Assembly: GCA_021292105.1 (NCBI GenBank)
Contig: CM037869.1
Coordinates: forward strand, 38,200,655-38,264,654
From: Anadara kagoshimensis
Taxonomy: Eukaryota > Mollusca > Bivalvia > Arcoida > Arcidae
Direction of reading: 5' to 3'
DNA: 64,000 bases
The notes beneath the pieces were generated by a model. The model had not been told where the DNA came from. It searched no databases and was given only the letters and a program-made list of their open reading frames with translations. The position numbers and the translations under genes were made by a program. Below, one piece after another: positions 1 to 64,000 of this stretch; within the stretch, counting starts at the first letter, position 1; every line of letters starts with the position of its first letter.

Positions 1-527
1 TGCGAAAGCTTGTTAATTCAATAGTCAGACAGGCTAGTGGTATGTTTCAGCTTGGATCTTACTTGAAATGGATCCTAGTGTGAGAACGTTGACACTTGAC
101 ATTCACCAGTTAATGGTTTTCTCCAGGTATTACAATTTTCTTTGAGCTTCTTTCATTCCATTGATGATTGACAGTCATTCCATTGACTGCTTAAGTAAGA
201 ATAAGACAAACTTGACCACGCTAAAAAAAACAATTCCACCTACCTAGCCTTTGACACTAAAACATGCCTGTGCTACAGCAGTATCAGTCATTAATCTTTA
301 TAAATTCCATTTAAATTTGTAGTTATAGAACTCTGATGTTCATTACAAAGATTAAAAAACATTACAAGGCTAGACCAATCGGGAAACAAATATGACCAAA
401 AACTGACAAATAGCATGTTGTTGATTTATTAAAGTTCATAATTTATTTATAAACAAACAAACTGCTTTTTGGACTTCCTGTTATTTTTGAGTAGCTAGAG
501 AAATTGCTGAAGTGAACTTTGAGACCA

Positions 528-665
528 GTATCCAATCAGAATATTTGTTTCATTCTTATCCAATTAGAAAATGTTTCATTTGTAGCCAATGAGAATATTT
601 GTTTCATTAATACCCAATCAGAGTATTTGTTTCAGTATTATCCAATCAGAATATTTGTTTCATTA
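528..665. repeat. Tandem repeat, about 33-bp unit, five copies with CCAAT
   Basis: The unit 'tatccaatcagaatatttg' followed by 'tttcatt' recurs five times with a period near 33 bp and a few substitutions. Each copy contains CCAAT, so the array is a spaced series of potential NF-Y boxes, though it may simply be a minisatellite. Confidence 0.8.
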
Positions 666-860
666 TCACTACCTTGTAATGTTTGAGCACAAAAATGCTA
701 TATATTATTTGCTGGTTATTTTTCTTATATTTGAATATTTATTTGTATACATTTGGACTGACTTCTACAAGTTAAAAAATTATATCCATTTCCAGCTTGA
801 ATATTTTATTCTATAAATGGTCAGGCGAAACATATCTCATTGAAGCTTTATTGTACAAAA

Positions 861-1020
861 TCACAAACAAACATACTAATCCGTGTCTGAATCACAATCC
901 AGAAGCAAAGTAAAAACCCTGTAACTGACAAGTTTGGTTAAAATGTGAACTTCCACCAGGGAAGTGAGGCCGGGTGCTCCGGAAGGGTAAGCACCTCCTT
1001 TACCTCCTGTGTAGCTGGAC
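861..1020 (+). repeat. Dispersed repeat family A, copy 1
   Basis: About 155 bp that recurs, well conserved, at 32427, 52195 and 61120 on this strand and near 47378, 58600 and 60395 on the other. Diagnostic blocks are 'aacaaacatactaatcc', 'gaatcacaatccagaagcaa', 'aacttccaccag' and 'gtgctccggaagggtaagca'. The last forms a GTGCT/AGCAC hairpin. No coding capacity is visible. The class is unknown. Confidence 0.8.
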
Positions 1021-1174
1021 ACATAAAGATAAACAAATACAGATATTGGTCATTTTGTTATTTTGGGAATAAGCAAGAAGTCATATTTAGCCACACAAAG
1101 GTTAAATGATCTTTGTATTTCAATGTATTGTTCATGATGTCATGGAAACAGATTTGAGGGTTGAACCCTGCATT

Positions 1175-1392
1175 AGGGCCTTAGTGACCAAGTGATCTAA
1201 AGAGTGTGCTCACAGATCACAGTGCCTCTAACCAGTAGGGTTTGAATCCCACTCTGGCAGATCCTAGCTTGAGAAGTTATTCAGTTTGCTTGCTAAGGAT
1301 TGGTGGTTATTCTCCTGTTTTCTCCACCATCCCAAAAACTGACTACCTTGGTATAAGTTAAATACTCTTGACGGGGGTGTAAAAATACCATT
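1175..1392 (+). mobile_element. tRNA-headed SINE (Leu-like head), plus strand
   Basis: The left end looks like a tRNA gene. 'gaccaagtgatctaaag' resembles the A box of a class II (Leu/Ser) tRNA, and 'gggtttgaatcccac' the B box. The body continues through 'ttgcttgctaaggattggtgg' to a 3' end 'gacgggggtgtaaaaatacc'. The same head-body-tail order occurs on the minus strand at 7390-7553, and its tail is tandemly amplified at 6176-7390. This is a SINE rather than a working tRNA gene, because no complete cloverleaf can be drawn and a long non-tRNA body follows. Confidence 0.7.
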
Positions 1393-1993
1393 ATCCATTT
1401 CTTAGAAAATTGAAACTTGTAGAAGTTGGTGTAAATGTTGCTTTTATTGCTGTCAAATTTAATTTTATCATACATACTAAAATGATATGAATTTAAAAAC
1501 TTAAGTTCCACCATTTTATTCTCCCTCACAGAATATGTGAATCTACACCGAAAGTCATGAAAACCAAATTTCAATTAATGATGTTAATTTGCAAGTTTAA
1601 TTCAATTTTTCCTTGATAAATGATAATGTCTAGTGAAATCTTGAATTTATTAAATTAAATCTAGAAAGTATTTGTTACTTGGATTATTATCTTTTGACTT
1701 GGATTATTATCTTTTGGCAAAATTTAATCATTTCACAGACTTTAATCTTCAAGTGTAACAATCTCTTGTAGATATTCCATATCAAGGGAGATAACTGAGG
1801 TGGAATTTTAGTAGTTACATTATTTTTCCTTTTTATCTTCACATAATTTTTCCTTGTTCATTCAAATGCTAGATGGTTGCTATGGTTACGTTTTTAAGTT
1901 GTTCTAACATGGCGATTGGTTTTATCGTGCCGCATCACCGTTTGAGACGATACTAATTGGTTTTGCATGTATTTTCTATTTTTGTTGTTGGAG

Positions 1994-2059
1994 GCTGCTG
2001 CTACCAAACAACACACCATGGCGTATCCCACGGTCTTCCCGGGGCAGATACCCGTCATG
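1994..2059 (+). CDS. mbl: muscleblind exon: Ala-rich linker before ZnF3/4
   Basis: Twenty-two codons beginning Ala-Ala-Ala and containing MAYPTVFPGQIPVM, between an acceptor (tttgttgttggag) and a donor (gttagt), phase 0 at both ends. It corresponds to the linker of vertebrate MBNL between the two finger pairs, where an LAQQ/AMMPG stretch precedes a proline-rich segment. The internal ATG sits in a favourable context (acaccATGG), so use as an alternative first exon cannot be excluded. The upstream pyrimidine tract makes an internal exon more likely. Confidence 0.72.
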
Positions 2060-2117
2060 GTTAGTGGTAAAACAATTCTTTACCTTACAATAATATATAA
2101 AACAAACAGCAAGTTCA

Positions 2118-2250
2118 AATTAAGGGGTCTTTTCTAAGGTGATTTCAAGTTAAAAAGGGTCTTTTCTAGAGTGATTTCAAGTTAAAAAGGGTCTTCTCTA
2201 GGGTGGTTTCAAATTGTTACAGTTAAAGGGGGTCTTTTCCAGTGCAATTT
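2118..2250. repeat. Tandem repeat, about 35-bp unit, four copies
   Basis: The unit 'ggtcttttctagagtgattt' plus 'caagttaaaaag' is repeated four times with increasing divergence. It starts about 60 bp after the first exon's donor site. Confidence 0.8.
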
Positions 2251-3096
2251 CAAATTTGGTAAAATCTGTTTGCACCATTTCAGTATCCTTTTGCACCACT
2301 ACCTATTTTTGCCAGCATATTATTTCCGCCACCAAATTTTAAAAAATCCCAGAGTCCTTTTACGCCAATATGTTACCCAACTGCCTCACTTTATTGAGAA
2401 TGCAATGGAGACATGAACAATAATTTTGACTACCCTGCTTTTTTATCCATGCTGGGAACCATCAATATCTATATTACTGGCGGAGATAAAGTCATTTTAA
2501 ATAATGAACTATTTTCTATATTAGAAAGACAAATAGGGGGTTCGGGGTTCCCATCCTTGCTCAAAGATTTAAACTTGCTGTTTTGTTGGTAGAGTAGAAC
2601 GCTGCATTATGACAATTATTAGCTTATTTTACTTCGCTGCAGAACAACGCTGCTTGCTGTAATTGTTACTATCATTTATTTTGCTATACTACTGAATGAC
2701 AAATACCCCTTTTAAAATAAAAAAAAATTATCTGTAAAATTTATAAAATTTTATTTCAGAATTTGTGATATAGTTTTAATTTTAGATTTTGTCTTGTAAT
2801 ATAAAAAATAATTTTTAAGATACTATATTAAGCTTGATAAACATTCAGTTAAATAAAAAAATTATTGTAATTTTTATTGTAAAATAAAAAAAAATTTATT
2901 TTTGTCACGATATTTTCCAAGGATTTCTCTGTAAACTTAGCCTACTGCTGCTCAGTATTTAGAAACCAAATCATAAAATGTTTGGGAATAAATAACTATG
3001 AATTAGGTTAGAATTTGCAATAAGCTTTTTAGCTTATGCTTATATTTACATCTTTATTTTGAAATAATGTGATGGACAGTGAACCTGATAAGTAGG

Positions 3097-3500
3097 ACCA
3101 TTTGGTTTCCATGGAAACCAAAACCTATAAAATAGGACCACTAGGGGGAGATAACTAGGACCTGCCTTTTGGTATCCATGGGTTTGATAGTTTAGACCAC
3201 ATTATATTTCTGGGGACTCCAGCTCCCAAAATAGATTGAGGCACTATGGTATATTAGATTACCCTAACAACATGGACCTTTTTGTATTCATGGAAACCTA
3301 AACCTATAAAATAAGACCACTATTGTATGTAAAATGGACTAGAAAACCAGGACCTCCCTGTTCGTATTCATGGCTCTGATAGGTTGGACCACATTGTATT
3401 CATCAGGACTCCAGCTTGCGAAATGGAGTCACTATTGTATTTTAATGACCCCAACAACATGGACCTTTTGGTATCCATGGAAACCTGTAAAATAGGACAA
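3097..3500. repeat. Tandem repeat, about 180-bp unit, just over two copies
   Basis: Blocks starting 'ggaccttttggtatccatgg' followed by 'aaacctataaaatagg' begin near 3097, 3273 and 3461. The first two units also share 'gaccacatt' and 'ggactccagct' blocks. The third is truncated. Confidence 0.75.
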
Positions 3501-3672
3501 CTATGTTATGTACAAGAATCAAGTCCCCTTATTTCAAAATAAAATAATTTCTTTACTAAGAATTTCTACAATTTTGTTAATTTTTAAGATGTATAGGAAT
3601 GGTGATGACTGGAGGATACCTAACAGCTCATTACAGGTATAATTTAATTTTGTTGAAACTTTTTATATGTAA

Positions 3673-4133
3673 AACCATAAAATGTTGCCAAATTTTACCT
3701 GATTTCAATTAAGGACAATTTTAGTCAAGGAATGATTGTGAAACTGGGGTCTGATAACTTGGAGAACCATAAAATGTTGCCAAAATTTACCTGATTTTAA
3801 TTAAGGAAAATCTTAGTCAAGGAATGATTGTAAAACCGGGGTCTGATAATTTGGAGAACCATAAAATGTTGCCAAATTTTACCTGATTTCAGTTAAGGAA
3901 AATCTTAGTCAAGGAATGATTGTGAAAATGGGGTCTGATAACTTGGGAGAACCATAAAATGTTGCCAAATTGTACCTGATTTTAATTAAGGAAAATCTTA
4001 GTTAGGAATGATTGTGAAACTGGGGTCTGATAACTTTGGAGAACCATAAAATGTTACCAAAATTTACTTGATTTCAGTTAAGGAAAATCTTAGTTTAAGG
4101 AATGATTGTGAAACTAGGGTCTGATAACTTGGA
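3673..4133. repeat. Tandem repeat, 92-93-bp unit, five copies
   Basis: Copies begin at 3673, 3765, 3857, 3950 and 4042 with 'aaccataaaatgttgccaaa' and end 'ggggtctgataacttgga'. Divergence between copies is low and the period regular, so the expansion is fairly recent. Confidence 0.92.
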
Positions 4134-6175
4134 TCATGATTATTCATTTCTGATTATGGTATTTTAAGAGGTAATGCAAGATAGTGTGGCATGTGCCAAA
4201 TTCAAAATGAAGGGCCTTTTTCTTATATTTACATTTTTTCTTTCCTTAAATATTATATACCTATATTTGTTTCAACTCTTGGCACTACTTCTTTTAAACC
4301 TGCTCATGAGAGATAAGGTTTGTTTTTTGCCATGCGAGATCGGCCCAACCTTTAGTGACGTCATAATCAAAAGGCAATCACATAATGTCATCCTGTGGGG
4401 AACATGAGTTCATCTTGTGGGAAAATTTATACACATCAAGGATCATGACTTTTATTGTCTTTCAACGGGAATTGCAATACAATGGGGTTTGCCGCTGTAC
4501 CACGTGAATAATACCTCTCAACCTTTATGCGGAACGTTTTGGAAAATGTCAATGTCACAGATTCCCGGAATGACGTCGTTTTCACTGGAAAATGTTGTCT
4601 CATGTTATTCCATATCCATTGGAAATAAGTGTTCTGCACAAGCGTTAGAGGGTATCATGTAGTACAGCGACTAACCCCATTGCTTCTGCATGTCTCATCG
4701 AAGAGAGATACAGTGATATTGTAAGAATAAGAACATATTACATGTGAAAAGCATGTTCTATTTACCTGATGAGTAGGAACTTTTGGTATTCATAGATGAC
4801 TATGTAATGTTCAATGACCCTGAACCAGGGACTCAAAATTATGTTTTTTAAATGGAAGGTCCAGGACCTTTTGCCTTTATTTTTGGTAGGTCCCACATAA
4901 AGTTTTGAAAGGACATAATGGTCACTGAAATGTCCATGTGCAATTATGATATCATATAGAAATATTATTGTTATCGCTGTAAAAAATGACAGGTTCATCA
5001 GACATTTTTACAGTTTAAATGTCAAGGGTCCTTATGTAAAATAAATTTGAACCTCTGCCTAGGGTCACTAAATTTATGGTGAGTGGCAAAATTAATTGAA
5101 CCTGATGTTGAGGTTGGAGAAGTTGGTATAAAAAAAATTGTGAGGTCTGAAAAAAATTCTTGTTAATAAGGTTAAAATGATGATAATGATGATGACAATA
5201 CCCAAAAAGAGATGTCCCTACTTGCCTCCATCACAGCCAGACCAATAAAAAAAAAATAAAGCTGTGAATTTTCAGGTCATGGTGACCTTATATTTAAATG
5301 TATTTCAACTTTAACAGGTTGATTGCAGGTTGTCAGTTTTTATTCCAGGATAATGACTAGTTATTTTGTCTGGGTATGAAACGAATTCAATATGGCCATG
5401 CCAGGTCTGGCGGTTTTTTATGAAGTTTAGATCCTTCATGGTTAACTAGAAGTCAATATTGAATAACGGGAAAAAAAAACCTTTGTAGTGGAGAAAATTA
5501 ATATGAAAGTTTGACTTTAATGGTGTTTTGATGGACTCAAAATAACCGATATACAAAAAGGGGTTTTTATATTTAATAGATTTTAATGTGTTCAAAGATA
5601 AATTTGAAAAACATTTTCATAAAAAGGAATTAGTAGTTAGCCTTCATTAGACATGCAAATCTATTGATTGATAATTTTATTTGATCATTTTAAGTTTTTG
5701 AAGTTTTCATTTTAAAAAAGATGTAATATTTGACATTAATAGCATTTTTGAGAAGAAATAGAGACACTCCACTGAAGTGTGTTTGAGCAGTGAACATGAG
5801 GTCTCCTCCATGTGCTTACATTTTTACATCAGGCCTATCTTGGTTTTGAATTCCAAACAGATCAATGAGTTTTATTTTATGAGTGGTTTAAAACATTTTA
5901 ATGATCCTGATCAAAGATTACTGCCCAGCTGCTGCAAACAACCAATCAAAATTCTGATTTCTACTGATAAACCAATCAGAATTCTCTAAATGATTACGTT
6001 TTGTTTAAGTATGTAACAAACTTAAATGTGGGTAGGTTTGTTTGTTCTTTTATCGAAAAATGGATTTTGGCGAAAAATGGATTAAGGAGTTACGTTTTAA
6101 TGATCATAATGTTATACTGTACAGTTGTGTAATCTTGGTCACACCTTAAATGTCAATATTTTCTAACTCTTAAAG

Positions 6176-7390
6176 GGAGTGGAGTGGAGTAATGGTGTTT
6201 TACACCCAAGTCAAGATTATTTCACTTATATTGAGGCAGTCAATTCAGTGATGGTGAAAAAAACCACCAACCTTTGACATAGGAGTGGAAAAATGGTGTT
6301 TTACACCCAAGTCAAGATTATTTCACTTATATTGAGGTGGCCAGCTCAGTGATGGTGAAGAAAACAACCAACCTTTGACATAGGAGTGGAATGGAAAAAT
6401 GGTGTTTTACACCCAAGTCAAGATTATATCATTTATATTCATGCAGTCAGCTTAGTGATGGTGAAAAAAACCACCAACCTTTGACATAGGAGTGGAAAAA
6501 TGGTGTTTTATGCCTCAGTCAAGATTATTTCACTTATATTGAGGCTGTTAGTTCGATTGGGATGGTGGATTGGACTAATGGGGTTTTAAATCCTAGTCGG
6601 AAAAAAAAATCACTTATATTCAGGTGGTTAGTTCAATGATGGTGAAGAAAAGCACCAACCTTTGACATAGGAGTGGAAAAATGGTGTTTTACGCCTCAGT
6701 CAAGATTATTTCACTTATATTGAGGCGGTTAGTTCTGTTGGGATGGTGGATTGGACTAATGGTGTTTTGCATCCTTGTCAAAATAATTTCACTTATATCG
6801 AGGCGGCCAGTTCAGTGATGGTGAAGAAAACCACCAACCTTTGACATAGCGGTGGAGTAGAAAAATGGTGTTTTACGCCCCAGTCAAGATTCTTTCACCA
6901 ATATTAAGGTGGTTAGTACTGAGGTGGTGGAGTGGAGTAATGGTGTTTTACACCCAAGTCAAGATTATTTCACTTATATTGAGGCAGTTAGTTCTAATTG
7001 GATGGTGGATTGGACTAATGGTGTTTTGCAATTTACATCCTAGTCAAGATAATTTCACTTATATGGAGGCGGGCAGTTCAGTGATGGTGAAGAAAAACAC
7101 CAACTGTTGACATAGCAGTGGAGTTGAAAAATGGTGTTTTATGCCCCATTCGGAATTCTTTCCCTTATTTTCAGGTTAAAAGTTTTCAGTTGATGGAGTA
7201 ATGTTGTTTTACACCCCAGTCAAGATTCTTTCACTATTTAGGTTGTCAGTTCTTTAATGGTAGAGCAGAGTAATGGTATTTTACACCCCAATTTAAAATC
7301 TGTCACTTATATTTAGGCAGTTAATTCCAGGGAGGTGGAATAGATAAGAGTATAAAATTCTGTCACTTATATTTAGGCAGTTAATTCCAG
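6176..7390 (-). repeat. Tandem array derived from the SINE 3' body
   Basis: About a dozen copies of a 70-125-bp unit containing 'aatggtgttttacacccaag', 'tcaagattatttcacttata' and 'accaacctttgaca'. These are the reverse complement of the body and tail of the tRNA-headed SINE seen at 1175-1392. The array runs directly into the head of a minus-strand SINE copy at 7390-7553, so it appears to be a local expansion of that SINE's tail rather than independent insertions. Confidence 0.82.
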
Positions 7391-7553
7391 GGTGGGGGAA
7401 TAAACAGCAGTGCCCAATCAAATCACTGACCTTTAGCAAGCGAACTAACAAACTTTCTGGCATTAGGATCTGCCCCGAGTGGGATTTGAACCCAGACAGT
7501 GATAGACACTGTAATCGTTAGTTGCACCCTTTAGACACTTGGCCACCAAAACC
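7390..7553 (-). mobile_element. tRNA-headed SINE, minus strand, head and body
   Basis: On the minus strand it reads 'ggccaagtgtctaaaggg' (A box-like), then 'gggttcaaatcccac' (B box-like), then 'gttcgcttgctaaaggtc', the same order as the copy at 1175. Its tail merges into the tandem array to the left. Confidence 0.72.
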
Positions 7554-8764
7554 CCTTTATAAAGAAAGAACCAATGAATAGAAAAAAAATTAGTTGTATA
7601 TGGAAAACATGTTAATGAACAAAAAAAACCAATGCAAAATCAGAAAAACCAACAAATATTGAGACCACTTACAGCGGTAATGTTTTACAGCAGCTGGCAA
7701 ACTTCAAATATTTCTTTGTTAAGTGAGAAGTTTTTGTCTGGTTATATGATGATAATATCATGTGTTTTAGAGATAAAGAAATCTGAGTTTGTCTACATAT
7801 CAACAATTCACCTGCTTTTCTTCTTCTAAAACAAAAATGGGAATTTCATAAAAAATAAATAACCAAAGTGAATTTCTAGAATTGAGATTAGATTAGCATA
7901 TTAGACATGATACTTTGTTTGTCCATGTTAAAGATGGTATTTTTTGTAAGATTTTTTGTTTTTTTTGGGTTTTTTTTTTAAGATTTTTTTAATATACTCT
8001 GTATCAGTTTCTCTTTTTGATTTATAAACAACACAAAAACTAGCTTTCATATCTATGCATGGGTTTCAGATTAACACAAAGATAAAACTGGGAACGTGAT
8101 CATGGGGTTGTTTTTATTATGGTAGGTCTCTCCAAGGTTCTTTTTTTCTCACTCTTCCTGTTTTCTGATGGCTTGGTTAATTAGTGTTGTTATTGAAAAT
8201 TGGGAAGTTTTTCGTTGTTTTTATTGAGGAAGTTCAAAGGATTTTCCTGACATAAGGTGTAAAGAGATAAGCAAACAAATATATATTTTTGGGATTTTTT
8301 GTCAATATAAATAATTTATGGTTTTGTTCTTGAATTTCCTTATTTTTTTTTTATTATTATTCATAACCCATAATTTTATTGATAGTCTTAACACATACAA
8401 CCTAGCTTGAGGGTGGTTTATAGGAATCACCATTTCTCTCTGTCTGTCTGTCTATGGACGGCTGTCATAAAAACTTCACATGAACAATCTTCATGGTCCA
8501 AAGGTATGTCATGACCTTGAACCAAGGTCATATTGGAAAGGTCATGATTGCTTGAAATGCTGGAAAACATTTAGCCCTTGTAGATTGGGGGGGGAGGGGT
8601 GGTATTTGGCTTTCAAGAGACAGTTCTAGTTTACACTGGTGGACTTAAATGTCACTTATGTTCAAAGGGAGACAATCCATTCCCCATTTTTGTAATTTTG
8701 GTGAAAAGAAATAGCTCATAGTCATAAAGTTGATAATTAAATGTTAATTGATTGAAGTTTTTTG

Positions 8765-9056
8765 CCTCCTAGTCAAATTATTTCACTTATATCAAAACGT
8801 CACCAGTATTAGGCGACATGAAAGCTAGACATTTTGACTGACTGTTCCCTCAGGGCAATGTGCAGTGAGGATTTTGCGGCATGCTACATCTTACTGTAAC
8901 AAAGGGCATCAATTTTTAAGGTCTCATTCAATGAAAGTCCTGTTGTCATGTGAAAAAATAGTTACAACTTTATTTCAAGTTATGGTCATCTCTGCCAGGG
9001 TTTGGACCCAATGTGCTACATATGGAGCAAGCGCTCTATCAGCTGTGCTCCCATAG
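8765..9056 (-). mobile_element. tRNA-headed SINE, minus strand
   Basis: On the minus strand the head 'gagcacagctgatagagcgc' and 'gggtccaaaccctgg' resemble tRNA A and B boxes. A roughly 200-bp body follows, ending 'acgttttgatataagtgaaa'. That tail module is shared with SINEs at 27012 and 62123, which have different heads. Confidence 0.7.
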
Positions 9057-9219
9057 TGGTCAAAGAATAAAGATTATGAAACTTGTAATTGTTGCAACAT
9101 AAGTTTTCGAGGTTATTAAATTAAAATTTATAATAAACAAAAAAGAAATGTCCAGATGACTGACTTCAGCAGTTCCATGGCATTTGAAAAATTGACTTTA
9201 AGGGAGATATCACAGATAC

Positions 9220-9220
<1 letters not shown>

Positions 9221-9259
<39 letters not shown>

Positions 9260-9267
9260 ACAGATAC

Positions 9268-9318
<51 letters not shown>
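9221..9318. repeat. (CT)n microsatellite, two blocks
   Basis: Two long CT runs are separated by 'aacacagatacacc', which also precedes the first run, so the interrupting unit was duplicated together with the microsatellite. Confidence 0.97.
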
Positions 9319-9321
<3 letters not shown>

Positions 9322-10028
9322 CTGGTCTCAAGGTCCACCAGATCAGTTTTAAACATTCAAATATTTCGAATAAAGATGTGATAAAAAGAAAATTGGTCAA
9401 ATTGAACAATGACTTTCAAGGTTTCCATGGAAATTTTCTTGATATAAAGGGAGATAATCCATAAGCATCTTGTTCCTACCCTTCATCTCTAGGTCCATCA
9501 GGCCTGTTCTGAACATTCAGATATTTCAAATAAAGATGTGATAATTTATATCGGCTTTCACAGCTTCTCTTCTTTGATGACAAAACTCTTACAAGCTTTA
9601 TAAATACCTAATGGGTCATTTCAAATCATGTGTACAACACTTAAAATTTCTTATGAAATAATTTCTTTAAAAACTTAAATTTTGCAGCTTACAAATTTAT
9701 ATGAAATTGTAAGCTTCACTCTATAAAAAAAATTACAAATAACTTGAATTTCATTTCAAAATTTTGTGCATTATAAACAAAAATTCAAATTTAAATTAAA
9801 GTTTTTTCCTGTTTTATAAAAAATTTTGCTTGATTTTTGCACATTTGATATTTTTTTTTATTTTATTTAAAATATTTTTATACATACATTTATAATTGTA
9901 TTATATACAGAATTTCAATTTAAGATCATTTTCATAATGAAATTAAAATGTTGTTTTGTATCATGTATTTTGATTGGATGTTATAATACTCATGTGACTT
10001 TACCCACAATGCCTCCTCATAATTTCAG

Positions 10029-10235
10029 CCACATCCTTACTTAACTGGTTCAGTCCCTACATCTGCCGTTCAAGGATATAATCCATACATCAGTACCGCC
10101 ATGCCGACGATTGCTGTCCAGAGCGGTACGGGAGGCGATTGTTCGGTGGTTACACAACAAATTCCTGGTGTTATTTCTGCAACCATTCCGTCTATTACAT
10201 CACAACAAAAAGTAGCCCGGGCAGACAGATTAGAG
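10029..10235 (+). CDS. mbl: muscleblind exon: Pro/Ser/Ala linker ending in ADRLE
   Basis: Sixty-nine codons between acceptor 'aatttcag' and donor 'gtatgt', phase 0 on both sides. It opens PHPYLTGSVPTSAVQGYNPY and ends QQKVARADRLE. Vertebrate MBNL has a comparable exon: NPYL near the start, a Pro/Val-rich middle, and QKLMRTDRLE directly before ZnF3. No folded domain is expected here; the segment spaces the two finger pairs and contributes to RNA reach. Confidence 0.93.
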
Positions 10236-13200
10236 GTATGTTTTAAAGCATTGCTATAGTACTTGTATTTTAAATGTAGCCGTAACCATGACATTTAATC
10301 ATATGATTTTCAAGCTTACTGTGAATATTAAATGTCTCTAGTTTTTATTTAAATTTGTGTTTTGCTAAACAAATATTCAGTTAGGTGTATTTGTCATTTT
10401 AATATGATTATGACCTCTGACCTTTTGCCCTGTAACCTTTGACCTGTATAGATGGATTTTGAAGTTTTTCTCCTACTATGATACAGTTTTGATTTTAGTT
10501 TATTTTATTGCTTTTTATGTAAAGTTACTTCATTTTTGGCATATCTTATGTCAATCAATTCTTTTCAAAAAAAAAAAAAAAAAAATTCATTGGGTGGTTT
10601 TTTTTGTGAAAAATTGAAAATAACCCCACCCACCCCTGTCCTTACAATCTCTGATCTAAATGCTGCCACATTTTGCCATCTAGTTGTTGCCACAATTAGT
10701 CGTTCCAATTTTGCTTCAAAAAGTTATAAAATCCATGGCGTTCATATGGTTTCCTGCATCGAGTTTAGCCCTTTCAACTTGTCATTGTTCAAAGCAAGAG
10801 TTCGGCACCTTAGGAAATAAGGCACTTACCGATACAGTGAAATTGGGTTTCTCTAATTCTGTTTCAAGTTCAGCCATTGTTTGAATTAAGAGTTAAGCCC
10901 CCTTAGGAAATAGAACACTGCCCGAGCACTGATCAAATACATTAGATTTTGTTTATAATGCAATCGTATCATATTCATGAGTGGACAGTAGATTTTTCTA
11001 TATATCCTAGATATTTGTGCTAATGATGGAAGTTTTTTTTTTTGTGAAAATAGTTTTAGACTTATGGCCATTTATAGTCTCTCTAGAAGCTCTAACGACT
11101 AACTGCCATCTATACAGGTTATAACTATAGCTCACCCACATCAAAGGCCCGGCATCTACAAATATAAACACATCCTCAGTCAGTACACACGGTCTCATTT
11201 TCCATACATTTTCTGTTCGATCTCAGATTCATTGTTTTTCCATGCTTTTAAAATGAGATTTGTTGTGAATTTTTTACGTTTTTCTAAAGTATTGTTTTTA
11301 TTGTTATACAAAATTGTTAAAAAGACTGGTCAATCAGAGTTATGTCCCCTTGTAATTTGAACAGCAACAATTCAAAAACATTCATTTCTTGATTGTTTAT
11401 GCCACCAACAAATTCATTTTAAAACCATGGAATCATTTGTATAACAAATTTCAAAATCAACACTTTTTTATTGTACTCTTAAGTCAAATATTTAAGTTTC
11501 CTTTTTAGGGATCAAATATTAAATTTGAACCATACATCATATTTTGCAGTCGTAATTGACATATATTATTGCCCCCCGTACACCAAATGACGGGTGAGTC
11601 TAAATATGTTAATGTCTTGCATTGCAAATATATTGCTTTATATTGAGTAATATTGTTTTTCTGCTAATTTTTACCAACATTTGTTAGGGGGTGCTCCTAG
11701 TAACTATGGAAACGGGGAGGAGGGCTGGTTTATAGATATTTTTAACAGGGTTTTTTACAAACGGAAAAGGCGCTATTTATGGAATTTTTTTTCTTCCGCA
11801 TATTGCTATAAAGAAACCCTTTTTTGTTGCTGATGTCTCAAAAAATTGTTTTGCTCTGTTTCCCAGTAATTTGAACATTAAATTGTAAAGTGCACTGGTT
11901 TTCCAAGATAATGGGAAATTTTCATTAAAAGTTGATTAGCAAGCTAACTAAATTTTTTATCATTCTTAAAAAAATTTCAAATATTATATATAAATATATA
12001 TTTTTAATTTTTATGTATTTTTGGAATTGTAAATATTTTTGACATTCTCAAATATTTTTTGCAAATATATGAGTCTGGTTCATTTAATAGATCCTTGTTG
12101 ATGACTTTTGGAGAAAATTGGTTACGTGTTAAAATGTTGTTTTAGCCCCAATTTATATCCCTTCTAGCTGAGAGATGTGGCAATTGCTGGCCGTTTGACA
12201 CGAAACACAAACACGGGATGAGAACACTGTTTTGAACAGTCTGTGAAAGTCTGATCTTTATTTTATAAAAAAAATTAATTGAATTATCTACTGTTGGTGC
12301 CAATAGCATGAAAATCAACAAATTCTCATGACCATCATTGGCTACTGATGTCCGAGGAATTCTTTAAAAAGAAACCTATTTAAGCAAATTGTAAAAGAAA
12401 AAATATTGTAAAAAGTTTTATATTTTCACATATTTTGGAAATTTTGGCTACTAATAATTTTAATTATTTTTCAAACCTAGATAACATATATCTTCATTAT
12501 TGGAAATAATTTTTGCATCCTGTGCCATGTTTAGAAGAAATTGATCTTGATTGACAGATCAAAAAACAGTTTAGAATCCAAGAAACTGATTGTGATTGAC
12601 AGATCGCAGCATTTCAGACTGGAAGTAATTTACGATGATTGACAGATCAAAACAGTGTTTTCCGGATGTTTTGTGTTTAGCTAACTAAATATGTGTACAG
12701 GTTAGACAGCTTTTAGTTTTGCATTTAATCTTAATTTTTGTCCATATATATCGATCCCTATTTACACAGTAAAAATATAGGTGGAGCCACTGCCTATTTA
12801 CACGGCTTTCAAGCTTCTTAGACACCTAGACACTTGGTCATATATTTGTATCCAATAGTAACATGTCACCCCCAGAAAGTCTAAAATTTTAGACTCGTAT
12901 AATCTATATTTTGTTCTCTCTCTTTTTGACAATTTTTCTTCTCTTTAGATCTTTTTTCATTTTTTTTTTTTTCCCTCTTTTTGACAAATATTTTCCTTAT
13001 CAGATCTTTTGGATATATTTTTTCTCTTTTTGACAAAGTTTTTTTCCTCTCTTTGAACTCATTAAGTTGTTCCTAAAGTGGATCTAATGCATAAATATGT
13101 AATTTAGTAACATTTTTACTTTGGACTAAATCAGGATTATTCCTGTCAAAATTTACTTAACTTTTTAAGCATTTTAATGTTGATACTCTGGTAAGGGGCA

Positions 13201-14060
13201 ATCTAGACTTGCCATTAATATTTGCAATAATGCTAAACGCTTTTAACAATAATTGCTCCTAAAAGTGGTATATCTGAAGTTTGCTGTTCTGTACACTGTC
13301 ACAAGACAGGAAATAAAATTAAGCCTCTAAAAGCTTCAGAACATAATTCTTGGTCAATTTTGCTATTGCTTGTCAAGTTTGACTCTGACCTTTGACCTTT
13401 GATTAAAATTTTGAATGGACTTAGAATTTTTGTTTGAATGAGGAAAAATTGTTAATTTGTTTAGCTACCTATAAAATAGCCGTTTTCTACATTAAAATCT
13501 CTTATCAAAGGCCAAATAGTCATTTTAGACTTGTCAAGCAATAACTCAATTTGTCAATTTAATAAAATGCAACAGTGAAAAATTACATTTTTTTCAAAGA
13601 CAAATATGTTTACCCACATTCAGATAAAATTTTGATTAAATTCTCCAATATAACATTTTTGGACTTTTTTGATTTTCAATATTTTTTGTTCATTGATTAT
13701 TATTTTTAAGAACATTTCATAAATACATTTAAATGTATATTTTCTGTAATTGTTAATATTTTGTTGGGTTTTTTAAATTTTTTCTTTGGAGTAAACAAGA
13801 TGTGACCATACTTTTTTCAAGCTTTCTGTATTTTTAGTTTTTTCTTTTTTCTTTTTTTAATTTTGGGAGAGACACACATACAATCTCCTTCTTGCTTTAG
13901 AAGCTGTCTTTTTTTTTTAACAAAACTATAAGCTTCTTAATAAAGCACTCGATAATAATTCTAAAAGCCAAACACTTTTGTGCAGTTTAAAAAAGAAACA
14001 AAAACTAACATTAAGCTTAATCTTCTGTGTTGCCATTTTGTTTCTCTCACTTCTTTGCAG
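10236..14060 (+). other. muscleblind intron (about 3.8 kb)
   Basis: No exon is seen. It contains three copies of 'gattgacagatca' near 12553-12650, repeated TGACCTTTGACC-like motifs near 10420 and 13390, and a T-rich stretch with three or four 'ctctttttgacaa' units (12917-13040). The stretch before the next exon is pyrimidine-rich. Confidence 0.7.
12917..13040. repeat. Polypyrimidine degenerate repeat
   Basis: 'ctctttttgacaa' occurs at about 12920, 12977 and 13022 in a pyrimidine-rich context with 'agatctttt' spacers. The period is about 50 bp. Confidence 0.6.
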
Positions 14061-14303
14061 GTATGTCGAGAATTTCAAAGAGGTACATGTACGCGACAAC
14101 CGAGTGAGTGTCGCTACGCCCACCCACCCGATACTGTAACAGTCGACACTTCCGAGAATCAAGTCACGGTGTGTATGGATTATGTAAAGGGAAAGTGTAC
14201 ACGGGATTCGTGTAAATATTTCCACCCTCCTCCGCACCTTCAGGCGCAGATTAAGGCCGCTCAACAACGAGCTAATACCAATTCTGCCGCCGCGCAAGCT
14301 CTG
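14061..14303 (+). CDS. mbl: muscleblind exon: CCCH zinc fingers ZnF3 and ZnF4
   Basis: Eighty-one codons, phase 0 at both ends, acceptor 'ttctttgcag'. The first finger is C-X7-C-X6-C-X3-H (window residues 93,101,108,112; [20 protein letters not shown] then H). The second is C-X7-C-X4-C-X3-H (129,137,142,146; [18 protein letters not shown]), with 16 residues between them. It continues [14 protein letters not shown] into an Ala-rich end, very close to vertebrate MBNL ZnF3/4 (PPAHLQAKIKAAQ). This is the RNA-binding core recognising YGCY. The donor (gtaggc) is weaker than its neighbours; read-through would add 18 residues and stop at 14357. Confidence 0.97.
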
Positions 14304-15685
14304 GTAGGCTGTGTTCCTCCTTCTCATCCTTTATACTGTATTTTCCGCTTGTTCTAATAGTTAATACTTCTTTCACATCTTTTTATATATATCTTTCTTG
14401 TATATATTATTTCTATGCAGCAATTTTAGTATTCTTGTATATAACATGCTTATTATCTTTTTGTTTTATTAGATGACTTGATTCCCAAATTGCTTTTTGC
14501 GTGCTCATGCCAGTTGCTTTTTTTGATTAAAACGAAACTTAATTGAAAATTTAAATAATTGGACGGGACTAATATTTTAACGATTTTGTTGATAAAATTA
14601 ACTATGGTTATAATTGGCCAGAAATGTTAAATAATGCTTTTTTGGTAACAGCTTTCATTTTTAATCTTTTTTTTTAAATTTTTTTAATATTTTCATGTTT
14701 TGGTTTTTGTCTCAGATTTTTCTAATTTGAATTTTCTAATTTTTGTCTTCGTCATTTGCATTGTGGATTTTAAAATTTCTATTAACATATTTACTACTTA
14801 ACAAGTTAACACCTTATAATTTATATATTTTGCCCCATATCTCTTAGGAGGTCGTCAACCTTTTCTGGGAAAAAAAAAATTACATCAAATTTTTGACTAA
14901 AAATGGAATCAAAAATATTTTTAAATTGTGATCTTTCAAAATTTTTGAAAAAAGTATTTGAAACATTTTAACAATTACAACCCTTTAAAAATGGGATATA
15001 ATTACAAAAATATAGAAAAAATAAAACCCTCAGGATGCATTAGACAAGTCACAATTATGTTGAATTGTTTTCCTGAAAAACATGATTTTTAGTATAATCC
15101 ACACAAAAAATGGATTTTGAATGTCTTACGTGATTTCACCCCCTTATACGGGGTTTTGTAACATATTAGCCCTGGCATGTTCACATGTCTTGATTTTTAT
15201 TTATTTGCTTTCTTTTAATCTGAATATTCTGGTTTTAGTTAATTTTAATATGAAGGGTCACACTCACTTGACCAAAAAGAAAAAAAAACAGCCTTCCATT
15301 TACCTTGCTAAAACTTTTACATCTTCCATTTTCATTTTCCATCCTTGCTCTTGAACCCCATTTCCAATGGAACGGGGCTGTATATATATTCATTCTGCTA
15401 TTATAAAGTTCTTTAAAATCCATAGACTCTTAATGCACCCTGTGCTTATTTTTGCATTGCCTCCCTTTTTCAAGCACCAGCTCATTGGGTAAAATTTGCC
15501 CTTTGACCTTTATTTTTCTTATCACTATAGCAACTATAAACCAATGGGAGTTTAAGGCTGAGTGAAGCATTAGACTAAAACTAGTTGCAGTAGACTTCAA
15601 GCCGCTTTATTTGTGTCAAATTAATTTATAACTCTGATAATTTTAGTGAGCTATTTTAATACAATTTAATTTTGAAATTTTTCAG

Positions 15686-15712
15686 CTTCAGCAGCTGGCC
15701 AGCCTTTTGTAG
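15686..15712 (+). CDS. Possible alternative terminal muscleblind exon
   Basis: After the acceptor-like 'aaatttttcag', an in-phase (phase 0) reading gives LQQLASLL then TAG. Spliced to the ZnF3/4 exon, whose end is also phase 0, it would truncate the protein shortly after the fingers. The acceptor tract is modest and the coding length very short, so chance is a real alternative. Confidence 0.25.
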   Translation, partial: LQQLASLL

Positions 15713-15860
15713 AGCTCCTAGTTTTTTCTATACACCAGCATCTTTTTATTGACTGTCGGTTAATTACATAATTAGAATAGTGTCGGGGTAAGGCAATCCA
15801 ATTTTTTGAAATGTAAAACTTAAAATTAAAAAGAATATTATTCCTTCAGTTCACAGAAAC

Positions 15861-15861
15861 A

Positions 15862-15903
<42 letters not shown>
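15861..15903. repeat. Poly(T)-poly(A) inverted homopolymer
   Basis: A T run is followed directly by an A run of about 29 bases. The result is a self-complementary hairpin that is likely unstable in replication and hard to sequence. A similar T-then-A run is at 20424-20450. Confidence 0.9.
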
Positions 15904-15906
<3 letters not shown>

Positions 15907-18265
15907 AAAAATCAAGAAAACACAAGAAATCTCAGAAAATACAAAAAAATCACAGAAAATGTAAACAATAATAACTTATTATTTTCAAACATACCAAAAT
16001 ATTGATAAAGGTAGAGTTAGAAGTTAGCAAGATGATCTCACTTAAAATAAATTAAGGAATCTATTTTTTTGAGGGGTTTTATTTCTTGGATTGCAAAAAT
16101 AGAAATAAACACCTTTTACTTATGTGTGTGGGCAGTGGATGCCACTTGGAGGTTGGGGGAGAGAAATTTAAATTTTAGGTTTTTCAGATGTTTTAAAAAA
16201 GCAATTTTGTTTCTGTGAAAACTTCATCTTGTACTACTTGGAGAAGTCTTTCTCTTGCTGCAAGGCAAGTAACTACTAACCAGAAAAGATGCCAAGATGG
16301 ATTTTAGGAATTCAAATTAAATAAAAATAAACATTATATAAATACAAATTTATAAGATTTCCTTGAAGCTATTCAATGTATATAAAGAGTGTTAGCACTG
16401 TTTTGATTAAATGGTAATCGGCTGATGTATTGAAGACAAAAAAATGCTAAAGTTAAAATGGTTCATCTGTTTGAAGATCAGCGGCTTGATTCTGTTTATA
16501 TAAATAAATGTACATCAACATTTCTAAAATTTCAAAAATAAACAATTCCTACAATGACTTTATAACCCTTAAATAATTTAAAACATTTGGAACATATGTT
16601 TTCAGTAAATTTAAAAAGAGGTGATCTCATTGGTGAAGAATTTAACCAGTACTAAGTAATTAACCAATCACAGACCAGCAGACAGTTACTGCTTTCTTTA
16701 TAATATTTAAACTCAAAATGACCTTTTTGTACTCACTTCTTTTCTCATTTATATTTTTGGAATAAATCTCAAATAACCATTTGCATTATACACCTTGCCA
16801 AAATTACACTTGAAACGAAACTAGGTGAAAAATGAAATTTTAATGGTAATGGTTTCTTTGGCAATATTTAAATCAAAATATTTAGAAATTTAAGTTCATT
16901 GAAGATGAAAATATTGTTATCTAAAGAATTTGTATTGAGACTGAATTCTTGAAAAGCTAAAATTAAAATAAAAATGACGTGCCTGGGTAATAAGTTTTCC
17001 CGATTTTTAGCTGATAAGGGAGACAACTCTTGCTAAAATAGTCCAAAACTTGCTTCTTAATTTGATGTGAGTATGGTTGAACCCGTGATGAATTATAGAC
17101 ACATTGAACAAAATGAAGATGTAACTAAAAACAACAGCAACAACAACATAACAAAAACAACAACAAAAAACAAAAAAGAAAATAGATTAAAAAAAAAAAA
17201 GAAAGTGTCATTGTGCTTCCATTTTGTGTTCTCAAAATGCAGGAATAAAGGTGTTATTTTGCAAATAGTAAAAACATAAGTTCACATTAAAAATAAAATT
17301 TTAAAAAATCCTATTTTCTTGACAGTCAGTAAAAAGATGCTATCTGAGTGATAATTCTTATGCAATAGTAGTACTGCACATAAATCTGTCCTCTTTACGC
17401 TTACTTCACCATATCCTTGCAATCCTGTCGCTATTTCACCTGAAATACACGAAACCATGTGTACATTATTTTTTGTTTTGATTTTGGAAACCGATTAAAA
17501 AAAATTAGAAAAAAAATTATAATTCTAAAAATTCCATTTTGCAGATCGACTGTTACAAGGATTAGAGTATTAGGTACCCTGGATTCACTCACACACACCT
17601 TTTAGGGGGGTGGCCCAATTGTTTAGTGAAGCAAGGCCAAGTCAGTGACCCAGTCGCATGTCAGACTTGATTTGATTGGTTAATGCCTGGATACATAGCA
17701 AATTTTTATTGGTTGATGTATAAGAGAGAGGTTATCACTGGTATGCTTTACTGTCATTGGTTGACATCTGTCACATGACTTGTATGTACATAATCTTGGC
17801 TTCAGCTTGATTTTAGTTTATTAAACAGTAGACTATTTTGCTTACAACAAGAAGCTATGTGATATAGCCAGGAAAATCAACTCACTCCACGGACAGAAGG
17901 GATAAGTATGATGATACCCTGTATTTGAAAATTATTTCAAATTTTTGTGTCAAATTTTACACAAAACAATTGCAATTATACATCCAGTGAGATTTGGATT
18001 GAATATATATTTTTTATGAAAAATCTTGTCTCAGTGAGCAGAAACAATTTTGACATGAGAAAATATTGGGAGAAAATTGGGTGGGGGGATATCTTTGTAC
18101 CACATGATACATACCTCTTAACATTTTTTGCAGAACTTTTATTTTTATTTTGTAATGTTCCGGGTTTGCCATATTGGAAAACCACGATTTGAACATTTTC
18201 CATAACCAAGGAAAATAATAGGCCTGCAAATGGGAATCATGTGGTACATGGGTGAATTATGAACA

Positions 18266-18347
18266 CAGTGAAACCTGTATATAAAGGCCACCCATAGAAT
18301 CTGGGAAATATGGACTTTATACACAGGTGGTCTTTATAAAGGGGCTC
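18266..18347 (+). mobile_element. Truncated pogo-like MITE fragment
   Basis: Starts 'cagtgaaacctgtatataaa' and 'ggccaccc', matching the left end of the 178-bp MITE found at 23594, 31965 and 51649. It stops after 'acacaggtggtctttataaa', so the right terminal inverted repeat is missing. Confidence 0.65.
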
Positions 18348-21055
18348 TTTTTGTTGAGATTTTTAGTTCAGCCAGATGACCTACCTACAGCTGTCAAGTA
18401 AGGATTATTCAATAAATTTTACTCCCTGAAATCGCATACCATTGGTCAAGAAATTGAGATTTTTCTCCCCCTGGTGTAGGAAAATTTAAATTTATCTCCC
18501 CTGATATTGGAAAATTCAGATTTATCTCCCTTTGGTATATGATAGGGTTCATAGAAATTTGATGTTGGATAACTGATCTTGTGGTCTTGAAATCACTTGC
18601 CCTTCAGCAAAATTTGAAAATGAAAAATAAAAACATATATTTGCCCACAAGAACCCATTTTAGATATTACCACTGTTTTGACAATGGAAAATAAAATCAA
18701 TTTTTTTTTTTTTTTTTTTGTCCACAAGAGGCAATTTGAAATATTACCACTGTTATGACCATGGAAAATGAAAAAAAAATTATTTGCACATAAGTATTGC
18801 TAGTCATTTTACCAGACTATTAGTACCCTTATTGGTCATAGCTTCCATTGTTAGGGAGTCCACTGTAACTTAATATGGGATCTTTTTATATGTAGGAAAT
18901 ACAGAAAAAGGACAAGCAGGTTAACATTATATCATGACTTATATCGTTTATATGTGGAGAAATTGCTGTGAAAATATTAACTTTGTTTTTATGGCAGCCC
19001 GTAAAGGCACATAATGGTGCTGGCAATTTTGAATTAAGATAATTTAAGGAAAACTCTATAGTTGTGGCTTCTTCAGACCTATCTGGGTGGCAAACTTCTA
19101 GAGGCATGATTTGGTGGCATAAAGGAAAAAACATGTCCTGTTGGCAGCTAATGTGAAAAAGAATTTGTCAATCTGAATTTATTATTTTTCACCCCTACCA
19201 GATATTGGTATGATCTAAATTCAAGTAACTTGGAACAAACCATTAATTTATTAAGGGGTTATAGGGATGTTGAAGATGCTTTATGTATTGATTTTTTGAA
19301 TGTGAAGCTTTATGATTGTTTGGCTTTATAACCAGATTTTAGTATATTTATATATATTCTTTGGATATTGTTTAGTTTTGTCATTTATATAATGCCAGTT
19401 ACGATTGCATAGTTACAAGTCATAATAGAAGTAGAAGTTGTACTTTTTATATCGCTTTCCGAGACGAATCACCTGACCACTTCCTGCAATGCACTCGCTT
19501 ATTTTCTGGTAAATTCGTGAAGGTAAAATGTGTAATAATAATTAAGAAAAAAAATAAAACACCTTTTGCAAATTTGGTCCATTTTTTACCCCCTAACAGA
19601 TATAGATATAGGTATAGTTTATCTGTCAACTCTGTACTGATTTAAATTTGTGGATGTTACAGATTTTTTTTTCAATTTCTTGGCATTGCCCATAAGATAT
19701 ATATTTTTTCATTTTTGTTGCAAGCAGACTTTTAAGAAAATGTAAAGAAAACCAAAATGTTTCAAAATAATATTACAGAAAACATCCAATTAGAAATGGA
19801 ATATCACATACTTATTTTAAGCATCCATTCAGCAGTGTTGTTACAAGGTAATCAACTATCAAAGTAACAACCAATCAGAAATGATGTTGCTTCAGGAAAT
19901 GGTCAGGTTGAAATGTAAAAAAGCCAGTGAAAGCACCATTGGCAAAGACACTCATAAAACACAATCCTTTTAAAACTGCAAATTTTCTGAAATATCAAAA
20001 AAAAAAAAAAAAAAATTTAAAAAAAAATCATCTTTTTTGATGGGTTATATAAGCTAATCAGTAAAAGCTTCAATATTTCTTACGTCTCAAATTTTGATGC
20101 TCAGTTCAGGACAAGAAATAGTTTTCAATTTTGAAAAATTAATAGGACTGTCCATGCAGGTATCTTCAGAAAGTCAAGTGTCTGTATTGAAATTGTTGAT
20201 AAAAAATTGAAAGCAGTCGTTGATTTTTTTATCTCAAAAACTTACTAAGTAATTGCTATACCATTCATATTTTTTTTTTTTTTTGATCTTTTCAGTTTTT
20301 TCAATTTCTAGATCTTGAATCTTGTGAAAAATGGTCACAAACTTCAATTCCACACAGGCATAATGTAATATGCCTTGCACGGCTCGTTTGGCACTAAGTC
20401 AATTATTTCTTTTTATGAATCTTTTTTTTTTTTTTTTTTTTTTAAAAAAAAAGCTCATACAAAAACATAAGAAATCAGATTTTGACATTTCAAGTTTCTA
20501 AGTTTATTTGTCTTAAATTTTTAATTTTGTGCTAAATTTACAAAATGAATTATCCTGAATTCCACATTTGAAATTCCACAAAAGATCCAAATTTCCTGAT
20601 ATTAAGAAAGACCATATTAGTTGCCTGTATGGACACTTCCATATTCTCTCCAAACTCGCTGGATGTAACTGTAACAATTATGATGTCATAATGATGCAAT
20701 AATATATATATGATGGAAGGAGATGTTATGACATCATAAATGCAGACATTGGATGATGGGTCTGAAAATAATGAGGTGATTTATTAATTTTTTACGGTTT
20801 ACTAAAAATATTTTATTTGCAGTTTTTCATCTGAATTTTTCATTTCAGCTATGCAGACAGTTATGATTTGATTTATTGATTTTTTTTTAATTTTCAGCTA
20901 CTCTTTAGTTTCTGTGGTCACATTTCAACAGCAAAACCTCTCCTTTTGTAGGCACACAAAATTAGAATTTCTTCTCTTTAGAATTGAAAAAAAAATTCCC
21001 TTAAAGTTAGATCAAAATTTTCAAAATTCTCTTTTTTCTTTTCCTTCCTTCTTTT

Positions 21056-21190
21056 ATTATTATATTAATTATTATTTATAGCTATCATTTCTATTATATT
21101 TATTATTATTATTATTCTATTATTATTATTATTACTTCTATTATTATTATTATTTATTCTAGTTATTATATTTATTATTATTATTTTCTT
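21056..21190. repeat. (ATT)n microsatellite, interrupted
   Basis: Runs of ATT/TTA with interruptions by CT-containing units. Another ATT run occurs at 35255-35285. Confidence 0.95.
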
Positions 21191-21616
21191 TGCATGCAAT
21201 CTATCTATCTTATTATCTGGGCACATATTTTTTATAACGACCTAACAATTATTAGGCTCTTTAGTAAAATCCTAAATAACATGTGCACATTTTTTTCTTT
21301 CTTTTCAAAATTTTTTTTCCTTTTCCTCTGCTTTTATTATTTTTTTTCTCATTGAACTTTTGTAACATTTTTCTAAATTATTTTTTTTCAAAATTATATA
21401 TCTAAAAACAATGTAGATGTATTCTAATTAATATACACAACATACGGCATGATGTGTTAATTGCTAATTAATTAATTTATTTATAAGGGGAGAGATTTTA
21501 CATTAAAAAAAACGTAATTGACACGTACTTATAATATTTTTGGATTAAATGCATGTTGACTGAATTTATTATTACCAATGGTGCTGTTTTCTTTTTTATT
21601 TTCATTCTTCCCATTA

Positions 21617-21696
21617 CGCCTTGTTGCTGCTTTGCTGTTGTCATGTGCTGCCAACCCTGCCATGCCGCCATTTCATTGGCCGAATCGCCATGTGCT
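21617..21696 (+). promoter_or_regulatory. YGCY cluster upstream of the basic exon: candidate muscleblind binding site
   Basis: By eye I count eleven YGCY tetramers (TGCT, TGCC, CGCC) in about 80 bases immediately upstream of the 69-nt exon at 21712, in otherwise very AT-rich sequence. YGCY is the established MBNL recognition motif, and vertebrate MBNL1 represses its own NLS-region exon by binding the intron just upstream. The same segment replaces a normal pyrimidine tract: the acceptor reads 'ctctgcatactaattag', which is weak, as expected for a regulated exon. Function is inferred. Confidence 0.55.
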
Positions 21697-21711
21697 CTGC
21701 ATACTAATTAG

Positions 21712-21780
21712 CCGCAAGTGGTTGAGGTCATTCCTCCAGGCAAGAAGCGACCTCGTGACCATGCAGATGATCTCGTTCTG
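21712..21780 (+). CDS. mbl: muscleblind exon: 69-nt basic exon, candidate NLS
   Basis: Twenty-three codons, phase 0 at both ends, bounded by 'actaattag' and 'gtacta'. It encodes PQVVEVIPPGKKRPRDHADD then LVL. KKRPRD resembles the basic motifs of the vertebrate MBNL1 C-terminal half (KRPLE and PKRPALE), which control nuclear localisation and include an alternatively spliced 54-nt exon. Length divisible by three, weak splice sites and the upstream YGCY cluster all suggest a cassette exon whose skipping keeps frame. No longer open frame covers it, so the assignment rests on phase and motif. Confidence 0.8.
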
Positions 21781-22696
21781 GTACTATATATCCCATCAAG
21801 CTTTGCATGTAGCTGTAGTCTGCTTCAGGACAACTTTGCACAGTCACATGACAGACAGTCACATGACAACAAGGCCTATTTATAGCCATAATCTGTAGCT
21901 TTTTTAATTTTGATTCTTATTTTTGACCCAGCAAATGCCAACTTGATTTATACTTGGTGTCTGTTGGGTGTCTCGTGATTTATTTACCACAAGCATTTTG
22001 AATACACGCCTCGCATGTTTGCTCTTGGACTTCCTGTTTGGAATTGTACTGCCTGACTTAGGTTGAGAAATTGGACGTGAAATTTGTGGAAATTATTTTA
22101 ACATATAACTAGTGTGCTGATTGCTTTTGTCATGTGATTCTGCAAAACGATAACAGTGGTAAAAAAAAATTTAAAAAACAAAAATTTGAGGGACCAAAAA
22201 ATTAAAAAAAAAAAATTTAAATAAACAGCAAAAAAATGCTATACATTGAAATTGTAAAACATGTCTGAAATTTCTCCAAGTATGTTTGTTTATAAATATA
22301 TACATATTCCTTAATATATACATACATATATATACAGTATTTATTGTATAACTTAATATGTCTTGTAGAACTTCAATACACTCAGTTAGATTGCTTTGTT
22401 ATTTTCTCTAGAAAGTTAGTCTCTGTTCATGGTGATTGTTTTCTTTTGAAATGCATTATGGGTAAACGGGAAATTACGGAAATATTTATAATAAGAAATA
22501 TTGACACTTCTCTCTGTAGCTCATAATATCACTTTTGGCCTGGGAAATTTATTGCATTTTGGCAATTATAAAATATTTTCTTTTTGATTTCATTTTTTTT
22601 TAATTTCTGCATCGCTTTTTGCATTCTTATTATTTTTGTGCCACTACTTAGACGCCTAATTTCTCTACTAATGTTGGAAGTTTTGTTTTCTTTTAG
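21781..22696 (+). other. muscleblind intron (about 0.9 kb)
   Basis: AT-rich, with no exon or known repeat recognised. It contains the short duplicated block 'agtcacatgacagacagtca' near 21840-21865 and A-rich runs at 22165-22220. Confidence 0.75.
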
Positions 22697-22862
22697 CAAA
22701 GTGCCATGCCGGGCATGATTCCATATAAACGAGTTGCAGTGGAGCATAGTAAGAGCGGACTGCCAATGTATCAACCGAACCCTGCTGCCAGTCTAGCTTA
22801 CCAACAATTAGCCGCCATGCAACAGTTACAACAACAACAGCAACAGTATATACCAGTGACAT
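22697..22862 (+). CDS. mbl: muscleblind exon: YKR motif and Gln-rich segment
   Basis: Fifty-five codons plus one base (phase 1 end), acceptor 'cttttag', donor 'gtaagt'. It reads QSAMPGMIPYKRVAVEHSKS, then PMYQPNPAAS, AYQQLAAMQQLQ and a Gln run ending YIPVT. Vertebrate MBNL1 has the same order after its NLS region: PKRPALEK, then FQYQQALANMQLQQ, then AFLPP. Translation into the following intron would stop after four residues, so intron retention or intronic polyadenylation here would give a shorter protein. Confidence 0.9.
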
Positions 22863-23154
22863 GTAAGTATACCTAGCTCATATATAACATTCTTTTTTAT
22901 TGGTTGAATGTAAGTTAAAGAAAGGTTATTCTTTTTTTTATTGGTTGGATATAATGTCAAAGGTCAACTGAATAAGTCTTGTTTTCATTGGTTGTGTTAT
23001 CAGGTCAAAGGTCAAATTAAAATTGGCTATTTTTATTGATTAGACACATAATTTGGAAACACAGACAAAGATAAATTGTTTGCATTTGGGTTCTTTCTAT
23101 GAACTATGTTGAAACATGACCTTTGGTAACATAGTCAAAGATAAATTGTTGGCT

Positions 23155-23355
23155 TATAACCTTTGACATTTTAATAAATTGACATGATTATTACATGACC
23201 TTTGACATTTGAATATATTGACCTGATTTATAACAACTTGACCTTTGACATTGGAATATATTGACCTGATTATAACAACATGACCTTTGACATTTGAATA
23301 TATTGACCTGATTATAACAACATGACCTTTGACATTGGAATATATTGACCTAATA
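23155..23355. repeat. Tandem repeat, about 50-bp unit with TGACCTTTGACAT
   Basis: Five units containing 'catgacctttgacatttgaa' and 'tatattgacctgattataac'. The core contains direct TGACCT/TGACAT half-sites one base apart, resembling a DR1 nuclear-receptor element. Looser copies of the motif precede it from about 22965. Confidence 0.85.
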
Positions 23356-23593
23356 ATTACAAATTCAACACTAATAGCTGTTTATACCTAATCTTTTAAT
23401 CACTTTTCAATATGTTGTCATCATTAACAAACTGGAGTAGGTGTTGTATGGTACTCATGCTTTTTACACAGATAAGATTGTAGATAGTATCTCTTCTGAT
23501 CAGTTGTCTAAAAAAACTAAAGATAAAAATAGGCCATTACTTGTTTAAAAGGAACTCTGACATAAGCATCGCTGGTTGTTATATATACATATA

Positions 23594-23771
23594 CAGTCAA
23601 ACCTGTCTATAAAGGCCACCTAAAGGAACCAGTAAAAGTGCCCCTTATTGGCAGATGGCTTTATACACAGGTTCAAATAATATGAATAAAGAACAATCGG
23701 GATACAATTTAACTGGCCTTTATAAACAGGTGACCCTTATATAGAGGTGGTCTTTAAGGCAGGTTGGACTG
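23594..23771. mobile_element. 178-bp pogo-like MITE, complete copy
   Basis: The ends are inverted: left 'cagtcaaacctgtctataaa', right 'ttaaggcaggttggactg'. TA dinucleotides flank both sides, the target duplication of Tc1/mariner/pogo transposases. There is no coding capacity. Copies of the same length occur at 31965-32142 and 51649-51827. Confidence 0.88.
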
Positions 23772-26284
23772 TATAGTCTTGTATGAAGATGCCACTGATA
23801 CAGGGAATGAAACCCAGGCCACCTGTTTATAAAACCACTGCCGTCAGTTGACCTAAAAACTCAAGATAAAAATAGGCCGATATTGGCATCGGATAAGTGC
23901 CAATGAAAGTCCATAAATAATCCCAAGCCTCTTTCACCACCTTAAAGCCAAACTTGTTTAAAAGGATCTGCCAGATTAACATCATTGGAAGTAAAAATTA
24001 AAAAAAAATTAGGCTCTTTTATCACCTTATAGTCAATGTTGTATAAAAAAGCACTGCAAGATAAGCTGCTCTGACTGATAAAGTCAATTTTGTATAAAGG
24101 GAACTGACAGATTAGCATAAAACAAAGTCTATAAAAATCCTTCCCTCTTAGAGAATTTCAGGCAGTAAATCTTTAGCAGTACAGAGTTTATTAATTCCTC
24201 TCTTTCTGCTATACTCATATGAACAATCAAAGCCTAGCTTGCAGTCAGTGTTGTGAGTGAATGTGGACTTTTCAAATACTAAATTTTCAAAAAAGTTCAT
24301 AGGAATAAAGAAGAAAGTTACTGTCAAGCCGTTATAATCTTAAGTAATGTAAGGAAACTGCCATTAAATAAGTGACATAAAAAATACATAAATAATTCCC
24401 AGCCTCCTTTTCTGTTGGGAAACTCATACCTTTCTAGTAAACCATAAAGTGGTTGGCTTTTATCCATAAATTTAAGACTTAAGCTTTTGATTTAGGATGT
24501 GCTAAAAGACAGTATTTTCAGGCAATGCCAACTGGAATTTCTATTCAATGTTACTCATGTAGATTTCAACAAAAATGTATATTATTTACAATTATTGGTA
24601 AAACGTAATAATATACCAATGAGAAGATGGCCTTTTATTAAAAAAAAAAAAAAAAAAAAGAGAGAGAGAGAGAAAGGTATGATAATGACAATTTGGCAAG
24701 TAAATTTGCTGGCTGTGTGTGAGATAGTTTCATGGTGACTATGGGTTTCACTTTTGGTTGTGCGTTAGTGACTTGGAAACTGATCAGAAGAGATTTGTCT
24801 ACAGTCTTGGAATAAAACTTTAATTTTTCTTGGGTTTACAAAGCAAATAACATTAGATAAAATATGGCATTTTTGCAACTTTCATTTCTTGATTCATGAT
24901 TGAAAAAAAACCCAGACAAATATGTCCCAATTAGTAAACATCCTGAAAAAATATGTCTTTAGATATAAGCCACTATAAAGGACACACAGGCTTTAAATCT
25001 CAAGGAATGACTTCACTTGTTTACCATGGCTTCTTGAATTAGTTGTAGTTTCTGCCATTACTAGGAACCCTTGTGACTATGTATCTTTTTTACAACATTG
25101 TCATTGCACTGTTTTATGTTGTGCATTGATTACTCCCTGTTTTACTTTTACACCTTACAACATTTATTAAATAAATAAATAAATAAATAACCCTGATTTA
25201 TGTCTTGAATCAAGAATCGGAGTTCCAAAACTACCATGTGTTTATCATCTGTGAAGAAAATTATATGTAGTTGGATATTGTAATAAAAATATTGTAATTA
25301 CTAATGTTGGTGTCCATGGTTACTAAGTAATAATCCTACAATTTACTTGATGTCACAAGGATCTTAATTCCTGAAAATTCTTTGCTTGCTAGAAATTGTG
25401 GCCCAGAATTCAAAAACATTTTTATGAGAAGTAATCCTTTCATGGAGACTTTTGAATGATTTGATTCTTATTTTCAATTCTGAGGTATTATAAAAAATAT
25501 TTTTTTTTTTAGAATTATAAAAATTCTAATTTTAAAAAAAAATATCTGATTCACAAAAAAAACCCAGTGATTATACATGTGAATATTGGGATTATTACTA
25601 TGTAACCATTGCAATAGATGTAAACAAATGGTGATAGAGTATCGGAATTAACCATTTTAATGATACTAACTTAATCATAAGATTAATGCCCAAAACAATT
25701 TTCTTGTTAAATCTTATGCTGCAAAAACCAACCAAAATTTACTTTTTTCCAAAAAAATCTTTGATCTGAATTCCTGGAAATTCTTTGCTTGCTAGAAATG
25801 ATTTCTGATCTCATATTAGAATTTTCCTACCCACCTTATTTTTGTTGTAGTTTGAATTTTTATATTGTTTTACGGAATTATCTGATTTTCTATATTGAGA
25901 TGATATATATACATATGCAGCTATGCAAGTAAATAAATTAACTATACCATTTCCAACTGCTTCACTTCTGATAGTAGCTATGTTGACATCCAGTGACTTG
26001 AAGCCATTGTCCCATGGGTGGACATGGCTGAATGGTACTTTCACTGGCTTTCGAAGTCAAGGAACTCAGGACTTGATTTTCATCTCCTGCCCATTCTAGA
26101 GCGTAAAAAAGCTTATCACCAGAATAGTCTTTGGACTGAGACTCAAAAGCCAGGTCTTTTGTCTCATTGCACGCAAAAAAACACCGCAGTAGAGTAGGTA
26201 ACCTGTGGCACTACAGAGGACACATACCTAGAAAGGAATGAAACAGACTCAGCAAGACGATAAACGAAAAGGCTTGAAAAAATT

Positions 26285-26600
26285 AATGGTTGTCAAGTGG
26301 TTAAGACATTCTGCTCCACTTCTGAAATCATCTGTATGTGTGAGGTTATAAGTTTACATCCCCTGAAGTTGAGTGGAGTAATCAATTTTTATTTCCCAGT
26401 TAAGATTCTTTCACTTATATCCCGGGGTTAGTTCCAGGATGATCAAAGAAATCAGAGTGCCTTGAGAAAACAACCGACCTTCAGCAAGCAACATACTTTC
26501 TCACACAAAGGTCAGTGAGATTCCAACCTACATGTAGATGATAAGAGGTGCTGTGATACATAAGTGTGTGCTTTAGACCACTGGACCATCAAGGACCCAT
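26285..26600. mobile_element. Degenerate SINE with tRNA-like heads at both ends
   Basis: On the plus strand 'gttgtcaagtggttaagac' and 'gaggttataagtttacatcc' resemble a tRNA head. On the minus strand 'gatggtccagtggtctaaag' gives a second Leu-like head facing inward. Between them is the familiar SINE body in plus-strand reverse complement ('taagattctttcacttatat', 'aaccgaccttcagcaagcaa'). It may be two overlapping insertions in opposite directions. Confidence 0.5.
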
Positions 26601-27011
26601 GTGCCAGTCAGAATAAACTAGACTACCCTGATGTGGTCACCAATACCCATAGGCATCCCCTGCCCTGAAGGCATTGTTCCAAAACTTGTCAGCAGTCATG
26701 GTGGCCAAACAAAATTCAGACATTATTAGCCATGAAACCATATTCTGTGGGTTCATGTGTGAGATTATAGTTGGCTTCCCCTTCCCTGAAGTCATTGGGC
26801 TAAGTCTTAAAGCAGCTATGTTGTAGGCAAGTGGTTAATACATAATTAGCCTTAAAAAAGGTTGTAGGTTCATTGTGAGATTACATTTATCATCCACTAG
26901 CCTGAAGTCATTGTCCCAAAATTTCAAAGCACCAATCATTGAAAAGCTGGAAACATCAAATACAGACCACAGCAAAATTAATGATATAAAATATATGTAA
27001 CAGGAAAGATT

Positions 27012-27358
27012 GATTGAATGGGGTTTTACATCAGTCAAGAATATTTCACTTATATCAAGATGTCAACAGCTATAGATGTGGTGGCAGAAATTTTGACCTT
27101 TAATGCAGTGTACTCAGAGCAATGTTCAAAGACAGTTTTTTGATGTGCCACACCTGCCATGATACTACGAAATCAGTTTTTAAGGTCTCTTCAGAAGGAC
27201 CCTGTGACTTTCATTTCTAAATAAAAAATATTGGTAAACAAAACAGTCACAACCTGTTTTCAAGCCTTGGCGATACCCAACCCTTCAGGCCTTGGTTTGA
27301 ACCTTAACATCTGACATAGGAAGAGTGCATGCTCCCAACTGAGCTATCATAGTGGTGT
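27012..27358 (-). mobile_element. tRNA-headed SINE, minus strand, near full length
   Basis: On the minus strand the head reads 'gatagctcagttgggagcat' (excellent A box) and 'aaggttcaaaccaagg' (B box). A roughly 250-bp body follows, ending 'ttgatataagtgaaatattc' and 'ttgactgatgtaaaacccc'. The tail matches those at 8765 and 62123. Confidence 0.8.
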
Positions 27359-27383
27359 AACATGAAAAAGAAGAAATAATTGG

Positions 27384-27447
27384 GGTTGGAACTTGGTCCT
27401 AACATACACTGTGAACAAGTGGGTTACCAGCTGAGCTACCCCAAGTT
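27384..27447 (-). mobile_element. tRNA-like SINE head, minus strand, solitary
   Basis: On the minus strand it reads 'ggggtagctcagctggtaac' and 'accaagttccaacccc', close to a tRNA A box and B box. No recognised SINE body follows in the expected direction. A decayed tRNA pseudogene or SINE head is the best reading. Confidence 0.55.
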
Positions 27448-27898
27448 ACTAATATTCTATCAGTGAAGCAGTTGTTCCTTTCTCCTTTTTCACCCCACTA
27501 ATCTTTTCTGTTCAATGAATGCGCATGGCTGAATATTATATAATCCTTTCAATTTATTTATCTTTTCATTTAAAAAAAACAATTCTGTAATTTTATGCCA
27601 GTCCTCTGTTTATTTATGCTCCCCTCCTTTTTATGCTAATGCATCTCAATAATTTGTTTATTGTTGTATGATTTTAATTTTTTATGTTCTAACCATTGTC
27701 ACTTATTTATTTGCTTTTCAGCACATTTTGATATTTATTTGCCAAATTTTAAAATTTTATTTGTTTCATTTCTTTTATGCTCTTTTTCTCCTTCGTGCTT
27801 ATATTTTGCTTTGGTCACCTGCATGCGGTGTTCATACGCTTGGTCATCTGCACAATAACTGGTCCCTTAACTGTCGTCGTGGCAACCTGTATGTACAG

Positions 27899-28017
27899 TA
27901 CCAATGGTTGTCACCCCTGCCCCTGAAGCAGCCGCAACAGCAGCTCTGGTGGCGGCCCCTGCTGGCCTGATACCTACTAACGCACATAGTGTAAATTACT
28001 TTGACAGCAACCAACAG
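27899..28017 (+). CDS. mbl: muscleblind exon: Ala-rich segment
   Basis: Two bases complete the split codon from the previous exon (T+TA, Leu). Thirty-nine codons then follow, PMVVTPAPEAAATAALVAAP through VNYFDSNQQ, to donor 'gtacag' in phase 0. The acceptor is 'ctgtatgtacag'. It aligns loosely with vertebrate MBNL (SVVPMVHGATPATVSAATT), a low-complexity Ala/Thr/Val segment of the C-terminal half involved in self-association. The phase match with both neighbours is the main support. Confidence 0.85.
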
Positions 28018-28668
28018 GTACAGTCTCAATACCAAATTATTATTTTATAAAAGATTGAAAAATATTTGAATATTTCAACAGCAGGGTACAAATCACCACC
28101 AGAGAAATTTTGAAACTGTAAATTTTGAAGAACAAAAGATTCTTCAAAACAAATGTGAAATTTATATTTTGAAAAAAAAACAACTGATTACTGTAGATAT
28201 GTAATGAAGAAATTTATTTTCAAAAGTCATATTTAATTGAAACTAAATTGCCATTGCTTTGAATCTAAAGTAAAAATTGTGATATTTTAGGCATTATGTT
28301 TTGGGCAGATTCATCATTTACTATCAACACATCTGAAATTCTACAACTTTGCTTTTATCTAGAAACTAACATCAACCACTCTTTTGATTAACTAGAATTA
28401 AAACCTTAATTGATAATTTATGCAAATTATTTTAGTATTAATATTGCAATATTTTTTTCTAAGTAGAAAACACTATACACTTAGACTTATACATCTTAGA
28501 AATACTAACACACTATTAACCAAATACACAGGAGAGTTGTGATACCAGCTTTGTTTGTAAGTGGCTAAAATTGGTCTAAGAGTACTACCAACTAAAATGG
28601 TCTATCTCCTACAAGAAAAGAGGCAGACAGTGCCTTTTAAGGTTGTAAGTCATGTAAAAATAAAGCAG

Positions 28669-29358
28669 CAGGGGTTGAAAATTTTTTCAGATAAGTTAAA
28701 GCCCAGGACTTTTTTATACAGAAAACCAAAAGCCCCCAATTTTTTTTAAAAAGTCCAGAGTTAACTGCAAAATCAAGAAGAAAGACACAAATCAATATGC
28801 ATCATTTCTATAGGTTGTTAGAGGATACTTTTTCGGCAGTAATTACAATACATTTCCCCATAATCCTCATCATAGATCTAACCCATGGGAATTTGTCAAT
28901 CCATGGCTGTTGAAACAATCGAACATGCTTGTCCTTATCATATTTGGTGTCTTTATTGTCTTGTGAGTTTCTTTTCTTGCCACTGTAGCCAGATGCAGTC
29001 TGCTTGTTAGATGTGAAATTAAAATTAAACAGCGACATAATTGGACATGACTAAATATTTGAAGCGATTACAAGCGCTATAACTATCCAGATTTTTCTTT
29101 ATCAACCGAACGCTTGAACTGCCTACCAAATGACTAACATTTCTTACAAGCACTGTGATGATCAAGAATGAATGTAAACAACAACAGGGCAATGTGACTA
29201 CAAATGGTTTTTCAAAATTTTTTCAAGACAGTCGGAAATAAAATTCATTGGTCTTCTGAGTATTTAAGCCCAATGGGCTTTTCAATAGATTTTTTGCCAA
29301 GTCCTGCTTGCCAAATTTCTAGTCCCGGGCGTCGGGCTCGAAGAATTTTCAACCCCTG
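28669..29358 (-). mobile_element. hAT-like DNA transposon, internally deleted
   Basis: About 690 bp bounded by inverted ends 'caggggttgaaaatttttt' and 'gaattttcaacccctg', with subterminal matches ('cccaggact' / 'agtcctgc'). A direct AGCAG lies on both sides, shorter than the 8-bp duplication typical of hAT elements, so the class is not proven by target site. The CAGGGGT-type end and the short open frame inside both point to hAT. Only the beginning of a transposase remains. Confidence 0.6.
28808..29038 (-). pseudogene. N-terminal remnant of a hAT-type transposase
   Basis: Seventy-six codons from ATG at 29038 on the minus strand. A basic, Asn/Ser-rich start is followed by RLFQQPWIDKFPWVR and a GKCIVIT segment. 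Transposases and domesticated relatives with a TTF/BED-type zinc-binding domain (ZNF862-like proteins) begin with the same 'F-x-x-x-W-x-x-x-F-P-W-x-x' block followed by a Cys-containing strand. Only one of the expected zinc-binding Cys residues is visible and the catalytic domain is absent. Non-functional remnant. Confidence 0.55.
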
Positions 29359-29423
29359 AGCAGGCTTTTAAAGAAGCAGCACATCAGCAACATGATATGG
29401 CAATTGAAAATTTGATTGGATAG

Positions 29424-29880
29424 CCACAATATTTCTGCCAGTTCATCTCATGGTTAACATCAATATTTTTTCCAGTACATCACATGGTTAACCCAAAATA
29501 TTTCTGCCAGTACGTCTCATGATTAACACTAATATTGTTGCCAGTACATAACATGGCTAATCCAAATATATCAGTCAGTATATCACATGGTTAACCACAA
29601 TATTTCTGCCAGTACATCTCAGGTTAACACCAAATATATCTGCCAGTACATCACATGGGTTACCCCCTATATTTGCACCAGTATACCCCAGGGTTACCCC
29701 AAATATTTGCACCAGTACATAATATAGTTAACCCCCAATATTGCTGTCAGTACATCATGTGGTTAACCCCCAATATTTTCACCAGCACATCACTACGTTG
29801 ACTCAAATATTTACACCAGTACATTAAGTTCATCCCAGTATATCTGCCAGTACATCACATGTTCATTCCAATTACATCAG
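29424..29880. repeat. Tandem repeat, about 37-bp unit, roughly 12 copies
   Basis: The unit 'tgccagtacatcacatggtt' followed by 'aacccaaatatttc' is repeated with substitutions and small indels. Divergence grows toward the right end. It lies in the intron before the first exon of the extra finger pair. Confidence 0.88.
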
Positions 29881-31663
29881 GCTAGTAAACCTTCAGTACA
29901 TCACAAAACACAAAATTAAATGTGTCTCCATGGGAACATCTGGTTTAGTGTTAAAATTAAAAATTCAACCAACAAGAGTTTGGCCATTTTATAAACATTT
30001 AAAAACTATGTTACGATAGGTTGAAGGCGTTTGTTGAATTCTGCTTTAAATTCCTAACTTTCTAGTTTCTGCCGCCACAATAATGCTAGTCACAGTTAAA
30101 CTGAAGCCACATTTTTTTACTTGTCGGTTGATAATTGGTGATTTAATATCTCTGTTGGTGATTTGTAGCTGTTCTGCAATGTGTGTTTATACTTTTGAAG
30201 AAAAAAATTTTAAGAATTGAAATACAAAAAAAAAAAAAGAAATAGTTTATCAGATTTTTTTGTTAAAAATATTAAATATTGGAATTTCTGATAATTATTC
30301 TCAGTAGTGTATAGACTGTTAATTGGGAAAGTTTATTATCAATTAATTTTTTGGGGAAGAAGGAAAAATCAAATTATTCACTTATTTATATAATTTCATA
30401 TCAGATATTAAAGTCAGTGCAAATGCAACAGATATATGAAAATTGAATATTTGTGCAAGATAATTTTTCCTGCATTTTTACGTTCTGTGACTTAACACAA
30501 AAATAAAATGAATGCGAAACTTTCCCAATTAACAGTTGTTTATAATTTTATGATATTTATGTAGATCCATATATGTTGGTACTAAATTGTAGTAATTATA
30601 TATTGTGTTTAATCCACTAAATCACTATTAACAAACTATTTATTATTTAATTTCACATAAATAATTTTTTTTACCCGCTTCAATTAACATGCAGATTATT
30701 TACTTAATTTTCGAATACAAATGACAATTTCCAAAGCCATCATTTTTTCAAAAAAACATTTTGACTAAAGACAACTTAACTAGCAAAATATTTATTTTTC
30801 ATATTTATTTAACACATTTAATTAGTATGTTAATTTTTTTTTTTTTTTTTTTGCAGTTTAAACAATTTTTATTTATTTATTTCTTTATTTATTTCTATTG
30901 TTATACCATCCCTTATTCAACTGAAATATTGCAATACTTCTGCCAAGGCAATTATTGCATTTTCTTGGATATATTTGGAATTCTGTTGGGGTGGGGGCGG
31001 GAGTTAGGATATCTTTTAGTTCTGCATTTCTGGAATTGCCAGAAGTTGCAATTGCCAACCTTACTTAACCTCTTGATGTTTTTTCAAATTAGTTTTCAGA
31101 TATATCTCTATTTTGGCTAACATATATGTTGTCTTTCACTTTGTTAAATTCTTATTCTCTTCTTTTATTTACTTTGAAATTTTGTTATAAATTTCTTTTT
31201 TCTTTTTTTTATCTGGAATGTTATGGGTATTTAAAATTATTAACTACCACAACATTTTTTCTGAACTTCCCTTTTTTCCTTTTCTTTTAACTAAGTCTTT
31301 CAAGAATAGATTTTGGACTCTGAAAAAATGTGGTGAAAACTATGGAAAAATTGCTATTCTTGCATCAGAAATTGTAAATCTACGCTAGTCACATAACCAC
31401 ACTTAAAGACCTTATACCTGTAAAATTCTTTATCAGAAATCAATTTGTTCACAAATATAAAATATATTAATTGATCAAAGATGTTGACTAAAGTCAGTTT
31501 GCGATTGACTTAAGAAAAATGTTATTTAACCAATCAAAAAAGATTATTAAATAAATTTTTTTGATTGGTCAAAAAGCATTTATTTTTCCAGTCATTTTGA
31601 ACATAATTAACTTCTGTATGTATATATGAAATTTAAAATTGTACTTAATATTTAATTTTTCAG

Positions 31664-31748
31664 TTGCTGGACACCCTCCCAGCATGCCGAGATTTTAAAT
31701 TGGGCCTTTGTAATCGGCCAAACTGCAAGTATGTGCATGTTTTGGAGG
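31664..31748 (+). CDS. mbl: muscleblind exon: additional CCCH finger (ZnF5)
   Basis: Twenty-eight codons plus one base, acceptor 'atttttcag', strong donor 'gtaagt'. It encodes LLDTLPACRDFKLGLCNRPN then CKYVHVLE. The finger is C-X7-C-X4-C-X3-H at window residues 298, 306, 311 and 315, with the CRDF and CKYVH blocks typical of muscleblind-type fingers. Its spacing differs from ZnF1/3 (X6 in the middle). The phases match the exons before and after. Vertebrate MBNL1-3 as I know them have no finger here; whether related invertebrates do needs a database check. Confidence 0.87.
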
Positions 31749-31964
31749 GTAAGTATTTTTTTGACTGTTTATTCTTTGGTAAATTTGCATTGAAACAGAA
31801 CAAGGCAGACCATATGAACCTGTTATGAGTTTAATTCTTAGAGATTTATAAAAAATTATCTCATCCTGAATGGTTAAAAAATTGCTGATTTGATGTTAAA
31901 CAAAATAACATCAACTATAGCTACAATAATGGTTCTTACATGGACAGCTTGCATACAAAATGTA

Positions 31965-32142
31965 CAGTCAAACCTATCTATAAAGGCCACTCAAGGGAGC
32001 TAGTAAAAATGGCCTTAATAGGCAGGTGGCCTTTATATACAGGTCAAAAAATGTGAATAAAGAACAATTGGGATACAATTCTACTGACCTTTATAAACAG
32101 GTGACCTTTATAAAGAGGTGGCCTTTAAGGCAGGTTGGACTG
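31965..32142. mobile_element. 178-bp pogo-like MITE, complete copy
   Basis: Same length and ends as the copy at 23594 ('cagtcaaacctatctataaa' / 'ttaaggcaggttggactg'), with TA on both sides. It is inserted in the last intron of muscleblind. Confidence 0.88.
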
Positions 32143-32426
32143 TACATTGATTTCACATACAAAATCTAATCAGAATACATTGGCAACAGAGGTTTTGAAT
32201 ACAGTAAAACCTTGTTATAATGATATCTGATAAATTTCCCACCTCACTTATTGCCCCTGTATTTTAAAGTCCAAAAGCATTTTCTTTCATGTTTGATTTC
32301 TTTCCACTTCTTTTTATAATGCCAAAAACATGATAAACAATAGCAGCAATAAAGAAAAGGTTTTACTTTCTTTCTAACCGTGACTTTTTATAAGTAGAAA
32401 AACTCTTGACTGTGGTGTCATCAAAA

Positions 32427-32580
32427 ACAAACATACTAATCCATGTCCGAATCACAATCCAGAAGCAAAGTAAAAACTTTGGAAGTGACAAGTTATGTTA
32501 GACACGTGAACTTCCACCAGGAAAGTGAGGCCGAGTGCTCCGGAAGGGGTAATCACCTCCTGTTAAGCTAGATACACCCG
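32427..32580 (+). repeat. Dispersed repeat family A copy
   Basis: Begins 'tcaaaaacaaacatactaat' and runs through 'aagtgaggccgagtgctccg' and 'cacctcctgttaagctag'. It is very similar to the copies at 52195 and 61120, hence a recently active family. Confidence 0.85.
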
Positions 32581-32669
32581 CCACTCCATTACTCCACTCC
32601 ACTTATTTTCTACCCTAGTGCTATTCTAATGATCTTTTTGTAATTGCATGCATTTGTATTTTTTTGCAG

Positions 32670-32788
32670 ATTATGTTGAAGTGATGGACGGTCGAGTAAC
32701 AGTCTGTCGTGATTCAGTTCGAGGGAAGTGTTCGCGCCCCATGTGCAAATATTACCATATTCCAATACCTCTTCCAAATAGTAAATAG
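32670..32788 (+). CDS. mbl: muscleblind terminal exon: additional CCCH finger (ZnF6) and stop
   Basis: Two bases complete an Asp codon split by the intron. Thirty-eight codons and TAG follow, acceptor 'tatttttttgcag'. It encodes YVEVMDGRVTVCRDSVRGKC, then SRPMCKYYH and IPIPLPNSK. The finger is C-X7-C-X4-C-X3-H at window residues 331, 339, 344 and 348, with 15 residues after ZnF5's His, like the 16-residue gap of the ZnF3/4 pair. TVCRDSVRGKCSRPMCKYYH is identical to the ZnF4 segment at 13 of 20 positions, so the pair looks like an ancient internal duplication. The protein ends nine residues after the last zinc ligand. Confidence 0.88.
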
Positions 32789-33510
32789 GGAAAAAGTGAA
32801 ATCTACTTAATGACATCTGAGGTTCAAACAATGTTTTATCATCCAGAATGAATTGATTTGATTGGATGATTCCATGACAACCATTGGAGATCTTCCTTGC
32901 CATTGGATAATGTTATGACTGTCTCCATGGAAACTGGTGCTGTTAAACTTTTTTGAAAATAAGAAAACCAGTGATAATTTGTGATGTTTTTTTTTAAAAA
33001 AAATGAAGAATTACCCCAATTTATATATTTTAGAATGGTTTACTATTCTCCTAGATATTTTATAGGGGAATGATGTTTAAACTTAGTCAATATTTCTACC
33101 TTTAGTGAATTTATTAATTATTTTTTTTATTATTTGAATCTAAAAAAATTGTATTTGTAGTTTTTACAACTTGTAATGTTATAAGTTTGTGAGTTAACTA
33201 TGCTGATTTTAGTTTTTTACTAAATTTTTTGTTTTTGAATTTCTCCACAAAAAATATCAAATTGCTCAATTCATTAGATTTATCCATAATTTTGGGTGTA
33301 TTTTGTTTTTCACTCTTGACTTTTGTTTTGTGTTTTAAGCTATCAAGTTAACCCACTTTCTGCGTTTGGTCTGTGCTAACTTTTTTTTTAATTGGGGCGT
33401 TAATAACCTGTTTCTTCATCACCATGGTAATATGGGGTATTTGCTTTAGCTTTGTAATAAACTGAAAAGTTTCGCTGCTTCCCATTGGCTGTTTCAGATA
33501 ATTAATAAAA
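32789..33510 (+). other. Probable 3' UTR of muscleblind
   Basis: AT-rich sequence after the stop with AATAAA hexamers at 33456-33461 and 33504-33509. Muscleblind genes often have long 3' UTRs, so the true end may be kilobases further; another AATAAA near 43489 in T-rich context is one candidate. No sequence feature fixes the cleavage site. Confidence 0.4.
33456..33509 (+). terminator. Candidate polyadenylation signals
   Basis: Two AATAAA hexamers 48 bp apart ('gtaataaactg' and 'attaataaaagcc'), followed by T-rich sequence. In AT-rich DNA such hexamers are common by chance, so use is unproven. Confidence 0.3.
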
Positions 33511-34045
33511 GCCTTATATGGTAATGTGCATTTGGAATTGTACTTTTATACAAAACGTAAATTTTCTTGGTGTTTTTTTTAATTAATGGTGCATGCCAAT
33601 TGGACACTGTCTAAGGCATATCTTTGTTGTTTTTTTTCTTTTTATATATATACATACACCAAGATTTATGTCAAATTTTTTGTATAAAAGTACAACATGC
33701 TGTTGCCGTAGAAACTTGTAATCTTGCCGGCGGAGTCCTTTGCTTCAATATAATGCTCGGTTTATAATCGCCGTTTTTAACAAATCTTGTATGATATGAT
33801 ATGAACTAGAATTGTTATGAATTTAGGTTTTAGATACCTACTGTTGTACAATATATTTTGATGGAAGATAAAAACCTGGTGCAATCACACAAGGTGCACA
33901 CTAAACCGTTATTATTATTATGTGAACAATATGTTGTTTTATTGAGTCTGTGTAATCGGGGAATTTTTGCAGCATTTAAAATTTTGATATTTGTTATTTC
34001 CATGATCATTGCCGGAAGATGGACTTGATTTTCCAAATCGTTGTC

Positions 34046-34350
34046 AGATGATATATATGAAAACAGGAATCTGAAATGTGATATACACAATTTCCAGGAT
34101 CGGATTTGGATTATATCCATTCAAAATGTCCACTAATCTCTGAATTTTTAGGATCATTGTCGGACCATATACACAATTTTTGAGATCGGAAATATCACAT
34201 GATATATATGAAAACAGGAATCTGAAATATGATACACACAATTTCCAGGATCGGATTTGGATTATATCCATTCAAAATGTCCAGTAATCTCTAAATTTTT
34301 AGGATCATTGTCAGATGATATACACAATTTTTGAGATCGGAAATATCAGA
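34046..34350. repeat. Tandem duplication, about 150-bp unit
   Basis: 'tatgaaaacaggaatctgaa', 'caatttccaggatcggattt' and 'atatccattcaaaatgtcca' recur in the same order at about 34046-34195 and 34196-34345. Shorter 'acacaatttttgagatcgga' pieces follow. Confidence 0.88.
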
Positions 34351-37026
34351 CGATATACACAACTTCTGCGATCGGAAATTTATGTCTTCTACAATGGATG
34401 ATAAACCATAAATTAAGTTTACGGCGAAAAAAACTGGAGAGATAATTTTCTGGAGAAGTAGGGAATGCTAGAACAACAAATGTCTTATCATGAAATAGTC
34501 ACCTAACAAAGATTGCAACGACAAGATTTTTTTGCCTCAGAAATTTCCGGTTACACAGGAAGTATTACGTGCCATAAACAAATTATTTCTTAAATCTTTT
34601 TACAAATGTAATATTGAAGTCGATTTTTTCTTGTCTTCAAGATGTTTTTATGTTATAAATAATGATAATTATTACACTTATAGCAAAAAATTTGTTTTAT
34701 ACAATTTTTTTAAAATTTGAATTATCACTGTTTACAGTCATTGCCATAGTTACTAAAAAGTCCATTTTTAATAGTGGTGGCAGGTGTAAGTATAGTAACA
34801 TTTTATAGGTAGTGTAATAGCTGGTCATATTCATATGAAAATTTTCTGAATTTTACATACAAATTTCTCAATTTCAATTTTTTTTTAAATTGCATAAATA
34901 AGAGAAAAATATGTATTTTACAATTTGGGTAAAAAGAAGACATTAAATTGGATAATTTCATGGAAAAATATAACTTATGGACTACTTCTGTTTGCTACTA
35001 TAGTTGATCTATAGTTACTTTGGTGAATTTTGGACAACTTCTGTTTGAAACTATAGGAACCGGATCATCATGGAAATTTTTAACTTGGAACAGTGGGCAT
35101 TTTAGCTCCTAGATACAGAAAAGTACCCATCAGCTCATTGTGTTTCAATTTCAAATTTGTAAAAAATGGCCGTTTAACCTGCATCCAAGACAAACAAAAA
35201 TGATTAATTCTAGAATGTAAAATTAATTGCAGATAATATGAATGAAGTTTTTAATTATTATTAATTATTATTATTATATTAATTATTTTGTGATGAAAAG
35301 TGTTAAAGTTAAATTTTGTTTTGTATATAAATATATCAATATTCACATATATGTCTCAAAAATTTTCATACCAAATTGAAATATACACTAGTTGTTCAGA
35401 TTATATACCTACGTACGTAATTCATGTTAACATATCAAATGTGGTTCGTATAGTTATATATGATGTTCAGCAGAAAATATCTATTCCGCAGAAAATAGCA
35501 TTTCAGCAAAAAAAAAAATAACACAAAACTGCAAGACTTTGCTTTAACTCAAAATTTTATAAAAATTATGCTGTGCATTAAAAAGTTAGCAAGTATAGGG
35601 TCGTAAAATTTTCTTTTTCTAAGAAATTAAATTTCTATTTATTTGATTTTCATTTTTAAAATTGAAAGCTTTTGGCTTTTTTTAATTCAGAAAAACAAAA
35701 ATTGTCCCAAGAATTAACCCATGTTTAATCAATTTTTACCCCAAAAAGTTGTAAATGTGATGTAAATTCAGGGAGCACAATTTAGCATACAGGGGTCCAA
35801 ATAAATAAATAAAATTTCCAATTTGACCTGAAATAGGGTTTGTGTGATATAAACATTTTAGAAGAGGCTTTTTTCCTGCAGTTAATTCAATTAAATATGC
35901 ATTTTTCTATCTGTTTGAAGAAGCAAGATATTTATTATATTTGATATTCAGATATTTAAAAAAATGGTACTTAAAAAAAAAAAAAAATATTTGCTTTCAA
36001 TCCTTGAAGGTGATTTTATTTTATTTTCTGTTCTTGTACTACAGTTGCTTACATAAAAAACCCTACATCCCTATATAATTTTGGCTTGATCTAAATTCAA
36101 AGCACTGGATTGTGCCATCTTGAAATTTGGGGTTGAAAATAAAATACATAATTTTGTTTTAACTACATAATGTTTCATAAAAGTATTATTTGGAATGTTT
36201 CATGTTTGTTAATATTATTTTTTATCGATATGAAATTAACATTTTTATCAATACTGCAGCTTTCACAATATTTTAAAAATTTAAAACTTCAAAAAAATCT
36301 TTTAGCAATAAGTTACAGAGGGGAGATAAGTAGTTACTAGTTGTTTCCCTTGATAACAAGTTATCTCCCTTAAACTATTCTGTCACAAGGGAGATAACTA
36401 TGTCACTTTGGTAACATGCTAAAAATTAAATGAACAAGCTTGTTTAGAGACACACAAAAATACACACAGCAGTAAGGAATATATAGAAACGTGCACTTAG
36501 ATATAAATTATATTTTTTTGGATAATTAAAGAGAAATAATAATGCAAAATAAAAAATTGATATAAATATAGAAATCCCATTCCAAGAATATAAATTTTGT
36601 TTTTTTATTAAAAGTAACTTAAAAACTTGTTTTATTGTATATTCAAAATATTTAAAATCCACTAAATCTGCATTTATTATTACTATTTTTTTCTCAAATT
36701 TTATTGTACTGGGCTCTAAGCCCGAAATGAATTATTATTATTATATTATTATTTTTGTTTTTTGGTACTGATTTAGAACCGGTCCTCGGTAGTTAGAAAT
36801 AGTGCTACAATAACATGATATCTGAACTGTACATATGAAAAAAAAATTCTACAAATTTCTTTTTTAATCTTTTTTTAAGTTTCCAACTGTTGTTTTTTAT
36901 GATGCCATATAACTGGATTGTTTTAGGTTTTTTTTTCATATTGAAACCCAACCAAGTTGGTATGTGTTTGTTTGGTATCATCACCATTATTGATGTTGGT
37001 CACTCATTGGCTAGATCTTAATGTTA

Positions 37027-37275
37027 GGTACAGGGTCATTTTGGCCTTATAGCATTGTAACCAGAGTCATTTTGCCCCTCTGCTTTGCTAACATCAGCCT
37101 AAATGAGACGAGTCCATGGTCAATTTGGCCGAAAAACATTGTAACCCAAGTCATTTTGCCTCTCCGTTTTGCTAAAACCAGCCCAAATGAGACTGAGTCC
37201 TTGGTCATTTTGGTCTTTAAGCATTGTTACCCAAGTCATTTTGTCCCACTGTTAAACCAGCCCATACGACATCGA
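37027..37275. repeat. Tandem repeat, about 90-bp unit, nearly three copies
   Basis: Blocks 'ggtcattttgg', 'agcattgtaacccaagtcat' and 'aaccagcccaaatgagac' recur three times in order. Confidence 0.82.
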
Positions 37276-38014
37276 GTGAATAACAGTGGCTGGTATCTAA
37301 TATGTTTGACATCTATAATTTATTGTTGCTAAAAGAATTTTGAAAAATTTAAACGCGTTGAATTGTATTAATTTTTTGATATAACTAAAGACATTCATAA
37401 CATTCAAAGTTTTTTATTTGCCATTGTAAAAAAAAAACCTTAAAACCTTATCAAAGCAAAACATGAAAAATGGCAAAAAATCTGTTAAAAAAGGCATAAA
37501 AAAGTAAGAAAAATCAATACAATTTTAAAAGATGTCGAAATGAAAAATCTTGAAAATGGAGAAGAAGAAAACTGATCACATCCAAACTATGAGCAGATCT
37601 TTACAGATCCAACTGCTGAAGTTATTTTGCATAAGCGGCAATTTTCTTTGAATTAGGGACCCTTTTTTAAAGGGACATTATGACTCTTGTTTCCATGGAA
37701 ACACCTGATACTTACGATTAGTCATTAAGTTGTCACGTGGTATAATATATATATATGATGTGATATGTTGATTACATACGTAGTTATGAACTATTAGGTA
37801 TAATTATTGTTATTTTCGTGTGATCTATCTATATGAAATGTTGTTACTTTGTCATGTTAAACGATAAACTGGTACCCATACTCATGTTGATCATGTGATT
37901 ATTGTTATTATTATTGCATAGCAGCTTTGTTAATTTTCAAGCAAAACGAAGAAAGGGGCTAGGCAACCAGTCATTCATCAGAACTGCAGAAATCTGTTCT
38001 GACTACGCAAATAC

Positions 38015-38225
38015 TAGCAGCTTAAACCTTTTCTAAACGCAAATATGAGTGTCTGAAATGATTCTATCAGCTTAAACGATTCTAACTACACAGATTTGAG
38101 CAGCTAAATCCATTCTAACTACACAACTTTGAGCAGCTAAATCCATTCTAACTAACAAATAAAAGCCACTTAAATCGTTTGACTATTTGAATACAAATAG
38201 CTGAAACCATTTTGACTAAAAAAAT
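38015..38225. repeat. Degenerate tandem repeat, about 36-40-bp unit
   Basis: 'gagcagctaaatccattcta' plus 'actacacaa' in about five copies. The middle two are nearly identical. Confidence 0.75.
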
Positions 38226-41200
38226 GAGACACTGAAATTTTTCGACTTCATTAATATAAGCAGATATGTTATACATGACTGGGCTAGTTATAGCATCAGT
38301 GACTGCTCTAAAGTTTTAAGAAAGTTGTATTAATGAATCCTGTTTTCTGTATTTGTTGAAGTTAAATTGTTTTGTTTATTATTCAAAGTTGAATTGTTGC
38401 ATTTTTCAACAAAAAATTTTTTTAAACATTTATAAAAATTAGTTTTTAATTTTTTGACTTAAATTTAAAAACAAAAACAAACAAAAAACCATGTGGTTAA
38501 ATAATATCGAGGCAGTGCTGGCAAAAATCAGTCTGTTAAAAAAAGTCCTCACCCATCAACTGTTCTGGGAATTTCTCTGAAATTTATTTTTAAATTTAAA
38601 CAGGGTATATTAGAGAAGGCGGCCATGATACTTTAATTTTGTGAGCTAGAGATCTTTTATAAACAGTTTTTGCTATATTTGAAATGCTTAAAATGGTGCT
38701 TCCCTTTTTCGAGTTTTTCAAAAGAACTCGCATTTTTACAGAAATTACTATCTTTTTCAAGTTTGTTGTTTCTTTTCTTGGACTATCTTGTCTTCAGACG
38801 ATTTTCTTCCACTGACACCATCCCTATCAGAGAAAAGACAAGTAGTAGCGTTTTTTCTATAAACAAAAGTTTTTAATTTAAATGACTTCAAAAGTTACCA
38901 TTTTTAAACTACACAGATACACCGGTTAAAGAATCAACAAAAAATTACACTTTTTTTTTACAGCATTATGCAAAGCCTGTTTTAAAGTGCCATATAAATA
39001 AACTGTGCTGCATTTGTTTTTTAATTGTTATATTATATAGAGAAAAACTTGAAAACAGCCATTCAACATGAAAATAATGATAAATGTTGTGCAATGTGAT
39101 ATTACATGGTTTTTAGAGGAAAATTCCGTATTGTGTTCAGTATATGTCACATGAGTATGGGTACTTCCGCACTGATTGTAATTATTCCCCCTTTTGTAAA
39201 ATAATTCTCCAGTTTTTGAATTCCCGTATATATCATTTTATATATATACATATATATATATTATTATTATTATGAATATTATATGTAGTAATTCTCTAAG
39301 TGTGAAACACAAGAGGATCAAAATGCCATATTTTCTGTTGTTTCATTGTTACAATGACAAAAAAAAATCATTTATTTTTTGGGAAAAAATTTCATCCATT
39401 TACTATTTTACATGAAAGAAGGGCATCTGATGTTCCACTTTCAAGATATTTTCCGTCGTTATGAAGTCCGGAAATATTAAAAAGTCTTGGACTGATTTCG
39501 TTGATGATGATTATCGAGTTGCCAAGACGACCGACAGTGTGATGTATAATTGTACGTGTGTCTGTTATTCGACTGATCATGGATGTTTTTATGTACAAAC
39601 TCACTATGTGGTATATTTCTAATATTACATTATCATATACCCAAGTCACTGATGCATGACTGGGCTCATTATAATTAATATGCTTTGTTAGCTTTTGTGT
39701 GAAAACCAGTACAAAGTAGAACTGTTAAACAGTTCAGGCGCGGACTTAAATGTCCATTGCTGTTTGCAGAATGCAGTAGAAGAACAATAACCAATACAAA
39801 ACCATGCTTGATTGATGGTTGACGTTTGCGATGGATGTATTTCAGGAACGAGGATATTTTGTGATATTAAGATCATAAGAACAGTACTGTTTTTAGATAA
39901 GAAAGAGTTGATTATGTGTAAGGAAGGTGACTTGTGAAGTTTTTTTGAACGGAAAACGGAAAATCATGGATGATCGATCTAACAACTGATTTTATATTTC
40001 ACTGCTTTTAACCATATATATAGATATATGTATATTGACAAAACAACATGCATGCCAATGTAGAATTTTCATTAATTTAAAAATGAAAAGAAAACAAAAG
40101 CCATACTTCCTCCTCCGGTGATGGACAAATTTATGTGTATCAAATTGTCATATAATTCTGTTTTACATATGAATTAATTAATTAATGAAATGAACGACCT
40201 TGACTATATATATAAAGGTCATACTTATATTGCTATATTACTTGTAGAATTTGCTTAATGCTTTTCGCTGACGATGATTTATGTATGATCATGATCGTCA
40301 CAGTGCTTTAATCATTTGTATCGTCTGCAATGCTTTATGAGACTCTTTAAGAGGCCGTTCGTTTGTAATAAACACCAAACCAATGATTACAAGATGTATT
40401 CATGTGTACCTGTTCTTCTTTATTGTCTTGTCCTTCTTATTTCATGTTATTTGCATGATCTCACTGTATATTTATATATTATTTGGTTTTATTATCCTTT
40501 GACCTTGAACTTTCACTTTGAAGGTCAAGGGTATTTATGCGCGTTTTACACACCGCCAGCCAGCTACCATTACTTACACTATATATATATTAGTGACTTA
40601 GTTGTGGATGATACTTTTCACAAATACTGTTCACTTCTTTCTTTCCATAGAAAGATTCGAAATTTCTTGACTTTAAAATGCACAAGATCTTAACATCATT
40701 CTTGAGTACTTTTATTATAAACATATGGTAAATTTCTTCTTTAAATTCATTATGAACAAGATCTGAAAAAATATGTAAGCAAACATTAAAACATTTACCT
40801 TAAGTGATTTGAAACAAAAACATATGTTTGTAAAAAAATTAGTTCAGAATAAAATTAAATTTAAAAAATGTAGTTGTTCATTTTTGGTGAAAATGCAAAA
40901 AGTGTAGGTTGACGTTTGTAACAAAAAAAATGGAGATATTCATTGAGACCGTCCCATATAGCTGGTTTATATATAAATGACTCGCAGAGTGTTCATAATC
41001 TGAGAAAAAATATTAGAAATGGAGATATTTTCCCTTAAGTCCAAATGACTACAAGAAATGGCATAATTGAACCAAAAAAATTAATGTTTGAAAACAAGGG
41101 ATATGCACTTAGTTATAGACAGCTGAATTTTATTTTAAAACAACTCAGAATTATGCATAATCTTAACTAACATTGATGTGTAAATGTGCTCCATGCACTT

Positions 41201-44200
41201 TAAACTGTAATGTGTTCCTTCATGAAAACTTTAGCATTTGTTCATGCATTTCTTTAGAAGGCTTAATTATCTGTTAATGAGCATAGAACAAAGATAAATA
41301 ATTGTGTGCATTAATTATCATTAATTATTAGGTTATCCTTTTATGGTGCTGAAGTTCAAAGGTCAGGGCAGCAGATATTGTTGCAGCATGACAAACTATT
41401 TAGTCTTTCTCAAATCATTGGTGTTCAGTAGTTGTAAATAGGAAATCTGACCTTGACATGACCTTATATGACCTTGACAAAATCATTGAGTTTAAAATTT
41501 GAAAAAAATGCCACTAGTTTCTTCGAATATTAGATTTAACTGCTATGAGAAAATTATTTTTAAAAAACTATCAAATAAGTCTATAATGGGCATTGAAAGG
41601 TTTATCGTTTAACAACATTGTCAAGTTTTAAAGTAATTTGTGTGTCGTATTTTAAAATTTCATGTCCTGGTTGAAATATAACATTTAGACAGAATTTACA
41701 GTCACATGATTTATTTATGCATTTAAAACCAGTTTTACATTTTAAAAAATTTAATTAAAAAATTTTACTATGAATTTTTAAGTATATTATAAAAAGTAGA
41801 AACATTTTTAATTTGAAAAATGAGCAAAAATGAAAAAAAAAAAACATTTTGACAAAGTGAGAAAAGTTTTTAAAATATTATATTTGTTGTAAAGATTTAA
41901 TATTGTCATAATTATTTTGATTACTTCTATAGAAGTCAAAATTCGGTGCTAAATAACTCCAAACTGGTTCAAGGCGTGAACCAAGCTCAAAGTAACAAAG
42001 TTAGGTCCTATAACTGGAGATATTACCATGACAACAGCCTCCTCCCTACAAGTCGGTTACAAAATGTGAACAGTATTTATTTTCCTAAGATGAGTGAGTG
42101 GATTATAAGTCAGTGGAATCCACTTATTATAAAGACAATTAAAAAAAAACATTTCAAAGAATTTCGCAACTGAAAATAATAAAGTTTCTAAAATTTGACT
42201 GAATATTCCAAATTTGTTTTGCATCATTGCTAAGTGGTATTTATTTGGCTCATTTTGAGGATCATTTGGAATTTAAAAAAATAAAATGAAATGTTTAATA
42301 AGAAATTCAGAAGGTCGAGTGTGGTACAGGAAGTAGAATTATTACTTGGTTGCCTGTTATTATATTCTTGCTTTATGGTTTTTGGATTCCACTGACTTGA
42401 GTAGGAGCCTTTATCTGAACTTAGCACTCGATTGGTTGCTGTAGACCGGTGGCACACAAAACTGGGCTAATTGGGAACTTAGATTTTGCTTTTAATACTA
42501 GAATTGCAGCTATGCAGAAATAAAAGCTTAAAGCTTTGGAAATTAACCTATTTTATTCCCTACCCTAGAAACCAGTGGCACGGTCCAATTAAAGCAAAAT
42601 GGATCATGCCATTTCATGGTTGTAAGGGTTAACTTATACTTCTATATTTTATTTGTATATATACATATATTATGAATCCTTGACGTTGGATTAATAGTCC
42701 CATACTTTTGATACGATTCTACATTTATTTTCTCCATTTTCTTAAAGAAAAATGTCAATGAGAATTGTTTGCAAAATATTCTGATGTGCCTTAAGGAGTT
42801 TATAACTGTTATTGTTACTATAGTAACAGAAACCCGGTGATTTAATTTGTGATATTGAAAAAATTGCAAAAATATTGGAACAAACCGTTTCCATTTACTA
42901 TAATTGTCTAACACATTTGTTAAATAAGCTTTTTGAAAATGTTCTCATTCTGCAATTATTTCCGGTTTCCAAAATCTTTTCCCAATCATGTTCAAAATGT
43001 GCCAAGAGGTAGTGGGTTTTTTGATGTCGTAGAAATTAACATGTTGTTTTTGATTGGCTCGCTAGGCAAGCAAGCTGGGCATTTCTCACGTAAAGCTTCA
43101 GGCGCCTTTTTCCTTTTTAACCATTCAAATATATATCCATATAGACTTATCGGAACTTAGCCCTGATAGTTTTTGTTAACCCAGCATGTATTTTGTAGAT
43201 TGCACACACGATATCATGAGGATTATAACCATGCTACGTACATCGTTCGTTTTTAGTTGACGACGGGAGAATTTAGAGGCCAAAGAAGTCTTCCAGTTGT
43301 TATGGATTCCGAGTATAACTCGACTTTATTCTTTGTTTTATTTATGGATAAATGTGGTGTGATTTTTGTGGAATTTTTTATGAAATAAGCAATTGTTTAT
43401 CATTTTGTTAAATATTTTGTAAATAGTTATTTTTTGGTTTATGGATGTTCTTTTTTCATTTCTTTTAAAAAAACAAAAGTTCAGTAGTGAATAAAATTAT
43501 TTTTCAAAAAATCCAATTAGAACCATTTGTCCACTATCGGATTGGTCCTCCCCAACAACCAGAGTATTTGTCCCAGGAAGTTAAGGAGGACGAAGCTGAA
43601 TACTAGTCAAATACATCTAAAATGCTTCCTAATGAATATTATAATTGATACAAAAATGCGGATGTGACGTAAAACAAACTTCACTCATCCGAATTATTTC
43701 TATGACAACCAGATACCTTAGCAGCAATAAGTATAGCAATCATTATGAAACAATCGTCAAAACATATTTAGTAGCTGTATGTAGTCATTCAATTCTCTAG
43801 TTATAATTTCTGGTTCTAAAAAAATGAAATGAAAATGATACCAAAATAACCATAAAACACATTTAATAGTACATTTAAATTCTAAAAGAGCTATTTATTT
43901 CATTTCATTAGAATGTTTGTCTTATTGCCCTCTATTCTACAAATCCAAATTTTCTCCTTTAAACCAAAACCGGATTTTCTTTGCATTAATTCTGTTCCCA
44001 TTTGTAGATTTAGTGCAACAACTTCCTATGTATGTAGATAGCGACTGCAAATCATTTAAATATACAGAATTAAATACCAAGTAGGAAGGTTGGTCTTAAA
44101 CATGTATGAACTAGGTGAGTAGTTCTCATAAAAGGACATGAAACGTCATTAGATGCATCGAATCTTGTCAAATCATGTGATATTTTGCCAAAAGCCCAAT

Positions 44201-45090
44201 TCAGTCACTAGAAATTTGAAAATGCTTTAGTCAGTGTTGATGGCATGAGTTTAACTGACTTTTCTGGGGAAAAAGCGAAGGTGATGAATGTCTAAAAACA
44301 TGTACTTTACTGAGAAACAAAGGTACAAGTGACCATGGAGAAAGGTCAGGACACTTTTCTTCTACAGTAAATAATTTTATACATTTTTCTCTGAACCAAA
44401 ATTATCACCAAATAAATGCAATGTTTAGGACATCACAACTCTTTTAATTTATTTTCGCGAAAAAATGTCCAACTTCATTTTTTTTTAAATTGCTGTCTTT
44501 GGAGAAGTGGTTTTTCACTCGATCCACTTGGTGTAACGTACATTATGTAGTGCTTGTAGATTTCCTCTTGGAAATCTGAAATTAAGTTAGAATCTGAAAC
44601 TGTTTGAAAGAATATTTTGCATCTGGATGATCTATTTCATGTTTCCATTGCTTTGAAATGAAAAGAAGAGTCTCGAGTGCAACTTGATTATTGATTAATT
44701 AACCACAGACGACTCCTTATTAATCTCGCTGACAACGTCATTGCTCAAGTTTTCTTGGCAAACCCTTAAAACTATGTCATCGCTTATTGGTACAGTCTTC
44801 TTTATGGTATCTATCATTAGCTCGAACCTTGAATGGTACGAAATTCTATTCCGTAAATTGGTTAACGATTCCTATTGGTTCAGAACTGAGAAATAGTAGG
44901 AGGCAGATTTTAATGTTTTCATAGACCTTCCAATTATCTTGATAAATAAGAAGATTTGCATGAAAAAGTATCAAGGCAACCGAAGATGCCTTTTACTTAA
45001 AATCTTGAGGCTGGTATTAACATTCTTTTAAATGTTGAAATATTAAATCTTATATTCGAAGCATAGTTGGTTTATAGGTTGAATCTCTTA

Positions 45091-45240
45091 TGCAAAGTAT
45101 TTCCTTAGCTAAATTTGTGGTAAAATATATTTGGTCCTTTGGATATCTTTTCAACATATCGAAAAAATTGGTTACACAATTTAGGTCCAAGCACTACTGA
45201 AGAATTGTATTCCAAAACGATCGTCTAGTGCTGTAAAATA
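45091..45240 (+). repeat. Dispersed repeat family B, copy 1
   Basis: Starts 'tgcaaagtatttccttagct' and ends 'cgtctagtgctgtaaaatag'. It recurs at 45748, 56331 and partly at 52633 and 60766. About 150 bp, non-coding, class unknown. Confidence 0.8.
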
Positions 45241-45747
45241 GAGACTGATATAATATGCATTAGATAAAGATTCAGTCTTATAATGTTTACTGCACTGTTG
45301 CAATACAAGTAAACCTGAGGTCAACATCGTTACACGTTTCCTCCATAGGAAGTATTTTATCATGAGTTATGTAATAGTTCAGTGCACATCTTTCAGGATA
45401 GTCAATAGTCATGATCAATTTCCATTTTTCACTGTAGGAAACTGATTAAGTTTAAAAGCAATCGCAGTTTGAGTTTAACAAAGAGCATGGATCTGATAAC
45501 CGTAGCTTCTTCACTTATACCAGCAGAAATATTATCCATATTCTCTGGTCTTTTGTCTTGAATTGAAAGAAAAAATTCTTCAAATGTATCGAATGTTTGA
45601 GTGGTTCTTCGATTTAAAATTTAACTAGCAGCTTTATAAGATGTAACATGACGTAATTCAGGTACTATTAAATACCACCTGTAATAGATAAGAATTGGTT
45701 TAAAACTGGATTCATAGTCCTTAAGTTGTGAAATCGGTATACTCACT

Positions 45748-45905
45748 CATGCAAAGTATTTCCTTAGGTAAATTTGGTAAAATATATTTTGGTCCTTTTG
45801 GATATATTTTCAACATCTTGTAAAAAATTTGGTTTCAAAATTTTCGTCCAAGTACTACTAATAAGGAATTGTATTCCGAAACGGCCGTTCAGTGCTGTAA
45901 AATTT
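45748..45905 (+). repeat. Dispersed repeat family B, copy 2, in a local duplication
   Basis: Close to copy 1 ('ttccgaaacggccg', 'agtgctgtaaaatt'). A companion block ('cacctgtaatagataa', 'actcatagtccc') is present at both 45690 and 46000, so a segment of about 320 bp was partly duplicated here. Confidence 0.78.
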
Positions 45906-46217
45906 AAAATGGTATGATATGTAATTTGCAATTATACTAGTGTCTTTATAAGATGTAACACGGGTTAGGTTCATTCAGGTCCTTCAGAGGGATCACCTGT
46001 AATAGATAAACATTGGTTCAATAAAAGTTTGACTCATAGTCCCTACCACTGTCTCCAATCTTTCCTTACGCTTCTTCATTTGAGTAGAAACTTTCATGAT
46101 TGAACTATACAGCAATAAATTTCATAAACAATTATTCCAAAAAATCGAAAAACAATTAGGAAACTAATCATCTCTACATATACTTTGGACTTGATATGAA
46201 GGTATATACACAAAATG

Positions 46218-46460
46218 TTAAGCAAGAGGAAACTAGATCAATGCAAAAATCCGGATTTTGGTTAAAAGGAAAAAAATTGAGATTGTATAAAGGCAAAAAA
46301 CAGATGCAAAAATTGGTAAGAGGAAGGAGAAACTGAATTGATGAAAAATCCGAATTTTGGTTATAGAAAATTTTCAGATTGCATAATGGCAAAAGTAAAA
46401 AAAAAAGATAAGAGGAAAAAGAAACTGAATCGATGAAAAATCCCAATTTGGTTATACCGA
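46218..46460. repeat. Tandem repeat, about 95-bp unit, three copies
   Basis: 'aagaggaaaaagaaactgaa', 'tgatgaaaaatccgaatttt' and 'ggttat...gattg' recur in order. The unit is purine-rich on this strand. Confidence 0.8.
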
Positions 46461-46604
46461 AATAATTTTAGGTTGTAGAATAGAGGGTAATGCGTCAACA
46501 TTCCAATAAACAAAATAGATAATGAAACAGAATAAAAACGAATACTCGTGCATAGGAGAATTTTTGAAATTCAATTTTAATAATGACTATACGGGTTTGA
46601 ATAC

Positions 46605-46950
46605 TGGACTAAATGATTAGTAAATTTCAATTACCTGAACCATTAATGGATGGTCCGTTTAAATAGTCCCTTTATTTGTTTTTAAAATTCTCTTTAATAA
46701 CATTAATTAAACAAACTATGCTAAAGTTTCAATTCATCAATGTCTCATTGTACACGGGAAAGTATTTTTCATTAGTCTCTATACTGTTTTGAATACTGAA
46801 CTAAATGATTAATTAATTACAATATCATTTTCTCCATGAATAGATGGTCGGTATAAAATGTCCCCTTTTTTTGTATTCCCATCAAAACATTTATTGTAAT
46901 TATAATTAATCCACTATGTTATAATTTAAATTCATTAAAAGTGTTACTGA
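46605..46950. repeat. Degenerate tandem duplication, about 190-bp unit
   Basis: 'aatactggactaaatgatta', 'atggatggtcc' and 'ccactatgttataatttaaa'-like blocks occur twice. Confidence 0.65.
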
Positions 46951-47167
46951 AGTAATGTGAGATGACGTCAACACGAATCTTATCATTTCATAATTACCTG
47001 TAATTAATTTAAAAGATAAGCATCAATTAAATTTAAGAAATGATTATTTTATAATTAAAACAATCAATCTGTTAACAACAATGATACACTAAAGTTATAA
47101 ATAGGCAATGTCTGTCTTCGAACTGGCGGCGCGCGCATAACATGATACTTAGTATTTCACATTTATA

Positions 47168-47321
47168 CAGTAAAACCTTGATCCAATTCTTCATTCAAAT
47201 TTTGGAGTTTAAAATGGGTTTGGTGATAAATCAAGAAAATTACAAAGTCTTTTTTGGACTTCAAATAGTGTGGCGATAATTGAGGTTGGTAATCAAGAAG
47301 AATTGAAACGAGGTTTTACTG
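47168..47321. mobile_element. 154-bp TA-flanked MITE, second pogo-like family
   Basis: Terminal inverted repeats 'cagtaaaaccttgatccaat' and 'attgaaacgaggttttactg', with TA on both sides. The CAGTAAAACCT ends are typical of pogo/Tigger-derived miniature elements. Non-coding. Confidence 0.85.
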
Positions 47322-47377
47322 TATAATGAATGCTTCAGATCATGCTGGCTATATTTAAAAACCGCGATATGTCTTAT

Positions 47378-47508
47378 AAACAGGAGGTGCTTACCCGACC
47401 TCACTTCCCTGGTGGAAGTTCACGTGTCTAACCTAACTTGTCAGTTCCAAAGTTTTAACTTTGCTTCTGGATTGTGATTCGGACATGGATTAGTATGTTT
47501 GTTTTTTA
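47378..47508 (-). repeat. Dispersed repeat family A, minus strand
   Basis: Reverse complement of the family A consensus: 'caggaggtgcttacccgacc', 'ctggtggaagttcacgtgtc', 'ggattgtgattcggacatgg'. Confidence 0.85.
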
Positions 47509-49099
47509 TGTCATATACCTCGAAAATAGAAATACGCGAAATTAAATACAGTAACAGTATTTTAAATAAATAGTAGCTGAATGATATGTACTTTGCGAAA
47601 ATCAGTAATAGAAACAACAAATAAGAGTTTTACTATCAGTGAAAGACGAAGTAAACAAGACCTGAATAATGTATACTTTGCAAAACCATCAAATAGATAG
47701 GCTTGCGCAATGAGTGAAAGAATGATACGGACACGCATAAATTGTGAAACCATATCATTTGAACATCCAATCCACACCATCAAATGTACCTGGTCAATAG
47801 GGAGTACTAGACAACAACACTGACTTGTCCGCTTGACTTTTCATTTGAGATATTCATATTGGAGGATTCATCCAAGAACAGTATTAGGAATCGCACTTAA
47901 TATACAATACACATGTTTACTCTTTGGAAATAGTTATGTAGACTAAACACTTGTGTTTCCTATACATAAATGAACTTGTCCATGGTAAATATTAAATTAA
48001 AGATCAAGCTGACAGGTCAATGTTGTTTGTCTAGATACATCTATAACCATCAACAAAGAAGAAAAGAAATGTTCTTGTGTTTTTCAATGATAAAAGGAAA
48101 AAATTGCAACTGAAAAACATGTTCTGGGCAACAGACAGCACAACCAAGAAATACAAAACAATGCACATTAATAATGTAACAGTTAAACACGACAATACAA
48201 AATAATGACAAACACTTTGAGACCTATTACTGGAGTGAATCCCGAGTGGTGTAGATATATGAACATCACATCTTCCAGTGCCGAAGTGAGAACAAACGAG
48301 CAGTTCTACTTTCAACAACAATTATGACCTGTTGCTGCGAATCGGCAATCAAAATATAAGGCGTCCATGATTGTTTACGTGAGATGATTAGGTTCTTTCA
48401 AAAGTACTAGTGCTGACAGCCACTTCACTGGACATGATTTTGTCATCCTGCTCCATATCCATCTATACGTACAGCAGTAGAGCGAAGGTGTTTTACTTTT
48501 CAGTCCAGAAGTTTATATTTAATATCAAAGCGGTTAGTTCTTGCATGATATAAGAAGCCGTTGTACCCGGCGAAAAACCAGCAAATCTCGCAAGGGAACT
48601 AACATTCTCACACTAGGGTCTTTCACAGCGGTATTATGAAGTACTATGGCGCGACATAACTGTTCCGAAGGTGTCATTGTCCTTATATCTTCAAAAATGT
48701 TTTACAGTCCGAGTTGGTTTCAGCTACCTTAGGAATTTTTCAATGGAAAACGTAGAAGAAAGCAAGTCAATGAATTTTTGTACTTTGCAATGGCTTATCC
48801 AACAAAGGACACAAGAAGACAAACAATCATGACAGTATATAAAATATGTTGATACCACTGATTATAAGTACAGTATAACGACGTGAGCGCTCTGGAATAG
48901 CCAAAACGTATTTAACGGAGTGATTGACGTACTTTGCAAGGGTATCCAATTGAGTGTTTGACGTGCTATTGAAGAACTCTTACATAAAGAATGCCTCAAT
49001 AAATATTGGAACTTTATATGCAGTAAATACGCTTTGGTAGAACGCCACTACGAGATCAAAGAAAGCTGCTTACAAGGTTACAAATAAATTGTTGACACA
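47509..49099. other. Intergenic, no gene recognised
   Basis: Mixed sequence with a weak SINE-body match near 48495-48610 ('ggtgttttacttttcagtcc', 'gggaactaacattctcacac'). No protein domain was recognised in any frame. Confidence 0.55.
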
Positions 49100-49560
49100 T
49101 GGATGTTGCAAGCCTAGGCTTATCAGGGCCCTAAAAAGTTTTTTGGTGCCATCACAATATTGTTGGTAAGTATAATGACTCTGTGTCCAGGATTACCAAA
49201 GGAGTTGGCAGTGTTCCATGTTCCTTTCACTTAGTTTTAATAACACAAATCAGCGGATCCGTATTTGTCTTTTCCTATCGTGTTTGACTGTTCCTTTCAT
49301 TAGTTTTCATTGTTAATAAGTTTGATATCTCTGTATTTAAAATTGACCTGGATATATTTGACGTCCCACAGTCACGGTGCTTCTTTCATTCTAAATTTTA
49401 ATACCATGTGACGGGTGTAGATAGACAGGCAATGGATACCTTTCCGAAGCATCTGGCTTCAGTTCTCACTCTCCAGGTGGAAGTACACTTTTTTACTAAA
49501 TTTGGTCGTTTTCAAAGTTTTAACTCTGCTTTTTTATTTCAACATGGACTTTTATGTCAG
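49100..49560 (-). repeat. Dispersed repeat family A, extended form, diverged, minus strand
   Basis: The 3' half (49430-49560) matches the reverse complement of the family A core. The part before it ('tgcaagcctaggcttatcag', 'gacctggatatatttgacgt') matches the flank of the copy at 60245, showing that the full family A unit is at least about 300 bp. Confidence 0.65.
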
Positions 49561-49572
49561 TATTTAATTTTT

Positions 49573-50775
49573 ATATGATATAATGTTCTTGGTTACATCG
49601 GTGGTTTTTTCAAATACAAATTGATGGCTGTCTTCTGATATGTTTAATCAGATTAAGAGAAGCAGGTTTTACAACAGGAATGAGTGACATTTACACATGG
49701 ATATACGAATGGGAACTTACAGTACAGACCTGTCGAAAGTTTAAAATTGATCGAACGGAAATAAAAAAACAAACATATCAATCCATGTCAAAATCACAAT
49801 CCAAAAGAAATAGTAAACGTTGAAACTGACAAGTTAGGTTAAATATGTTAACTTCCACAATGGATGCGAGGCTGTGTGGTCTGGAAGGGTACACATCTCG
49901 TGTTTAAACATGAATAGGTTAACTTGTGCTTGATTGTGTAATGTTCTTAGTTAAATAAGTGTGGTTGTTATAAATTACAAATTGATTGGTGTCTTCTGAT
50001 ATGTTTAATCAGATTGAGAGAAGCAGGTTGTTTTACAACAGGAATGAGTGACAGTTATACATGGATATGCCAACAAAGACATACAGTACAGGCCTGTCGA
50101 AAACTTAACACTATCTCATGAAATCAAAAACAAACGTACTAGTCCATGTCCAAATTACAATCCCAAAGCAGTAGGAAGCTTTGAAACTGACAAGTTAGGT
50201 TACACATGTTAACTTACACAAGGAATGTGAGGCCGTGTGGTCTGGAAGGGTAAGCACATCCTGTTTAGACATAGTTCGGCACGATTGTGTTTGATTGTGT
50301 AATGGTCTTTGTGATTTTTAAAATTACAAATTGATTGGTGCCTTCTGTTATGTTTAATCACATTTAGAGAACAAAGTTTTATAACAGGAATGTGTGACAT
50401 TTACACATGGATATACTAATGAGAACTACAGTACAGACCTGTCGAAAATTTAACACTGATCGAACGCAAATCGAAACCAAACATACCAATTCATGTCTAA
50501 ACCGCACTCATCGAGGTAATCAAAACATTGAAACTGGCAATTATAGTTAAACACATTAGTTTCAACAAGCAATGTGAGGCTGTGTGCTCCGGAAGAGTAA
50601 ACACCTCATGTTTTAAGACATGCATAGGTTAACTCTTACTTGATTGTGTAATGTTCTTGGTTGAATAAGTGTTGTTTTTTAAATTAAAACTTGATTGCTG
50701 TCTTCTATAATGTTTAATCAGATTAAGAGAAGCAGGATTTATAGCAGGAATGAGTGACATTTACACGTGTATATA
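49573..50775 (+). repeat. Tandem array, about 355-bp unit, three and a half copies
   Basis: 'gtaatgttcttggtt', 'tcttctgatatgtttaatca', 'acaacaggaatgagtgacat', 'agtacagacctgtcgaaagt' and a family A core recur in the same order, with units starting near 49573, 49933, 50295 and 50645. Each unit thus combines a family D end and a family A copy, meaning a composite was amplified in tandem. Confidence 0.85.
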
Positions 50776-50982
50776 CAGTACAGACCTGTCGAAAGTTTAA
50801 CAGTGATCAAGAGGAAACGGTATACAAACTGGTCTTTCCAGTGGCCGGGATATTGATGGCTAGTGTCCGACGAACAAATGCAGAGAGATGGATAAAAGCT
50901 ACAGTAATATAGCCAATGATTGGCAAGATAATTCAGCACTCATTCGTCAGTTTAGTGTTAAACTTTCGACAGGTCTGTACTG
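50776..50982. mobile_element. Family D MITE, copy 1 (207 bp)
   Basis: Inverted ends 'cagtacagacctgtcgaaag' and 'ctttcgacaggtctgtactg' (about 28 bp with the adjoining tttaac), with TA on both sides. Non-coding. It directly follows the tandem array whose units contain the same end. Confidence 0.88.
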
Positions 50983-51172
50983 TAGCCAAACCTTGAAGAT
51001 TCTGTTTTATTTCAATCATTAAAACCTATTCCATTAAGAATTCTAAATTAAATATCAAGACGCGTTACTTTTTATATCCTTATAGATCTGAGTTTAATCA
51101 CTTGGACGACATTTTTACACACAAAACGTAATCACAATGACAAACCGGTCTCTTATTTAAATCAACATGGTG

Positions 51173-51384
51173 CAGTACAGGCCTGTCGAAAGTTTAACAT
51201 TAAACTAACGAATAAGTGTCTAATTCTAATCGCCACAACTTAGCCACATCTCGAAAACTTTACTGAAGCTCATAATTATCTCTCAGCAGTTGTTCAACCA
51301 GTTCCTATCCATATCTCTCCCACTTGGTTACCGAGCTTTTCACTCCTTTTCGCTAGATAAGTGTTTAATTTTCGACAGGTCTGT
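51173..51384. mobile_element. Family D MITE, copy 2 (about 212 bp), degenerate right end
   Basis: Left end 'cagtacaggcctgtcgaaag', right end 'ttttcgacaggtctgttttt'. The outermost bases on the right and the TA on the left have decayed. Confidence 0.75.
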
Positions 51385-51577
51385 TTTTCATCCAGCCGGA
51401 GTTCAGATCAAATTACTCATTTGAATTTCAAACATAATCAGGATTTCTGTCTGTAACGGGTTTCCTTTCAATCAGCGTTGCTGTTGCTAAGCAACAAAAG
51501 AAACGCTGTAATATAAGGAATTTCTGCTTAATTCGCAGTTATGTAAAGTTTAAAGACAAGCAATGTCTTACTATTTA

Positions 51578-51959
51578 CAGTACAGATCTGTCAAAAGTTT
51601 AACATTGATAGACGTAAAGGAGTCGACGTTCGGCTGTCAAATGACCTACAGTCAAACCTGTTTATAAAGGCCACCCAAGGAAACCAGTAAAAGTGGCCTT
51701 TATGGGCAGGTGGCCTTTATATACAGGTTCAAATAATAAGAATAAAGAACAATTGGGATACAATTCTACTGGCCTTTATAAGCAGGTGACCCTTTTATAA
51801 AGGTGGTCTTTAAGGCAGGTTGGAGTGTATATATAGAAAACTAGATACTGAATAGCTGCCGATGGATGGTAAATCTGTCGAGATAAAGCTAACTAGGGTC
51901 TGATATGATTCGGAAGTAATTCGTGAGCTTAGTGTTTATCTTTCAACAGATATGTACTG
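51578..51959. mobile_element. Family D MITE, copy 3, interrupted by another MITE
   Basis: Ends 'cagtacagatctgtcaaaag' and 'ctttcaacagatatgtactg' with flanking TA. Subtracting the 179-bp inserted element and its duplicated TA leaves about 201 bp, the normal family D length. Confidence 0.85.
51649..51827. mobile_element. Pogo-like MITE nested inside a family D element
   Basis: Ends 'cagtcaaacctgtttataaa' and 'ttaaggcaggttggagtg', with TA on each side. Same family as the copies at 23594 and 31965. The right end has one substitution in the terminal CTG. Confidence 0.88.
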
Positions 51960-52194
51960 TATACTAAGAATGTTAAGAATTGTAGTAGAATCAATTTTGA
52001 TACAGCTATTTCTTGTGTGAAAAATGCATAATTAAAAATTAAAACTAAGTAATCAATTAAGCCTCCACAAACATTCTAAAGGTCTCGACAGTTGACGAAT
52101 TTTTATATTTATATGTCAGGAAACATTTTCACTTCATTGACAAAGTCGTCCCTATACAGTGAGCTGAGCAGTGTCAGTTGTTAAATAGTATTAT

Positions 52195-52400
52195 CAAAAA
52201 CAAACATACTAATCCATGTCCGAATCACAATCCAGAAGCAAAGTAAACACTTTGGAACTGACAAGTTAGGTTAGACACGTGGACTTCCACCAGGAAAGTG
52301 AGGTCGGGTGCTCCGGAAGGGTAAGCACATCCTGTTTAGCTAGCTACACTCGCCACGTGTGTAATCAAAATTGTGTGACTTAAGAATAATGAGATTATGA
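52195..52400 (+). repeat. Dispersed repeat family A copy
   Basis: Full core from 'tcaaaaacaaacatactaat' to 'gtttagctagctacactcgc', continuing 'cacgtgtgtaatcaaaattg', shared with the copies at 58600 (minus) and 61120. Confidence 0.87.
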
Positions 52401-52632
52401 AAAAGGTAGACTTTGACATCAACATCAAATCAGTCGTGATACTGGAGACAATTAGAAGAAGATTATGCACCTTATCTCCTTTTATTTTATCGTTAATAAA
52501 CTAATTTGCTTTAATGTCGACGTAAAACATCTTATTTAGGAGCACCAATTAAGTTTTAAAGGCAGCTATATATTACAGTGCTCATGTCGTAGGCAGATGA
52601 TGTCTCTTTCAACTGAGATGGCTCCATGTACA

Positions 52633-52683
52633 TGATAATATTTTGTATTTCGAAACGGCCGTCTAGTGATGTAAAATTAAAAC
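52633..52683 (+). repeat. Family B fragment
   Basis: Only the right end ('gtatttcgaaacggccgtct' then 'agtgatgtaaaatt') is present. Confidence 0.7.
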
Positions 52684-52927
52684 TACTGTATTTCCATAAA
52701 TTGAGTGCACATGGTTTTTATTGTTTATTTCTTTTATTTTAAAATATTTCCATTAAACAATCAATAAAATGCATTTAAAATGCACTCACCTAACCAAATT
52801 ATATTTTTAATTAAAACATTATTGTTCAGTTCTCCTGTTCATAGAGAAATTTTGTAAATTTGATAGTTTATACACCAATTGCGCCTCATTCACAGGTACA
52901 TCAGGGTATTTAGGGTCAGGCAGGTCA

Positions 52928-53920
52928 TTGTTGTTCGGGCTTTTTCCAGGTGTGGTCATCATAAATATTCCAACGGGTGACGGATATGTATCTAATATTT
53001 TTACAAGACTGAAAAAAGACGGTTCGTTTCGGCTTATTCTGAATTTAAAAAGGTTAAATGAATTTGTTGAGAAATGTCATTTCAAAATGGACACGCTTAA
53101 ATCGGCTCTTTCGCTCGTTACACCAAACTGTTTTTTCGCAAGCTGTGATCTAAAGGATGCGTATTACAGCATCCCTATTAGAGAGTCAGACAGAAGATAC
53201 CTACGTTTTCTTTGGAATAATGACGTTTTTCAATTCTGTGCTCTGCCCAATGGGCTTTCGTGTGGACCAAGAGTATTTACAAAGTTGCTTAAATGTGCCT
53301 TTTCTGAACTTCGAAAACGTGGTTTCATAAATACTGGTTACATTGACGATTCTTTGCTTCAAGGTGATACCTATGAAGAATGCGAAGAAAATATTTTGCA
53401 AACAGCAAAACTATTTGACGAACTTGGTTTTACAGTTCATCCCGAAAAATCGGTTTTCAAACCATGTCAGGAAATAGATTTTTTAGGTTTTGTTATTAAT
53501 TCTGTATCCATGACAGTTAGGCTTACAACCGAAAAATCAGAAAAACTAAAATTACAGTGTGTTTCATTACTACGTAAACCAAAATGCTCTATACGCGCGT
53601 TGGCAGAACTTTTAGGAAAATTTGTGGCCACTTCCCCAGCGGTGCCTCACGCAACTCTATTTTATAAACGGTTGGAGATTTTTAAAACCGATTCATTAAA
53701 GTTATCACGAGGTGATTACGAGGCCATTATCACATTAAATCAAGATTGTATACAAGATTTAACTTGGTGGATGGACAATGTTGGTCAAGTCTATAAATCA
53801 ATTTACGACCCCGCTTTTGATATTGAGATAGTCTGCTCGGCTGGGGCGGAGTTTATAACGGGGGTTCTACTGGAGGTCTTTGGGATTCAATTGACCGTGA
53901 AAAACATATCAATTATTTAG
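52928..53920 (+). pseudogene. Reverse transcriptase fragment of DIRS-like element
   Basis: 330 codons open. Residues 18-48 carry the GYVSNIF / KKDGSFRLILNLKRLN block of RT, residues 74-79 DLKDAY (first catalytic Asp region), 105-117 ALPNGLSCGPRVF, and 138-141 YIDD, the catalytic box (53339-53350), followed by the GFTVHPEKS and DFLGF blocks. These are the conserved RT palm motifs in order. The start is not native: homology begins only near residue 8, so the upstream ATG belongs to flanking DNA and the element is 5' truncated. The frame leaves the homology near 53845, where RNase H should begin. Confidence 0.85.
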
Positions 53921-54747
53921 AATTGAAGGCAATTTTACTAACACTGCAATCGTTTTGTAAGGGCATGCGCGATTGTCACATCCGTGTTCGAAGTGACAAT
54001 GCTGTTTCTGTGATTTCCGTAAACAAGCAAGGATCTAATAAACAGTATCTTAATGAAATGGTCAGGCAGATATGGTTGTTTGCTATGGACCGACACATTT
54101 GGCTATCGGCAGAACATGTTCCGGGGTCTGAGAATAAGTTAGCAGATTTTGAATCGCGGAAAATAAATATGGATGCAGAATGGAAACTTAAACCCTCTGT
54201 ATTTATGAAAATAAGCAATCTATTTGGTTTACCAGATATAGACTTGTTTGCCTCGCGTATAAATAAACAAGTTCAAAAATACATTTCTTGGAGACCTGAT
54301 CCAGAGGCATTTGCTATAGATGCTTTTAAACAAACCTGGACATGTGGTTTATCTTATCTTTTTCCTCCTTTCAGTTTACTGGGTATGGTATTACAGAAAA
54401 TAGAGAAAGACAGAGCGGAAGGAATATTGGTTGCCCCGGTTTGGCCAACCCAGGTGTGGTTTCCGAAACTGTTAAAAATGATTGTGCATTGTCCCTATCT
54501 TCTACCAGTCACAGAAGATCTTCTGACAATAGAAACGATATCGAATCATCCAATGCTGCACAAATTACACCTTGCTGTTTTCAGAATATCAGGAAATCAC
54601 TCACACAGCAAGGAATTTCTTCGGACGCTATCGAGATCATACTGCACTCATGGAAAAATAATACCAAATCCCAATATTGGAGTTATATCAAAAGATGGAT
54701 GTGTTTTTCAGAATCAAAAAACATTGATCCCTTTTCACCAAATGTGA
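53850..54747 (+). pseudogene. RNase H and connection domain of DIRS-like element
   Basis: In a different frame from the RT, homology resumes with GGLWDS near 53868, then YLELKAILLTL, RSDNAVSVI, HVPGSENKLAD and, further on, DLFASRINKQ and LSYLFPPFSLL. These are RNase H motifs and the downstream region typical of DIRS-type polyproteins. The catalytic Glu (LELKA) and Asp (RSDN) are visible, but the first Asp region is disrupted by the frame break. Homology ends near 54590 (LHKLHLAVFRISG); after that the frame is a shadow of the recombinase. Confidence 0.8.
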
Positions 54748-55190
54748 ACACTATTTTGGCTTTCCTAGCCTTTCTGTTTCATTCTGGTCTCGGTTATAGC
54801 TCCTTAAATACTGCAAGGTCAGCCTTAAGTTCATTTTTCAATACACAAGAATGTGGATTAAATGTGGGTAAATTGTATCTTGTCAGAAGATTTATGAGGG
54901 GCGTGTTTACTTTAAGACCAGCCCTCCCGAAATATAATGTAACTTGGGATGTAAATAAAGTGTTAGATTATTTAGTTAGTTTAGATTCTATTGACACGGA
55001 TCTTAAATCATTGACATTGAAAGTAGTTATGTTAATGTCTTTATTGACTGGACAGCGTGTACAATCGCTACATTATTTAGATGTTAGAAACATTCGTTTT
55101 GAAGGCGAGTATGTTAAAATACGGATCGGCGATCCATTAAAACATACAAGACCAGGTGTACATATTTCAGAGTTATACTCAAGATTCTAG
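54342..55190 (+). pseudogene. Tyrosine recombinase, N-terminal and first catalytic part
   Basis: 282 codons overlapping the RNase H frame. The recognisable part starts near residue 84 with a SAM-like core-binding domain (ILHSWKNNTKSQYWSYIKRW, then LGYSSLNTARSALSSFF). It continues into the catalytic domain with LLTGQRVQSL, whose Arg (55056-55058) is the first catalytic arginine. It ends in a premature stop at 55188-55190 because of a one-base frame change near 55165. The overlap with the upstream frame is normal in DIRS-type elements. Confidence 0.83.
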
Positions 55191-55539
55191 ATTATGCATA
55201 GTCCAATTATTAAAGTTGTATCTTGACAGTACAAATGGTTTACGGAAAAATGAAACAAGGTTATTTATTAGTTTTTGTCGACCATATAAACCTGTTACAA
55301 AAGACACAATAGCCCGCTGGGTCAAATGTGTTTTGCGTCAAGCTGGGATTGATCTTAGTATATTTGCACCACACAGTGTTCGGAGTGCATCAGTGTCCAA
55401 AGTTAAATCTAGACTTAATGTACCACTGTTTACTATTATGCGAACAGCTGGATGGACAAAGGAGTCTACCTTTCGAAAATTTTATGATAAACCAATTACA
55501 ACTGATACATCATTTGCAAACAGTATTTTAAATAGATAA
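55156..55539 (+). pseudogene. Tyrosine recombinase, C-terminal catalytic part
   Basis: Continues the recombinase in another frame. DSRLCIVQLLKLYL is followed by APHSVRSASVSK, which holds the catalytic His-x-x-Arg (55372-55383), and GWTKESTFRKFYDKP, which holds the nucleophilic Tyr (55483-55485). Together with the Arg in the preceding frame, all catalytic residues are present but split, so no active enzyme can be made without frame correction. It ends at a natural-looking stop in SILNR. Confidence 0.83.
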
Positions 55540-55616
55540 AGTAAATAAATTATGTACATATTGTAATATTATTGGGTATTTGTTTTGTAGAAATGTCTGG
55601 ATGTCTCTAAAACTCT

Positions 55617-55898
55617 CACGTGACTACTTCAGTACCATATTTGATGAAATGAAATTTTAAAATTATACGAAATTTTATATTGAAGTATGATTTCAATTTC
55701 ATGAAATCATATATGGTACTGAGGTAGTTACGTGCCCGGCCCACCCTCCCGTTGGGCTATATATAATCCAGACATTTCGTCTCTAAATACTGATGGGAAA
55801 CTTGCTGACGTCATCTCACGTAACTACCTCAGTACCATATATGATTTCATGAAATTGAAATCATACTTCAATATAAAATTTCGTATAATTTTAAAATT
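55617..55898. repeat. Perfect 82-bp inverted repeat with 82-bp spacer plus a third partial arm
   Basis: Arms 55653-55734 and 55817-55898 are exact reverse complements by letter-by-letter comparison. A third, imperfect copy of the arm end ('cacgtgactacttcagtacc') lies at 55617-55652, so 55617-55734 is itself an imperfect palindrome. Direct 'gtctctaaa' and inverted 'atgtctggat/atccagacat' blocks flank the arms. The position right after the recombinase stop suggests terminal or internal complementary repeats of the element. Confidence 0.9.
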
Positions 55899-56330
55899 AT
55901 GACTAAACGTTTTGTAGTTGTTCCAAGTGAGAAGGTACAGAAGGGATAATTTTGACACAGTCATATTTGGTTATTTTTGTTAAAAAGTTCAAAAATTGCT
56001 CAATGTACAGAATTAAGGTCATTTTTCATGAATGAAAAATATTTTTTCCTATTAGGTCAGTATATTTTAAGTTTTGAGAATTTTTTTGTGAGTTTGTTGG
56101 AAAATAAGACTTTATTCTTGCATATTCCAAGTGCACTGAATTTGTGGAAATACAGCAGTATAATATGCTATTTAATTAAACCAAGTCAGTATCTCTAGAT
56201 CTGCTGGTGGGTGTTTCCCTTAAGATATCACAAACTCATTAAGCAAAAACTATGTATTATTGTCAGAAATATACTATTGTCTAAATTTGCTGCTAGTAAA
56301 CTTCCTACATAACTATGGCATACACCGTCA

Positions 56331-56488
56331 TGCAAAGTATTTCTTAACTCAATTTGGTAAAATATATTTTGGTCCTCCATTGGGTATCTTTTCATCATCT
56401 TGAAAAAAAATTGGCTTCATAATTTTGGTCCAAGTACTACTGATGAGGAATTGTATTTCGAAACGGTCGTCTAGTGCTGTAAAATTAA
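56331..56488 (+). repeat. Dispersed repeat family B copy
   Basis: 'atgcaaagtatttcttaact' through 'cgtctagtgctgtaaaatta', full length and closest to the copy at 45748. Confidence 0.82.
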
Positions 56489-56559
56489 AAATCTGTTGTT
56501 TAGAATTAAACCAAGCTGATCAATTAAATTTTGTTTAAAACCCTACTTTATATCAATTA

Positions 56560-57100
56560 TTTTATAAATTACATAATTATCAGTTCTGGATCCTAATGGA
56601 ATGCCCTATATGAACTTAATGGAATTCCAATCTCACATTAGAAAATTAGAAAATATCTACAAGGTTGTTCAATAACATTATAAATCTTTACACAAGTACA
56701 GTGAGAGTTCAGTAATGGTGTTTAACGTTACAGTCAAGAATATATCACTTATATCGACACGTATATGGGCGAGAAAGGTGCAGAAAGTTTGGTTGTGCGT
56801 TGCGCAGATGGGCATCATACAGCAGGGTTCTTTATCGCCTACCCCATCTTTTTCAGGACAATATATAGTGCGGGTATTTTTTTCAAACCAAGGGTGCTGG
56901 ATAATGTAAGCCAAATTTTATCTATATTATTGTTTAAAATCATCATACATCTCAACCAATTGATAAATTATATATTAGTTTGTTCTGGGTCTTAATAAAT
57001 GTCACATTGATGAACTAAAGTCACTAATGGAACTCTCAATAAAAAGTTTCACCTAAAACGCATTAAAATCTATCTTCAGCCTATGTTTATGTAATACCAT
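56560..57100. repeat. Family C repeat units, two degenerate copies
   Basis: 'ttctggatcctaatggaatg', 'gaacttaatggaattccaat' and 'cacattagaaaattag' near 56580-56665, and again near 56983-57070 ('actaatggaactctcaataa', 'acctaaaacgcattaaaatc'). Between them is a SINE-tail-like block (56710-56765) and an unrecognised G-rich stretch. Confidence 0.6.
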
Positions 57101-57195
57101 TTTTAATATTATTTTAAATATATAGAGCTTTTCTTCAACTTTTGTACGCATGACTCCTGTTTCACTTTCACTGTTATATTATCAAAATTAAATGT

Positions 57196-57400
57196 ACAAA
57201 ACAAACATACCCACCCATGTCAAAACCACAAGCCCACTACCATCAGTACCACCAGGAAGTAAAATCGGATGCTCGGGAAGGTTAGCAGTTATCTACACCC
57301 CAGTGTGTAATCAAAATGGAAAATAAAAGGAGCATGGAACTATTTGACTGAAATATATCCGGGGTGAAAACAAGCTCTATCACAGCTAGCATATTATTTT
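57196..57400 (+). repeat. Family A, degraded copy
   Basis: Recognisable by 'acaaacatacccacccatgt', 'ccaccaggaagtaaaatcgg' and the flank 'gtgtgtaatcaaaatgg' to 'atatatccgggg', with internal deletions. Confidence 0.6.
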
Positions 57401-57842
57401 ACTTATATCAAGACGGCCAGTTCTGACATTCTTGATAAATTACACCGAACTTTGAAAAGGCAACTGATAAAGTTTGCGGTAAACTGTAATATGGTGAAGG
57501 AAATACTCCAACCTACTTCAAGCCAACTGATAAAAACAATGGATATGGAGTGTGTTTTCAAAAGTAGATAATTGTCTTTTAAGATAGTTTAAATTTTTTG
57601 TTTGTTTTAAGGGAAAACACTCTTAATCTTTTAAATTTTGATCCAGAATCCCTCAATACTGATCGAAATTGATAATGATTAAAAAGGCAACTTCATTGCA
57701 TGCTTAGGTGGATGGTGTCCATTTAGATCATTTATGTTTTGCGGCCAAACCAAAACCATTTCGCTAATATCCAGCACCCTTGGTTTAAATACACAGTACT
57801 AGCACTATAAAAAGCGTTGTGTTTGATAATATAATTTTCCAG

Positions 57843-58262
57843 CAAAAAATCGGTATACCAATGGACACAAACTGCTTCACCATTGATTGCAGAATTGTTT
57901 CTTTATTCTTACCTAGAAGAAATTATGCAGAACCTTGTAAAATTTGGTGGACTGTCGCCAAATCATTTAACTCCACATACAGATATATAGATGACGTTCT
58001 GTCTCGTTACATCTTAAATTTGGAGACTGTGTGAATGCAATCTATCCAGTGAGCTTGAAATAAAAGGTGCAACCGATTCTTCACGTTCTGCTTCATATTT
58101 AGAGTTTTATCCCAGTTATGTCGCCCACGAAAGACTACATATGACCTTATGACAAACGATGGCTTCAATTTTTCCATTGTCAATTTTCCTTTTTTATACA
58201 GCAATATACCTGTCTCTGCTGCTTTAAAGATTTTTGTTTTACAATTCATACGCTGTAGTAGA
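57843..58262 (+). pseudogene. Reverse transcriptase remnant, probably Penelope-like
   Basis: Frame-broken homology in order: QKIGIPMDTNC (RT motif before the active site, normally GIPMGTNC), AKSFNSTYRYIDDVLS containing the YIDD catalytic box, then in shifted frames GDCVNAIYPVSLEIK, RSASYLEF and DGFNFSIVNFPFLYSNIP. I recognise this motif series from a family of animal RTs that I associate with Penelope-like elements; the class call is from memory. At least two frame breaks and an internal stop make it non-functional. No terminal structure is seen. It ends where the 139-bp tandem repeat begins. Confidence 0.6.
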
Positions 58263-58735
58263 CCAAATTTCCATCTTCCTTTCACTCAATTTTGATTAAA
58301 CACGTGGTGGGTTTAGCTAGCTTAAAAGTTTTAAGCCGCCATCGCAGTATTCTTAGTTTTACGTCTCTGTGCCCAGTGTTGCTCTAGATATATTTGACAT
58401 ACCAAATTTCCATCTTCCTTTCACTAAATTTTGATCAAACACGTGGTGGGTTTAGCTAGCTTAAAAGTTTTAAGCCGCCATCGCAGTATTATTAGTTTTA
58501 CGTCTCTGTGCCCAGTGTTGCTCTAGATATATTTGACATACCAAATTTCCATCTTCCTTTCACTAAATTTTGATCAAACACGTGGTGGGTTTAGCTAGCT
58601 GAAAAGGAGGCACTTACCCTTCCGGAGCACCTGGCTTAACTTCTCCGATGGAAGTTCACGTGTAACTTAATTTGCCAGTTTAAACATGTTTAATTTGCTT
58701 TGGGATTGAGATTTTGACATAAATTGGTATCTAAA
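58263..58735 (-). repeat. Family A (minus) with near-identical 139-bp tandem duplication
   Basis: Blocks starting 'ccaaatttccatcttccttt' lie at 58263, 58402 and 58541 with very few differences. The last runs into a minus-strand family A core ('ggcacttacccttccggagc', 'gatggaagttcacgtgtaac'). The repeated unit equals the extended family A flank, so the flank was duplicated in place recently. Confidence 0.87.
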
Positions 58736-58959
58736 CTTTTTAATCTAACAAAAAGGTTGTTTTTGCAATAACGTTAATATAATCGCAATCAGTACATATA
58801 ACTTATATAATTATGAATTCTGAATTCTAATGGGTAGGTTGGTTGGTTGAATGTTGCTTAACATCACATCGGCAATTTTTGAGCTATTTGCGACGAGAAC
58901 TATTTTATTAATTTATCTCTATGGATAAATTTATTTATCTTTATAAATTATCTCTATGA

Positions 58960-59243
58960 GCAAATTCGTGTATGCACGTGAAGTGCGAGTGTGTTGTATG
59001 GTATGCATTGTACTAGCGTGCACTCAGTGCGACTTTTACGTGCTAGCTCACAAAATCAATACGCAGCAGACAAGTGTACCACTCCCCAAGTCTATTATAA
59101 TGATACCAGGTGAACCAGCAAAGGTCAACGGCAAGGGAAATTCACTTTCCCACATGTGGTCTGAGCGGGACTCGACTTCACAGCGTTGAGAGACCCTGGA
59201 TGGATGAAGACTGACGTCTTATCAATTAGGCCACCGCGGCCTC
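58960..59243 (-). mobile_element. tRNA-headed SINE, minus strand, different head
   Basis: On the minus strand 'ggtggcctaattgataagac' resembles a tRNA A box and 'gaagtcgagtcccgctc' a B box. About 190 bp of unfamiliar body follows, so the family differs from the SINEs at 1175 and 27012. Confidence 0.6.
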
Positions 59244-60020
59244 TGAATTCTAATGGAGCGTACTTATGAACTCAACACACTTATAAAACTCCAAATCTCA
59301 TAATGCACCTAAAACGCATTAGAAAATAATTACAATTTATACGTTCTTGTAATAGTATTTTAATTTTACTTCAAGACAGTATATCACATGTTTCAGAAAG
59401 CATGTCTCCACTTTGTATGCAATAAAATTCATCACGATTTCCTGAAATGAAAATTAATCTGATGTTTACAATCCAGTCTAAAATGACTTAATGGTGAACA
59501 AAATTGCTTAAAGTTGAAATTATCTTTATTAATAATTTATAAATATATATCGACAAAATTTATTTATTTTTATGTTTAAAATCCATATTATTCTCAATGA
59601 AGTGTTAAATTATATAATTATCAGATGTGGATGCCGATGGAGTGCACTTTTTGAACTTACGTCATTAATGGAATCAAATTCTCATAATGCATCTTCACAC
59701 ATTAGAAAATTGCTACAAATCTGACTATGTAATAACATCTTAAATTATAAGTCAAGACAGTATATTGGATATTCAGAAAACGTGTCTCCGTTTACAGTGC
59801 CAATAAATGTATTTAAAATATAAAATTAATTTTAATTCTAAAAAAATGATCAATTTTTGTTTAAATCCTCCATTAATCTCAATCAATTTATAAATTATTT
59901 AACAATTAGCTCTGGATCATAATGGAGTGCACTGTTTGACTTTAAGACACTAATGGAATTTAAACCTCAAAATGCATTTTCAACACATTGCAAATATATC
60001 TACAATTTATTTTTACCATT
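59244..60020. repeat. Family C repeat units, three degenerate copies
   Basis: Units near 59246, 59627 and 59910 each contain an 'aatggagtgcact' block, an 'actaatggaa' block, 'ctcataatgca' and 'acattagaaaa'. The first two also share 'caagacagtatat' and a '...gtgtctcc' end. The same units occur at 56560-57100, on the other side of the RT remnant. Confidence 0.65.
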
Positions 60021-60244
60021 TAAAGTTTACTAATGTTATATTTTCCATCAAAATAATTGCATAATATAAATTTCCCTTTCAGGCAACTCATATTCTATAT
60101 TCAAATTTCATGTATCCTTAAGTCATTTAATACTCAAATTCACGATTTCTAAAATAATATGTGTTTTGAATAGTTTTGGCATTATCTTAGCATTGAAATT
60201 TATTTGACAAGAATACCAACCAGAAATTCAACATTATACCATGC

Positions 60245-60545
60245 AAGCCTATGCTTATCAGGACCCTCAAATAGTTTATGGCAGTCATCACAGTATTGTT
60301 GATGTCTTTGTGTCCAGCATTGTCCTGGGTATACTTGATGTCCCTTATGGCTTAATTTTAATTACACACAGATGAAAGAGGCGGATGAAGTTAGCTAAAC
60401 AGTGGTTACTTACCTTTCCACAGCACCTGGCCTCACTTCCCTGGTAGAAGTTCATGTGTTTAACCTAACATATCAGTTAATAAGTTTTAACTTTGTTTCT
60501 GGATTGTGATTCGGACATGAAAAAGTATGTTTCTTTTTTAAGCAA
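60245..60545 (-). repeat. Dispersed repeat family A, extended form, minus strand
   Basis: The most complete long copy. From the right, the core reads 'ggattgtgattcggacatga' and 'ccctggtagaagttcatgtg'. It is followed leftward by 'attacacacagatgaaagag', 'tcctgggtatacttgatgtc' and 'gcaagcctatgcttatcagg'. Confidence 0.82.
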
Positions 60546-60765
60546 TACATATCTGACAGCTGATAAGATTGCTTACGTGGTTTTGAATAAAGGTACGCAA
60601 CTTTTCATTTTTCTAAGTCTAAGGTAGCTGCTGGCTCCTGGCTGTACTGAAAATCCGATCGATCTCAAATTAGGGTATATACAAGTAGATCACATGCTTA
60701 TATCTTACAAGTTTTAGCCATCCTTGCAGTGGTCAATAGGAAGATACATGCATAAATAGTGCTCA

Positions 60766-60855
60766 AATTAGGAAAAATTGGTTTCTAAAATTTTGGTCCA
60801 AGTCCTACTGAGAAATTGTATTCTGAAACGGCCGTCTAGTACTGTAAAATGAAAA
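60766..60855 (+). repeat. Family B, right two-thirds
   Basis: 'aaaaattggtttctaaaatt' through 'cggccgtctagtactgtaaa'. Confidence 0.78.
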
Positions 60856-61119
60856 CTGGTTTAATATGTAATGTAATCGGTTATCATCAGCCCTATTGGA
60901 AATCGTTTACAAGGTGTGACATACGCAGTTAAGTCATAAATTTTTCGTATCTGTCAAGTGTCACCAAAATCCCTTTTGTTCTTTATTTTTCAAAGATAGT
61001 TAACAGCGGCCACATTTTAAATCGAATTGTGCTCAAAGTGTGTCAGGTGTAACTACGTCATATGTCTATCTTGTCTTCAAATTTTATTAAATCTGTATTC
61101 CTCTATATGTCCAATAATA

Positions 61120-61345
61120 AAAAATACATAATAATCCTTGTCCGAATCACAATCCAGAAGCAAAGTAAAAACTTTGTAACTAACAAGTAAGGTTAGACAC
61201 GTGCAATTTCACCAGAAAGTGAAGCCGGGTGCTCCGGAAGGGTAGCCTGTTTAGCTAGCTACACCCGTCACTTGTGTAATCAACATTGTGTGAAAGGAAC
61301 ATGGAACTATGGGACGTAAAATATATCCAGGGCAATGTTTGCAAT
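61120..61345 (+). repeat. Dispersed repeat family A copy with 3' flank
   Basis: Core 'gaatcacaatccagaagcaa' to 'gtttagctagctacacccgt', then 'cacttgtgtaatcaacattg' and 'gaacatggaactatgggacg'. Confidence 0.83.
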
Positions 61346-62122
61346 ATCCGTGAGTCAACAATTACAATAGCACAGAAAAATACACCAAGTTTTCCACTTC
61401 CCACCGACAATTTGCACAGCTAAAGTTGATGTATTGTACGCAATATCCCCTTTAAGTTTCTTTCTATTGTTCTCAAAGGGGGATTAGAACCAAGATACGT
61501 ATTTGGGTATCATTTTGATCACTCCTTTACTTTAAACACGGTCTATTATAGATCATAATTTGATAACTTCATTCATTCTCTATTGTCAAAAACTTTTAAA
61601 TACCAAAATCTGAATATGCGATTGAAATTAATCCTTGCAGCCTCTAGCCACATTTTTTAAAATGCAAAACACTACCACCATTTCTAGGCGTATCTTTAAA
61701 ATACCAAAAAACAACCACAATCTGAAGTATCTTTTCAAAATAATCATCACATCCTCCAGGCGTATCGGAAACTTTTGATGTTATGGTTTTGATGTTATTC
61801 CCAGATAAAATACACAATGTAGTAACAGGTTCATAATTAATACACTTCAAGGAGATATATAATTAAGGCATATGTTGTTTAAAATTACGGGTTACAAAAA
61901 TACGAAGTAACGTTTGAAATGGATCCTTACAGCATTTAACATATGAGGGTTTTTCATAAATTGTCGTGGTATTACCCCTAGATAAAATACACGAACGCAA
62001 AAGAAAAATATCAGTAAGGCATTGTTATATAAATACGAATTTTACATGGTTATATAATACCAAACAATTTATACATCAATAAATTTCAAATTTGGCGGGA
62101 GGTTATGAACATCAAACAAATA

Positions 62123-62465
62123 ACTGCAGAAGTTCAGTTGGTAGGGTGGTCGCTTTGAAAGTGAGAGGTTTTTTAGCTCGATCCCCGACGGGGTCTGACC
62201 CAAGACTTGAAAGTGGGTAGTAAGTGTTCTTACGCTAAGCACTCGTCATTACGAAATGAAAGCCACGGTTATTTCAGATGGTAACTTTAAATAAACGAAG
62301 TCCCTTGGCACATTTGGCGTAGCACGATAAAGGACCCTGCCGTATAATGCCATCAGCGCAACGCAAAGGCAAAATTTCTGCACCTTCGCCTATAGCTGGC
62401 GACGTCTCGATATGAGTGTGAAATATTCTAAACTAAAATTTTAAACACCATTACTTAACTCAACT
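62123..62465 (+). mobile_element. tRNA-headed SINE with conserved central domain, plus strand
   Basis: Head 'gttcagttggtagggtggtc' (A box) and 'agctcgatccccgacgg' (B box). The body is unusually GC-rich for the window: 'agcacgataaaggaccctgc', 'tgccatcagcgcaacgcaaa', 'cctatagctggcgacgtctc' and tail 'gatatgagtgtgaaatattc'. The central block reads like one of the conserved SINE central domains described in molluscs and other invertebrates, but I cannot name it with certainty. Confidence 0.8.
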
Positions 62466-64000
62466 TATATTAACCATTATTTGAGGTTTTGCTTAAATGC
62501 CATATTCTAGGGAAAAGAAGCAAAGAAGCATTGGATCATCGGAATGTTATCTTATTAGATCTCTGTATACCGTTATCGGGTGGTCAAATCGCCGTTTAAG
62601 TTAAGATATGACTCTAATAAATACACGACATGAAATATATAGAGGACCTTTTATAAATGTTCATGTTATTTTGAATTTATTCAAACGCGTCATGTGCTAA
62701 TTTTGATTTTTTTTATTAAAATAGTGCATTCAAAATATAATCAACTATTTTTGTAGGACAGAATCCCGAGGACTTGCAATCAGATTTGAAAATATTTTTT
62801 TGTTAATTTACTTGACTTTAAATAGAATGTTAAATATTAATATTAAATAAACAAATAAATGAAAAAAAAAACATAATGCATTCAAAATGACCATTTAAAA
62901 AACGAGGCGAAAGAATTTATATCCAGTTGCCATTGTTCAAGTTGTACACGTATTCATGAAACTAGTATCATAAACTCAATATCAAATGAGCATAAACAAA
63001 TTTATTTATATGTAATCCGATTTCACTTTTGTTGCAAAAAATTGTACCTGACTATAAGCGAAAAAACATAAAATTTGGCAATAAACATAAGCCACGCCAT
63101 TAAAGAGATACATTTCACAATACACGCATTGAGTTACACCAGCAATCAAAACACGAACATGACTGTCAATTTCCAAATCACATACCCAAAAAGCAAAGGA
63201 AAGGAAATACTTGCAAACCAAGCTAACACGTGAACTTCAACAATAAAAAGAGGGCATGTGTTATAGAAGGGTAAGTACCTCCTGGCTAGCATGTGAAACC
63301 ACGGAAATCCAATTAACTTCACAATGTGAAAATGGATACCTTTCGGGTTAAATAAATCTTTGTAACTTTTTTGCAAAAAAAACATTATAAAATAAATCAA
63401 TTAATAAATATATATATATTTTTTTAAAAATCACCATAACCAAAACTTTTTTTTTAAAATTTCAATTCAGATCATTAGTTCTGTTCTTTAAGGTTTTGTT
63501 TATGGATCATTCGTTTCTGAACAAGGATTCTGTGTATACTAATTCTAACAGACAAACCATCCACTATGAATAATTACGTAACTCTGCCACCCAGCAGTCT
63601 GTAATAATGTAAAATGTGATCAATGTAAGTTATATCAGAAGGTCTCTATATAGGCGTCCTATCAGTTATTTATTTTGACCAATAACCGGAAAGATTAACG
63701 CCTCAGTTGTAAAGCAAATGTGAGAGAACAATTAAATGTTTCATTATAACTATCTCAAATTACTTGTAGTTAAGGATAGAATAACTTTGAAATTAGCACA
63801 ACAGACCAATTTAGTAAATACTTGTAGAATTCGCCATGCATGGATCTTTGAAAAAAACTTGTGCATATCAGAAGTTTAATGTTAAATCTAAAGCGAGGAA
63901 TACTTCACAGAAAAACACAAGACTTGTGATGATATGTAAGATAAATATACACATGGGGTTGTAGCCGTTAGCTAGTTAAGAGCCGATTGTCCTTTCAGAG
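62466..64000. other. Intergenic, no gene recognised, one degraded family A piece
   Basis: AT-rich without recognised coding homology. At 63195-63300 a degraded family A fragment ('cacgtgaacttcaacaataa', 'agaagggtaagtacctcctg') is present. Open minus-strand frames at 63006-63400 overlap that repeat and are not considered genes. Confidence 0.6.

Follow-up and report, generated by a model that had tools for sequence, protein, structure and literature searches.

Two probable terminal exons of a bivalve muscleblind gene encode a candidate third tandem pair of CCCH zinc fingers

Introduction

Muscleblind genes encode proteins that regulate RNA splicing. The closest described counterpart of the gene reported here is muscleblind (mbl) of Drosophila. 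According to excerpts from Irion 2012 (PMC3315501), exon 5 of mbl encodes a finger pair similar to MBNL ZnF3/4, and the gene also yields an isoform, MblF (FlyBase RF), whose second pair is divergent and shows 32% identity and 49% similarity to the second pair of MBNL1. Planarians, in the portion of PMC4978528 consulted, possess an mbnl-1 with two pairs and three further genes, mbnl-like-1, 2 and 3, with one pair each. Section 9 of a 2026 review (PMC13044900) describes MBNL fingers as one pair in invertebrates or two in vertebrates, and the same review quotes engineered proteins in which a duplicated ZnF1-2 raises and a duplicated ZnF3-4 lowers splicing activity. The aromatic residues of MBNL1 that contact RNA are F36, Y68, F202 and Y236, of which F202 and Y236 intercalate in a GC step (excerpts from PMC3880588 and PMC9780971). 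A six-finger or third-pair muscleblind was not found in the open literature, nor did literature on molluscan or annelid muscleblind yield anything on a third pair; gene models may well exist in animal databases.

Here we analyze a stretch of 64,000 nucleotides from Anadara kagoshimensis (the window; 38200655-38264654 on its contig, in an assembly of 1.115 Gb and 36 contigs). Two exons, termed A and B, are quite probably the last coding exons of a muscleblind gene that crosses this window. Through them the protein would gain a third CCCH pair in tandem (ZnF5/6), with predicted RNA binding and a likely orthologue in MblF.

Results and discussion

Proposed organization of the muscleblind gene

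Eight coding exons of a muscleblind gene were placed on the plus strand by a tblastn search with a human MBNL1 probe combined with splice-site reading (Table 1). When joined, the eight exons remain in phase and yield a model of 436 residues with six fingers that ends in TAG, although additional small exons may have escaped notice. The canonical ZnF1/2 and ZnF3/4 pairs are both present; ZnF1 lies ~57 kb and ZnF2 ~2.6 kb upstream, both outside the window. ZnF2 has the C-X6-C spacing in this gene, an insect-like feature that fits a protostome. The linker exon and exons K and C match MBNL1 weakly and were placed mainly from splice sites and phase; the segment KRVAVEHSK...QLQQ of exon K resembles KRPALEK...MQLQQ of MBNL1. 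Another tblastn match, at 25917-26024 (E 12), was discarded as weak. Rfam models gave no match within the window at gathering scores.

Table 1 Features of the muscleblind locus. Positions refer to the window, and negative positions lie upstream of it.
Feature	Position	Strand	Content and phase	Evidence
E1	-57455..-57258	+	ATG, ZnF1, beginning of ZnF2	
E2	-2596..-2423	+	Remainder of ZnF2; phase 0 end	
Muscleblind linker exon	10029..10235	+	69 aa, phase 0-0	tblastn with human MBNL1, E 0.053; splice sites
Canonical ZnF3/4 exon	14061..14303	+	81 aa, phase 0-0	tblastn 3.4e-32; Pfam PF22628 1.9e-31
C-terminal exon K	22697..22862	+	Phase 0-1	tblastn weak, E 28
C-terminal exon C	27899..28017	+	LPMVVTPAPEAAATAAL..SNQQ; phase 1-0	tblastn weak, E 4.1 and 12
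Exon A	31664..31748	+	ZnF5 (CRDFKLGLCNRPNCKYVH); 85 nt, phase 0-1	
Exon B	32670..32788	+	ZnF6 (CRDSVRGKCSRPMCKYYH) and stop; TAG end	PF22628 9e-12 for exon B alone
Likely 3' UTR start	32789..33509	+	AATAAA at 33456 and 33504, the first of many further downstream	

Sequence and family of the extra finger pair

Joined, exons A and B encode the 67 residues LLDTLPACRDFKLGLCNRPNCKYVHVLEDYVEVMDGRVTVCRDSVRGKCSRPMCKYYHIPIPLPNSK, followed by a stop. They comprise two C-X7-C-X4-C-X3-H fingers separated by 15 residues, the spacing and gap given in the preliminary description, whose count of 13 identical positions of 20 between ZnF6 and ZnF4 was reproduced on recomputation. Residues 3-63 of the 67 match solved structures of MBNL1 and MBNL2, with a best E-value of 1.5e-13. 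Six distinct solved sequences are matched by the pair (E 1.5e-13 to 5.1e-12); five of them carry the name Muscleblind-like protein 1 or 2, and for the sixth (2e5s) an OTTHUMP number is all that is given. The next named family among the solved structures is CPSF4, at E 0.34. A fragment comprising exons C, A and B matches the Pfam profile PF22628 (zf-CCCH_10) at 3.5e-16. Exon B alone passes the cut-off of that profile (44.7 vs 27 bits), and exon A alone scores just under it (25.5 vs 27 bits) and just over the cut-off of zf-CCCH (20.6 vs 20.5). The sequence together with the structure and Pfam matches thus bears out a muscleblind-type finger pair that is split over two exons and ends in a stop. 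In our own alignment the pair shows 42-43% identity and 64% similarity to ZnF3/4 of MBNL1.

Six-frame scanning of the window returned four strict CCCH motifs, whereas 200 first-order Markov resamples of the window sequence averaged 0.13 and never exceeded 2. The other two of the four are the canonical ZnF3/4 motifs.

The fingers might instead stem from another CCCH family and have come to adjoin muscleblind, a ZC3H10-like one for example, which they may resemble. Both extra fingers read C-X7-C-X4-C, as opposed to the C-X6-C of ZnF1 and ZnF3, and so depart from the MBNL1-like pattern of C-X6-C in the first and C-X4-C in the second finger; we did not count this pattern as defining, as insect ZnF2 departs from it too. 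Such an origin is nevertheless very improbable, given that the best profile is PF22628, that nearly all of the best solved relatives carry muscleblind names, that the between-finger linker VEVMDGRVTVC resembles VEVQNGRVTAC of ZnF1/2, and that matches outside the locus are weak.

The last point derives from a search of the 1.1-Gb genome with the pair, in which ZnF3/4 of the same gene ranks first once the exons of the pair itself are set aside (5.7e-11, 47% identity). There were 12 matches at E <= 10, and 14 candidates were scored. The 12 matches comprise the pair in both copies of the locus (four rows; the second copy is described below), ZnF3/4 in both copies, the ZnF1 exon in both copies (0.003-0.004), and four rows elsewhere in the genome, of which the best, on another contig, is weak at 0.04. 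All ten genome matches to PF22628 at E <= 0.001 fall within the two copies of the muscleblind locus. The zf-CCCH profile (PF00642) gave 19 genome matches, and the eight loci inspected by eye have fingers of other kinds. No closer relative of the pair was found elsewhere in its own genome. IMG/VR contigs and prokaryote genomes contained 3 and 49 pattern stretches, respectively, with 0 confirmed relatives, a result that is uninformative on animals.

Splice junctions and probable membership in muscleblind

Exon A is preceded by the acceptor ..TTTTTCAG and followed by the donor GAGG/GTAAGT, which reaches the 99.8th percentile among the window's 3391 GT sites when scored with a textbook matrix. Exon B follows the acceptor ..TTTTTTTGCAG. 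Both acceptors look good, and the phases run from 0 to 1 to the stop across the two exons. The donor of exon C at 28017, named in the preliminary description, has the correct position and phase, yet among five scored donors it ranks lowest (95.7th percentile).

These junctions bear on whether A and B belong to muscleblind or to a separate downstream two-finger gene, akin to planarian mbnl-like, that would be driven by a promoter of its own and have an unseen 5' exon within the 28018-31663 intron. In planarians, three mbnl-like orthologues with a single pair each accompany the canonical gene (PMC4978528, in part), a 3.6 kb intron precedes exon A, and the exon C donor is only fair, with read-through soon reaching a stop. 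Against this, exons A and B lie on the same strand as exon C, 3.6 kb behind it and in matching phase. Upstream of exon A the reading frame stays open back to a stop at 31646 and contains no ATG, and the first Met of joined A and B is residue 34, after ZnF5. For these reasons A and B alone cannot make both fingers from an ATG, and an independent gene would need a further 5' exon. Moreover, no strict CCCH motif occurs between 14225 and 31685, and a loose match at 27655-27726 is of another type. We therefore regard a separate gene as improbable, and the junctions of exons A and B to muscleblind are predicted from phase, position and splice sites. One transcript with all six fingers is likewise a prediction, which the phases allow.

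Read-through of the 28017 donor would add ten residues before a stop (28018-28050). The ten codons are the same in the second copy of the locus, and a difference at 28049 swaps one stop codon for another; over 28018-28100 the copies differ at 4 of 83 bases (28049, 28053, 28056 and 28057). Because this stop and the ten codons are retained in both copies, the protein may often end after exon C without the third pair. The intron preceding exon A also contains a minisatellite at 29427-29861, made up of ~12.8 copies of 34-base units.

A second, inverted copy of the locus

The muscleblind locus recurs in inverted orientation on the same contig at 38.82-38.95 Mb, ~0.6 Mb away. The first listing of the copy took inverted matches over 300 bases only, and divergence was then mapped with matches of at least 800 bases, taking the best-scoring match per position and covering 57,542 of the 64,000 window positions. 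The copies differ by 2150 substitutions, or 3.7% on average, in a patchy distribution with 0 to 110 per kb. None of the eight coding exons differs between the two. Exons A and B show 0 differences in 204 bases, compared with 50 substitutions in the 921 bases of the intron between them and 33 and 28 substitutions in flanks of 760 bases each.

The significance of this identity is limited. Noncoding stretches free of differences occur in 24000-32670 (493 of 6306 stretches of 85 bases and 208 of 6136 stretches of 119 bases), so that the unchanged state of exon A or exon B taken singly is not striking. The tract behind exon B (32789-33600) has a single difference, a 1-base gap, in 812 bases, and the unchanged exon B is weak evidence by itself because this bordering 3' tract hardly differs either. 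Low divergence extends to ~43 kb, with 0 to 20 substitutions per kb over 33000-43000, next to tracts of 3-10%; it may reflect an extended 3' UTR, a recent exchange between the copies or their common ancestry.

The two copies may be retained haplotypes or a recent inverted duplication, and in the former case the comparison is one of allele with allele. A mirror test of the extent of the duplication, which set the inverted copy at 38.45 Mb against 38.63-38.64 Mb, returned one 330-base match at 82%. Elsewhere in the genome, a CCCH locus pair on contig C3, with members 490 kb apart, is 98.2% identical over 3081 aligned bases with 4 mismatches, and paired rows also occur on contigs C10, C15 and C19, with unequal scores on C15 and C19. 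Within the window, a reverse-transcriptase frame (PF00078, 1.2e-18) lies in 52811-55540 and is followed by frames with stops; 52973-55895 is absent from the second copy, where its flanks abut, and represents an insertion that differs between the copies.

Origin of the pair

Within its own gene the extra pair is identical to ZnF1/2 at 30 of 59 positions and to ZnF3/4 at 28 of 60; the corresponding values for the human pairs are 29/59 and 25/60. Eight sites match ZnF1/2 only and five match ZnF3/4 only (binomial p 0.58). In the extra pair the linker is interrupted by a phase 1 intron, which differs both from the phase 0 intron of ZnF2 and from the intronless ZnF3/4 exon. The proposed descent from ZnF3/4 is thus not upheld, with ZnF1/2 about as close and an intron position unlike that of either pair. 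All that can be said from these comparisons is that the pair appears to be an old duplication of uncertain parent.

Predicted RNA binding

Alignment with MBNL1 places the Tyr of CKYVH and CKYYH at the positions of F202 and Y236, such that both extra fingers keep the aromatic residue, and the arginine two positions past the second Cys is also kept. The pair is confirmed as real, correctly located and muscleblind in kind; as described initially, it is muscleblind-type and lies in phase behind muscleblind exons, and it retains the aromatic residue that intercalates in MBNL1. Its sequence, family and phases are direct observations. By analogy to the MBNL ZnF pairs, the extra pair is predicted to adopt their fold and to bind GC-containing RNA, with one tyrosine per finger stacking into GC steps of YGCY-like RNA. 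Binding to YGCY and activity in splicing are putative functions. An additional GC-reading module in this terminal position would widen the number or spacing of sites that one protein bridges.

Splicing options

Phase 0 is shared by the start of exon A and the ends of four upstream exons, namely E2, the linker exon, the ZnF3/4 exon and exon C. The pair is thus compatible with more than one upstream module, and alternative splicing could place it directly behind ZnF1/2, as reported for Drosophila MblF, behind ZnF1-4, or behind the complete C-terminal region. One consequence is that the pair may serve only as a substitute for ZnF3/4; the isoforms would then have four fingers (1/2 + 5/6), as in MblF, and a six-finger protein would not exist. 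The relevant exon ends, all in phase 0, and the description of MblF as having two pairs, the second divergent (PMC3315501, in part), agree with exclusive use, but no observed sequence feature bars the inclusion of both pairs and exon C joins exon A in phase. We consider exclusive use possible, though doubtful.

Exons A and B as terminal muscleblind exons remain our preferred reading. The third pair is probably old within protostomes and alternatively spliced, its age following from its most likely orthology with the divergent MblF pair. A more far-reaching and tentative proposal is that an ancient third pair was lost from, or never present in, vertebrates, is contained in fly annotations as MblF, and is combined by splicing into proteins with pairs 1, 1+2, 1+3 and 1+2+3. 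If this were true, splicing itself would set the number and spacing of the YGCY sites that are read.

Comparison with known muscleblind systems

The vertebrate proteins MBNL1-3 match the gene strongly in ZnF1/2 and ZnF3/4, and weakly in the linker and C-terminal stretches. As summarized in the consulted part of PMC13044900, they have two pairs only. No pair lies at their C-terminus, in contrast to the model proposed here. Planarian mbnl shows the family in another invertebrate with a varying number of pairs, but there the variation is spread across separate orthologues (excerpts from PMC4978528).

The resemblance to insect Mbl is closer. On the basis of excerpts from Irion 2012 (PMC3315501), the two share two extra residues in ZnF2 (C-X6-C here), a large intron in the first pair and a single-exon ZnF3/4. 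Those excerpts do not describe a six-finger protein, in contrast to the one predicted here. Both Drosophila mbl, through MblF, and the present gene, given its predicted junctions, contain a divergent finger pair besides an MBNL-like second pair. MblF is reported to have two pairs in all (the first and the divergent one) compared with three predicted for this gene, and its identity and similarity to the second pair of MBNL1, 32% and 49%, compare with 43% and 64% here, the latter from our own alignment. The pair described here is probably the orthologue of the divergent MblF pair.

This comparison qualifies two statements of the preliminary description. That Drosophila isoforms have at most four fingers holds per protein, but the Drosophila gene contains a third, divergent pair unit in MblF. 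The possibility that such a pair is already described in invertebrate muscleblind is half borne out by MblF (PMC3315501, in part). The locus consequently represents a little-studied variant of muscleblind and not a system of a new kind. Provided that the third pair is both expressed and conserved, natural within-gene variants of finger number would be available in invertebrate muscleblind, and these would directly test the result obtained with engineered ZnF1-2 and ZnF3-4 duplications.
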